A stretch of DNA of 64,000 bases, taken from assembly GCA_009746045.1 (NCBI GenBank), contig RPFO01000175.1, forward strand, positions 5,355,414 to 5,419,413, given 5' to 3'. Position 1 is the first letter of the stretch; every line of letters starts with the position of its first letter. This DNA is from Mesostigma viride. Its lineage: Eukaryota; Streptophyta; Mesostigmatophyceae; Mesostigmatales; Mesostigmataceae. The notes under the pieces are model-generated. The model was not told the origin of the DNA. It worked only from the letters and a program-made list of their open reading frames with translations, and made no database searches. Shown piece by piece: positions 1 through 64,000 of the stretch. A program made the position numbers and the translations under genes.

Positions 1-19
1 CGCAGGCCGCACGTGAGAA

Positions 20-225
20 TTGCGAGCAAAAATGTCAATGTCTGACGAGGATCGTGCAATGTCTGATGAGGATGGCGAAGACGTCGACTTGTCAAGAACA
101 ACGGTGTGGACGTACATCACCAAGCACAGAATTGCCAAGGGCAACAAGCTGACCAACAACTACGAAATGACCTGCAGCCGATGTTACCATGCTTGGAGTG
201 GCAGCACGAGCATGCAGGGCAACTG
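20..225 (+). pseudogene. hAT transposase, N-terminal BED-finger fragment
   Basis: The frame from ATG 32 encodes an acidic start and then a BED-type zinc finger half: an aromatic VWTYITKH stretch, the pair CSRC, and AWSGST. In BED fingers a C-x2-C pair is followed by two histidines. Here the histidines are missing because the retroelement begins near 224. The matching half (AHVTGLVH, with two histidines five residues apart) reappears in the same orientation from about 9726. I infer this is exon 1 of the hAT gene at 9726-12084, split by the gypsy-like insertion. The first 30 bases may be leader sequence. Confidence 0.6.
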
Positions 226-229
226 CGCA

Positions 230-516
230 TTTTCTTGGAGGGGACTTTGCCCACTCGGCTGGAGTCAGTCCCTGCTCGAAGCCGCCCACCGAGCTGCGGC
301 CACGCCTGCTCCAGGCGAAGCTGCAAACCACCAGGAGGAAGGCGGTTTGTCGCGTCTGCGTGCCACAATCTCCGGCGCCACCATGGCGGCTGGCCACTCA
401 GCTTAATTTGGTAAAACCCAAATGAGCTGAGCTGATGTGCCTGCCTTAACTGCATGCCCTGTGGGGTGGGCGAGGACCTGTCCCATGATTCCCCCCCTCG
501 CTGGCGACCGGCCCCA
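230..516 (-). other. 3' region of the gypsy-like element
   Basis: Non-coding stretch after the pol stop codon. On the element's sense strand it opens with a purine run GAGGGGGGG (+ strand 489-498), which could be a polypurine tract priming plus-strand synthesis. That would leave about 260 bp for a 3' LTR. No matching copy was seen at the 5' end, so this is inference. Confidence 0.3.
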
Positions 517-3500
517 TCACGAAGACAGCGATCGTACCAAGACAAGGGCAGCGGTGACCGCAGTCAAGCTGCGGGAGGTAAACTGCGCAGCGGTGCACAC
601 TGGACAAAACCAATCCCCCTCCGGAATGCTGGTGACCATGGGCTGCAAGCACTGCATGTGCCAACCACAGTTACACTGATCACACAATAACATGGACTCC
701 GCCTGATCGACCCGGTGACAAACCTGACACTGGGCGTCCTTGACTCGGCGAGATGTGTGCGGTTGGAGGTCGTGGACCAAATTGGGCAGTGAGCAGGGAC
801 TGAGATTGCTGAGGTTGTCTGTCGTACGGCTCCCGTCGGCGCCCTCCAAAATTGCCACTCCCGATGGTTTGATAGCCACAATGCGCAAAATGGTGGGCCC
901 CGCCTCCACATCCAAAGTGTGCTTCAGCTGAGTGCGCAGGAAAACATACTGCCCTGGCCTAAACCGCAGCTGGCGAGCCATGTATGCGCCCCCCCGGCGC
1001 TGAGCGTAACGCAGGGAGTCCCTGTGCTGAGCAATGAACAAGTTGTTCATCGCGATGGGCATGACCTTCTTAAAAGTCTCTGCCCTGGCCAGCACCTCAA
1101 CCAAAAATTGCTGAGCGTTGTCGAAGGCCATGGGTTCGGGGTGCGCAACCTGTGCCTCCGTAGGCAAAAGAGGATTACGCCCGAACAGAAGGAAATACGG
1201 GGAGAAGGTAGCGAGAGACTCCTGGGGAGACATGCGATAACCCATGGCAATCCATGCCAACTCGCGATCCCACCTGGCCGACTCCGGCACCTGCAGGCTC
1301 CACTTGCGCAGCGCCTGCTTGACGGTCTGCACCAATCTCTCAGCCAAACCATTGGCCTGAGGATGCTCCCGAGAAGTGCGACGGTGATCAATAAGACATC
1401 CATCCAGCAACTCCTGGAACTCACCCCTGAACTCACCACCCTGGTCCGTGACTACCTCCGCGGGAGCCCCAAACCTGGTGATGATGTCTGCAAAATGCTT
1501 CGCTGTGGTAGCGGCATGCTTGTCAGCAATGGGGATCAACTCAACCCATTTGCTAAAGCTCTCCACGCATACCATGACATAGAGGTTGCCGTCAGGGCTC
1601 TCCTGAAACGGCCCGCACAGATCGACGTGCCAGCGATAAAACAAGCCCTTGATGGGAAGCGACATCAGCTCCTTGGCACCATGATCTGCGCTAAAGTTAG
1701 CCTTGGTTCGAGCACACGGGACACAGCTGGCCACTACCTGGGCCACTGTGTGTCGCATGTTATTCCACCAATAGCTGGTCCGTACGAGGCTGAGCGTGCG
1801 ATTGCCACCCAAGTGACCATACCGCTCGTGGTACGCCTGCACTATAGCAACGCGCTTGTCAGGCGGTGGGACGACCACCCTACGCTTGCCCAACAGCTTG
1901 TACAAAACCCCATCTTCCCAACCATAGGTTGCAGCCCTGTGCTGCACCCTGTTCAACTCCGTCGCCTTCTGAGCAGGAGTCCAATCGACTGGAGTAGGAG
2001 TCAAGACAGCACCCTGCACTTGCTCCAAAACTCGACCATCTAGCCAGATATCAGCGGTGTAGCAATCAGCAAGAGAGCTACGCGCTAAGAGAGCCTGCAC
2101 AGCGATCAGCTGCTGCAGAGAAGGATCAATGTCAAAGGACAGAGACCTACCCTCTTCCATAGCGCACACAGCTTTGGATGGCGTGAATGGCGACGGCCGC
2201 ACCGGGTCGTCGCTGATGCCGAAGTCCGCCACAGAGTACTCGACACTGCGCCACCACGCCTCCTCCTCATCGTCGGCCGCATACCCAGCAGCGTTCACAA
2301 AGACCACAGAACCCGACGAGCCCTCGGCACCCATGGCCCGGGCTCCAGTGTGGTCAACAGTGGTAGGCATGGCGTATCGGGATAGCACATCGGCGTTGAC
2401 ATGGTCCTTGCCGGCCCGATGCACAATGGTCATGTGGTACTCCTGGATAATCATGGCCCATCGGGCGAGCTTACCCGTCAGGTTGGTGTTGGTCATTAGC
2501 CACTGAAGCGGCTGGTGGTCTGTCACCAGAGTAAACACGCGCCCAACTAAATACGGGCGAAAGTGCTTGATGGCCCACACCACAGCCAGTGCCTCCCCCT
2601 CATAGGAAGAATACCGGCTCTCCGCTGGGTTGTTGCTGCGACTAGCATAAGCAATAACGTGCTCGCGCCCATCACCATCCTTTTGCGCCAAGACCGCACC
2701 CAGTCCTACCTTGGACCAGTCGGTATATAACACAAACGGCAAAGCATAGTCAGGGGCGCGCAGAATCGGGGCCGACGTGAGCTCCTGCTTGATTGTCTCG
2801 ATGGCGCGTTGCTGTGCGGGACCCCACGCCCACACGCACCCCTTCTTGAGTAACTCGGTCAAGGGCTTCACCTTGCTGCTGAAGTTCTCAATGTAACCTC
2901 GGTAATAGCCAGCCAAACCCAAATACGCCCGCACCCCTGAGACATCCGTGGGTACGGCGGCCTGCACAATGGATTCGACCTTGGCGGCATCAGGCGTCCG
3001 GCCACCCGGCACAATCTGATGACCAAGGAATGAGAGGGTCCGCTGGGCGAACTTGCACTTCTCAGGGTGCAGCCGCATATTATGCTCCTCGAGAGCCAAG
3101 CGAACCTGCTCCAAGTGCGCCAGGTGCTCCTCAAATGTCGCGCTAAAGACGATTACATCATCAATGTAACAAGCGGCGAAAGGAAGACCTGCAAGCACTT
3201 TGTCCATAGCTCGTTGGAAAACAGCACTAGCGTTGCGGTGCCCAAAGGGCATGCGCACCCACTCATACAAATTGCCGCCCCCCCAGAATGCAAGCTTCCG
3301 CTGATCCTCCGGCGCAACTGCGATCTGATGAAAGCCGCTACGCAGGTCCAGCGAGGACACAAACTTCACATGAGGAGATATCTTATCCAGGACATCATCC
3401 ACACGTGGCATGGGGTAACGGTCCACGGGTGTGTGTGCATTCAGCAACCGCAGATCGGTGGCCATGCGCATACCCGTCCATGCCCCGGTGATAGCGTCCT

Positions 3501-6500
3501 TCTTGGGCGCAACGACAACGGCAGCGGCATAGCTGGAGGAAGATTGCCTGATGATACCGGCATCCTCTAACTCCTTGCATTGCTCGGCTACAAAATCCAA
3601 CTCGGCCTGACTCAGGCGATGCTGGCGTCGGAACAAAGGGGTGTCAGTGTCCAATGGAACACGCATGGTCCCACCATTGAAACACCCCAGTTCATCACTT
3701 GTGAAAGCGAAGGCCCCCCTTGCAGTGCCTAGCCACTTTAGCATGGCTGAGCGCTGCGCATCAGAAAGGTGTTCGCCAATAGCCCAGGGGTGCGTATCCG
3801 CGGGATCACCCACAGCTACCGCATGTGCCTCAAGATGCGGCGCCCTAGCCGCATCGTCGTGGAACAAGGAAAAGGCTGCCACGCCTGGTGTGACACCCAC
3901 CGCCGGAGCCTCGCGTGCCGCACGGTGTATTACCCGATGCAGCGTGGGCTCGCCGGCCAGCACGGTGCTGGTCAGCAGGGCGGTCATGAGAATGATAGTC
4001 CACACCTGTCGCAGACGCCACCCCCATGCTGATGAAGTCCCCGTCGCTGCAGGGCGCTTCAGTTTGGCTGCGCGCGCCTCAACCTGCTGAGGCGGATTGG
4101 CTGGGGACGCCCCCCCAGACTGGCGCACGGCAACCGATGCAAGCAGCACATACCCGACCTGCAACACCGACATAGCCTGGCCTATCAAAGACCAGCGCTC
4201 ACTCTCGAGCACGCCCGGCAGCGCCGAGGCCCCGACATGAAAACCCATGCTGGCCTCACGAAATTCTGCGGGTGGCTGCACCAACAGACCGGTGGTAGTG
4301 TCCCAAACGAGACCCTTACCCCGATCACGGTATGCTGTCGACCCTTGGTAACTGACCAGGGTCGGCAGTGCACACATGGGGCTCCCGACCCGGTTGACGC
4401 GTGCATACGGTGGGCGATCCTCGCTATCCACCTTCTGCGTGACTAGGTGGGAAGGCAATGCTACCTCCGCAGACACACTCGGATGCTGCCTTGCTACGGC
4501 CCCCAAGACCGCCTGCACATCGGTCGCACACGCCACGTTGGTCCAATAGGCACGCAAACGATGCGTGAGCCCACCCAGCCCTGCGTTGTCACACACGATG
4601 GGCTCCCCCAGGAGTGCCACGATTGTAGCCCAGTCCTCCCGCACCGCCTGATGTGGGCTGTCACCCGCCACAACGTTCTCAAACAGATACGCAGGCGGAT
4701 GGGGCTGACGCGACTGCAACAGTCCCACCACACGCAACAGTTCCCAGAACAGCGCGCTACGCGGATCGGCTAGCCCCCGCCCTTGCCCTGCCTGGCTCAG
4801 GCCCTGGCACTCCCAACCCGCAATTACCAAGTCGATGGCATGATGCCTGCGCAACAACTGCTGCACCTGCACCTCACCGATGGCTCGGATATCTTGAGGA
4901 CATTCCCCAAACGGGTCACGCCATGCTGATGGCGGAAACTGCGCGGGATACTCTCGCGACAACACGCCACAGTGACTGAAGTACACCTGACGCGCCTTGT
5001 GCGATGGCTCTACCGCGATGAGTTTACGGCACACGCCGCCTGCGGCCAAAAAGCCTGCAATGCCCCCTCCGATCCCCGCAAACAGTTCCAACACTACCGC
5101 ACCCTTGGCAAAATCAGGGGCCTGCGGTAAGATTGCAGCAGAAAAATTACCTTGGGCCTCCGAGACACCCGGTTGCAGCAAAGTGAGGCCATGGCTGGCC
5201 ATCTGAGGAATGGTGATGACGGCTTCAGTTACCCGCTTGCGCATAGCCAGCTGCCGCGTGGACGTCACAGCATCCAGCGACCACTGCGTGCGCATCTTGG
5301 CAATGCTCGCCGTTGGCTGGGGCAGCACCGTCCGATGCTTGTCCCACGCCGATGAGCCCGCCGCCCGTACCTCCACCATGCTGACCTCCACCACGCCCGC
5401 AGCCGCGGAAGGGTTGAGGCGTGCAGCCCCGGCTGAAGAACTGAAGCATGAGACCGGCACGCTGGCCCGCTTCAGGCCAGCCCCATCCCAATCAGGGATG
5501 TAAGATGCCTCCTCCGCCCTATAGTCCACCTGAACCATGGCGCGAGCAAGGACATCCACCCCGAGTAGTGCGGAATATCCACACTTGTTGACCACCAGCG
5601 CATACGCGGACACGGTGGTCATGCTAGAGGCGCGCAACGGATTGAAAATCACGTTGACTTTAACCGCCGTCATAGCGTACGGCTTACTAGCCGGACCCTG
5701 CCAACCTGACACAGACACGGGGCTTTCCACTAAGCCACCGTTCTCGTAGGTCAGGTTCAGCATGGTGGCCAAGTCCGTGCTGATGACTAGCGGCTGAGCA
5801 CCGCTATCAAGCTTGACTGCGCCAACCAACGGACATGTCACCATGTCGCTCCATACATCTCCACAGGCTCCAACTGCTTGGAACGCCATGGACGGCTCAC
5901 CATTGGGGTATGGAACCACCGTGGGAACCTGGGGGACTGCACTAGTGCGCTGCTGGCTACTTGTGCTGACCACTCCCGCTTGCACCACGGGCACTGCGGC
6001 TTCTACCGGCTGGCGCCCGTAGGTGACGGACTCAGAATTGCGCAAGGTGCGCACATCATGCCCATCTGCGAACAACTGGATCTCGGACACAACCGACCCC
6101 AGCCACTCAACCCCCTTCTGCCCGAAGGTGTCGACCACCTGCCGTGCTGAAAACATGGGTACGTCCACAATGAACGGCATTGGGTACACAGGCGCCAATC
6201 GCCTACGCTGCTCCAGCCCAGCAGGGTTCGCATGCTCAAAAGCAGATTGCACCCCAGCCAGCGGCATGGAAAAGGACGCGGGCAACTGCCCGGCAGGCAA
6301 CATGGGTGCCTGCTGAAAAGAAAGCGGGCTGCGTGCCTGCTTGCCTTTGGTAGCCTCCGCAGCGTTGATCTCGACGTCACCCGGCATGGGCGCCCAGAAT
6401 GGGTCCTCCCGGTACACCGTCTCGAATTGGTTGGGGGGCGCCGTCGCCTCCTCACCATGCTTGATGGCAGCCACCTGGGCTTCCATCGAGTCGGTCTTGC

Positions 6501-6555
6501 CCGCCATCTCGGCGAAGTGGACCGTCTTGATGCCCGCGGCTGGACACTTGTTCAT
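517..6555 (-). CDS. pol: Retrotransposon Pol polyprotein: protease, DNA methyltransferase, RT, RNase H, integrase, PHD
   Basis: 2012 residues from ATG 6555, and the frame stays open upstream to about 6700. There it includes a CCHC knuckle (CFLCDKDGHLSREC) on the N-terminal side. Domains in order: retropepsin-like LDSGAQ near residue 248; C5-cytosine methyltransferase about 480-810; a hydrophobic stretch near 850; reverse transcriptase with YIDD near 1130; RNase H with YTDWSK, an E in YEGEAL and TDHQPL near 1275-1350; integrase zinc motif HERYGH and CVPC near 1565-1620; integrase core with D, D, E in WHVDLCG, VTDQGGEF and NGLAERL near 1640-1745; PHD finger 1943-1987. All catalytic residues I looked for are present and the frame is uninterrupted, so this copy looks young. 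Translation probably reaches pol by a frame change from gag. Confidence 0.92.
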   Translation of the reverse strand: MNKCPAAGIKTVHFAEMAGKTDSMEAQVAAIKHGEEATAPPNQFETVYREDPFWAPMPGDVEINAAEATKGKQARSPLSFQQAPMLPAGQLPASFSMPLAGVQSAFEHANPAGLEQRRRLAPVYPMPFIVDVPMFSARQVVDTFGQKGVEWLGSVVSEIQLFADGHDVRTLRNSESVTYGRQPVEAAVPVVQAGVVSTSSQQRTSAVPQVPTVVPYPNGEPSMAFQAVGACGDVWSDMVTCPLVGAVKLDSGAQPLVISTDLATMLNLTYENGGLVESPVSVSGWQGPASKPYAMTAVKVNVIFNPLRASSMTTVSAYALVVNKCGYSALLGVDVLARAMVQVDYRAEEASYIPDWDGAGLKRASVPVSCFSSSAGAARLNPSAAAGVVEVSMVEVRAAGSSAWDKHRTVLPQPTASIAKMRTQWSLDAVTSTRQLAMRKRVTEAVITIPQMASHGLTLLQPGVSEAQGNFSAAILPQAPDFAKGAVVLELFAGIGGGIAGFLAAGGVCRKLIAVEPSHKARQVYFSHCGVLSREYPAQFPPSAWRDPFGECPQDIRAIGEVQVQQLLRRHHAIDLVIAGWECQGLSQAGQGRGLADPRSALFWELLRVVGLLQSRQPHPPAYLFENVVAGDSPHQAVREDWATIVALLGEPIVCDNAGLGGLTHRLRAYWTNVACATDVQAVLGAVARQHPSVSAEVALPSHLVTQKVDSEDRPPYARVNRVGSPMCALPTLVSYQGSTAYRDRGKGLVWDTTTGLLVQPPAEFREASMGFHVGASALPGVLESERWSLIGQAMSVLQVGYVLLASVAVRQSGGASPANPPQQVEARAAKLKRPAATGTSSAWGWRLRQVWTIILMTALLTSTVLAGEPTLHRVIHRAAREAPAVGVTPGVAAFSLFHDDAARAPHLEAHAVAVGDPADTHPWAIGEHLSDAQRSAMLKWLGTARGAFAFTSDELGCFNGGTMRVPLDTDTPLFRRQHRLSQAELDFVAEQCKELEDAGIIRQSSSSYAAAVVVAPKKDAITGAWTGMRMATDLRLLNAHTPVDRYPMPRVDDVLDKISPHVKFVSSLDLRSGFHQIAVAPEDQRKLAFWGGGNLYEWVRMPFGHRNASAVFQRAMDKVLAGLPFAACYIDDVIVFSATFEEHLAHLEQVRLALEEHNMRLHPEKCKFAQRTLSFLGHQIVPGGRTPDAAKVESIVQAAVPTDVSGVRAYLGLAGYYRGYIENFSSKVKPLTELLKKGCVWAWGPAQQRAIETIKQELTSAPILRAPDYALPFVLYTDWSKVGLGAVLAQKDGDGREHVIAYASRSNNPAESRYSSYEGEALAVVWAIKHFRPYLVGRVFTLVTDHQPLQWLMTNTNLTGKLARWAMIIQEYHMTIVHRAGKDHVNADVLSRYAMPTTVDHTGARAMGAEGSSGSVVFVNAAGYAADDEEEAWWRSVEYSVADFGISDDPVRPSPFTPSKAVCAMEEGRSLSFDIDPSLQQLIAVQALLARSSLADCYTADIWLDGRVLEQVQGAVLTPTPVDWTPAQKATELNRVQHRAATYGWEDGVLYKLLGKRRVVVPPPDKRVAIVQAYHERYGHLGGNRTLSLVRTSYWWNNMRHTVAQVVASCVPCARTKANFSADHGAKELMSLPIKGLFYRWHVDLCGPFQESPDGNLYVMVCVESFSKWVELIPIADKHAATTAKHFADIITRFGAPAEVVTDQGGEFRGEFQELLDGCLIDHRRTSREHPQANGLAERLVQTVKQALRKWSLQVPESARWDRELAWIAMGYRMSPQESLATFSPYFLLFGRNPLLPTEAQVAHPEPMAFDNAQQFLVEVLARAETFKKVMPIAMNNLFIAQHRDSLRYAQRRGGAYMARQLRFRPGQYVFLRTQLKHTLDVEAGPTILRIVAIKPSGVAILEGADGSRTTDNLSNLSPCSLPNLVHDLQPHTSRRVKDAQCQVCHRVDQAESMLLCDQCNCGWHMQCLQPMVTSIPEGDWFCPVCTAAQFTSRSLTAVTAALVLVRSLSS
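595..729 (-). other. PHD finger at the Pol C-terminus
   Basis: Eight ligands in C4-H-C3 order: CQVC, CDQC, a C-x2-H pair in CGWH, and C in MQCL, followed by DWFCPVC. PHD fingers bind histone H3 tails. In chromoviruses a chromodomain occupies this place after integrase and steers insertion, so a targeting role is inferred by position. About 25 further residues follow before the stop. Confidence 0.85.
4130..5115 (-). other. C5-cytosine DNA methyltransferase domain inside Pol
   Basis: Transfers methyl from S-adenosylmethionine to cytosine C5. Motifs in order: I, VLELFAGIGGG (SAM binding); II, a glutamate in IAVEPSHKA; IV, AGWECQGLSQAG with the catalytic cysteine; VI, LFENV; VIII, THRLRAYW (R-x-R kept); a late segment ending in GQAMSVLQVGYVL that corresponds to motif X. 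The cysteine is preceded by Glu where most family members have Pro. The target-recognition stretch between VIII and X is about 80-100 residues, short as in DNMT3-like or prokaryote-like enzymes. The domain lies between protease and RT, so it would be released by Gag-Pol processing. Substrate and activity are not known from sequence. Confidence 0.88.
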
Positions 6556-8333
6556 CAGGTGCCACTTCGTGTCTGCCCCATGCGGCTTCGTGCAGCGGCT
6601 TGGACACTCGCGACTAAGGTGCCCATCCTTGTCGCAAAGGAAGCAGCCCGATTTGCGCGCATCCGTCCTAGTACCCGTCTGTGAGGACGTGCCCCCCCAG
6701 CTCGCGTCGGGGCGGCAGCGTCTTTGTTGCCGCCAGCGGCGTTACCCTGGGTTGCATCATGCGATGAGGCGTTGCGAGACCCCCCTTGGTTCCTGCTAGC
6801 ACCGTGGCCGCCTTGCGGGCGCGCTTGTCTTGTGGCAGACGACTCACCCGACTTGGCCTTGGTCAGCGCGTCGACCTTGGCCTGCAGCTCGGCCACCACC
6901 GTGCTTACCGAGATCCGGCCTTGCGCGTGTCGTCGCATCATGGCCCTGACCTCAATGCACAGTGACCGCAATCGCCACGGCTGGCCGTTGGGCGGCGTGG
7001 GCAGCTCCATCTCCTTGGAGCCTAGCGCTTGCAGCCATTTCTGACACGCCAGCTTTTCGGACCAGTCCTCCACTTCGCCGGCGAACTCCATGAGGCGCTC
7101 GTAAGATTGCTCCGGGGTTTCACCCTCGGCTATCTTGAAACTGCGCCACTCACGCTCTGCCTTGATGGTCTCCACCGGGTATTCCTGGCGAAGGAGGCCC
7201 CACAGTTCCTCGGCAGGGTCGACACCATACATGATGTTGTCATAGTCGGGCTGGCCACGCCCGTCGAAGCCGAACCACACGTCCGTGTGACGCGTGTACA
7301 GCGAGACCTCTCTCCACTGCTCCACCAGCCTAGCCACTCGCCTCAGCGTAAGGCCGTGAAAGAAAAAATGCATGTTGTTCATCACAAACTCATGCATTAC
7401 AGCGCCTTGCGTAGTCATGTATTGCAGATCAATCCATGACTTGTACGCGTTGTAGGCCTGCGCCAGCGTGGCCAGATTGCCGGTTGTGGAGAACTTCTCG
7501 CGCATGTCCACCCGTGGTAGGGTGGGCATCTTCGCGCCTTCCGGTATGAGGCGCACCCTTTGCGGGTACTGCACCCCATCGGCATCCTCCGGCGGTCGCT
7601 GAGCTGCGCGTCCCTGCGCCAGCGTGCTTGGTCGTGCTGCCTCCCGTACTCGGAAAGCCAGCGGCGTGGTTATGTCCTCCATGGGCGGAATGCGCCCGAT
7701 TGGCACACTTGACCACCGTGCAGTCGACCCGCCGGTCAGCGCCCCACCGCCTCGCCCAAACGGAATTGAGGCCCCGCCTGGCAGCATGCGTCCTGGTGCA
7801 CCCCTGTGTGGGTCCATCGCGCGCGCCAGCCCTGCCCCGTTCTCCTCGTGCAATCCGTCTCGCGCTTGATCGAAAGGCAGGCGCCTGGGCGCCAGCGTAT
7901 ACTCGCCCCGTGGCTGACCATCCGCCTCACCAAGCAAGTCGTGTTGGGTTAGCGACCCAGCCAAAACCCCCGGTTCCATCGAAGCCCTTCCCGCCGCATT
8001 ACCTGAGGTTGGCGGCTGGTCCCGCTCCCTCGGCTCCGCGGCAACACCACTGGGGCCCGGCATCGATGCCTGCCCGTCCCATGGTGTGGACTGCAGATGA
8101 CGACCCTCTACGGCCACCAATCTGTCGGTCACTTCCCGCATCTGCAGCGCCAATTGCTGCTGCAACTGTTGCGACTGTTGCTGCATCTGCGCTTGCATCT
8201 GCGCGAACAGCGCCACCATACTCAGCGGCGCTTCTTGGTCGCGACTCTCACCCACTGCGGGTACGGCGGGAGGAATCCCGCCATTCGACCCCGGAGCGGA
8301 CGTGTCGGCATCTGCTCTATTTGCATCTGCCAT
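6555..8333 (-). CDS. gag: Retrotransposon Gag
   Basis: About 592 residues from ATG 8333, chosen because CGAGCCATGGCA is a strong eukaryotic start context and upstream in-frame starts are weaker. The N-terminus is Q-rich with a likely coiled coil (residues 30-75), then a Pro/Gly/Arg-rich region. A capsid-like domain lies near 330-450 (WRSFKIAEGETPEQSYERL, then CQKWLQAL), matching the Retrotrans_gag pattern. The tail is Arg-rich and in this frame has no zinc knuckle: the CCHC box lies in the -1 frame from about 6690, joined to pol. The switch probably occurs around a G7 run (+ strand C run 6691-6697). It may be programmed frameshifting or a sequence error. Confidence 0.8.
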   Translation of the reverse strand: MADANRADADTSAPGSNGGIPPAVPAVGESRDQEAPLSMVALFAQMQAQMQQQSQQLQQQLALQMREVTDRLVAVEGRHLQSTPWDGQASMPGPSGVAAEPRERDQPPTSGNAAGRASMEPGVLAGSLTQHDLLGEADGQPRGEYTLAPRRLPFDQARDGLHEENGAGLARAMDPHRGAPGRMLPGGASIPFGRGGGALTGGSTARWSSVPIGRIPPMEDITTPLAFRVREAARPSTLAQGRAAQRPPEDADGVQYPQRVRLIPEGAKMPTLPRVDMREKFSTTGNLATLAQAYNAYKSWIDLQYMTTQGAVMHEFVMNNMHFFFHGLTLRRVARLVEQWREVSLYTRHTDVWFGFDGRGQPDYDNIMYGVDPAEELWGLLRQEYPVETIKAEREWRSFKIAEGETPEQSYERLMEFAGEVEDWSEKLACQKWLQALGSKEMELPTPPNGQPWRLRSLCIEVRAMMRRHAQGRISVSTVVAELQAKVDALTKAKSGESSATRQARPQGGHGASRNQGGSRNASSHDATQGNAAGGNKDAAAPTRAGGARPHRRVLGRMRANRAASFATRMGTLVASVQAAARSRMGQTRSGT

Positions 8334-8390
8334 GGCTCGAGTCTGCGCTCGCGTCAGTGGCATGCACCAGCTGACCGATGGGCAAAACAA

Positions 8391-9724
8391 GAACCAACAA
8401 GCCTAGGTTTCGCTGAGAAGAAGCAACAACCAAAGGCTTTATAACAGGTGTCAAGGATAACGACTCGACTAGCCTGCCAGAAAAAGACAAGAGCCAGCAA
8501 ATTCTGGCTAGTTCTATTTTCTTAAAATCTGTCTCAAGACACTTCCTTTACAAACTGTCAGCCAGGCCGTTCCCTGTACTGCTGATGGTTGCTAAACACT
8601 AAAGCCAACGTCTTGGCTTCGAACAGAAGGAAGCAGACTACCGGGTAGTCTCTTCGAGTAAAGAAAGGAGGGCTCTCAGCCGAGGACAAGGAACTGTCCC
8701 TCGTGCCTGATAACCACCTTATTGCCTCCCCTGCTATAGAATAATGCTTTCAAACACACACTTTGCACAGTCTGATGATGAAGCCGCACATGCGGAATTT
8801 ATTGAGAAAGTTAATACAATTACAACACGTTGATAGTCTCAATATCGATGCACTCCATGCTCACGAGCCCGCAGTTAGGCAGCGCTCCATGACATGCTAC
8901 CGGCCTTGCTCCCAAGGAAAGGGAGAAACACGAAGGCCACTAACGAGAGACTCGAAGAGACTACACGCTGCGTGAGAGTCCTCTTCGACTATGAACCAAA
9001 CCATTCGTCATGCCACACGCATGACACACGCCACACTTGTCAGTCCAGCCAGGAATGCCAAAACTATCTTGCTGCCTGAACCATGCGAATAGAAACCGCA
9101 TTCCAGTTGCCGTCCTGGCTTTCTACCACACATGCCAACAAAAGCAGGAAGGCATCCCGACAAATCTAAATTGCTACCCTGTTGCCGATCTCATCTCCTA
9201 GAGGCTCCGGCATTTCTGTCCCTGGGAATGTCCGACATTGAGTCACGTCCAGCAAGGTCGAAGCATAATATCCTTCAGACAATCTGCACGCTCACACCTT
9301 GCGTGTGAGTGGCCCAGCAAACATTGCGTCTAATCGTTCCTTTCTAGAAGAAATCCCTTTTTAGGGCTGCCAGCGATTTCGCATTCATTCCAGCGATCTG
9401 GCTCCGCACCGCAAATTGTCCTTTTCCATTTTCTGTCCAGTCCTCATAACGTTGACCCGCTATTCTACACCACAAAGACACCTGGCCTGTCAATAGCCTC
9501 GGCGCTGTTGAAGTCCAGCAGTACAGCTTCAGCTCCAGCTGTCCACTAACACGCGTATGATCCTCTCGACGCTGCACACTTGTGCTGCCGTCCGCTCAAG
9601 TCAGTGCTGCGCGCCCAGCTGTGCCTGGCCCGGCGCGCGTGCACGTACACTTTCGTCCGCTCTTATGCTGCAAGTGCTAGTGTCCCCCCCCGGTCACTAG
9701 CCTTTGTCGAAAATGCGTAGAAGA
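8391..9724 (-). other. 5' region of the gypsy-like element
   Basis: About 1.3 kb without a supported gene, more AT-rich than gag-pol. It should contain the 5' LTR and leader. A 13 bp inverted repeat (TAGTCTCTTCGAG at 8646-8658 and its complement at 8949-8961) is present. No convincing primer-binding site complementary to a tRNA 3' end was recognised. Confidence 0.35.
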
Positions 9725-9725
9725 C

Positions 9726-12084
9726 AAATTCCTTGCGCACGTCACCGGTCTTGTGCATAGTCGGCGCCCGGATGACATAGCGCGCGTCCGTGACAGGTTC
9801 GTGCCCGCCGTGAGCAGGAGTGCATCGCAGAAGAGAGGCACATGGCTCGCGCCGATGATGACAACGACAACGGCCTCATCGGAGATGAAGAGGACATCGA
9901 CGTCGACGAGAACGGCGAACAGCTGCCGACCTTCAGGACTGCGAGGTGCCGGGCCCGCATCTGCACTTGGCAAACGCAGGTCGTCCGCCTCCGGCTGCAG
10001 GGGCTCCGGTTCGACCGGACGTGCAACTGCTGACGTCGTCGAGATCAAGTCATCTCAGCCGGCACTGCGCCAGCAGACCATGGCCGCGGCTGTCGGGCTG
10101 GGAAAGCCCGCCATCGACAAGCTGCTTAATTGCAAGGGGTTTATGTCGGCCGGTATCCCATTCAACGTTGTGAATAACGCGCATATTTCAAAGCTGCTCC
10201 GGTCCGCCATCAGCCGAGGAGGGGTGCAGTACCTGGCGCCAAGCTCTCAGACCATGCGGACCCGGGACGCACCCCTCGTTGCCAAGGACTTGGAGAGGGA
10301 CGTCAAGGAGAAGACCCAGCTGGCCACAGGCACGGGAGGGACGTTCATCACGGATGGCTGGAAAGACTGCAGTCGCGAATCTCACATCATGAACGTCTTC
10401 CATCTGCCCACCTTTACATACTTCATCGGATCCGACAACGTGACGGGGCAGGTGAAGTCTGCTGAATTCATGGCAGACCTGGCATGCAGAGCCTCACATC
10501 TTGGCCGTCGGCGCATCGAACGTCGTGCAGGTGATTACGGACACATGCACAACATCCATGGAGAACATGAAGAAACTCCTCGAGGCATCAGTTCCCGCAC
10601 ATCATCATCTCCAGACCTGTGCTGTGCCCACTGCCCACTCGCTGGACCTGTGTTTCGAGGACATCGGCAAGGAGCCAGCGGTGGACAGGGTCCTGACACA
10701 AGTGAACACGGTGGTGGTATTCGTGCTGGGGCACGAGAAGATCAACAGTTTTTTCATGGGCCTGGACAAGAGCGCCAAGACTCTCAAGAAGTACGCCGAC
10801 ACCCGCTTTGGCACCAGGTATATCGCTGTGATTTCATGAGTTATATCCACAATTTGCTACGCCCTCTTTTTTCTCATCATCTTCTTCGCTTAATTCTGCT
10901 AGTTTATCATTGCTTTAATTGAGACACAATCATACTGTTGTTGGCGTGTTACTAATTCCATTTTCACAGTTGTGACGATGGCATCATTTTTTTCATGCAT
11001 GGCATTGCTGCTTCAGGTTTTACTCGGCGGAGAGCGTTCACGACGCCAAGACCCGGCTCATGGTCACCTTCGAGGACGAAGAGTTGGTGAAGTATGCCGA
11101 GGCGCAGCGGTGGTGGCCCGCGTTCAAGCAGGTCCAGGATATTGTGGGCAGCCCGCAGTTCTGGTCCGGCGTGCGCATGCTCGTTGACATTTTCAAGCCC
11201 ATGAAGCTCGTGCTCGATCAAGATTTTCGACAGCGACAAGCCAGCAACAGGCGAGCTGTACTACATGATGTACGAGCTCCTCAAGGCTGTGCAAGACATT
11301 CGCGGGCTGCACAAAGACCTGTCCAAGCAGCTGCAGGTCCTCGTGCGCAGGCACTGGGATTACATGCATTCCATCATCCACGCCGCTGGCTACGCGCTCA
11401 ATCCCAAGTACTGGGGCCCTGACCACGCACAATATACCATCAAGGAAGTGAGTAAATGGCTAAGTAATTCTTATTTTTCTTCATGGCACGCTATTTGTTA
11501 TTAGTCCATGGCTAATTTTGGCTTTTGAGCAATGTGCGGGAAATTGGTATTGAAGGGCTGAAGCCTTCGTTGTCAGTTCCTGAATAGACGTCCTCTAACC
11601 TCTTTGCAATCCTTAATTGCACTGCCACTATTTCCCCCATCGTACTATTATCCCTCTCCTGCTCAGGTGACAGATGGCCTCCACGCGTGCATTGACAAGA
11701 TTCATCTGGGCGACAAGGCAGCCTTCGACCTGGCCATCAAGCAGTACGAGCAATACACCGACCAGCAGGGTGCATGCATTTGCACAGAGCGACTGCAAGA
11801 GGCAGGCACAGGCGCCGGGCATGGTGCCGTACCAGTGGTGGCGCACCTGGGGCGGCTCCACGCCCGAGCTGCAGGAGGTGGCGATCAAGGTGCTGGCCCA
11901 GCCGGTCTCCTCGGGCTCTGTCGAGCCGCGTGTCAACAGCGAAGCCGGCTGGATCAAGTCGCTCAAGCGAAACCGCCTGACGCATGTCAACCACAACCGC
12001 CTCATCTACGTGCACCACAACCTCCGCGCGATTGACGCCATCAAGGATTACGACGATCAGAACACGGTTATTCCATGGGAGTAA
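9726..12084 (+). pseudogene. hAT transposase, main body (DUF659 and hAT C-terminal domain), decayed
   Basis: Continues the BED finger, then a DUF659-like domain (GIPFNVVNN, LAPSSQTMRT, FITDGWKD) near 10150-10480. It ends with a hAT dimerisation domain (YQWWRTWGG, then KRNRLTHVNHNRL and VHHNLRA) near 11830-12040. Two GT-AG introns fit the frame: 10818-11016 and 11448-11666. The gene is dead or badly sequenced. Frameshifts lie near 10495, near 11220 (extra base before IFDSDKPATGEL) and near 11778 (apparent 4 bp TGCA duplication). The gypsy insertion also splits exon 1. The stop is TAA at 12082-12084. Terminal inverted repeats of this hAT copy were not identified. Confidence 0.82.
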
Positions 12085-12463
12085 AGCTTTATAATGTGAG
12101 CTCGCACCTAAAGGATTGATGCCGACTCACTGAGTGGGGTAGAGGCCGTAGAGCCCTGCTAGCTCCTGGTCATGCCGGCTATCCATTTGCTGGGTGGCCA
12201 CTGGCCATAATATGCCAGGGCTGCTTGACCTCAGGCGACCGGGAGTTGGTGGATGGTGGGAGGTCTCATCTGCACACCGCTTGAGGCTCAATAGCAATGC
12301 TTTGATGCATGGCTTCTAAACTATAGCGCACACATTTATCAAGACTGATTGTCTGTGACTAGTGAGGTGTTGTTTATGAGCCTGCAGAAAACAGTTGCAC
12401 CATGGCAAGGGCAGCATGCAATAGTCAACTACCACATGTGTGGTATTTGAATTGATGATGTGT
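12085..12463. other. Non-coding, 3' flank of the hAT gene
   Basis: No gene or clear repeat recognised. Confidence 0.4.
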
Positions 12464-12832
12464 TTATAATATGTTGGCCCTATATGCTGGCCCACTGCAT
12501 GGTCCCCTAGTTAGTGCTGGCCATGTTTAACATGTTGGCCCCTTGCTGGCCCACTGCACGGTCCCCTAGTTATTGCTGGCCTTTTTACCATGTTGCCCCA
12601 TGCTGGCCCACTGCATGCCGTGCACGGTCCCCTAGTTAGTGCTGGCCTTTTTTAAAACATGTTGGCCCCATGCTGGGCGCTGGCCCACTGCATGCATGGT
12701 CCCCTAGTTAGCGCTGGCCATGTTTAACATGTTGGCCCCATGCTGGCCCACTGCACGGTCCCCTAGGTATTGCTGGCCTTTTTTAACATGTTGGCCCCAT
12801 GCTGGCCCAATGCACGGTCCCGACAAATTTCA
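12464..12832. repeat. Minisatellite, about six diverged units of 55-75 bp
   Basis: Each unit contains GTTGGCCCCATGCTGGCCC, then CACGGTCCCCTAG and TGCTGGCC. Units differ by small indels, so this is an old array. Confidence 0.85.
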
Positions 12833-13590
12833 GTTATTAAGTGAGACAACTATTCCTGGAAATATACACAATTGTGAGTACAGTACTACTATGCACACTT
12901 GCAGATGCACACATTATGCACACCACATGCACTATCAGTTAGTTGGGGACTTCAGTGCCGTCCGTGGTCCCCCAACGGGGACACGAGATTAATTATTATT
13001 AATTAATTAATTCAGGTAATTAATTAATTAATGCACACCACGAGTCACACACCTGTAGTCACATGCAGCTCAGTATATTCACATAGCATCGCACCATGCA
13101 AACATACTAGTACATGCATTAATTGTATACTACTGTAGTATTTGCGTGCATGCACAGCCACATATATATATTAAAATATATAATTACTTGCATCAAAGTG
13201 AAGGCACCCAAGTAAACATAACCAATATAAAGCCACATATATACACACATACACACAATTATGCATGCGCACGTTTACATTCTCAGTATTACATGCAATA
13301 CATCGATCGTGTCCTCAATGTCCACCGTATAGAGTATAGCCGAGGGTAGGGCAACCTTGGATTATGTCCAAAACAGTGTTAAAAACATGTGGATTGATGG
13401 TGGGTGTCTTAAAATGTGTAAAATCAGAGTATTCTGAGTGTGTCCCTACGATAACGTATAATATCGTATTATACCGTATTATACCGTATTATACCGTATT
13501 ATACCGTATTAATTATACATTATACTCCGTGACCGCATAACTCGTATAACGTACGATTTTACACTGAGCCATGATGATTAATTAATTATT
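12833..13590. repeat. AT-rich non-coding DNA with short tandem repeats
   Basis: Holds TAAT runs at 12989-13030, directly after a perfect hairpin at 12967-12982 (GTCCCC, loop CAAC, GGGGAC), and five copies of the decamer CGTATTATAC around 13459-13512. No gene seen. Confidence 0.6.
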
Positions 13591-13594
13591 AGGA

Positions 13595-13945
13595 ACCGAT
13601 AACTCCGTTGGGAGTGTATGTAGCACATATCCCGGAGAAGGGGCATATATATGGCTTTTAATACATTCTAAGCTACTTCCTGCAAGCTGGGTGGGAATGT
13701 AAACGACACTTGCTAGTTGTACGTAGACCTGAGCACCAAGGGCACCTGCACCACCGACCATGATGTCTGGGAGCTCACCCGTCATGGGGGGGAGATCATC
13801 ATGGCTTTACAAAAGCTAGGGCATGGCTTCTCAACAGAGAGCGACTCTCTGCATAGGCAGAGCAGGGCTAAAAGTGCTTAGTGCAACATCCATTGATTAA
13901 TTAGGAACATAACTCCGTTGGGAGTATATGTAGCACATATCCCAG
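13595..13945 (-). mobile_element. LINE 3' end fragments, reverse orientation
   Basis: Two minus-strand copies of the LINE 3' end. They are recognised by the conserved stem ACTCC, loop CAAC, GGAGT on the minus strand (13602-13615 and 13912-13925), with the adjacent ATATGTGCTACATA block and, in the first, the block complementary to CTTCCTGCAAG. Confidence 0.65.
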
Positions 13946-14076
13946 AGCCATGGCTGACGGCGGAGCTCATAACTTTCACGTTTGAGCACCGAATTTAGCC
14001 GTGAATATCACAATCGACGCGTCTTTCTACGACGCACATGCTGATATAATTTTCCGACGCCATTACGCAATATACG
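13946..14076 (+). promoter_or_regulatory. LINE 5' leader with conserved hairpin (copy A)
   Basis: Contains CATAACTTTCACGTTTGAG, a stem GCGTC / GACGC at 14018-14034, and then GCTGATATAATTTTC. The same arrangement recurs at 19698, 27905, 28076 and 34778 before other LINE copies, so it is a family leader, presumably with an internal promoter. Confidence 0.65.
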
Positions 14077-15461
14077 ATGAGCAAACGCCCATCGACGCAA
14101 CGCAGCCTGACGGCTGCGCTCGGCAATGAAAATACGTCTGCAGCTCCGGCTGCAGCTTCGCCATCAGGGCCGGAAGGCGGTGGTGACCCTAGTCGCGCAC
14201 TGGTTGTCGCCCAGCACCCTCCCGGGCTTCCTGCCTCGCCCTCAGCCTCGCCCGAGCCAAAACGCAGCCGCCCAACCGAACCAAGCTGGTCTGAGCGCGA
14301 CTTTGACGTTGACGGGTTATTTTCCACCTTCGACGATGCCAGACCCGGCTTTTTCGACATGCCACCCATCAAGATACTGGAGCTCGTGTTTTATGGGTCA
14401 TACGCCTCCATTTTCGACCTGTGCCAGCGCCTTCACAGCCATTACCGCCTCCGCACTGGACCTGACGGCCGGTTTACTCACCGACCTGAGAACCTGGCCC
14501 GCTGGTCTCGCCCCCGTCTTCAGCTCGCCGCCCTCTTTTCCATCCTTGACCGCTCTGTCACGGACCTCTGGACCCCCTCCCCCTTGACCGAATCCACCTT
14601 CCTCCTCCACCTCCAAGAAACCATCTCACAGCACGTGACGCCCCTAGCTGCAGATGTGGCAGCTGTGGGTCGCACGCTGGCTGCTGAGCTCCCCACCATC
14701 CCCACCGCCACCGCCACCCTCCTCGCCTCCACCCCCCCCCCTCCGCCTCCACCGACTCCATCACCGCCCAGCTCCGCGACATTGACCAACGTCTTAAGGA
14801 TAATGCCATCGCTATCGAGGTCCTGCAGAACACCGCGGGCCTCACCGCCCAGGCGGTGAAGGACATTGCCGCCAAGCCAGCCTCTGCTGGCCTGGCCGGC
14901 GATGCTCCTCCCATCACGACCTGGGCGGACATGCTTAAGCAGCACACCACCTCCACCACCTCCGCCGTCGCAGCCCAGCTCCAGCGGCAGACGCTTGACC
15001 TCCGCGAGGAGGCCGAGCTTGCCAAGCGCAGCCTTAACGTCATTGTCAAGAACCTCGACATGGAGGAAGGTGAGAATTCCGAGAAGCTTGCACGTGCGTT
15101 TGAGAGAGAAATTCTTAGTCGCATGGGCCTTACTGGTGAGATCGACCTGGTCGCCCACCGCCTTCCCCGCGCGCGGGGTAAGGCAGGGCCGCCCCCGCTC
15201 CTTCTCACCTTTAAGACCCCGGCGGACAAGATTTCTTTTCTCCGACGCCGCAAGCGGCTCGAGAAGACTCTCTTCACCCTTGACGACGACTTGACCCTGG
15301 CGCAGCAACAACGGCGACGGGAGCTATGGCCGACCTACCTCCAGCTCCGGCAGACCAAGGCGGGGCAGCCGGTGTACTGGAAGGGGGCGGCCATCTACGT
15401 CGGCCACAAGCCCTGGCAGGCGACCCCCGCGGCCCCAACGACTCCAGACGCCCCAGCTTAG
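14077..15461 (+). pseudogene. LINE ORF1-like protein, ORF1-only element copy A
   Basis: About 460 residues in two frames: 14077 to about 14740, then about 14742 to 15461. The change is at a run of ten C (14732-14741). The first part is an S/P/A-rich start plus a helical region. The second has a coiled-coil-like stretch and an RRM-like nucleic-acid-binding fold (RSLNVIVKNLDMEEGE, LLLTFKTPADKISFL), then [17 protein letters not shown], resembling L1-type ORF1p. The stop is followed within 450 bp by the 3' end, with no endonuclease or RT. This is a half-LINE layout that would need ORF2 supplied in trans. Confidence 0.75.
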
Positions 15462-15914
15462 GGGAATACAGCAGTAGTAGTGTAGAATAGATAGACCGTG
15501 GCCATGTACATGTACGCCTCCTAGAGGCACTATCCTAGCTAAGCCACACGCTTTATTTAATCATGTACATGTGTGCCTATGATGTGCCACACTCCAGATG
15601 ATGCCTAGCTTTATTTAGCTATGTTGTGCCCATGCAGGGAGTAACTCTCTGCTGAGACGCCATGCCCTAGCCTTTTTGTATAGCTATGCTGATCTTCCCC
15701 CCCATGACAGGCTCCCCCTTCGCTGGGCATAGCTTGAAGATCATGGGGATGCAAGTGCCCTGGTGCACCTAGAGCAAGGGTCCTTTACATGCATCCCCAC
15801 CCTTGCAGGAAGTAGCTTAGGATGTATGATAGGCCATATGCCCCCTCTCAAGGGCTATGTGCTACATATACTCCCAACGGAGTTATGTTACAATTCAATT
15901 CAATTCAATTCAAT
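15462..15914 (+). mobile_element. LINE 3' UTR and terminal hairpin, copy A, with CAATT tail
   Basis: Non-coding end of copy A: TTGCCCATGCAGGGAGT-like box, CTTGCAGGAAGTAGCTTAG, then the stem-loop 15870-15883 (ACTCC, CAAC, GGAGT), GTTATGTTA and four CAATT repeats. Confidence 0.7.
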
Positions 15915-16050
15915 ATCCCAGAGAAGGGGCATATGGCCACCATTCTAAGCTACTTCCTGCAAGGGTGGGAATGTAAACACCCCCTGCTCTCTAGAGGTGC
16001 ACCAACTACCAAGGGCACCACCAGAGCTATCAAGCTCAACCCAACTAAGG
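15915..16050 (-). mobile_element. LINE 3' end fragment, tail-to-tail with copy A
   Basis: Reads as the reverse complement of the copy A 3' region (GGCATATGG, CTAAGCTACTTCCTGCAAG, GGGTGGGAATGTAAAC), starting right after the CAATT repeats. Two 3' ends therefore face each other across the shared microsatellite. Confidence 0.65.
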
Positions 16051-16289
16051 GAAGCCTGTCATGGGGGGGGAAGATCACCATGGCTATACACGGAGCTAGG
16101 GCATGGCTTCTCATCAGAGCAACATCCATGGGGTCCCATTATAGGCATGGCTAGCTTGGCTGAATTCTGAAGGCGTCATCCATGGCCGGGGGCCATTATG
16201 GGCGCACATGCGCGTAGGCCACATGCTCAGTAGGCTAAGCCTGACTAATCTACACTACTGTTATATATTCCCGGCCCTAGACTGAGGTT

Positions 16290-16830
16290 GCTGGCCGGGT
16301 GGCAGGACGTGGTGCCTGCCAGGGCTTGTGGTCAACGTGGATGACCGCCCCTGGCCTCCAGTATACCGGTTTCCCGACCCCAGCGCTCTGCCGGAGCTGA
16401 AGGTAGGTCGGCCATAGCTCCCGTCGCCGTTGTTGCTGGGCCGCAGGGTCAAGTCATCGTCCAGCGTGAAGTGAGTCCCCGAGAGCTGCTTGCGGCATTC
16501 AAGGAACGACAGCTTGTCCGCCATGTACTTAAAGGTAAGGAGCATGGGTGCCGGGCCAGCCTTACCGGGCCGCGTGCGGCGGGGGAGGCGGACAGCCGAC
16601 ATCCGCAGCTCACCAGTGAGTTGCATGGGGGCCAAAATGTCGCGCTTACATGCCATGAGAAGCGTCTCCGAGGTCTCACCTACCGGCTGGTCGAAGTGCT
16701 TGACGATGACATTGTGGCTGCGCTTGTCGAGCTCGACGGCCTCCTCACGAAGGTCGAGTGCTTGCATGTTGCTTGAGCTGTGCCGCGATGGTGGAGGTGG
16801 TGGATGTGGTGTGGTGCTTTTAAAAGCAAG
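16290..16830 (-). pseudogene. LINE ORF1-like fragment, copy B
   Basis: Minus-strand relic of the same ORF1 family (LDLREEAVELDKRSHNVIV, APMLLTFKYMADKLSFL, FTLDDDLTL), truncated and frameshifted at both ends. Confidence 0.7.
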
Positions 16831-16879
16831 TCCGCCCAGGTCTGGCCGGTGGAAGGAGCATCGCTGGCCGGGCCAGCAG

Positions 16880-17103
16880 ATGCCGGCTGCCATGATGATC
16901 TTCCCCCCTATGTCTGCGCCTTTAGGTAGGTGCTGGAATACATAGTGGTGTGCAGGTGCACTTTGTGCACCCAGAGCAGGTGTAGTTTTCACCCTACTCT
17001 TGTGCACAGTCCTGAAGTAGCCCAGAGTGTATAATTAAGAAAAGCCATATATACCCCTTCTCAGGGATATGTGCTACAAATACTCCCAACCGGGAGTTAT
17101 GTT
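16880..17103 (+). mobile_element. LINE 3' end with variant terminal hairpin
   Basis: Plus-strand 3' UTR block ending in the stem-loop 17083-17098 (ACTCCC, AACC, GGGAGT), then GTTATGTT, directly followed by the pentanucleotide array. Confidence 0.7.
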
Positions 17104-17990
17104 CCCATTCCATTCCATTCCATTCCATTCCATTCCATTCCATTCCCTTCCCTTCCCTTCCCTTCCCTTCCCTTCCCTTCCCTTCCCTTCCCTTCCCTTC
17201 CCTTCCCTTCCCTTCCCTTCCCTTCCCTTCCCTTCCCTTCCCTTCCCTTCCCTTCCCTTCCCTTCCCTTCCGTTCCCTTCCGTTCCCTTCCCTTCCGTTC
17301 CCTTCCGTTCCGTTCCCTTCCGTTCCGTTCCGTTCCGTTCCGTTCCGTTCCGTTCCGTTCCGTTCCGTTCCGTTCAATTCAATTCAACTCAATTCAATTC
17401 AATTCAATTCAATTCAATTCAATTCAATTCAATTCAATTCAATTCAATTCAATTCAATTCAATTCAATTCAATTCAATTCAATTCAATTCAATTCAATTC
17501 AATTCAATTCAATTCAATTCAATTCAATTCAATTCAATTCAATTCAATTCAATTCAATTCAATTCAATTCAATTCAATTCAATTCAATTCAATTCAATTC
17601 AACTCAATTCAATTCAATTCAATTCAATTCAATTCAATTCAATTCAATTCAATTCAATTCAATTCAATTCAATTCAATTCAATTCAATTCAATTCAATTC
17701 AATTCAATTCAATTCAATTCAATTCAATTCAATTCAATTCAATTCAATTCACTGATTCAATTCAATTCAGTTCAATTCAATTCAATTCACCTCACCTCAC
17801 CTCACCTCACCTCACCTCACCTCACCTCACCTCACCTCACCTCACCTCACCTCACCTCACCTCACCTCACCTCACCTCACCTCACCTCACCTCACCTCAC
17901 CTCACCTCACCTCACCTCACCTCACCTCACCTCACCTCACCTCACCTCACCTCACCTCACCTCACCTCACCTCAATTCAATACCTGAAAG
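17104..17990. repeat. Pentanucleotide array of about 870 bp in five successive blocks
   Basis: Blocks follow one another: CATTC, CCTTC, CCTTC mixed with CGTTC, AATTC (about 400 bp), and CACCT (about 180 bp). The 5 bp step is kept across the block borders almost without exception. Long open frames through it are a by-product of the repeat. It directly follows a LINE 3' hairpin. Confidence 0.95.
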
Positions 17991-18040
17991 GCCTGGCATG
18001 GGGTGGAAGATGATTAAATTAAATTAAATTATAACATGAC

Positions 18041-19110
18041 ACGTGTGTAGTACTCCTACACACAGATCTCGAGTGATTTATCTAGTACCAAATCCGAAAG
18101 GCTTGCATCACTCCCCGGACAGGAGAACTTTTGCGGATGACTGTAGGTGTAAGTTGGCGATGCCATGGTAACCGGAGACGTCCGTCCTATAGTCAGCAAA
18201 ATTGGTGCGAGAGGTCCCCAGTTCGATTCCGGTCGGATTCATTTGCAGATCGCGTTTTCCGCGTTTTCCGCGGCCCGGCACTGAACGCAAAGGTTTTCAC
18301 CTTTGCGGAGTGTCTGATCAGAATATACGCTTGGCTGATTTCGATAGTACCGGCTACGCCCCCTTCTAAAGAAGGATTCAGCCGTGTTCAGCCCGTCTCA
18401 CGGTGCGAGACTGAACAAGTCTCGCGTGCAGACACGTGTGTAGTACTCCTACACACAGATCTCGAGTGATTTATCTAGTACCAAATCCGAAAGGCTTGCA
18501 TCACTCCCCGGACAGGAGAACTTTTGCGGATGACTGTAGGTGTAAGTTGGCGATGCCATGGTAACCGGAGACGTCCGTCCTATAGTCAGCAAAATTGGTG
18601 CGAGAGGTCCCCAGTTCGATTCCGGTCGGATTCATTTGCAGATCGCGTTTTCCGCGTTTTCCGCGGCCCGGCACTGAACGCAAAGGTTTTCACCTTTGCG
18701 GAGTGTCTGATCAGAATATACGCTTGGCTGATTTCGATAGTACCGGCTACGCCCCCTTCTAAAGAAGGATTCAGCCGTGTTCAGCCCGTCTCACGGTGCG
18801 AGACTGAACAAGTCTCGCGTGCAGACACGTGTGTAGTACTCCTACACACAGATCTCGAGTGATTTATCTAGTACCAAATCCGAAAGGCTTGCATCACTCC
18901 CCGGACAGGAGAACTTTTGCGGATGACTGTAGGTGTAAGTTGGCGATGCCATGGTAACCGGAGACGTCCGTCCTATAGTCAGCAAAATTGGTGCGAGAGG
19001 TCCCCAGTTCGATTCCGGTCGGATTCATTTGCAGATCGCGTTTTCCGCGTTTTCCGCGGCCCGGCACTGAACGCAAAGGTTTTCACCTTTGCGGAGTGTC
19101 TGATCAGAAT
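18041..19110 (+). mobile_element. Tandem tRNA-like repeat insertion, about 2.7 units of 393 bp
   Basis: Three head-to-tail copies with period 393 (GACACGTGTG at 18038, 18431, 18824). The last ends at CTGATCAGAAT. The array is flanked by the direct repeat ATAACATGAC (18031-18040; second copy ending 19118), a likely target-site duplication. Each unit has a tRNA-like segment with 7 bp ends TCCGTCC / GGTCGGA (one mismatch), an A-box-like TAGTCAGC and a B box GTTCGATTCC. A T-run follows shortly downstream. Several perfect hairpins also occur, for example GTGTAG / CTACAC. Confidence 0.8.
18181..18237 (+). ncRNA. tRNA-like segment with pol III type boxes (unit 1)
   Basis: B box GTTCGATTCC at 18221-18230, A-box-like TAGTCAGC at 18189. 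Only about 32 nt separate them and the whole segment is 57 nt, so an arm of the cloverleaf is missing. It repeats at +393 and +786 and again at about 26681 and 27077. It is not a functional tRNA gene; it resembles the head of a SINE. Confidence 0.5.
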
Positions 19111-19115
19111 AACAT

Positions 19116-19689
19116 GACTCCGTTGGGAGATCATGTTGCACATATTCCCTTGTAGGATTGATGGAGGTGGGCTAAGCCGCGAAACCGAACTAGTCTAACT
19201 CTATTTCTAAGCTAATCTAATCTAGAAAAGCCTAACTACTTTACTCAGCAAAGCGCCCCTTCCTCTCCCCTGCAGCTAGTAGGGCACTTAGCTCGCACCA
19301 ACCAGGTAGACACATCACGTGGCCCCCCCGCAGGACTGCGCCCAGCTCAGCCTGGCCGGCACCTCCGCACGTGGGCCGGGCCCAGTGATGTTAGACGCCG
19401 CAAGGCCCGCACCTTCAAAGAACAGCTAGTAGAGGACATGGGGGGGCTAGGCTCCTCCTGGGGGGGGGGGGGGGGCCTTGCGCACAGGGGCTTGCGTGTG
19501 AGCCTGGACAATCGTCTTCACCACCTCTAACCTCTTCTTGTTCTGCATAGCAGTCCAAGCAAGAGAGAATGCGGTGTTCAAACTGAGCTGGGACCACTAG
19601 GTCGGCCAGCAACATCTGTGTGTCATGGCAGGTATACCCAGCTTTCTAGGAAGATGATTGTGACTAGGCAATAGGTGGGGCTGACGGGA
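19116..19689. other. LINE 3' hairpin relic, then non-coding DNA
   Basis: Minus-strand variant of the LINE terminal stem at 19116-19129, then sequence without a gene. A run of 16 G occurs at 19460-19475. Confidence 0.45.
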
Positions 19690-19697
19690 TACGGCCA

Positions 19698-19815
19698 TGG
19701 CTGACGGCGGAGCTCATAACTTTCACGTTTGGGCACCAAATTCAGCCGTGAATATCACAATCGCTTCGTCTTTCTAAGACGCACACGCTGATATATTTTC
19801 CCGAAGCTGTCACGC
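19698..19815 (+). mobile_element. LINE 5' leader relic
   Basis: GGAGCTCATAACTTTCACG, hairpin CGTCTT / AAGACG, then GCTGATATATTTTC. The ORF1 that should follow is missing. Confidence 0.65.
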
Positions 19816-21140
19816 AAATTCGAACGAACAACGGCCTCTTCCACAAGTCCAGCCCCGAGAAGCCCCAGGTGTACTTGCGGGGCGGGGACCTTAATGTCAA
19901 CAACAAACTGTGGAAGCCCCGCCCCCCGGGCTCCCCCGGGATACTAGAGCAAGCTAGTTGTCTATATGGGGCCAGTTGGAATGGGACAGCTTAGGCATTA
20001 TAGCACGTCTAGGCATCAAGCACATTAGCTCAGCATAGTCACTTAGCTTTAGCTGTTTAGATTGGCATGTATGTGATGGCATTCGATCCGCCATGGCTCA
20101 TCCTGGCCATTTGCTTGCGCCTTAGCCAACGTTTTGAGCCCACCTCACCCTAAAAGCTATGCGTCAGCCTGCTTATGGTACTGCATGGTTGTATTGCACC
20201 ACAGCATGTAGCGCCCCGGCACCTGCTGTGGCGAGAGCGCTCTGTCGGTGGCCTGCCCACTTCATTGTGACAGTGCGAGAAGCTAGGGCGCCCTCCCTCA
20301 TTGTGTAGGGGTTGAAGGTTCCTTCACTCTGTATTGTCACCCACGTGACGCAGTCACATGCTAATTAATTAAGTAATTAATTAATCCCTTCCTCCCTGCC
20401 TGCCTTTTTAATTCATTCATCGACGGCCTGTGCAGATGGCCCCTACGCGTAAAGCGTTCTCTCAAGCATGAAGCTGAGTCGGCAAGCTACTAAACTATCG
20501 ACTCTACTTTAGAGCTTTTTGCAAATGCCTGATGACGCAAGCAGTTTCCGCGTCGTTGATGTGTTGACAAAAGACAACCAGGCAAACGCAGGGCAAACGT
20601 GCAGTTTTTTTACTTTTTAGCTTTTCGCACATGGCTGATGACGCTTTTGATGATTTGTTTGCGTTGACAACCAGCTGAAAAGGGGCAACAAGTTCAATAA
20701 TAACGCTAGTAAATGACGCTTCACTCTTCAGGTAGTCAGTGGCTGTCAGTCAGTATATTCCCACGCGCCGGTTATCCGACAGAGTGAGTGGACGCTTTTA
20801 CTACAAGTGTCAGCACATCGACAAAAATTTCAGCGTGACGGCAGCGTGACCTTCAGCTGGGATTCCAGGGCAAGCACGTTGTTTTGGTTATTGGTAACAC
20901 TTTTTGTTACTTGTGATCTCGCCTCCAGCGCTTTGTACTTGTGATCTCGCCGGTGGCGCTTTTTGTTACTGACCGTCGACCGACATCACTTTGCCGCTGC
21001 CCAGTGCCCATGTGCCGCAATTGAAGTCAACAACATCAACAACTTTGCCGCCAATAACTGTTTTTCAGACTTGAAATCGAGATCTTGGCCGGCTCTTTTG
21101 TTTGTCAGGAGAAAGCAGAATCAACACAAACATGGTAACT
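19816..21140. other. Non-coding DNA
   Basis: No gene recognised. Contains the palindrome-like CACGTGACGCAGTCACATG at 20342-20360, beside a TAAT run. Confidence 0.4.
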
Positions 21141-21212
21141 TATCAAATACTAGTGTCACCCGCTGGCTTCGCCCAGCCCAAAACAGGGTCCCTTTTTTTG
21201 GCAGTACTTCGC

Positions 21213-21835
21213 CCCGCTGCCCGCTGCCCGCAGCCCGCAGCCCGCAGCCCGTTGCCCGCTGCCCGCTGCCCGCTGCCCGCTGCCCGCTGCCCGCTGCCCG
21301 CTGCCCGCTGCCCGCTGCCCACTGCCCGCTGCCCGCTGCCCGCTGCCCGCTGTACGCTGCCCGCTGCCCGCTGGAATAGTACGCTGCGAGCGAATTGGTG
21401 CGCAGTACGCTGCCCGCTGCCCACTGGAATAGTACGGTGCTCGCTTCGCTGGCGGATTGGTGCGCAGTACGCTGCCCGCTGCCCGCTGGAATAGTACGGT
21501 GCTCGCTTCGCTCGCGGATTGGTGCGCAGTACGCCGCCCGCTGCCCGCTGGAATAGTACGGTGCTCGCTTCGCTCGCGGATTGGTGCGCAGTACGCCGCC
21601 CGCTGCCCGCTGGAATAGTACGGTGCTCGCTTCGCTCGCGGATTGGTGCGCAGTACGGTGCTCGCTCGCTTCGCTCGCTCGCCGTACGGTGCTCGCTCGC
21701 TTCGCTCGCTCGCGGTAGGGTGCTCGCTCGCTTCGCTCGCTCGCCGCGCGCAGCGCACAGCTCGCTGCGCTCGCCGTGCGCTGCGCGCCAGGCCGCTTTC
21801 AGCGGCCGCTCGCTCGCTTCGCTCGCTCGCTGGGA
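21213..21835. repeat. GC-rich repeat cluster: 7, 62 and 31 bp units with strong palindromes
   Basis: First about twenty copies of CCCGCTG (21213-21372). Then units starting TGGAATAGTACG at 21372, 21425, 21487, 21549 and 21611 (period settles at 62). Then 31 bp units (21653, 21684, 21715) rich in GCTCGCTTCGCTCGC. The end has a 13 bp perfect inverted repeat (21746-21758 with 21776-21788) and a hairpin GGCCGCT, TTC, AGCGGCC at 21791-21807. Confidence 0.85.
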
Positions 21836-22690
21836 TTGGTGGTTAGTTATTCCGGTTGTTATGGATTGGCGGGGAAGTTGCGATGCCCTGGATAGTGCGG
21901 GATTACCTTACATTGCTAAATTAATATATAGGATGCTCGGTAGAAATATCTTCGATGGGCAAAACCCTTTTGGATTGCAGCGCCAAATCCCTTTTGGAAA
22001 TCGGCGAGAGACGCTGCTGGTAGTCGGCAATCGGCACATAGCCGACTGCTATCGGCAGGCGGATGATTTAATTTCCTGAAAGCCAAGGGTAAGGGTTAGG
22101 TGTGGCTGCTGCAATTAATCTAATCTAATGAGCTGCTGCCTTCAATTATCATAAGGCGAGAGCCTCCCATCATTTCTGAACTCACATAGTAGTACATACT
22201 TGACCACATGTCACCACCATATTACATCAGTTCGACGCGGTCCTACCATAGTTGTAACTACACAGATTAATCAGACTTACCGCCTTGTACGTATTAGCTT
22301 CGCACACGATCCTTGTGCAGTAGGCAGCGTCCCTTCATGCGGTCACTTATCAGCGTTTGCAGTCACTTCTCAGTGTAGTCCTGGGCCAGGACGCTAGCAT
22401 CATATGGCTCGAGCTCGCTGCCGGGCGTGATCAAAGTGCAGTTCCCATCTTGGCGCTGTAAATTAACATTGATTCGCCTCCAGAATCCATTGGCAGTTGG
22501 TTGTTTCGACTTTGAGATCCCGTTGTCACCATTCTACCAAGTTTTCCAAGTATACACGTTTTGAGCTGCCCGGTCCCATTTAATTCTGCCCGGGACTCTA
22601 TAATATATTTGAAGCCGACAGCGACTAACTTCCCCAGCAACCTTGCGCGGATCAACCCGTCTTTCTACCGTCTCCAATAATTCAACGGCC
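21836..22690. other. Non-coding DNA and upstream region of the LRR gene
   Basis: No gene or clear repeat seen. The last few hundred bases should include the promoter and leader of the gene starting at 22691. Confidence 0.35.
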
Positions 22691-23743
22691 ATGGGGAGCC
22701 GGTTGCCGTCATCCGACCTGGTCACGATCGACCAGGTGATGGCCGTTCCTGGCGTCAGCGCACACATACTCGAGGACGTGCCCGTGCTCGAGCGCGTGCG
22801 GCTACGCTCCCTCGGCCATGCGTTCCTCTCGGCCGTCGATGAATCTCTGGAGACCTTTGTCGAGCTGCGTTGGGAAGACGTTGCCGACGTGGCCGGCAGG
22901 CCCGGCGGGATAAATTGGTTGGTCCAAAAATGTCCCAACCTGCGTGCGCTGTCCCTATCACAAAGTCCCGGACAAGACCCGGGGCTGACGTCGACCAAGA
23001 CCGCGGCCTTCATCGCTCGGCAGCCGCTGTTCGGTCTCCGGCACTGCCGGCGGTTGCGCACCTTGAATCTGAGCGGTTGTGCCGACGTTACCAACTCTCT
23101 GCTGCAGGTCCTCGGATCGTCCTGCCCGGAATTGGAGCGCGTGAACGTGAGCTGCTGCAAGGTCTCCGATAAGGGCATTGCTGCCCTCGCCCTCCACCTG
23201 CCAGGGCTGCGCGAGCTCGACGCCAGCCACGTGAAGCAAGTGACCGACGCCGGCATTAAAAAGGTGGCGGAGCACTGCCGCCAGCTGCGGCGGCTGGCGG
23301 TCGCAGGGACCCGCGTGACGGATGCCAGCATTTCCGCCATCGCTCGGCGATGCCCCAACCTTTGGCACCTGGACGTCGCCGGCTGCGCCACGGTGACAGC
23401 GGAGAGCATCATGATGGTGGCGGAGAGCTGCCCCAAGCTGGAACACCTGGATCTAAACGACATCGCCGCCATCAGGAACGACACCATTGTGGCCATCTCG
23501 CGGCAATGCCCCGCACTCAAGACCCTGCTCATGCAAAACTGCAACTACCTCTCCCGGGAGGCGACCCTGGCCGCTTCCGCCGAGCCCCACTTGATGCACC
23601 TCAGATGGCACTGGCCGTCCTGCTTCTGGGTGCCGGCCCGCTCGCCCCCCGTGCGCACCCAGCCGCGGCGGAAGAGCGTCTCGGTCTGGATGAAGTCCTT
23701 GAGCTGGCGCGTCTCGGCATCCTTTAATACATTTAATTTATAA
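22691..23743 (+). CDS. Leucine-rich repeat protein, F-box/LRR (AMN1-like) type
   Basis: 350 residues, one exon. ATG 22691 is chosen (GGCCATGGGG context); the longer frame upstream would start on TTG. Residues about 30-70 (LEDVPVLERVRLRSLGHAFL onward to ELRW) resemble a degenerate F-box. Residues about 115-300 hold roughly seven cysteine-containing LRRs of 25-26 residues: LRTLNLSGCADVT, LERVNVSCCKVSDKGI, LRELDASHVKQVTDAGI, LRRLAVAGTRVTDASI, LWHLDVAGCATVTAESI, LEHLDLNDIAAIRNDTI. Such proteins usually act as substrate receptors in SCF ubiquitin ligases or in mitotic exit control (AMN1). The tail is basic. It is the only clearly intact host gene in the repeat-rich half, though the absence of introns could also mean a retrocopy. 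Confidence 0.75.
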   Translation: MGSRLPSSDLVTIDQVMAVPGVSAHILEDVPVLERVRLRSLGHAFLSAVDESLETFVELRWEDVADVAGRPGGINWLVQKCPNLRALSLSQSPGQDPGLTSTKTAAFIARQPLFGLRHCRRLRTLNLSGCADVTNSLLQVLGSSCPELERVNVSCCKVSDKGIAALALHLPGLRELDASHVKQVTDAGIKKVAEHCRQLRRLAVAGTRVTDASISAIARRCPNLWHLDVAGCATVTAESIMMVAESCPKLEHLDLNDIAAIRNDTIVAISRQCPALKTLLMQNCNYLSREATLAASAEPHLMHLRWHWPSCFWVPARSPPVRTQPRRKSVSVWMKSLSWRVSASFNTFNL

Positions 23744-25315
23744 TTAAATAAATATGTTCGTTGACGACTGCAACGGGTGATCAGTTTCGGGCCACGCATG
23801 CGTGATCTCCCCTGCAACACCGGCAACTACGGGGGGGCCGGGGGGTAATTAACTGGGAGCCCGCAGTTGCGCCTTATTCCAGCCGCTGTCACGCTGTGAT
23901 TGTCTACGTCGGTTCCATGGTGGCAAGTCACTCCGGTCAGTTGCATGGTGGCAACTGTTATTCCTTCCGGCCTCACGGAGCGCAGCCTGCCTTAACCTGA
24001 CACCAGCCTGGCGGGGGCTAGAGGGGGTGCTGTCGCCGTGCTGCAGGGCGGCCTATTTATAAAGCGGCATCCGCCTTGCCATGTATCTCCCTGCCCTCTG
24101 GGTGTGCCGGCGGCCTACCGCGTGAGCTATACGTCGGCATCTCGCGCAGGATGGGTGGCGTACAGTCGTCAGCTGGAGGACTGTTCAAAATCGGCGGGCA
24201 GCCTGGGCCGGCAGGAAGAGGGGGGAGGTGAGTGGTGCATCGGCAAGGGGCACTGGACCACGGAGACCCATCTCTAGCCATCGAGGAAATAAGCCTCGTT
24301 CGAGGAAGGAATTGCGCTCACGGATCTCCTCCTGGCCATGAAGAGCGGCCATGCCCCCGTGCTGTCAGCGTAGCTGTACCAAGGCGACTGATGTCGGCAA
24401 GTGTCACTGGGTCGCCGCTTTTTTTTTTTCTTCTGATACTGGGATATTATATCCTGGCTCTCTCTTTGATAGTAGGATTTTCTTGGATGCCGCGGCCCCT
24501 GAACGGCCAAGGATTAGGCAACATTCGCCTTGTTTGACACAAGGGCCAATGTTTGGGATTAATTGTACATATTGTATACGCATTAGGCTGATCCAGGGAA
24601 GGGCTACTTCAGTTTACGAATTATTAAGTATACCCCGGGCAGTGTTTATATATATATATTTCTTTTGTTTGCATATACCCCAGTGGTGTTTGGAGTTAGT
24701 GAGCCGGGGTGCCAGCCTGTTGCTGGCCGGCAGCCTGGAGCCCATTCAGATGCAGAGGCCCTAGTAAGTAGTAGCTGCCGGCTGGCCTGCTGCTTCTTTT
24801 GTCATCCAGTGAAGTAACCGTCCACGGCTCCAGGCAGCCATAAGCCAGAGGAGAATTACCACTGTGTGCCATGGCACAGCGTGCCCACCCACATTTTGCC
24901 AGTTCTGCCAGAGCCAGGACTAGCTGTTGGTACTTTAAGTGAGCATTTGATCATATATGTGGCGTGGCCGCACCACATGTGGCTGACAGTTTCATGCTGA
25001 TGGTGTGTACTGTATTCGTTCGTTGTAGTGATTCTAATTCACTCATGGACTTGTGACACAAATTGTATATTAATTTCAAAGGGACAACCAACTTCATTGT
25101 TATGGAGAACAAGCTGGTTTCACCATTGTGAATATATGTGATCGAGACAGCTAAATTGATGGCTTGCAATTTTGACCTAGTTACTTGATCCCATCGGTAC
25201 GTTTTATCAATTTATTTATTTACACGTAGATGGCATATGGGTTCTATTGTAGCTACGTTCGAGTTCACCCAATAGTGATGCTTGCTGTGTGGCAGCGCTG
25301 TGTGTCTACATTCAT
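23744..25315. other. Non-coding DNA
   Basis: No gene recognised on either strand. Short T-runs near 24419 and a TA run near 24650 only. Confidence 0.4.
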
Positions 25316-26119
25316 TCATTCGTCCCCGTCCGTCCGTCCGCCCGCCCGCCCGCCCGCCCGCCCGCCCGCCCGCCCGTCCCTCCCTCCCTCCCTCCCTCCC
25401 TCCCTCCCTCCCTCCCTCCCTCCCTCCTCCCTCCCTCCCTCCCTCCCTCCTCCCTCCCTCCCTCCCTCCTCCCTCCCTCCCTCCCTCCCTCCCTCCCTCC
25501 TCCCTCCCTCCCTCCCTCCCTCCCCTCCCTCCCTCCCTCCCTCCCTCCCTCCCTCCCTCCCTCCCTCCCCCTCCCTCCCTCCCTCCCTCCCCTCCCTCCC
25601 TCCCTCCCTCCCTCCCTCCCTCCCTCCTCCCTCCCTCCCTCCCTCCCTCCCTCCTCCCTCCCTCCTCCCTCCCTCCCTCCCTCCCTCCCTCCTCCCTCCC
25701 TCCCTCCCTCCCTCCCTCCTCCCTCCCTCCCTCCCTCCCTCCCTCCCTCCCTCCCTCCCTCCCTCCCTCCCTCCCTCCCTCCCTCCCTCCTCCCTCCCTC
25801 CTCCCCCTCCCTCCCTCCCTCCCTCCCTCCTCCCTCCCTCCCTCCTCCCTCCCTCCCTCCCTCCCTCCCTCCCTCCCTCCCTCCCTCCCTCCTCCCTCCC
25901 TCCCCCTCCTCCCTCCCTCCCTCCCTCCCTCCCTCCCTCCCTCCCTCCCTCCCTCCCTCCCTCCCCTCCCTCCCTCCCTCCCTCCCTCCCTCCCTCCTCC
26001 CTCCCTCCCTCCCTCCCTCCCTCCCTCCCTCCCTCCCTCCCTCCCTCCCCCCTCCCTCCCTCCCTCCCTCCCTCCCTCCCTCCCTCCCTCCCTCCCTCCC
26101 TCCCTCCCTCCCTCCCTCC
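25316..26119. repeat. Polypyrimidine tetranucleotide array, about 800 bp
   Basis: Starts ATTC, passes to GTCC, then GCCC (about 40 bp), then TCCC for about 740 bp with scattered TCC or CCCC slips. The pure purine/pyrimidine strand bias makes triplex or H-DNA possible. The repetitive Pro/Ser/Leu frames across it are not genes. Confidence 0.95.
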
Positions 26120-26214
26120 CGCGCGCGCGAGAGAGAGGATGGAGGGAGGGGGGGAGGGGCCCTCCCTCCCTGGCTCATTTATTTATGAGCGGCTCGGTGG
26201 GACCTCCTACACGC

Positions 26215-26365
26215 GCTGGACGACGACTTTCAAGACCCTGGCGCAGCAACAACGGCGACGGGAGCTGTGGCCACCCTAATTCCAGCTCCGGCAAGCATGC
26301 AGCAGGGAAGAAGCTTGCCGGTTTATTGGAGGGGGGCTGCCATCTACGTTGACCACACCTTTACA
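26215..26365 (+). pseudogene. LINE ORF1 C-terminal relic
   Basis: Matches the end of the ORF1-only family (GGCGCAGCAACAACGGCGAC, then CGGTTTATTGGAGGGGGGCT), carrying stops and indels. Confidence 0.65.
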
Positions 26366-26424
26366 TTCTCCCAATGCCTCTGAATGAGTTCCAAGCCTAT
26401 CCGTTGCCACTGGACCATATGGGG

Positions 26425-27217
26425 AATATACGCTTGGCTGATTTCGATAGTACCGGCTACGCCCCCTTCTAAAGAAGGATCCAGCCGTGTTCAGCCTGTC
26501 TCACGTTGCGAGACTATACAAGTCTCGCGTGTAGACACGTGTGTAGTACTCCTACACACAGATCTCGAGTGATTTATCTAGTACCAAATCCGAAAGGCTT
26601 GCATCACTCCCCGGACAGGAGAACTTTTGCGGATGACTGTAGGTGTAAGTTGGCGATGCCATGGTAACCGGAGACGTCCGTCCTATAGTCAGCGAAAGTT
26701 GGTGCGAGAGGTCCCCAGTTCGATTCCGGTCGGATTCATTTGCAGATCGCGTTTTTCCGCGTTTTCCGCGGCCCGGCCCTGAACGCAAATGGTTTTCACC
26801 TTTGCGGAGTGCCTGATCAGAATATACCCTTGGCTGATTTCGATAGTACCGGCTACGCCCCCTTCTAAAGAAGGATCCAGCCGTGTTCAGCCCGTCTCAC
26901 GTTGCGAGACTGAACAAGTCTCGCGTGTAGACACGTGTGTAGTACTCCTACACACAGATCTCGAGTGATTTATCTAGTACCAAATCCGAAAGGCTTGCAT
27001 CACTCCCCGGACAGGAGAACTTTTGCGGATGACTGTAGGTGTAAGTTGGCGATGCCATGGTAACCGGAGACGTCCGTCCTATAGTCAGCGAAAGTTGGTG
27101 CGAGAGGTCCCCAGTTCGATTCCGGTCGGATTCATTTGCAGATCGCGTTTTTCCGCGTTTTCCGCGGCCCGGCCCTGAACGCAAATGGTTTTCACCTTTG
27201 CGGAGTGCCTGATCAGA
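26425..27217 (+). mobile_element. Tandem tRNA-like repeat insertion, complete dimer
   Basis: Two units of about 396 bp, starting at ATACGCTTGGCTG and ending at CTGATCAGA, flanked by the 8 bp direct repeat ATATGGGG (26417-26424 and 27218-27225). Same family as 18041-19110 with about 3-4% differences (for example extra T and GGATCC for GGATTC). The 3' end point is the same in both insertions while the 5' point differs. That points to 3'-anchored copying rather than simple duplication in place. Confidence 0.85.
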
Positions 27218-27225
27218 ATATGGGG

Positions 27226-27546
27226 CAGCCCTACTGCAACCGCTATGCTTTTGCTATCAATTAATTTACACACGTAACGGCGTCACGTGCTATGCTTTTG
27301 CTATGTCGAAGCTTTATTGCACCTGGCCGCAGGGGATGCCGGATCGTCGATCGATGTCATTGCGATGGATCAGATTGCATATGTGCACCCTGTACGTGGT
27401 ATGCCTGCATGTTGCATGAGGGAAGGGGGCGCGGGGGGTTCTGCCCCCTGCCCGCTGTACGTACGTGCACACTCAGGGTTTATGTAAGCGTGAGCTGGTG
27501 CTCTGTGACTCCCCAACGGGAGCACGCGTTTCATAAATTGTATGAT
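27226..27546. other. Non-coding DNA with a LINE-type terminal hairpin
   Basis: Contains a stem CTCCC, loop CAAC, GGGAG at 27509-27522 and a palindromic TAACGGCGTCACGTG-like site near 27270. Confidence 0.45.
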
Positions 27547-27890
27547 TACGTTGACCACGAGCCATGGCAGGCGACCCCCGCCACCCCCGCCACCCCCGCC
27601 ACCCCAGCCTCGGGGAATTAAATATAGAGTAGTGTAGCATAGTCAGGCTTAGACGTCGCACGTGGCTCACGCCTACGTGTATGTATGTCTATGATATGGG
27701 CCGGAACCACACACACCAGATGATGCAGTGGCGCCATGTTTTGCCCATGCAGAGAGCTACTACCTGCTGAGACGCCAATGCCCTAGCCATTGCTTAGCCA
27801 TGATTTTCTTCCACCCCATGTCCGCAACTTCAGATCGAGCTGCTGGAATACATGGTGGTGCAGATGGATTTGTAACCACAGCCATGGGAT
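27547..27890 (+). mobile_element. LINE ORF1-only element relic: ORF1 end and 3' UTR
   Basis: TACGTTGACCACGAGCCATGGCAGGCGACCC-type end (shown here only by its opening TACGTTGACC), stop at 27619, then the family 3' UTR with TTGCCCATGCAGAGAG. It breaks off where the next LINE begins. Confidence 0.6.
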
Positions 27891-27904
27891 GATGTGACGG
27901 AATG

Positions 27905-28250
27905 CAATATACGAGAATGCTCATAACTTTTTACTCCGGCCATGAAATTTCATCGGGTTGGTTGCATTAGACTCGTCTTTTAATTAAAGACGAACACGCT
28001 GATATAATTTTCTACAGCTATCGCTCAATATTTCCGAAGATACCGGCACCGCCCTGCCCAGCAAATATCGCTGTTGCAATATACGAGAATGCTCATAACT
28101 TTTGACTCCGGCCTTGAAATTTCATCGGGTTGGTTGCATTAGACTCGTCTTTTGAAGACGAACACGCTGATATAATTTTCTACAGCTATCGCTCAATATT
28201 TCCGAAGATACCGGCACCGCCCTGCCCAGCAAATATCGCTGTTTTTTCAG
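27905..28250 (+). promoter_or_regulatory. LINE 5' leader duplicated as two tandem monomers
   Basis: About 170 bp segments, each starting CAATATACGAGAATGCTCAT and ending before ORF1, at 27912 and 28077. The second is nearly identical to the first. The hairpin is CGTCTTT / AAAGACG in the first and CGTCTT / AAGACG in the second. Stacked 5' monomers resemble the promoter monomers of mouse L1. Confidence 0.75.
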
Positions 28251-28256
28251 CTCGAT

Positions 28257-29726
28257 ATGGCGGAATACGACTCATCCCAGCAATCACAAGCGTCCGCGGC
28301 CCTGCACCAACTCGCTGATGAAGCCATGGCGTCATTGGAAACACCCTTGCACGCTATGCCGGACGCCACTGTCAGCATCCAGCCGCTCCACTCCACCGCT
28401 CCGCCGAACAGCGACCCTGCCATGGATACCCGCGAGGAGGCCTTTTCTGCCGAGGAAGCTGCCGCATTTTTACCTGGCAAATGGCCAGGCCTTAACGCCA
28501 TCATGCGCCTGTCCCGAGCTGCCGCCCTCACCATCCTGCACCTGGCTGCCGAGAAAAAGTGCGAGATCCGGGACTGCAACCAACAGGTTACCCACCTGTC
28601 GGACTTTCTCCACGACGACCCCGACGACACTGACCTCTGCCTCGCAGTCTGGTGGACGTGCTCCCGTCTTTCCGACAGCGCCCTTGAGAGCTTTGTCATG
28701 GCCTCTCTGGACCTGGGAGCCGACCCCACTGTTGCGGCCGCCATCAACATCACCGCCAAGCAAGTCGCCAATACCTGCTTCGATCGCCTCCCTCCCCTCC
28801 TCAACGCTGCCCTCAACCCTGTCCACAACCACCTCGCCACCCACCACGCCCATTCCTCACACGCCGACACCTCCATCCACTCCGCCATCACCCACATTGC
28901 AGCAGGGCTGCAGCAGCAGCAGCAGCTCCTCCACCAGCTCCAGCAACAACTTGCCGCCTCCATAACTCCTGCCAAGACCACCTATGCCGCCACGCTTCAG
29001 AACCCTACGGAGCTCATCAACGAAATCAAAACAGCCGTCAAGGCCAGCACAAGGGATGCTATGCACGAACCCATTCGCTCATGCAGTATTGTGGTACGTG
29101 GCGTCCCCTCGAACGTCAACGATGCACGCCTGGGCACCTACCTCCGGGGCGACCCCTTCCTGGGGAAGCTCGGCGTGGCCCAAAGCGTCGTCATCAAAAC
29201 GGCACGACGGCTCGGCGGCCCCACCGCCCCTGTCTTGGTGGAATTCCACCGCAAGGAGGACAAACTGCAGGTGCAGAAGGCCCGCCGGAACCTCCACGAT
29301 ACCCAACTGAGCATCGACGATTACTATACCCCGGAGCAGCTTGAGGCCCGGGCTGCCGCTTTGAACCGGCCGGAGGTCCACGAGGCTCGGGCAGCCAAGC
29401 AGGCCAACCCGCAACTACGGTGCAGCATCTATGCCCGCCTCTTTAATGGCGTCTTCATCGTCCGCATTAACGGCCAGGACCTTCCTCCAATGACGGCGAC
29501 CCCCATGGATACCGCCGTGCCAGCGCCCCAGCCCCCTGCTCGGCCCCCGCCGTCACCGCCATCGCCACCGGCATCGACGGTCACCTGCTCCCCAGCACGT
29601 GTGGGGATCCGCCGGGGCAACTTCAGCTCAGGTATGGCTGCCAGGCTTGGCCGTCCCCCTAATAAATTCGTTCGCTTTGCACCTGAGCCGGAGCCCGCGC
29701 TGCGAACCCTTCTCTCCTATCAATGA
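28257..29726 (+). CDS. LINE ORF1 protein of the autonomous element
   Basis: 489 residues, intact. Residues about 215-260 are Gln-rich and likely coiled (repeated Q and LL). An RRM-like domain follows at about 290-390 (SCSIVVRGVPSNVNDARL, PVLVEFHRKEDKLQVQKAR, DDYYTPEQLEARAA). The C-terminus is Pro-rich then basic. This is the layout of L1-type ORF1p, an RNA-binding chaperone that coats the LINE transcript. Its sequence differs clearly from the ORF1-only family but shares the leader hairpin. ORF2 follows 114 bp downstream. Confidence 0.78.
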   Translation: MAEYDSSQQSQASAALHQLADEAMASLETPLHAMPDATVSIQPLHSTAPPNSDPAMDTREEAFSAEEAAAFLPGKWPGLNAIMRLSRAAALTILHLAAEKKCEIRDCNQQVTHLSDFLHDDPDDTDLCLAVWWTCSRLSDSALESFVMASLDLGADPTVAAAINITAKQVANTCFDRLPPLLNAALNPVHNHLATHHAHSSHADTSIHSAITHIAAGLQQQQQLLHQLQQQLAASITPAKTTYAATLQNPTELINEIKTAVKASTRDAMHEPIRSCSIVVRGVPSNVNDARLGTYLRGDPFLGKLGVAQSVVIKTARRLGGPTAPVLVEFHRKEDKLQVQKARRNLHDTQLSIDDYYTPEQLEARAAALNRPEVHEARAAKQANPQLRCSIYARLFNGVFIVRINGQDLPPMTATPMDTAVPAPQPPARPPPSPPSPPASTVTCSPARVGIRRGNFSSGMAARLGRPPNKFVRFAPEPEPALRTLLSYQ

Positions 29727-32265
29727 CGACGCTCGCGGCCCCGCGGCTCCGCGGCTTAGCAGTGGGATCTGCCTAACTCCCCTTCCCGCCCCTTTGCCTT
29801 CGCAGCCCTCGGGCTGTCGGAGAGAGAGCACGGGTCGGCAGTGAGCCAGGTTCGCCCCGCCTCGCGCGGCCGCCTCCGAAACCTCCTCAGACTGCACGCA
29901 TTTCTTATGCGTGCAGACGCAGACTCATTCTACCTGGCCACCCGAGCCAACCGTCGGCGTCGCCTCGACGCGTTGGCAGGAAGAATCGAAACGGTGATTG
30001 AAAGCATAAGTCCCCAACCCGCCCCCCCTACCCCACCACCTCCACCCCCACCCCCATCACCACCCTGCTCCATCTCCGCCCCCACCCCCGCCTGCACCCC
30101 CCTTTTCGGTCAACGCGCGCCCTTGGTCATCGCCACCTTCAACGCCCGCACGCTCCAGCCCGACGCTGACCGCTGTCACTGCCTGCGCAGTGACGACTGT
30201 CAGTGCCATCGAGTCTCCAATCTTATTGGTTTCTGCATCGACAATAATATCGCCATCCTGGGAATCCAAGAACACAGGCGCACTGCATCGGCCCGCGGAT
30301 CAACTGCCCTTGTTGCTGACGACATCGACGGCTGGCGGTTCTACTACGGAGGCGGCGACGGCACCGGGAACGGGGGCGTCGGTCTCCTCTGCTCCCCGCT
30401 CGCCGTACGCCACATGGGCGAACCCCAGCTGGTCAACGCTCGGCTCCTCGTGGCCACTTTTCATTCGATGGAGGGCCACTCGACCTACGCCCTGACGGTG
30501 GGCGTTGGTTACGCACCCCACTCCGGCCACCCAGAACAAGACCGCAAGGACTTCTTTGCAGCGCTGGAGAACCTGGCGAACGGCATCCCTGGTCGCAACT
30601 ACCTCGCTCTGCTGCTGGACGCCAACGCCACGCTACCACCGGGTACTGGCGGATGTCAGCACGCCCCCAACGGTACGGTCTCCAATGCCAACACTGAACT
30701 TTTTGCTGATTTGCTTACGACATGCGATTTGGTCACTGCCAACACTCGCTTTCCACATAGTCCAGATGCTTTGGTCACACACACCTCGCCAACTGGCACT
30801 GAACGCTGCATTGACTATGTTGTAATGCGCAAGCGTCATCAAGGATCTGTACTAGCTGCTCGCTCGCATGTGATCCCCCTGGTGCGCTCCGATCATCGCA
30901 TCGTCACCGCCCGCATCCGCCTGCGATTCCCCTCGCCCTTTCGTAAGCACGTGGCACCACCTGATTTGCGCACACTTCAGTTGCTCGAGAAATCTGACGA
31001 CGCTCTGGAGGACTTCCCTGAAAAACGCGCCCACAAGCGCGCCGCAGAGGCGTTCGTCGACGCGCTGGACATCCCGGCCAGCCACGCCCAGCTGTTCGCT
31101 GCCGGCCCGGCATCGGCCCTTCGGCACCTCGCTGACAAGCTGCCCGCGGCCGGGGCCCTACTGCCCCCCGCCGCCCGCCCCGCTTCACCAGCCTGCACCG
31201 GCTCCCCGCCGTCATCCAGGCCCGGCAAGCCCTGCGCGACAACAGCGACCCCGCCCGCTACGCCCGCCTCAAAGCCGATTACCACTCGGCCATCCGGCAG
31301 GCGACCAAGGAGCAGGAGGACCTTCATGTCCGCGAGTACTTCGCCCACCTCAAGGACCAGCACGGCAAGTACGCCTGGACCCGCCTGCGTCACGCCCAAC
31401 GGCCCGCCGGCGGCGCGCAGCCGGCGCCGCGGACGCTCTCTGGCTCACCGCAGCAGCAGCTCGACCAGTGGTATTCCTCCCAGTCCCGGCTGCTCGGCGC
31501 CCCCCCGCCGCCTCCGCCGCTTGGCCCTCTGGCGGCCGCACGCCTGGCAGTAGCACCGGCGGACGTCCCTGCGCCGCCCACGCCGCCCGCCGCTGAGCAG
31601 GACTACACGTACCCAGCCCTGACGGAACCCCTGGCCGACCCCAACGAGCTCCCGCCGTTCACCGAGCTCGAGCTGAGCACCGCCGCCAAGCAACTCCGCT
31701 TTTATGCCGCCGTTGGACCTGACCAGCTCCCAGCCCCGGTGATTAAGCTGACGGCGCTCACGGGGTTCCTGCTTGACGTCTGCAACCGGATCCTGCTTGC
31801 CGACGCGCCGCCGATTCCTGAGTGGCAGCACAGCTACCGTATTATGCTGTACAAAAACAAAGGTTCCCCTGACGACCCCGCCAACTACAGAGGAGTATGC
31901 ATCCAGAGCGCCGCACTTAAGTTGTTCATGCGCATGATCCTCAACCGCCTTCGTTCTGCTCTCGACTGTCACCTTGGGGAAAGTCAAATGGGCTTCCGTC
32001 CTGGGCGCAACACCGTCATGGCCATCTTCGTCGCGCGTCGCCTCTTCGAGGAAATCGCTCTCCTGCAACCTGGTGAGTTTCCTGCAATCCTGATCTTCGT
32101 CGACTTCATCAAGGCTTTTGATTCTGTCCTCTGGGACGCTCTATGGGCTGTACTTGCTCGCGCTCGCGTCCCCACTCCCCTGATTACCGTCATCCGCACG
32201 CTGTATGAGGGGTCGACCACTTCGGTGCGCACTCAACACGGCATTACCCCGCCATGCCCACTGCA

Positions 32266-33579
32266 CAGTGTACAGCCATACGCAATACGCAATCATACGG
32301 GGCCCATGGGTATGGTGTATAATACGCCATACGGGGTATATAATACGCAAATCATACGGGGACTCTTGAAAATGCTGTTTTTTGCATGGTTCAGGGGGTT
32401 CTTCAACATTCTGACCAATCAGGCATGTTTTTTTTTTGTTCTTGCAACACCACTTGCCTTTATTTAACACATCATCACATAATATTGCCGTTGCCGTCGC
32501 TGCATGCCTACAAATACAAGCATTGTACATCTGTTGTTATTAATAATGTCTGTAAATAGCACACAGTCAGTCGGCCAACTTGCCAAAAGTAATAAGACAT
32601 TCTGCCAGAAACAGACATCTTGCCTACTCGTGGTAGGCCACCATGCAATATTGATCTACATGAAGCAAGAATCCATACGGGCTGCCAACAATGTGGCTAG
32701 CGTGCAGGATACCATGCATGCCAGCAACCCGACCCAGCTTCCCTAAACCATTAACACATATGGTACGGTGGCTGGCTAGCAGCAGCCTGCATGGCTAAAT
32801 AAGGCATTTATGTGCATCGCGAGTCACACCAAATATACCCCGCAGCCTGCGACGTAATGCCTCCGGCGGCCTCTTGCACTCGCTCACTCTTGCCTCCTTC
32901 GCGTACGTAGCGCCCATGATATGGCGGGTGCTAGCCTTGCTCGGGTGGTAGAACCCGAGAATTTTGCATCCAAAAGTGTGCACGTCACTTAGCTTGTAGT
33001 TACCTGTCGGCTGCCATTTCTTGTTGAGAGTCTGTTCTTTCACGATGTGTGTCCAGACAGTCTCGAATACGGCCTGCATCTCGTCGGCCCAGTCATCATT
33101 GTGTTCCATAGACCCACACCATCACCGTCGCTAGCCATGGTGCCTGGATGTCAATATTGTGCTACGATTAAATGTTAGGTGCCAGATGCGCGCCCTTGTT
33201 GGCAGACAACATAACTTCGTCACCTAATTTCCTCGTCCTTCGTCTCCTAGACCCTAGTCCGACACGCAGCAATCTGCAGCAATGCACGTACAGTCGTACA
33301 TGCACGGCCAGCTTGGCACCTGGATGTGGTTTATTTGTCGCGGAGTTCCAGGTCGCCTAGATACAGTCTAGTTCCGGCTCCACGTGCCGTCCAAAATGAT
33401 GCCAGAAGCTACTTCGAACGCGGTTCATACGCAAAAAATACGCAAAAAATACGCAATACGCAAAAAATACGCAAAAAATACGCAGTGCGTATTTTTTTTC
33501 CCATTTTCATACGGAAATCTTGCGTATGGCGTATAATACGCGCCATACGGCGTATTATACGCCGTATGGCTGTTCACTG
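32266..33579. mobile_element. Non-autonomous hAT element inside LINE RT
   Basis: Terminal inverted repeats CAGTGTACAGCCATACG (32266-32282) and the complement of CAGTGAACAGCCATACG (33563-33579), 16 of 17 matching. It is flanked by the 8 bp duplication CCACTGCA (32258-32265, 33580-33587). A CAGTG terminus and 8 bp duplication are hAT hallmarks. Subterminal regions are dense in ATACGC and CATACGG, possible transposase-binding sites. No transposase is encoded; the one ORF of note is at 32795-33109 on the minus strand. Confidence 0.88.
32795..33109 (-). other. Open frame of 104 codons inside the hAT element, function unknown
   Basis: Begins MEHNDDWADEMQAVFETVW, contains KWQPTGNYKLSDVHTFGCK, ends in a basic stretch. 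I recognise no family. It could be a captured host or transposon fragment, or chance. Confidence 0.25.
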
Positions 33580-34685
33580 CCACTGCAGACCGGCGTCTGG
33601 CAGGGTTGCGTCCTGTCGCCGTACCTGTTTATTATTGTAGTGGATTATGTTATGCGCCAGGCACGTGCTCGCTTTGCTAGCATTGCAGGCCGTGCCCCTG
33701 GCCTAGCGATCACGAACGAGCTTGGGGAAGGGGGGCCGACTAACAAGCAGAATTTACTAGCTGACCTCATTTATGCCGACGACATCACGCTCATCGAGAA
33801 GCCGGAGTCTGCCCAACTTTGGCTGGACTGCCTGGCGCTCGAGGCTCGGGCGGTTGGTCTAGAAATCAGCCCCAAAACGGAGGCCCTGGCCCTCGGCATG
33901 GCAGGGCCCCCACCCACACTCCGCCTCTTAGACGATGCCGAGGTCAACTACCCTCCTTCAGGCCGCTTCAAGCTGCTCGGCAGTTGGCTTCCCGACTGCG
34001 AGGACGACATGACGACACGGATCGGCATGGCGTGGGCGCACCTCCATGACCACCGCCGCTGGTGGAGCAACCCCGCCCTACCCCGGATCGTCAAGCGTGA
34101 CCTCTTCAAGGTCGTCATTCTGACGATCCTGACCCGTACGGCGCCGAGACGTGGACACTGATGCAGGAGCTGGAGCAACGACTCGACGGCGCCGTCACCA
34201 AGATGCTGCGCAAGGCCCTTAACATCCCCTTTGGTTTGCACCTTAGTAATGAGGATTTGTACGCTGATTTGCCCTATGTTTCCCACATTATTAGGCACAG
34301 GCGCCTGGGCCTAGCCGGGCACCTGGCCCGCACAGATCAGGTAGATACATCAGATAGACTAGCTGGCACCAAGCCCGCCCAGCCTGGGCGATATGTCCTC
34401 ACCTGGCGTGCCCCCGGCCGCGCGCGGCAGGGCCGCCACCCGTGGACTTTTCGTGATAGACTCGGCATGGACATGTGCTACACTAGACGTGACGGGCTCA
34501 CCCCCGGGCAGCCTCCTGGTTTGTCTGTAATATGGAGGCAGATGGTGCGCAAGGATAGATGGCAAGTAGTGATGAAGGAGACCACCCCCAAGCCTGTGGG
34601 GGCTCCGCGTGTGACCATTAAGTATGGCATTCATAGCGATTCGGGCCGCGGTGCCCACACCCCTGTAACTAGGACCTAGATAGCT

Positions 34686-34774
34686 TATACCATCCATTCC
34701 ATCCATTCCATCCATTCCATTCCATCCATTCCATCCATTCCACGAGCCACGAGCCACGAGCCACGAGCCACGAG
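34686..34774. repeat. CCATT-type tail of the LINE and a CCACGAG octamer run
   Basis: CCATTCCATC-type repeats (34689-34741) directly after the ORF2 stop region, then four copies of a CGAGCCA heptamer-octamer before the next LINE leader. Confidence 0.75.
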
Positions 34775-34775
34775 G

Positions 34776-34901
34776 TAGCCATGGCTGTCGGAGCTCATAA
34801 CTTTCACGTTTGAGCCCCGAATTCAGCTGTGAATATCACAATCGCTTCGTCTTTCTTAGACGCACATGCTGATATAATTTTCCGAAGCTATAACGCAATA
34901 T
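34776..34901 (+). promoter_or_regulatory. LINE 5' leader (copy C)
   Basis: GGAGCTCATAACTTTCACG, hairpin CGTCT / AGACG near 34849-34863, then GCTGATATAATTTTC, ending at the ORF1 start. Confidence 0.65.
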
Positions 34902-36289
34902 ATGACGAGCAAACGCCCCTTGCCGCAACGCAGCCTGGCGGCTGCGCTCGGCAATGAAAGCCCGTCTGCAGCTTCGGCAGCAGATTCGCCCTCAAGCCCG
35001 GAAGGCAACGGTGACACTAGTCGTGCACTGGTGGTTGCCCAGCCCCCTCACGGGCTTGCGCCTCGCCCTCTGCATCGCCTGAGCCTAAACGCAGTCGCCC
35101 TGAGGATCCGCCCCCTGCCGAGCCGGGCTGGAAAGAAATCGACTTTGACGCCAAATCAGCTGCCTGGTGGACACAAGGCCAAGCAGATCCCATCCAGTTT
35201 ATGAAAGCCGTGTTCTACGGGACGCGCACCTCGCTTCTTGCCCTGTGCAAGCACTTTTACGTCCAAGGTCGCATCATTTCGCCTGCCCGTGGTGATTTTA
35301 TCACCCGGATCACCAGTCCCGCTACTCCCGCCCCCGCCTGCAGCTCCTCGCCCTCTGCTGCCTCCTCGGGCGCTCTGTCGCCGAGATCTGGGCCCCCCCC
35401 TCCACCTCCGAAATTCGCTCCATCATCAACAAGGCCATCGAACAGCACGTGACACCCCTCGCCGCAGATGTGGCGGCCATGGGCGGCACGCTGGCTGCCG
35501 AGCTTCCCCTAGCTCCTCTCCTCCACCACCACCGCCACCTCCAAGCTCCTCGCCGCCACCTCCACCATGCACAACCGAAGCCCTCACCGCCCAGCTCCTC
35601 GCCATCGACAAGCGCCTGCAGGACAACGCCATAGCCATCGAATGCTTGCAGAACACCGCCGGCATCACTGCCCAGGCGGTGAAGGACATCGCCGCTCGGC
35701 CAGCCCCTGCTGGCCCTGCCGGCGATGCTCCTCCCGGCATCCCGACCTGGGCGGACATGCTTAAGCAGCACGCCACCTCCACCACTTCCGCCGTCGCCGC
35801 CCAGCTTAAGCAGCAGACGCTGGACCTCCGCGAGGAGGCCGAGCTCGCCAAGCGCAGCCTTAACGTCATAGTCAAGCACTTCGACCCGCTGGAGGACGAG
35901 ACCTCCGAGACCCTTGCCCTGGCGTTTGAGAACAAAATCCTTGTCCCCATGGCTATCACTGGTAAGGGCAAGCCGCGGGGGTGACCCGCCTTCCCCGCTC
36001 GCGGGGTAAGGCCGGCCCCTCCCCCTTGCTCCTCACCTTTGACACCATGGCGGATAAGATGGAGTTCCTCAAGTGTCGCAAGCGGCTTGGGGGGACCGCC
36101 TACACGCTGGACGATGACTTGACCTTGACGCAGCAACAACGGCGACGGGAGCTATGGCCGACCTACCTCCAGCTTCGGCAGACGGCGGGGCAGAAGCCGG
36201 TCTACTGGAAGGGGGCGGACATCTACGTCGCCCACAAGCCCTGGCAGGCGACCCCTGCCGCCCCAGCCACCCCAGCCACCCCAGCCTAG
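34902..36289 (+). pseudogene. LINE ORF1-like protein, ORF1-only element copy C
   Basis: Starts MTSKRPLPQRSLAAALGNE, close to copy A. Frameshifts near 35075, between 35330 and 35560, and near 35965 break it. Recognisable parts: [74 protein letters not shown]. The stop is at 36287-36289 and the 3' UTR follows at once, so again there is no ORF2. Confidence 0.75.
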
Positions 36290-36720
36290 GGAATATATAG
36301 CAGTAGTGTAGACTAGAAAGCTTAGTGACGTGGCCATGTATGCTTACGTGACGGGCCCACACCCGCCCTTGCAATAGCCGTAGCAATTTCGAGTCATGCT
36401 TTGCCCATGCAGGGAGTTACTCCCTGCTGAGAGGCCATGTGTACCCTAGCTATAGCCTAGCCACATACCTTCCACCCCATGTCATGCAGGCCTTCTAGGC
36501 CCTCTCCTCAAGCCCCCCCTGGGTGCCTGTGCTTGATTAGGAGGCATGAACCACCATGGAGGTGCAGGTGCACCTAGTGCACCCAGAGCAGGTGATAGTT
36601 GTACATCCTACACCTGCAGGTTGTCGCCCTGATTGTATTACAAACCCATAGATGCCCCTTTCTCAGGGCTATGTGTTACATATGCTCCCCACGGAGCTAT
36701 GATTTTAATTAATTAATTAA
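36290..36720 (+). mobile_element. LINE 3' UTR and compensated terminal hairpin, copy C
   Basis: Family 3' UTR ending in the stem-loop 36684-36697, GCTCC, CCAC, GGAGC, then TAAT repeats. The A-T pair of other copies is here a G-C pair. Confidence 0.7.
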
Positions 36721-36988
36721 TTAATCCATTCCATCCCATGTTCCCCTCCCACTGAGGACTTATGCTCACGTGACGCAGTCACGTGTCTATTAATTAATTA
36801 ATTAATGGTGGTGCAGGTGCACCAAGGTAGTGCACCCAGAGTAGGGGGCAGTTTACATCCACCACCTGCAGGTTGTAGCTCAGAATGTGTTACCATATAC
36901 CTCTTATCAGGGATATGTGTTTCATATCCTCCTTACTTACTTAATTAATTAATTCATTCATTCGTTAAGTAATCAAGTAATTATCATT
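36721..36988. other. TAAT runs, palindrome and a further LINE 3' end fragment
   Basis: CACGTGACGCAGTCACGTG at 36775-36793 (8 bp arms) followed by TAAT repeats, then a second 3' UTR piece (GTGCACCCAGAG, GGGATATGTGTTTCATAT) ending in TTAC/TAAT/ATTC tetramers near 36927-36965. Confidence 0.55.
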
Positions 36989-36989
36989 G

Positions 36990-38165
36990 TGCTCCGTGAC
37001 TACGACTTTGACGCCAGCCAGCCCGGCTATTTTGACAAGCTTACACACGATCGCATCCTGGCCCACGTGTTTTTTGGGACGCATGCCTCTCTTATAGAAC
37101 TATGCAAGCAGCTTTCCCACCAAGGTCGCCTTGTCAATGCCTTCCTCCAGAGGCGCCATTTCGGCAAGGACGTCCTCAACGCCCGCCGCCCCCACCTCCA
37201 GCAATTCGCCCTCTTTTCCCTCCTTGGACGCTCCATCGAGGAGCTTTGGCCCCCAAAGCCCCTCACCACCACCTTAACCGAATCCTCCATCCGCTCACTC
37301 CTCAAGGAGGCCCTCGATCGAGCAGCACGTGGCCCCCATCGCTGCAGATGTGGCGGCCATGGGCAGCACGTTGGCTGCCGAGCTCCCCCTCCTCTCCACC
37401 ATTTCCACCGCCACCTCCACCCTCCTCGCCTCCTCCACCGCCACCATCCCCTCCGACTCCATCACCGCCCAGCTCCGCGACATCGACCAGCGCCTCAAGG
37501 ATAATGCAATCGCTATCGAGGTCTTGCAGAACACAGCAGGCCTCACCGCCCAGGCAGTGAAGGACATTGCCGCCAAGCCAGCCTCGGCTGGCCTGGCCGG
37601 CGATGCTCCTCCCATCACGACCTGGGCGGACATGCTTAAGCAACATACCACCTCCACCATCTCCGCCGTCGCAGCCCAGCTCCAGCGGCAGACGCTTGAC
37701 CTCCGCGAGGAGGCCGAGCTCGCCAAGCGCAGCCTCAACGCCATACTCAAGAACCTCGACATGGAAGAAGGTGAGAATTCCGAGAAGCTTGCACGTGCGT
37801 TTGAGAGCAAAATCCTTGCACGCATGGGCCTTCTTGGTGAGATCAAGCTGACCGCCCACCGCCTCCCCCGCGCGCGGGGTAAGGCGGGGGCGCCTCCGCT
37901 TCTTCTCATCTTTGATAGCCCAGCGGACAAGATTTCGTTTCTCAGACGCCGCAAGCGGCTCGAGAATACTCCCTTCACCGTGGACAACGACTTGACCCTG
38001 GCCCAGCAACAACGGCGACGGGAGCTATGGCCGACCTACCTCCAGCTCCGGCAGACCAAGGCGGGCCAGCCGGTGTACTGGAAGGGGGCGCCATCTACGT
38101 CGGCCACAAGCCCTGGCCAGCGACCCCCTCGACCACCGCGGCCCCAGCAACTCCAGCCCCAGCCT
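36990..38165 (+). pseudogene. LINE ORF1-like protein, ORF1-only element copy D (5' truncated)
   Basis: Begins inside ORF1 (RDYDFDASQPGYF). Frameshifts near 37316 and 38092; otherwise long open segments matching copy A (DSITAQLRDIDQRLKDNAI, WADMLKQHTTSTISAVAA, SLNAILKNLDMEEGE, LLIFDSPADKISFL). Followed by its 3' UTR, no ORF2. Confidence 0.75.
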
Positions 38166-38612
38166 AGGGGAATACAGCAGTAGTGTAGAATAGTTAGACA
38201 GTGGCCTTGTACATGCCCGCCTACTACAGGCACTATACCAGCTTAGGCCTAGCCCTTTTTAGTCATGTACATGTGTGCCTATGATGAGCCACCCTCCAGA
38301 TGATACCTAGCTTTATTTAATTATGCCGTGCCCATGCAGGGGGTCACTCCCTGCTGAGAAGCCATGCCCTAGCTTTTGTATAGCTGTGCTGATCTTCCCC
38401 ACCTATGACAGGCTCCCCTTAGCTGGCACCTGGTGCCTGAAACTCTGGGTGGTGCAGGTGCCCTAGTGCACCTAGAGCAAGTGTTGTTTACATTCCCACC
38501 CTTGCAGGAAGTAGCTTAGAATGTATGATAGGCCATATGCCCCTTCTCTGGGCTATGTGCTACATATACTCCCAACGGAGTTATGTTACAATTCAATTCA
38601 ATTCAATTCCGT
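38166..38612 (+). mobile_element. LINE 3' UTR and terminal hairpin, copy D, with CAATT tail
   Basis: Very like copy A, ending in ACTCC, CAAC, GGAGT at 38568-38581 then GTTATGTTA and CAATT repeats. Confidence 0.7.
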
Positions 38613-38784
38613 GACTACCCAACTGGAGCGCATGACTAATTGATCATAATGACTTATGCTGCATAAAATGGCAAGAGTATACCATTGAGACAGTGCGAGG
38701 GTGCTTGTCTAGAACCCATTACAAGCCATTCTGTAAGAACAACTTGCACAAACTATGTCTAATATGTAACAAACCTACTTCTGC

Positions 38785-45370
<6,586 letters not shown>

Positions 45371-47220
45371 CTGGCAATATACGGCAAGTGTACATGGCAC
45401 GTATTTACATAGCAGGTATACACCGCCCGTTTACACGGCACAATTAGGCGGCAAGCATACACGGCACATTTAGATTTGCAGGACAGCCACCCAAGACAGT
45501 GCGCCAATCACCACGAGCACCTCACACCAAACACCCAGAGCCGCGGGAGGTTGTCGGCGCAGCCGGTGGCGGGCCAAGCAGTAGGAACTACAAGACAGGT
45601 GTGCACTGCGGGACGCGGTAGGTAGAGAGGGTTGTCAGATGCCGTTCGAGCCAGGCCATAGAAGGGTATTGGGCTGGCTGTGCTCGCAAACCTTGAGGAT
45701 CCGTTTCTGGCCTTGCTTCGCTTTGCATGCATCACCACATAACATCTAATCTGTTACAGGCAAAAGAAACAACCTGCTTCCCTGGAATGGAAGCCCAACT
45801 TTTATGAGAACCAACTTGCCCAGCCAACCCCTATCTGGGTGGCTTGGGTACAGGTGCAAGCACAAAAACAAAGTGTTTATTTTGTGCTGTACCGCATTGC
45901 ATTATCAGCTGTGCACGTTCGTGATATATGCATGAGCATAGCTCACACATTGCAATTCGTGTTGCAATCATCGAACCTAAGACGCTGCCACCGCAGGAAG
46001 ATCCACCTGGGCCAGATGGGCTCCATACATACCTATACATAGAAATCTTGACAAGGCCAAAAGCGCTCCAACGGTGCTCCTGTTGTTGCTGAATCGCGCT
46101 CCTAGACGCAGAAGGGCTCACCTACACAAGGCCTAATTCCTGGTACCGCCTCGCTTGTTAAAGCGAAAACAGCAAACATCTCAAGCGGGTCGATCCTGAT
46201 CCAGGGATTCGTGCCCCACCTTGCTGCCTGTCACCCACCCCCTGCCACCCACCTGGCCAGGGAGACCGTGCCCTGGGGTGGTGGTGTGTGGCGTGCGCCA
46301 GAGGCCGGCCTTGTTGCGGATATCGGCCGCTGCGGTGTGCCAGTAACCACTGCCTCTGGCCCTGGACCGCCAGAGGCTGCGCTGATCCCAGCCTGTGCAG
46401 TCGACTGCACCCCTGAGGTGGGCCGGCTCCTGCCAGGCCTGGCCGCACCATGGAGGGGGAGGGGGGGGGGAGGGAACCACAGTCTTTGTACATTTGAGAG
46501 AATAGAGAGACTATACAAAAATACGTTAACCAAACTAGGGATGCTTTGAAGTCGTCTGACACTGTTTGGGGGTGTTTGAGAGATGCTCGGGGCGCCCTGA
46601 CGAGACGCCCTGTGCGCTCATTCGATTGGTCCCATCTCAACCTGAGAGCATTCCGAAATACTCATTCTTAGGTTTCCAGGGGAATGGGCTAGGTGACTTC
46701 CCATGCATGTAGCGAATACGCGTTGGTTGTCTCATTAATATAGTGAATACGTGCAAAGACGCAAAGACGCATGCATGTATGCACAACGTGGCTGGTCATA
46801 CGGTTCCAACAGGGAGGTTGCAACAGGGAGGTTGCAACAGGAAAGAGGCGTAACGTTACATAAATGATAAAACATCACATATTGCCTGTCCATGCAACAC
46901 ACCTTGTCCCAATACAGAGGCGTGCCAACCAACCTGCTCTGGGCGCGGCTACCAACGCCTTCCTGGGACCCGGGCCGCGCGCCGTTGCTGCCAGCTCGCT
47001 CCTCCACGCTGACATCAGCAGAGGAGGATGAGGATGGCCCTGCCGAGCCCCTGGGCTGGCTGCCTGGTCGCCCGCTCAATCCTCCGTACATCCCAGGTGG
47101 TGCTAGCTCCGCGGCTCCTCCGGCATCGTCTCCCCTTCCCCTCCAGGAGATGGGCTGCGTGCACAGTTTGCCACAACACCATTCATCATCAGATAAACGC
47201 TTGGTTAACCCTGCCGGCCT
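45371..47220. other. Probable intron of the TEX9-like gene, no recognised exon
   Basis: Minus-strand open stretches at 46735-47337 and 46158-46640 are Ser/Gly/Arg-rich but lack a family match or phase-consistent splice sites. Confidence 0.35.
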
Positions 47221-47325
47221 GCCCCGGCCCGGCCCGGCCCGGCCCCGCCCGCCCCGCCCCGCCCCGCCCCGCCCCGCCCCGCCCCGCCCCACCCTGCCCC
47301 GCCCCGCCCCGCCCCGCCCCCCCCG
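47221..47325. repeat. CCCCG/CCCGG pentamer run
   Basis: About 100 bp of CCCGG then CCCCG repeats, ending in a C8 run. Confidence 0.9.
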
Positions 47326-47380
47326 AGGCAAACCCACACAAACATTCCTTCGTAAAGCTCAAAGCCCTTGCTGAGAGGCA

Positions 47381-48895
47381 GCGCTACGTGCAGGAGTGAT
47401 ACGATGCTCACAGGCAGACCAGCGCTACGTGCAGGATTGATACGATGCTCACAGGCAGACCAGCGCTACGTGCAGGAGTGATACGATGCTCACAGGCAGA
47501 CCAGCGCTACGTGCAGGAGTGATACGATGCTCACAGGCAGACCAGCGCTACGTGCAGGAGTGATACGATGCTCACAGGCAGACCAGCGCTACGTGCAGGA
47601 GTGATACGATGCTCACAGGCAGACCAGCGCTACGTGCAGGAGTGATACGATGCTCACAGGCAGACCAGCGCTACGTGCAGGAGTGATACGATGCTCACAG
47701 GCAGACCAGCGCTACGTGCAGGAGTGATACGATGCTCACAGGCAGACCAGCGCTACGTGCAGGAGTGATACGATGCTCACAGGCAGACCAGCGCTACGTG
47801 CAGGAGTGATACGATGCTCACAGGCAGACCAGCGCTACGTGCAGGAGTGATACGATGCTCACAGGCAGACCAGCGCTACGTGCAGGAGTGATACGATGCT
47901 CACAGGCAGACCAGCGCTACGTGCAGGAGTGATACGATGCTCACAGGCAGACCAGCGCTACGTGCAGGAGTGATACGATGCTCACAGGCAGACCAGCGCT
48001 ACGTGCAGGAGTGATACGATGCTCACAGGCAGACCAGCGCTACGTGCAGGAGTGATACGATGCTCACAGGCAGACCAGCGCTACGTGCAGGAGTGATACG
48101 ATGCTCATGAGCAGACCAGCGCCACGTGCAGGAGTGATACGATGCTCACAGGCAGGCCAGCGCTACGTGCAGGAGTGATACGATGCTCACAGGCAGACCA
48201 GCGCTACGTGCAGGAGTGATACGATGCTCACAGGCAGACCAGCGCTACGTGCAGGAGTGATACGATGCTCACAGGCAGACCAGCGCTACGTGCAGGAGTG
48301 ATACGATGCTCACAGGCAGACCAGCGCTACGTGCAGGAGTGATACGATGCTCACAGGCAGACCAGCGCTACGTGCAGGAGTGATACGATGCTCACAGGCA
48401 GACCAGCGCTACGTGCAGGAGTGATACGATGCTCACAGGCAGACCAGCGCTACGTGCAGGAGTGATACGATGCTCACAGGCAGACCAGCGCTACGTGCAG
48501 GAGTGATACGATGCTCACAGGCAGACCAGCGCTACGTGCAGGAGTGATACGATGCTCACAGGCAGGCCAGCGCTACGTGCAGGAGTGATACGATGCTCAC
48601 AGGCAGACCAGCGCTACGTGCAGGAGTGATACGATGCTCACAGGCAGACCAGCGCTACGTGCAGGAGTGATACGATGCTCACAGGCAGACCAGCGCTACG
48701 TGCAGGATTGATACGATGCTCACAGGCAGACCAGCGCTACGTGCAGGAGTGATACGATGCTCACAGGCAGACCAGCGCTACGTGCAGGAGTGATACGATG
48801 CTCACAGGCAGACCAGCGCTACGTGCAGGATTGATACGATGCTCACAGGCAGACCAGCGCTACGTGCAGGAGTGATACGATGCTCACAGGCAGAC
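47381..48895. repeat. 41 bp minisatellite, 37 units
   Basis: GCGCTACGTG occurs at 47381 and every 41 bp to 48857 with no length change. Units differ only by rare substitutions (AGTGA/ATTGA, CAGACC/CAGGCC, one TGAGC variant near 48106). There are no unique spacers. Confidence 0.97.
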
Positions 48896-49609
48896 CTCGC
48901 GGGCTCGTTTCCCTTGCATCTGAGCACTAGGAGTAATCGGCTACCTGATTCCCCCCAGGGAACATGCCCAGCGTTCCAGCATCTCCCAGCTCGCACCCGC
49001 CCCCCCTCCCCCCCGCATAAACCCTCTCGGCCATCCTGAGAGCCACATACCCCATCGGCCATCCCAACAGTCCCACTTTCCGAAGGCCCCGCCTCCGATA
49101 GCGAGATTCGGCGCGCACTTGATCCCCCAGGGACACTTGGCCCAGATGTGCCCGCCTGGCCCCCGCTGGACCCTACTCGAAGCCTGAGCAGCAGTGGTCA
49201 TAACGTGGCGGTTGGCGGACCATGTCGTGGACATGAATAAATCGTTCATTAGCAAATCTGGAGGAAAGAAGTAAAAAGTAGACATGTGGCCCCATGGGCA
49301 TAACAATGTACAGCAAGAGAATACAGCACCCCACCAGCTGAGAGTGGGTGGAAAGCTGCTGAGAAAAAACGAAACACTCTTTAGTACAACCTTCTATGGC
49401 TTGATGATGATGGCCGTTGGCCATGCGCTGGCCACTAATACCTACTAGGAAGAAACCGAAGAGAATAAAAATAATGGTAGTAATAAAATAATAATGAATG
49501 AACTAGTACCTACTAGGGAGAAATCCGAGGAAATGAATCAATTGTGACGATGAAACCACCAGGGGCATGCAATCTGGTCTGCTTAGCTCATTCCAACCAG
49601 GTCACCCAC
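48896..49609. other. Non-coding, probable intron
   Basis: No supported exon seen. Confidence 0.3.
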
Positions 49610-49674
49610 CTGTCGTCGAGGGACGCGACTGGTTCGGGGACGATGGGGCGGTCCATCTTCTCACGCACTTCTTT
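49610..49674 (-). CDS. Putative upstream exon of the TEX9-like gene
   Basis: Acceptor GATGCAG, donor GTGGGT. Encodes KEVREKMDRPIVPEPVASLD and ends in phase 2, exactly what exon 45370-45315 requires. Composition is like the rest of the protein. The implied intron is 4.2 kb and would contain the 41 bp minisatellite. Confidence 0.5.
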
Positions 49675-50652
49675 CTGCATCCCACCCAGGTATGGGTCGT
49701 CCGATCACAAAGGGACGAACAGATAGCATGGATGGGACGGGCAAACTGGCAAGGCAAGGAGTCATCGAGAGTGGGGGGTACGCAACCGAGGGATGTGGGA
49801 AAGAGAATGTGATTGGGTGGGTGAGCCAGATGAGAAAGCCCAAGGAAGTCGATGAGAAGTATTAGTGCAAAGGCAGGAGGGGCCAGAAGCCTGACTGCCT
49901 TGACTGATACGGGACACGAGGAACGGATGCAGAAGAACTTGAAACTTTTGGGAGAAGAATCAGTGCATTATAACCATGCCTAACAACCGAGCATAGTCGC
50001 CATGCCTCAGAACTGAGCATGATACACCCTAGTAAAAGCGGTGCCCACGCGATGCAGTCACGCGTTGTTAATTAACAGCAATGCAGGAATGAGATAGTGA
50101 ATGGGCTGCTTATGGGAGGTACTATCTGCCTGGGCAATGGTCATATGGCCCCTGCACCCTCTAGCTGACAAACGCAAGCATGTGGGCGGGAGGGTGGCTG
50201 AGGGCACGACTGGACAAAAACCACCCCGCTCGGTTCCATGATACACGCAGCGGTGGATGTGACGAGACGGGTAGACACAAGAGACTGAGGAGAACGAATG
50301 TCGCGACCTACACATCTTCACCTTTAATGGTTAAATGGCCACCTTGCCTTCCGACAAGGGTGTGGCTATTTTGTAGGGGAGTACCACTGCAACCTACCAG
50401 TGTCCCCGGTTTGAACGGTTCGTGGCAAGAGGGGGGAAGTCCCTGCCACGGAATGGAAGCAATAACATTGACTGTGCTTCTTGCCTGCCGAAGGTTCAGA
50501 CGCTAGCGTGCGAGTAATATCCAAGAATTCCTTTACGGCAATATACAGTGGGTAATAACTGGCACCTCTGTACCATGACCAAGGTGGTAGTCTCCAGCTG
50601 ATACTGTACTACTTTGTTGTTTGTGGCAACACTATAGCTATTGTGCCCGTAC

Positions 50653-50716
50653 CATGACCACGGTGGCGGTCTCCAGCATTGCAGCAGCGTGTCGCTCCAC
50701 CGCCTCGCTCCTCTCC
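50653..50716 (-). CDS. Putative further upstream exon of the TEX9-like gene
   Basis: Acceptor CGTCCCAG, donor GTACGG. Encodes ERSEAVERHAAAMLETATVV plus M, a helical stretch, ending in phase 0 to match 49674-49610. A decayed copy of its 3' end plus donor lies at 50568-50602. Confidence 0.4.
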
Positions 50717-52654
50717 CTGGGACGTAGAAATAACAATTAAATAAGTACATGCACCGGGCACGCGGCATGGTTCGTAAGGGAATGCGTGGCAGGCGCCGTG
50801 CACGCACACGCAATGGATGCCCAACAAAGAACGTGGCAGGCACCTAGGGGGGGGGGGGGGATTGTGAAAAAGTTGACCGTGCGCAGGGTAGGAGAAGGTC
50901 ATGATGTCAGGAGCAGCATATGAGTGGCAGAAGGACAAGGTCGTCAGTTACGGCAAGCTAAGGGCAAGATGAGGATGACACCAGGAACGTAGTGATAGCG
51001 TGATGCTCATCGGGAGGGCGTTGGGACAAGGTAATATTTTCTGTTGCCGATGTGTTGGCTTCAAAGAGAACAAGGTGGGGGGATGAAAGAAAAACTGGTC
51101 ACAAGAGCCACAAGCGGCGGCATGGCATCAAATGGCACAATAAACAACAAAGGCGGCAGAAATGCGGCGTGGCAAGGCACAAATAATGGCCTCATCGTCA
51201 AGTTTTCAGTCCCACCACATTGGCGCAAAGAATTCATGAAAACGATTTATGTATTTAAGTGTTCGTGCTTACACAGTTGAATTGTGCGTGCCCGCAGTAC
51301 GGCCCCCCCGTTGCAGCAACGCGTCGTTCACTTGTGTTATTACTGTGGCACAATTCTAAGCCTTGCCTCCCCTGGCACTTACAGAATTTCCGCCTCCATT
51401 TGTGAGAGCTTTCCCAGCCCCTTCGGCCTGCCCAGAGCCAAAGGCTTCCCAGCGCCATCTGCATGCATGGATGAAATACCAAAAGTGCCTGGAGATAAAT
51501 TACAATTGGAGCAATTCTTTGGCTGCGCTCATCATGATTGCGCCTTAGCGCAGCAACAGCGCTACCGGTCGTACTGTCTCGCTTTAGCTTACAATGAAAG
51601 CAACCTGAATCTGGAGGGCCAACTTACTTTGTTCAGCCATTGTGTTATGCCAGACAAGCTTCAAAAAATGATGTACTACTCTAGTGAGTCTCCCAAGGAC
51701 GCAATAGATAGTTGATGCAACTTCTTGCTATGGAGCCCACTAGGCAGCAGCCCAACCCATCAGCATCCTTTAGACCATGAGAAAAGCTGCCGACGCTGCT
51801 CACAGATAACAAAATATAACGAAGTTCCTGTCTAAACTAGCGACGAGATGGATATGTTGTGACTGGCCTCCGATCTCCATAATAACATGGTTATTCTTGT
51901 GCGAGCGAAGTCAATTTGGTGAAAAGGCGCCCAGTTCAACTCGGTCCCGCTTACGCTGTAGTATGTAATTGGTGTTTGGTCACTTTGGTGCTGTCTGGGC
52001 CTCTGGGGGAACGGTTGCAGGCGTTAGAAGTGTGATGCTCATGACAAAGATTCTATACTAAGGCTGACGCCCGCACACAATTATTGGCGTTATTGGTGCT
52101 GGCATTTGCCTTCACCTGGCTGCCACGTCCTGCCTCGGTCACCTGTCCTCGCACGAGTCATATATTATCATATATCCCGGTCGAACGGGTGCAATTTCGT
52201 CGTTATGGAAATGGCAGCCCATAATTGGGCGAACTCGCAGATCTACCTGGCTGGTCATGTCAGCGATGAGCAATTTTAGAGGCACTAGCATGATTAATTT
52301 GCCGATAAACCGTGTGACACTCACCACGCTGCCGCGAAAGCCCGGGTGTCGCGTGTTGGGCACGGACCCTTGCTTTTAATGGAGAGGTCCTGGTGCGAAA
52401 GCCCAGGAGACAGCTTGAATGCATGGTGCTCAGAAAATGCGCAACATAACGTCTGGCAAACTTTGAAGATGGCATAAGTGAGAATCTTGCAGCCTTGGTT
52501 GTTCGCCACCTGCGGGATTCGGAGGAGAATGACTAGCCTGCACTCTATAGCAGTATATGCTGTTAGCATTCGTGCTGCTGATATACAGTACGACTAACAT
52601 GCTAGGATTCTTGCCAGGCATAGGGTAAGTTTAGACCACGCTTAAATTTTCAAG
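50717..52654. other. Intergenic, possibly the shared upstream region of two divergent genes
   Basis: No gene recognised. The TEX9-like gene (minus) and the sacsin-like gene (plus) diverge from here. A C-rich/G-rich run of 12 G lies at 50849-50860. Confidence 0.35.
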
Positions 52655-52892
52655 ATGGCGGCACCGCAGTCGCAGCTTCTCGGCGAGGACTTCGGGCAGA
52701 AGGTAACGTGCAATTTTCTGCGGGGCCATGCTGCTTTTGTCCGACGCCGGCAACTCTTTCTAGACTTGCTGTCTACATCGAATATTTACATGCCATCTTA
52801 GTGTGCTTGCCTTTGCACTTTGGCAGGTGGACCTCACACAACGAATCCGGGAGATCCTCCAGAACTATCCCGAGGGGACTACTGTTCTCAAG
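52655..52892 (+). CDS. Sacsin-like gene, exons 1 and 2
   Basis: Exon 1 (52655-52702) gives MAAPQSQLLGEDFGQK. Exon 2 (52827-52892) gives VDLTQRIREILQNYPEGTTV plus LK. Both introns are phase 0. FGQ, LT-RI and YP-G are the usual lead-in to the sacsin ATPase. Confidence 0.85.
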
Positions 52893-55800
52893 GTGAACTC
52901 GAAGTGGACACTTCCCTGGGATGTCTAACCAGATTTTCCGTGGAACGAACAGACGGACAGATCCGTGCTTTTGGATATTCTGGGATATGGTGTGTGTAGA
53001 CGGAGCAAGGAGTGCCTTTCGTGTGGTGTCTCCGTTGCATGTTGGTGCATGTTGCATATTGGTGCATGGTTTCACTTGCCCTCGAGCTCCCTTGACGGCA
53101 GCCGAATGATTGTTGTTGTGCTACTTAACAAGGATAGTTGTTAGAAACGTTCTCCTGCCATGTTTACATGTAGGCGCGCAACTCCCAATTGTTTGTTCTT
53201 TTGGCATAGGAATACTTTCCTTGTCAAACAAATTTGTCAAAGCACGCGCAAATAGCTACTTGTCCTGTGGTAATCGTGTGGTAGCCCTGCTGTAGTGTTA
53301 GCACTGCGTCTTGTTCTATATAGCTGCTGTGGCTAAGCTGTACATGTGGTTGCTTTAGATGAGTATTTAGATACGCGGGGTTGGATGAACATGAACTAAA
53401 AGACCGAAACTCACTTTGATGATAATATTCCTTGATTATAGTGCATCCTGTCCTACTGTCCATATCCGTGCAAATGGGATGATAGTTTGACATGACATCA
53501 TGTTAAATACGCAAGATCCCTGCCTACTGCCTCTCCGTATGACAACAGTCATTGGCATCTGTGTCCAACTTGCATACCGGGAAACCACTTTGTCATGGTC
53601 ATCCGTGGTGTTTGGGTCTCCGTGCCCTTTAAATCCTGTATTGCGACCGGATTGCCAACGAAAGCGACATTTTTTGTTTATGCGAAGGGAAAACCCCTTT
53701 GAAATGGTTTTTCGGAGAGCTCATCTTTCTTCGGCTTCTGCCACATGCTCTCACTAAATTCTCTCCCGCTATCGGCTATCCTTCTTTTGGGGCGTCTGAA
53801 TGCCCCTTTTCTTATCGCATGCCACGCGCCCTCGGCCCTTGCCCTCTTACTTCCCTCGGGCACTCTTCCTCTCTTCCTCTTCCTCTCTTTCTCCTACTTT
53901 GCGCCGTTTTCCTCCTCGTTCCCTGAACCTTACTTCCCCCTGTTTCTCCTCTCTTTTCTTCATCGTGCTTCCCTCATCGTTGGCACAGGAGCTGATCCAA
54001 AACGCGGACGATGCGGGCGCCACGCGCGTGGTCCTCTGCCTGGACTGGCGCACACATCCGTCTGGCACCCTGGCCTACCCCCATCTGGCGGCGTTCCAGG
54101 GGCCTGCGCTGCTCGTGCATAACAACCGCGCGTTCACAGAGGACGACTTCACCAGCATCAGCCACGTGGGCAATAGCAAGAAGAGGACCGAGGCATGGAA
54201 GACGGGGCGGTTCGGGTGCGTGAAGTATTGTAGCTATATATAGCTACTCGAATCCAGTATATATAGCTACCCAAAAATTTCACTGTAGAAGCACTGGACA
54301 TCTATCATGTGGTGGGCAACAGCAAGAAATGGACCGCGGCATGGAAGACGGGGTGCACATACATCAAACTAGGCAGCTAGGGTTAATCCTGTGTTGCGCT
54401 TCACTCCCAGAATCTTTCTGTCTTAATGGAAACAGATGTAGCTATTATATATAGCCAGGTATAACAATCATTGATATTATATGTATAGAAAGGTTGGCCG
54501 GTTTGGGTGCTTGAAGTGCAGCTATTGGCAGACGCGGCAGCATTGGTGCGTATCGTTTCTCTCTGACCCTAATATTTGTGGACGGGCATGCCCGTGATGT
54601 GCCCATGTAGGGAAGTCGCTTCCTGTTGCGCGCTTTAGCTTTGCAGGGGCGAGCCTTCATCGAAGGGGTCGGAATTCTTGGTTTTAGCCCCAGGTCCCAC
54701 AGGCCGGCTTGCCCTCTCATGTGAACTCATGCATCACGCTTGACCTTTGACGCGCACTCGTACGCTGCCTCCCCCCCCCCCCCCTGCAGGGTCGGCTTCT
54801 CGAGCGTGTACCACCTGACGGACCTGCCATCGTTTGTGAGTGGCCGCCACGTGGTCTACTTTGATCCCCACTGCCAGTACTTGCCGCACGCGAGCGCGGC
54901 CAACCCGGGCAAACGCATCGACTACGTCGCCAGTCGAGCGGCCGAGTCCCACCCCGACCAGTTCACGCCATACGTTGCGTTCGGGTGCGACATGCGCCAG
55001 CATTACGAGGGCACGCTGTTCCGGTTCCCGCTACGTGTGCCAGATGAGGGCAGCGGGCCCAGTGGGGAAGGCAGCAGTGAGAAAGCCAATGCTGATGGTT
55101 ATGTTGGGGATGGTAGCACACTTCGAGGGGATGCCAGGGCCAGTGCTGCTGAGCTGGCGCAAGAAGGGGCTGCTGGGGACATGTGGCAGAATGGACATGA
55201 AGACACGAGCGGCGGCACATCATCAGAAAGAGCAGCAGCAGGGGAAGCAGCCACAGGGAGCAAGAATACATCAGGAATGCCACGGGATGGCACTTCAGGT
55301 CACCCTGGCCGTGGCCTTTTGCCAGGGTCTTCCAGTAAACATGCTGGTGAGGATGCCGGCAGCAATGCGTCCGCCTCAAAAGGGAAAGAAACTGAGGGTA
55401 CTGGTGCGGGTTCCAAAGCAGGGTTGGGCTCGCAAGGGGCTAAGTCAGCCCCCGGGTCAGGCCGCTGTTCGCGCAGCCGCATCTCGACGCGCTGCCTCTC
55501 ACCGGCCGACATCCGGTCGCTGCTCGCTGAGTTCAAGTCGGAGCTTGTCTCCTGCATGCTGTTCCTCAAGTGCGTGGAGGTGGTGGAGATCTGCGAGTGG
55601 CCTGCGGACGAGAGCAGTAGCATGGGTGCTGCTGCTTCCCGGGGTGTGGCCGATGCAAGCAGTGGCAGCAGCACCGGCAGTCGTGGCGTTGTCGGTAGCG
55701 GTGGGAGAGGAGATAGCGGTGGGAGGGGCAATCGTGGGGTCATGGGGAGGAGTATGCCCCAGGATGGCATTCTGGGTGGTGGTGGCCGCGGTTCTGGGGG

Positions 55801-58800
55801 ACCCCGCTTGCTGTACTCGTGCAGCATCACCAACGCCAGCGCGGGGCTGCGTGCGGAGCGGGGCATGTTTGTCCGGCTGTCAAAAGCGATCGCCTCGGGG
55901 GGCGCCCCTGTCCGCATGGATTCGGGCGCTGGAGTCCACCGCATCTCGTTCACGACCTCGAGCTACGATAATGCTGGCGACGCCATGGGGGCGAGCGATG
56001 CTAGTGATGCCGCCAGGGCGGACCATGATTCTGGCACCGCCACCAGGGCGAGTGGCGACGATCGCGACAGTGACAGATCACGGGCCCTGGAGAGTGGATG
56101 GGACGGTACAGTGAGGGCGGGGAGAGGACCCGGCACAGGGGAAGTCTTGCCTCCAAATGGGACAAGTGCAGGGCCTCAAACCGTGACAGATGCTGGTCCC
56201 GAGGAAGAGCTCCAGGAGGAGTATCTGATCTCGCAGCGCATGGGGGAGGGCCGTGCGGCAGCATTAGCGGAGCGGTCGCGCAAGGACTATGATGTCCACC
56301 TGTTGCCTTGGGGGGCCACGGCGGCGCGTGTGGCCGTGCGGCATCGGAGGAGAAGGGATGCGGGCGGCGCGCTGGTGGAGGGGGGGGTGACCAGCGGGGC
56401 TGAGGTGCCAGGGGGCAAGGTAAGGGATTGGGCGGCAAGGGAAGCATAAACTTGTGGTGGCTGCGTGCTGTACATGCATGGCTTGGCCTTTCCCTCTTTC
56501 TCCTTTTACAGACAGTCAGGGGGTGAAAGGATCCATTTTTTGTGCACCAAGAAAGCTTCCCGGAAGCATTCTTTGCAATTTGGCGCTAGGGCACTTTGGG
56601 AGCCTATCTCTTACCTGGTTTCCTGTTCACTGCCCAGCCCACAAAGACACACACGCGCACGCACACACGCACACATGCACACACAAACCTTGTTGTTGTT
56701 GTGGTTGCCGCCGCTTTAATTGTGTGGTGTCTTTATCTCTGTTGCATGTTGGCTGTTGCAGCCGTCTCATCACTGCCACTTGGCGGACTTCCCATCTGTT
56801 CCCCCCTCTTCACTGGTTTCCTTTTAAGAAAACGCCAAGCACGTCACGTTGACCTTGGATTTCCCCACCAAATAGCCTTATAGTCTGTCGCCCCTCCCGT
56901 ACCCCTGCTTGCATTCGCCCCTCGCTCACCCCTTCCTTCATCCCGCAGGTCGGCTCCTTTGGCCGCGCCTTCTGCTTCCTCCCGCTACCGCTACGCACGG
57001 GCCTGCCCATCCACGTGAACGCCTACTTTGAGCTCTCCTCTGACCGCAGAGGGATTTGGTACGGGAGCGACCTCACGGGGGGCGGCCGCCTCCGTTCTGA
57101 TTGGAACGTCTGCCTGCTGGAGGACGTCGTCGCGCCAGCCTACGCGCGACTACTGACGCACGCCACCGGCACCGTGGCCGGCCCAGGGACACCATCCGCG
57201 TCCGCCTACTACTCCCTCTGGCCCGACCGCGCGCCGGACGAGCCCTGGGGCACCGTAGTCCGGTCACTCTACCGTTCCTTGGCCAACGTTCCAGTTCTGC
57301 TCGCGGCCGGTGACTTCTCAGACCCGGGAAGGAGCGACAAGTCGTCAAATTCTAACGTCAAGCCAGCGGGCACAAAAGACAAGCCGGCGACCGCGCTGGT
57401 CACGACGGGCCGCCCTCACGGCCACTCCTCGTCCCCCCAGGGTCCCCCAGGGGCCCACTGGGTGGCCCCGGCCGACGCTGTGTTCCCGGACCTCGAGTTC
57501 CTTAAGGAGGCCCCGCTGGCCCGCGTGCTGCTGCGGCTGGGCGTCCCCGTTGTCTCTGCGGGGGACATGCCGCGCGCAGTGCGGTCGCTCCTGTTCGAGC
57601 ACGCGGCCAGGGACCCTGTCGTCGTCACGCCGTCGCTCGTGCGCGGCGCGATGGTGCAGCTGGGCCAACAGCAGCAACAACGACAGGAGCAGGAGAGGCA
57701 GAGGGAGCCGCAGCAGAGGCAAGCGCAGCTGCAGCAGGGGCAGGGCGCAGGCGCAGGATCAGGGTGGTGGCCGCGGAGCCGGGGGGGTGAACCCCTCACC
57801 GGGGCCAAGGGCAATACGAGTGCCAGCAACAACAACACCAAAACGGCCTCGGTTTCCCGATCCGACCCATCACCCTTGACCGATGGGGCCATGGGGGGGA
57901 TAGCTGCAACAATGGGGGGTGGGGCCCCAAGGGTAGGAATAGCCCGTTGGGCGATGGTCGTCCCCCCCCATGAGCGGTCCGACATGCTGGTGGTGCTCGA
58001 GTACTGCCTGAGTGATGTCATCGACGATGAGGCGGATGCCGTCATGGTGGGCCTTCCGTTGGTCCCGCTGGCGGACGGCACGTTGGGGACGTTCATGCCG
58101 CGGGTGGATCGGAGCAGAACTCGTCGCCCCTGGAGCAGCGGCAGTGCTGCTGCTGCTGCTGCTGCCAGCATTACCGGCAGTGGTGGTGGCCGCCTTGGCG
58201 GGAGTACTAGTGGCCGTCTAGCGGGCGGTTTTGATGGTGGAAACAATGCTGAGGATGATGATGAGGGCTTGGTGGAGTACTACGTTGCAGGGGAGCTGGA
58301 ACAGCAGTTGCTTCTGGCTCACGTCCCCTGTCTCCTGGTCGACCCAGCGATCGACAACGACCTCCTCGCGCGCCTGCGCTCCCTGCAGGGTCTCAACGTG
58401 GTCCCGCTGGACTGCGCGGCGTTTGCACGGCTGCTGGCGATGGTCCTCCCCGCGCGGTGGTTTGGGCTGGATGAGGTCGAGTGGAAGGGGAGTGAGAGGG
58501 AAAAGGACAAAGAAAGAGGTGGGGCGGTTCAGGGAAATGGTGGGGCGAAGGTGCAGGAAAGCGAGGGTATGGGTAAGGAAGGGAAGGATGGCGGGTTCGA
58601 GGACGGGATGCCGAGTCGCGCATGGGTCGCCACTCTGTGGAAGTACCTCGCCGCCAGCTGTGATGACCTGTCCCTGCTGCAGGGCTGGCCGCTCCTGCCC
58701 ACCCTGGATGGTCACCTGTGCTCCCTGGGCCACGCCTCGGTGGTCCTGCGGGAGGCCGGTTGGAGCGAGGGCCTGGCGAGCGTGCTGCGCAAGGCCGGGT

Positions 58801-61800
58801 GCCACCTGCTGGACGGCCTGCTGGTGGGGGAGGGGGGGGGCCACCCCCAGTTGGGGGAGTACGTGCACGAGGCGACCGCGGTGGGGTTGTTGGACGCACT
58901 GCTGATTGCGTGCGGTGGCAAGGTGGCCAAGTTGGAGGAGATGGTGGGCCGGATGACAGAAGCAGAGAGGCGGGAGCTGAGGGCCTATCTGTGCCAGGCA
59001 AAGTGGTTTGTGGGGGGCCAGATGGATAGCCGGCGGGTAGGGGTGCTTCGGGCGTTACCCGTGTTTGAGGTCTATCGATCGAGCATGCGAGGCGCCGACG
59101 TTGAGGACAAGGGCGACGATGATAAGGGTGGTCAGCGGAGTAGAGGACCGGGGGATGCGGTGATCAAGGGGGAGGAATCAGGCACCTTTGTGTCGCTGTT
59201 GCCGGGGGACAAGTTCCTTCCCCCTGACGGCGTGGAGGCTGCGTTGCTGGACGAATCGTTTCTCAAAGTGGAGAGCACGGGGGAGCTGGCCGTGTTGAGA
59301 GATATACTCAAGGTGCCCCATCTCACGCGCGCTTCCTTATACTTGCAGCACGTGCTGCCCTCGGTGGCGGCGTGCCGGGTGGAGGCAGCCACCAGGGACC
59401 GTGCGATGCTGGCGCTGCTGGGGGAGCTGCCGTCCCTGTGCAGGGAGGAGCCAGGGTTGCGGTCCGCCGTGGCCGAGCTGGCGTTTGTGCCCACGGGGTC
59501 GGGCGCGCTGCGGCGGCCGCGCGACCTGTACGACCCGCGCGTGCCGGAATTACGGCCGTTGCTGGGGGACAGCAGCAGCTTTGTGGGGGAGCCATTCACG
59601 GGTTCGGAGGAGTTGGACGCGCTGCGGCGCGTGGGGCTGAGGCATACGGTCTCTCTGGAGACGGTGTTGCAGGTAATGGCATTAGGTATAGAGTGGTGGA
59701 GGGTTGCACGTATGGGTTGTGGTGTGGTGGAGTGCTGCAGGCAGAGGGAAGAACATTGTAGACATAGGGCTGCAGGCAATGGCATGTGTTGTGTTGTGAT
59801 GACTGTTGCAGGTAATGGCAGTTGTGGTGAGGTGGGGTCCTGCAGGAAATGGATGGAAGAATAGTGTGGGCGTGGTGTTGCAGTTGATGGCGCGGGCTGT
59901 GCTGCAGGTAATTGAATTCCTTATTGAGCGGTGTGAGGTAGGACAGGTGTCGTGGTGCAGGTAACAGTAGTCATTTCGTTCTGGATGCCGTTCTGCAGGG
60001 AGCAGCAAGAATCGTGTTGACAAATATTTTGCAGGCTATGGTGTGGATAGCTTAGCTGCTTGAAGGCCAGCTTCATAAGGGATAGATAGTTGGTGGACTG
60101 TGAAAGAGGCCGTGGCTGAAGTCCAAATTACACTCTATAAAAGTTAACTGTACTCTCTACAAGGGCCTAGTAGCTGGTGTAGCTAGCATTCTTGCCCAGC
60201 CGGTTCTGCCCCGTTCGGTCGGCAGGCAGGGCGCGGCTAGCAAATCACACGGCAATGCACACCCAGAGCCGACATAACCACACATGGGTAGTTGTGATAT
60301 AATGTGTGGTATTATGTATGTGTGGTTCTGGGGCAAAGCCACGCATGGAAATGTACACGACAAGTCAATATACGACCTCAATGTGACCTCACTTTGCGCC
60401 TCGTCAGGCCTGCTGCAAACTATTGCAACGCACGGCTTGCCTGGTGTTATTAGGCAAACTATCGCAGCGCACGGCTTGCCTGGTGTTATTAGGCAAACTA
60501 TCGCAGCGCACGGCTTGCCTGGTGTTATTTTTCCTCCTGTCCCTCTCATACTTCCTGTTACACAATACACGGCCATGCCCAACACAATGTCCACCGTTGA
60601 GTCCCTATCTATTCTTATTCATATCCTCCTTAACTAATATAATATATCTCCACGTCTCCTCCCCCCACACACACCACACACAGGCGGCACGCCTAGTCGA
60701 ATCCCTCTCCGCATCCGGCGACCACGACGCCGCGTGGGCGCGCGGCGCTGCCCTCCTCTCCTTCCTCGAGATGGGACTCGGGCCAGGTGGCGCACTGGAG
60801 TCGCTGCTGGACCCCGGCGGTGCAGCCGCGCTCGCATCCGCAACCGCCCATGAGGTCAAACGGCGACTTGGCAGCGCGCTAGCCGGCGTGAGAAGCTTCC
60901 TGGGAGGATCCACTGCTGGCCAGGGTGCTTCTTCTACCTCCACAACCAGCGTGTCCTACTCCAGTCATTCGCAGTCTGACCGGTCACAAGTCCTTTCCTC
61001 GTCCTCGTCCTCGCGACAGCCTCCCTCGGCTCCGGGAGAGCACCGGGATCCCTCGAGCCGGGAAGGCGGTCCTACCTGTGCATCCTCCGTGGACGGATCC
61101 GCTGATTCGGCTGCCGTCACACCTGCCTCGTTCTGGAAAGACCTCCGCAACATCAGCTGGTGCCCCGTCCTCCGTGACCCCCCCTCCCATGACATGCCCT
61201 GGCCCGCGACGACCGGCACGGTGGCCTGCCCCCGGGTGGTCCGCCTCCCCCACGAGGCCTGGCTGGTCTCGGGAAGCATGCGCGTGCTCAGCGTCGACTG
61301 CCGCTCGCCGTCACTCTGCGACCGGCTGGGGTGGGCCGGCCGGCCCACGGCATCGGTCCTGGCGGCGCAGCTGCTGGAGCTGGGGAGGAAGCACCGGCGG
61401 TTGGAGACCATGGAGGCGGAGCTGGAGAGGATGGAGGCTGGGGGAGAAGGAAGAGATTCTGTCCTGGGCGGCACCTTGGTGAGCGCGGGTGAGGGAGTTG
61501 TACATAGCGGGATGGAGGAGGGTCGGGAACGTGACGGCGTTCGGCCGTACTACCCGGGTGGGGATGGAACTGTAAATATACGAGACTCAGGCATCGCCAC
61601 AAGTTATAATGCTGGCAGGGTGGACGTAGGGCGCCCGGGACAGGGCGGTAATGCCTTGAGAGGGGATGCTTCCGCGACTGGTCACGGAGACAGAGATGGG
61701 TCCAACCCGGACACGAGCAAAACCGCCAAGTCGGACAGCCCTGCATCGCCTTCCTCTCCTCCCCCGCCCTCTCTGACGGCTGTGCGTGCTCGCAAGAAAG

Positions 61801-64000
61801 CCATGGACCAGGCGCTCTCCTCCGCCGTGCCCCAGATCTATGCGCACCTGACGTCGTTGCTCGGGCGCGAAGAAGACATGGAGGTGGTCAGGGCGCTGCT
61901 GGAAGGGAGCCCCTGGGTGTGGGTGGGTGACCGTTTTGCCTCCGCCTCAGAAGTCGGGTTCGAGGGCCCGTTAAACCTGGCGCCGTACCTCCACGTGGTC
62001 CCCTCGGACCTGGCCTGCTTTTCCGAGCTATTTGTCGCGCTGGGCGTCAAGCGCACGCTCTCCGCGGACGACTTTGCGGGCGTTCTGGCCCGTATGGCGC
62101 ACGCCAGCAACGGGAAACCGCTCGACGCCACCCAGCTCTCCGTCACCGTGTGGCTCATCCAGCACATCGCGGACGCCAAGTGGACCGTGGAGACACTGTT
62201 TGTGCCGGACGCCAGTGGTATCCTCGCCCCCGCGGGGTCCCTGGTTTACAACGACGCGCCCTGGCTGCCGCCCGAGCTGTGGGCGCCTGCTGCAGGGACC
62301 CAGGGCGGCGCCGACAATGATGGTGATATGACCACAAGGGTGGCTGTGGGTGATGGGGGAAGAGCCGCCGACGAGAAAGACCCCGCGGGTCAAAAGGGCA
62401 TCGGCGGCGGAACAGGTGGGGGGTCCAAGGTGGCAAGCACAGGAGGGTCGAAACTAGCGAGCGCTTCCAAGGAGAAAGGGGATGCGGGAAGGAAGGCGTA
62501 TAGTGGGTCAGGTGGCAAGCCCCCAGCCGCACGTCGGCGTTTTGTGAACCCCAAGATCTCCACGGACGTCGCCGACAAGGTGGGCGTCAAGTCCCTCCGC
62601 CGCCTCCTGCTCGCCGAGTCCTCCGCCGGGATGGACGTGGTCCTCAGCATGAGCGCCGTGCCGCCGGGGCTAGGCTCAGCCGCGGGGTCCAGGGCGGTGG
62701 GCCAGGGAATCGGGGAGAGCGGTGGCGTGGTGGAGGCGTTTGGTCAGCACGAGGCGTTGACGACGCGCCTCCGTCACATTTTGGAGTTGTACGCGGATGG
62801 GCCGGGGATCTTATCAGAACTGATCCAGAACGCAGACGATGCGGGCGCCAGCAGAGTCGACCTGTGCCTCGACCACAGCGTGTTCGGCTCGTCGTCGGTG
62901 CTCGGCCCTCGCATGGCGGACTGGCAGGGGCCTGCGCTGTACTGCCACAATGACTCGGTGTTTACGGCGCGGGACTTAGCAAACATTTCGCGCATCGGCC
63001 AGGACAGCAAGCTGGCGCGGCCGTCAGCAACAGGTCGGTTCGGGCTCGGGATCAACGCGCTGTACCACGTCACGGATCTGCTCAGCTTTGTGAGCGGGGA
63101 CGCGCTGGTGATTTTTGACCCTCACGCAAAGTACCTTCCCGGGGCAACACCCGCGCAGCCCGGGCTAAAAATAGCGTTTGTCGGCCGCGACTTGCCCTCG
63201 CAGTTCCCCGACCAGTTTGCCCCCTACGAGCTGTTCGGGTGCGACATGCGGCAGCATTACGACGGGACGCTGTTCAGGTTCCCACTCCGGGGCGCGGGAC
63301 CCGCGCGCGCGAGTGACATCAAGCAGGAGGCCTACAGCGTCGCGGACGTCATGGCGCTGTTCGAGAAGTTCCGCCAGCTGGCGCCCGTCACCCTCGTGTT
63401 CCTCAAGAATGTGGGCGCGATCGCGGTGCATGTCCGTGAGCGGCCCGACCAGGCGCCGCGGTTGCTATATGAGGTCTCCCGGGGCCCCGTACGGCCCAGC
63501 AGGCTCGCGGCGGCGCGTGGCTTGCTCTCGCCGACCCGGTTCCCGTTCCTCACTTCTGCCGACGGAGGCGCCACCGGTCCTTCTCACTGGGTATTTGGCA
63601 CCCTGAGCGGCAGCAGGGCCGGTGTAAATAACAATGGTTCGAATGCTACTGGTCTTAGGGGGGACGTCAATAGGGACGAGTTCCTCTCGGGCGACCCCCA
63701 GGCCCCCGTGCGGCTCTTCGTGTGCGGCGACAGGACCCACGAGGTGGACCGTGACAGTCTGTACCGCCGGCTGCGGTCGGCGCGCGATGGCGCGCTGCCA
63801 GCTGGCGCCGGGCTGATGGAGATCGTGGAGAGGGGCTATGAGGAGGGGGTAGAGGGGGCCAGTGCGGCTAGGGGTAAAGATCGCGTCCCCATGGTCACGG
63901 GTCCACCGAACACTGCCACGGGGGGTCCTCCTGCCACAAGGAGCATGGATACCAGCGGCAACGGCAATAGCAGTGGTAGTCGCGATTACACTGATAGTAG
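52655..64000 (+). CDS. Sacsin-like protein with Hsp90-type ATPase repeats (partial, runs off the window)
   Basis: Six exons with consistent phases: 52655-52702, 52827-52892, 53989-54215, 54790-56419, 56949-59672, 60684 to beyond 64000; about 2670 residues so far. ATG 52655 (CAAGATGGCG) starts directly before the first sacsin repeat, so no ubiquitin-like domain precedes it. Sacsins are giant chaperone-like proteins whose SRR modules carry a GHKL/Hsp90 ATP-binding fold; in animals they guard cytoskeleton and mitochondria. Two SRR modules are seen, starting at residues about 17 and about 2250. Long Gly/Ser-rich inserts interrupt the conserved blocks, as is common in algal proteins. A J domain or HEPN domain would lie beyond the window. 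Confidence 0.9.
53989..54215 (+). CDS. Sacsin-like gene, exon 3: ATP-binding N-box
   Basis: Begins ELIQNADDAGATRV, where E and N are the Hsp90-type catalytic and Mg-binding positions. Then LLVHNNRAFTEDDF and ISHVGNSKK, ending RFG in phase 2. Preceded by a 1.1 kb intron with a pyrimidine-rich 3' part. Confidence 0.9.
54216..54789 (+). other. Sacsin-like intron 3 with decayed copies of exon 3's end
   Basis: 54308-54350 repeats GGGCAACAGCAAGAA and GCATGGAAGACGGGG of exon 3. 54490-54520 repeats the exon end plus donor (CGGTTTGGGTGCTTGAAG). Confidence 0.75.
54790..56419 (+). CDS. Sacsin-like gene, exon 4: rest of the first ATPase, with low-complexity insert
   Basis: Starts VGFSSVYHLTDLPSFVSG (G-box region), FDPHCQYLP, then FGCDMRQHYEGTLFRFPLR. 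About 150 residues of Gly/Ser/Ala/Glu-rich insert follow. Then DIRSLLAEFKSELVSCMLFL and, after another Gly-rich insert, the region up to LLPWGATAARV. Ends phase 0 at AAG. Confidence 0.9.
56949..59672 (+). CDS. Sacsin-like gene, exon 5: core after the first ATPase
   Basis: Opens VGSFGRAFCFLPLPLRTGLP, HVNAYFELSSDRRGIWYG, then RSDWNVCLLEDVVAPAYARL, strongly conserved sacsin signatures. Gln-rich (around 57660-57740) and Gly/Ala-rich inserts separate further helical blocks (WKYLAASCDDLSLLQGWPLL). Confidence 0.9.
59673..60683 (+). other. Sacsin-like intron 5 with splice-junction-like repeats
   Basis: 1011 bp. The exon-intron junction TTGCAG/GTAATGG recurs in degraded form about seven times to 60000. 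Perfect CAG/GTAA copies lie at 59809-59815, 59905-59911 and 59958-59964. Farther on, a 39 bp unit (GCACGGCTTGCCTGGTGTTA) is repeated three times at 60418-60533. Confidence 0.75.
60684..64000 (+). CDS. Sacsin-like gene, exon 6: linker and second ATPase repeat
   Basis: Frame open from 60684 (AARLVESLSASGDHDAAW) to the window end with no stop. After a conserved helical stretch and Gly-rich linker comes the second SRR at 62760: LTTRLRHILELYADGPGILS, ELIQNADDAGASRVDLCLD, ISRIGQDSK, TGRFGLGINALYHVTDLLSF, FDPHAKYLPG, FGCDMRQHYDGTLFRFPLR. Catalytic E and N are kept. Confidence 0.9.

Follow-up and report, generated by a model that had tools for sequence, protein, structure and literature searches.

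Among described systems, KnitGypsy-Dnmt3 of the alga Klebsormidium nitens comes closest to the locus studied here. In the passages that deal with it (de Mendoza et al. 2018, PMC5890265), it is a Ty3/gypsy element with a Dnmt3-type C5-cytosine methyltransferase (MTase) in Pol and DIRS-like repeats in the order A-coding-B-A-B. The published K. nitens MTase has a Ka/Ks below 0.2; when a Klebsormidium gypsy MTase was tried in yeast, no methylation resulted, an outcome that the authors judge inconclusive (PMC5890265). The same passages describe SymbioDIRS-Dnmt3 of dinoflagellates, in which the domain order varies between related elements and methylation activity was shown in yeast. Gypsy and DIRS elements encoding Dam and Dcm occur in green algae (PMC6338049), and element-borne DNMT3 is named for streptophytes and dinoflagellates (PMC12344493, 2025); passages of these two papers bear on a prior description of chlorophyte elements in the open-access literature that we searched.

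Here, we analysed a window of 64,000 nucleotides from Mesostigma viride (contig RPFO01000175.1; "window" denotes this whole stretch). Judged by its sequence, the retrotransposon found in it adds another member to a kind described before and is no one-off capture; the original prediction had rightly noted that the principle was known from dinoflagellates and one streptophyte alga (PMC5890265). Like KnitGypsy-Dnmt3, the element combines a Ty3/gypsy Pol with DDE integrase, a Dnmt3-type MTase in the Pol frame, DIRS-like repeats and purifying selection on the MTase (here between subfamilies). Its MTase precedes the reverse transcriptase (RT), as in the K. nitens protein KFL_009030040 (P0036), presumably one of the published copies. 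In contrast to KnitGypsy-Dnmt3, the window copy has the A-coding-B form and a PHD finger, of which P0036, a partial record, shows none, and its motif IV reads ECQ, that of P0036 PCQ. With SymbioDIRS-Dnmt3 it shares a Dnmt3-type MTase in Pol and split repeats (A-coding-B-A-B in that system), but has a DDE integrase where SymbioDIRS-Dnmt3 has a tyrosine recombinase (PMC5890265).

Structure of the element and its genomic copies

The inserted unit starts with TGTC, ends with GACA and is flanked by a 4-bp target duplication, AACC in element orientation (Table 1). Bounds of 517..8333, as first proposed, are too short: the element covers 348-9795, and 8333 is merely the second ATG of gag, the first lying at 8363. 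Correctly predicted were a gypsy-type Pol in one intact frame (here 2,074 codons), whose MTase is intact and lies between protease and RT and whose domain order is as then given (Pfam, LDSG), and a chromatin reader, a PHD finger at the Pol C-terminus (Pfam E 1e-8). The zinc ligands of this finger are kept in the related proteins P0001, P0002 and P0004. Pfam DNA_methylase matches Pol 550-690 (E 1e-10). The RT-RNase H-IN order and the gypsy-type RT, RNase H and integrase (Pfam, Pol tree) assign Pol to Ty3/gypsy; a tyrosine recombinase of the DIRS order was found by Pfam in neither Pol nor gag, the rve integrase core being present instead.

Table 1 Features of the element in the window (positions in the window).
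Feature	Position	Strand	Basis and remarks
Inserted unit, A-coding-B form	348..9795	-	9,448 bp, TGTCACGG...GCGACA; aligned with own-genome copies C224:1965928-1975375, C111, C133, C1
Target-site duplication, GGTT on + strand (AACC in element orientation)	344..347	.	3' side of element
Target-site duplication, GGTT on + strand	9796..9799	.	5' side of element
Repeat A, 1,140 bp, 5' end of unit	8656..9795	-	twice in A-coding-B-A-B copy C1:8917507
Repeat B, 143 bp, 3' end of unit	348..490	-	twice in A-coding-B-A-B form; C1:8917507 and C113 copies
gag frame, 615 codons, first ATG at 8363	6555..8402	-	ORF reading; no Pfam match
Pol frame, 2,074 codons, no stop	517..6741	-	ORF reading
CCHC zinc knuckle, Pol 32-48	6598..6648	-	Pfam zf-CCHC, E 0.0018, just under Pfam cut-off
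Retropepsin-like protease, LDSG at Pol 311	5512..5844, approximate	-	motif and alignment to P0023; no Pfam match
C5-cytosine MTase, Dnmt3-like; motif IV ECQ, VI ENV, VIII HRLR	4096..5109	-	Pfam, profile, fold
Reverse transcriptase, Pol 1079-1243	3013..3507	-	Pfam RVT_1, PF00078
RNase H, Pol 1306-1435	2437..2826	-	Pfam PF17919, PF17917
Integrase: H2C2 Pol 1625-1681, DDE core rve Pol 1702-1794	1360..1869	-	Pfam PF17921, PF00665
PHD finger, Pol 2005-2049	595..729	-	Pfam PF00628, E 1e-8

Neither an LTR pair nor other direct long terminal repeats were found around the window copy, which is bounded by the outer edges of A and B; the element thus lacks the direct terminal repeats at both ends that strictly define an LTR retrotransposon. 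The full A-coding-B-A-B arrangement was seen in the copy C1:8917507 of the same genome, and its second A-B is absent from the window copy. Truncation of the 3' end was considered and ruled out, as the copy on contig C224 has the same two ends with different target duplications.

The same 2,074-aa frame, with its domain order, lies on two further contigs, C111 and C133 (DNA 99.9% identical), which are the kind of additional copies that the original prediction had called for. We therefore reject chance or an assembly join as the source of the frame and give this explanation virtually no credence; moreover, the target duplication flanks the window copy itself, and homologous fusions exist in other species. 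The MTase is present in all 11 own-genome copies read, which were selected by having it. A protease-MTase fusion also occurs in the M. viride gene model P0023 (EukProt; 44% identity over Pol 261-737), which may share its source assembly with the window. Three comparisons between two multi-copy subfamilies gave MTase dN/dS values of 0.10-0.14 at saturated dS, low values that point to purifying selection between the subfamilies. Recent copies within the second subfamily differ little and yield dN/dS values of 0.41 and 0.77 (dS 0.02), so that constraint on the MTase is invisible there.

In the window copy, gag lies 5' of Pol in a different reading frame, and such separate frames were found in six of the seven copies with readable overlap, the window copy among them. 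A canonical slippery heptamer for a programmed -1 frameshift was sought in the gag-Pol overlap and none was found. Since the frames differ, the window copy might be unable to transpose autonomously if no programmed shift joins them. Zinc knuckle and MTase share one frame in 8 of 15 relatives examined.

Related elements in green algae

Going by the sequences compared, MTase elements of the KnitGypsy-Dnmt3 kind are widespread in green algae. Contrary to the view that such elements are still rare, the MTase is no rarity within the group of the element: 74 of the 79 rows in the window's Pol clade carry one; three of the other five begin 139-185 residues before RT, too near to judge, and two (P0068, P0106) show none. 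We distinguish class A, with the MTase before RT and named members that we take to be streptophytes, from class B, in which it lies between RNase H and integrase and whose named members we take to be chlorophytes. A PHD finger accompanies the MTase in 13/22 class A and 53/55 class B Pol proteins. The class B protein CHLRE_09g398141v5 of Chlamydomonas (P0004), for example, has RT, RNase H, integrase, PHD finger and MTase of one clade with the window, but its MTase follows RNase H and has lost the catalytic Cys. A transmembrane-like segment before RT was dismissed as a shared feature (2/21 class A, 14/48 class B, 1/37 proteins without MTase); the window lies below the threshold.

Our homology searches scored the 7,999-8,000 candidates sharing most words, with 120 of 686 matches listed in one of them. 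The Pol trees drew on the 111 of 150 proteins in which RT, RNase H and integrase were of sufficient length and correctly ordered; 88 of these 111 entered the SH-aLRT tree. In this tree, class B and two MTase-less rows form one clade (SH-aLRT 99) within the MTase-bearing clade. K. nitens belongs to the same MTase-bearing Pol clade as the window (99), but is the sister of class B (98) and not of the window; FastTree gave 0.73 for class B and 0.997 for class B with K. nitens. The MTase tree unites the element MTases against DNMT3A and phages (99). It places class B on one side of a branch (99.5) when the two long-branch rows P0092 and P0114 and the DRM reference are set aside; with these left in, in an MTase tree of rows of at least 230 residues, class B needs 2 changes.

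Both trees fit one capture followed by one move of the MTase, as far as such sequence phylogenies can indicate. We tentatively propose, at somewhat less than even confidence in the whole, that the lineage goes back to one ancient capture and has retained its MTase throughout green-algal evolution, since before the streptophyte-chlorophyte split. The domain would have moved once within Pol, from before RT into the gap between RNase H and integrase, PCQ would have changed to ECQ, and some chlorophytes would retain a dead domain. DIRS-like split-repeat replication, combined with DDE-integrase insertion at the B-A junction, would account for repeat-free and repeat-bearing insertions alike. Alternatively, classes A and B captured related MTases independently, which we regard as unlikely given the nesting of class B in the MTase-bearing Pol clade beside K. 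nitens and the unity of the element MTases in their own tree. The differing MTase position would agree with two captures, as would the weak correlation of MTase and RT distances within class B (0.34; 67 rows remained after P0092, P0114 and rows below about 230 residues were left out). Furthermore, the trees contain no green-algal cellular Dnmt3 or ChloroDNMT, and a host gene could fall between A and B.

Identity and catalytic motifs of the MTase

By profile and predicted fold, the window MTase is Dnmt3-like. Its best matches in both respects are DNMT3A and DNMT3B at 22-23% identity, from which it differs by ECQ in place of PCN and by the lack of ADD or PWWP domains, neither of which Pfam detected in the window Pol. 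In the kind of tree suggested beforehand, a branch of 99 separates the window MTase and the only two cellular references included (DNMT3A, DRM) from three phage rows, which may hint at the Dnmt3/DRM family; a bacterial ORF, however, scores within 2.5 bits of DNMT3A. As regards a phage or bacterial origin, DNMT3A (79.3 bits) leads that bacterial MTase ORF (76.8 bits) by this margin only, and the fold favours DNMT3; of 299 phage records, the 20 listed align with 29-65% of the MTase at 24-39% identity. Enzymes of the Dnmt fold with RNA substrates exist (DNMT2), and the window MTase might likewise act on RNA, e.g. the element's own transcript. This is very improbable, as DNMT3A/B are DNA enzymes and DNMT2 is not among the matches listed (two lists of 50 rows each), even if RNA methylation is raised for LINE-type elements in a passage of PMC5890265.

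With the catalytic Cys of motif IV, the Glu of motif VI and the RxR of motif VIII, the window MTase looks like an enzyme domain able to methylate DNA, and Cys, Glu-Asn and RxR are kept in most other rows as well. Motif IV reads Glu-Cys-Gln (ECQ) in 68 of 104 rows, the usual form being PCQ or PCN. The Pro before the Cys, missing in the window, is present in all 118 prokaryote and phage ORFs scoring >30 bits (110 distinct), none of which has Glu; this comparison set, also used for the scores, came from scans that yielded 35 viral-contig loci and the 80 top-ranking of 213 prokaryote-genome loci. Could the domain then be kept for a non-catalytic reason, such as SAM binding, polyprotein folding or particle assembly, with its chemistry weak or lost? 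The exchange to ECQ would suit this idea, as would the change of position in Pol without loss of the domain and the state of class B: the catalytic Cys is replaced in 6 of 62 rows (Chlamydomonas, Pleodorina, Gonium, Pseudoscourfieldia and two others), which still match the MTase profile, and the motif VI Glu is found in only 51 of 62. As the Cys-less rows keep the domain, catalysis appears not always to be needed. Nevertheless, we consider non-catalytic retention quite unlikely for the element, in view of the residues kept in the window and most rows. In addition, the MTase tree (built with the motif columns kept) calls for 11 or more exchanges between Glu and Pro in Cys-bearing rows, as expected if both loop versions work.

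New within the literature searched are the green-algal span, the position split between the classes, the fit of both trees to one capture with one move, the ECQ form in these rows and the six Cys losses in the chlorophyte class. What were two or three scattered reports of retrotransposons with an MTase thus become a large comparable family that offers two domain positions, two catalytic-loop versions and natural catalytic losses. Since these can be compared, it becomes testable whether the elements need MTase chemistry, and for what.

Proposed role of the MTase

Why should a retrotransposon carry an MTase? Our preferred explanation, which we hold to be somewhat more likely than not as a whole, is that a KnitGypsy-Dnmt3-like retrotransposon with a Ty3/gypsy Pol, here in a streptophyte alga, methylates its own cDNA. 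The MTase would be made within Gag-Pol, packaged together with RT and integrase, and act on the cDNA while RT makes it or immediately afterwards. A new copy would then arrive premethylated, and might either be shielded from defences against foreign DNA or be silenced fast at low cost to the host. Chromodomains steer insertion in chromoviruses; the PHD finger behind the integrase could similarly read histone tails at the target and steer insertion. As substrate of the integrase we propose GACAGCTGTC, where B meets A in circular or tandem forms; cutting there would yield TGTC...GACA insertions with or without a second A-B.

Several observations count against parts of this proposal. Methylation of the own cDNA is called into question by the ECQ motif, the Cys-less class B rows and the silence of the Klebsormidium gypsy MTase in yeast. 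CpG depletion as a footprint of methylation was not seen (observed/expected 0.85 in the element vs 0.80 in the whole window), which speaks against the explanation in general, as do the dN/dS values among recent copies, the gag/Pol frame mismatch and the missing second A-B.

Instead of acting chiefly on cDNA, MTase and PHD finger could work in trans on the host genome, i.e. on target chromatin or defence genes. We judge this distinctly unlikely, as the MTase sits in Pol, which is normally packaged, although the PHD finger so often found beside the MTase in both classes would fit. Genome-wide 5mC in M. viride, with CG most abundant (PMC6947507), would also agree with action on the host, and a speculation in PMC5890265 takes the altered methylome of Symbiodinium to be a response to MTases encoded by elements. 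The methylome of K. nitens, however, resembles that of land plants despite such elements, according to passages of the same paper. For M. viride, both an assembled genome and public bisulfite data (GSE123852; PMC6947507) exist, so that the methylation state of the element copies can be looked up at once.

Organisation of the element and its copies

The window element adds one more member to the KnitGypsy-Dnmt3 kind, which takes its name from a published methyltransferase-bearing retrotransposon of Klebsormidium nitens. The original prediction of a C5-cytosine methyltransferase domain (MTase) within its Pol proved correct: the frame is uninterrupted, Pfam recovers a zinc knuckle, C5-MTase, reverse transcriptase (RT), RNase H, integrase and PHD finger, and a motif search places an LDSG protease motif N-terminal to the MTase. 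The MTase (Pol residues 545-882) retains motif I, the motif IV Cys, the motif VI Glu-Asn and the motif VIII RxR in the alignment. Seven copies were readable across the gag-Pol junction among the window and nine others; gag and Pol occupy different overlapping frames in the window and five of these, and gag continues into the MTase without frame change in one. Zinc knuckle and MTase share a single frame in 8 of 15 relatives inspected. The frame shift may be programmed, or else a sign of decay.

Both ends of the inserted unit, a coding stretch between split repeats A and B, were visible in four insertions, all of which carry 4-bp target duplications. In the C1:8917507 copy, GC links B to A within a GACAGCTGTC palindrome; contig C133 shows the arrangement B-A-coding-B-A and contig C111 a tandem pair of units, one interrupted. 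In the first C111 copy, about 9 kb of other DNA splits the MTase at unit position about 5163-5167, with five unit bases repeated at both edges. The A/B repeats are those of DIRS elements, yet the element has a DDE integrase. KnitGypsy-Dnmt3 is alike in this combination, and its figure legend in PMC5890265 (section 9) likewise gives DIRS repeats.

Features of the window element and its insertions
Feature	Location	Strand	Arrangement or basis
Inserted unit, 9,448 bp, TGTCACGG...GCGACA	window 348-9795	-	comparison of copies
Pol frame, 2,074 codons without stop	window 6741-517	-	frame scan
gag frame, upstream of Pol, different frame	window 8402-6555	-	frame scan
Repeat A	unit 1-1140		
Repeat B	unit 9306-9448		
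Target duplication AACC	window copy		A-coding-B
Target duplication CGCG	C224:1965928-1975375 (contig containing the window)		A-coding-B
Target duplication GAAC	C1:11956427		A-coding-B, internal deletion
Target duplication CATA	C1:8917507		A-coding-B-A-B

The window occupies C224:5355414-5419413 in an assembly of 439.9 Mb and 2,243 contigs. A profile search of these contigs located, by our count, the window's MTase type at 21 places, window counted (11 were read). A related type occupies 37 places by score and profile range, and the three that were fetched share 65-67% identity with the window MTase. The C111 and C133 copies have the same 2,074-aa frame, with DNA 99.9% identical. Among the candidates scored, the nearest named MTases are a pair of M. 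viride gene models, one with 67% identity over 64% of the query, the other with 63% over 42%; the two models are 97% identical to each other over 96 residues.

Position and history of the methyltransferase

Within a set of 150 proteins (the protein matches listed plus the window), 77 combine RT and MTase, the latter lying before RT in 22 (class A, including P0037 on a weak MTase match) or between RNase H and integrase in 55 (class B); 46 have RT without MTase and 27 are fragments. Most class A and B proteins other than the following named members carry no organism label. Class A has K. nitens P0036, a pair of Closterium proteins and the window, all from streptophyte algae; in class B the named members come from Chlamydomonas, Monoraphidium, Haematococcus, Pleodorina, Gonium, Pseudoscourfieldia and Chromochloris, all chlorophytes. 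One class B Pol, P0067, is labelled as a Minisyncoccia bacterium MAG and is probably wrongly binned algal DNA. Several family Pol proteins contain 2A-like D(V/I)Ex(N/H)PGP motifs (P0002 at 852 and 927, P0114 at 1242 and 1305, P0123 at 10 and 1056), a possible ribosome-skipping device.

Was the MTase captured once or several times? In the Pol tree, built on 88 rows from RT, RNase H and integrase, all 74 MTase-bearing rows and five without MTase form a single clade (SH-aLRT 99), and within it every class B row plus two without MTase forms a clade (99), with K. nitens as sister (98); FastTree with 111 rows gave class B a support of only 0.73. Once the DRM reference and a pair of long-branch rows are removed, the MTase tree requires one position change, agreeing with the Pol tree, and class B requires two changes when these are included. 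The correlation between MTase and RT-RNase H distances is strong in class A (0.86) and weak in class B (0.34). Independent captures of the class A and class B MTases are possible, because the trees lacked green-algal cellular DNMTs; the simplest reading of the compared sequences is a single capture followed by a single move within Pol.

Catalytic loop and proposed function

Of 104 rows, 68 have Glu and 20 have Pro immediately before the catalytic Cys, the remainder having other residues or gaps. Pro occupies this position in all 118 prokaryote and phage ORFs (110 distinct; Glu in none), which represent one ORF per fetched locus, the prokaryote-genome loci being the best 80 of 213; the scan patterns behind 115 of the 118 loci permitted Glu as well as Pro. 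The MTase tree, with motif columns kept, implies at least 11 Glu/Pro exchanges (57 rows with Glu and 23 with Pro, the Pro rows including four references), and this recurrence suggests that the change is tolerated and perhaps functional. The catalytic Cys itself is replaced in six class B rows, among them Chlamydomonas, Pleodorina, Gonium and Pseudoscourfieldia, and a seventh row has a gap there. In the portions of the literature searched, we found no prior description of the chlorophyte spread, the two MTase positions, this ECQ loop or the catalytic losses; the sole exception is a sentence in PMC6338049 that mentions green algae in general terms.

Our best guess is that the MTase would methylate the element's own cDNA, because it lies in Pol, keeps its catalytic residues and has a dinoflagellate counterpart, SymbioDIRS-Dnmt3, with demonstrated activity according to PMC5890265. 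The same paper reports no methylation by the K. nitens domain in yeast, a result its authors regard as inconclusive. The PHD finger may steer integration.

Other elements in the window and genome

By our own count, the genome also has several multi-copy C5-MTase types outside the KnitGypsy-like family, with frames of 364, 313, 309 and 322/325 aa at 10, 17, 7 and 8 places, respectively; L120 1324-2415 (C35:17404-18288) is an example, with nine more places of equal score. The 364-aa type shows 31-32% identity over 75% of its length to the five phage matches listed, out of 812 records. These types may be part of viral or DNA-transposon-like elements.

A frame at window 9681-10922, overlapping the element's 5' edge, weakly matches DUF659 (E 1.7e-4, under the cut-off), which we take to be hAT-transposase-like. 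Two RT-matching frames (31136-32467 and 33400-34161) are probably one broken non-LTR element. Long low-complexity tandem stretches with several frames open lie at 17016-18027 and 25212-26352. The frames within 54725-64000 are long, and of three that were scanned, two have Sacsin-domain matches.
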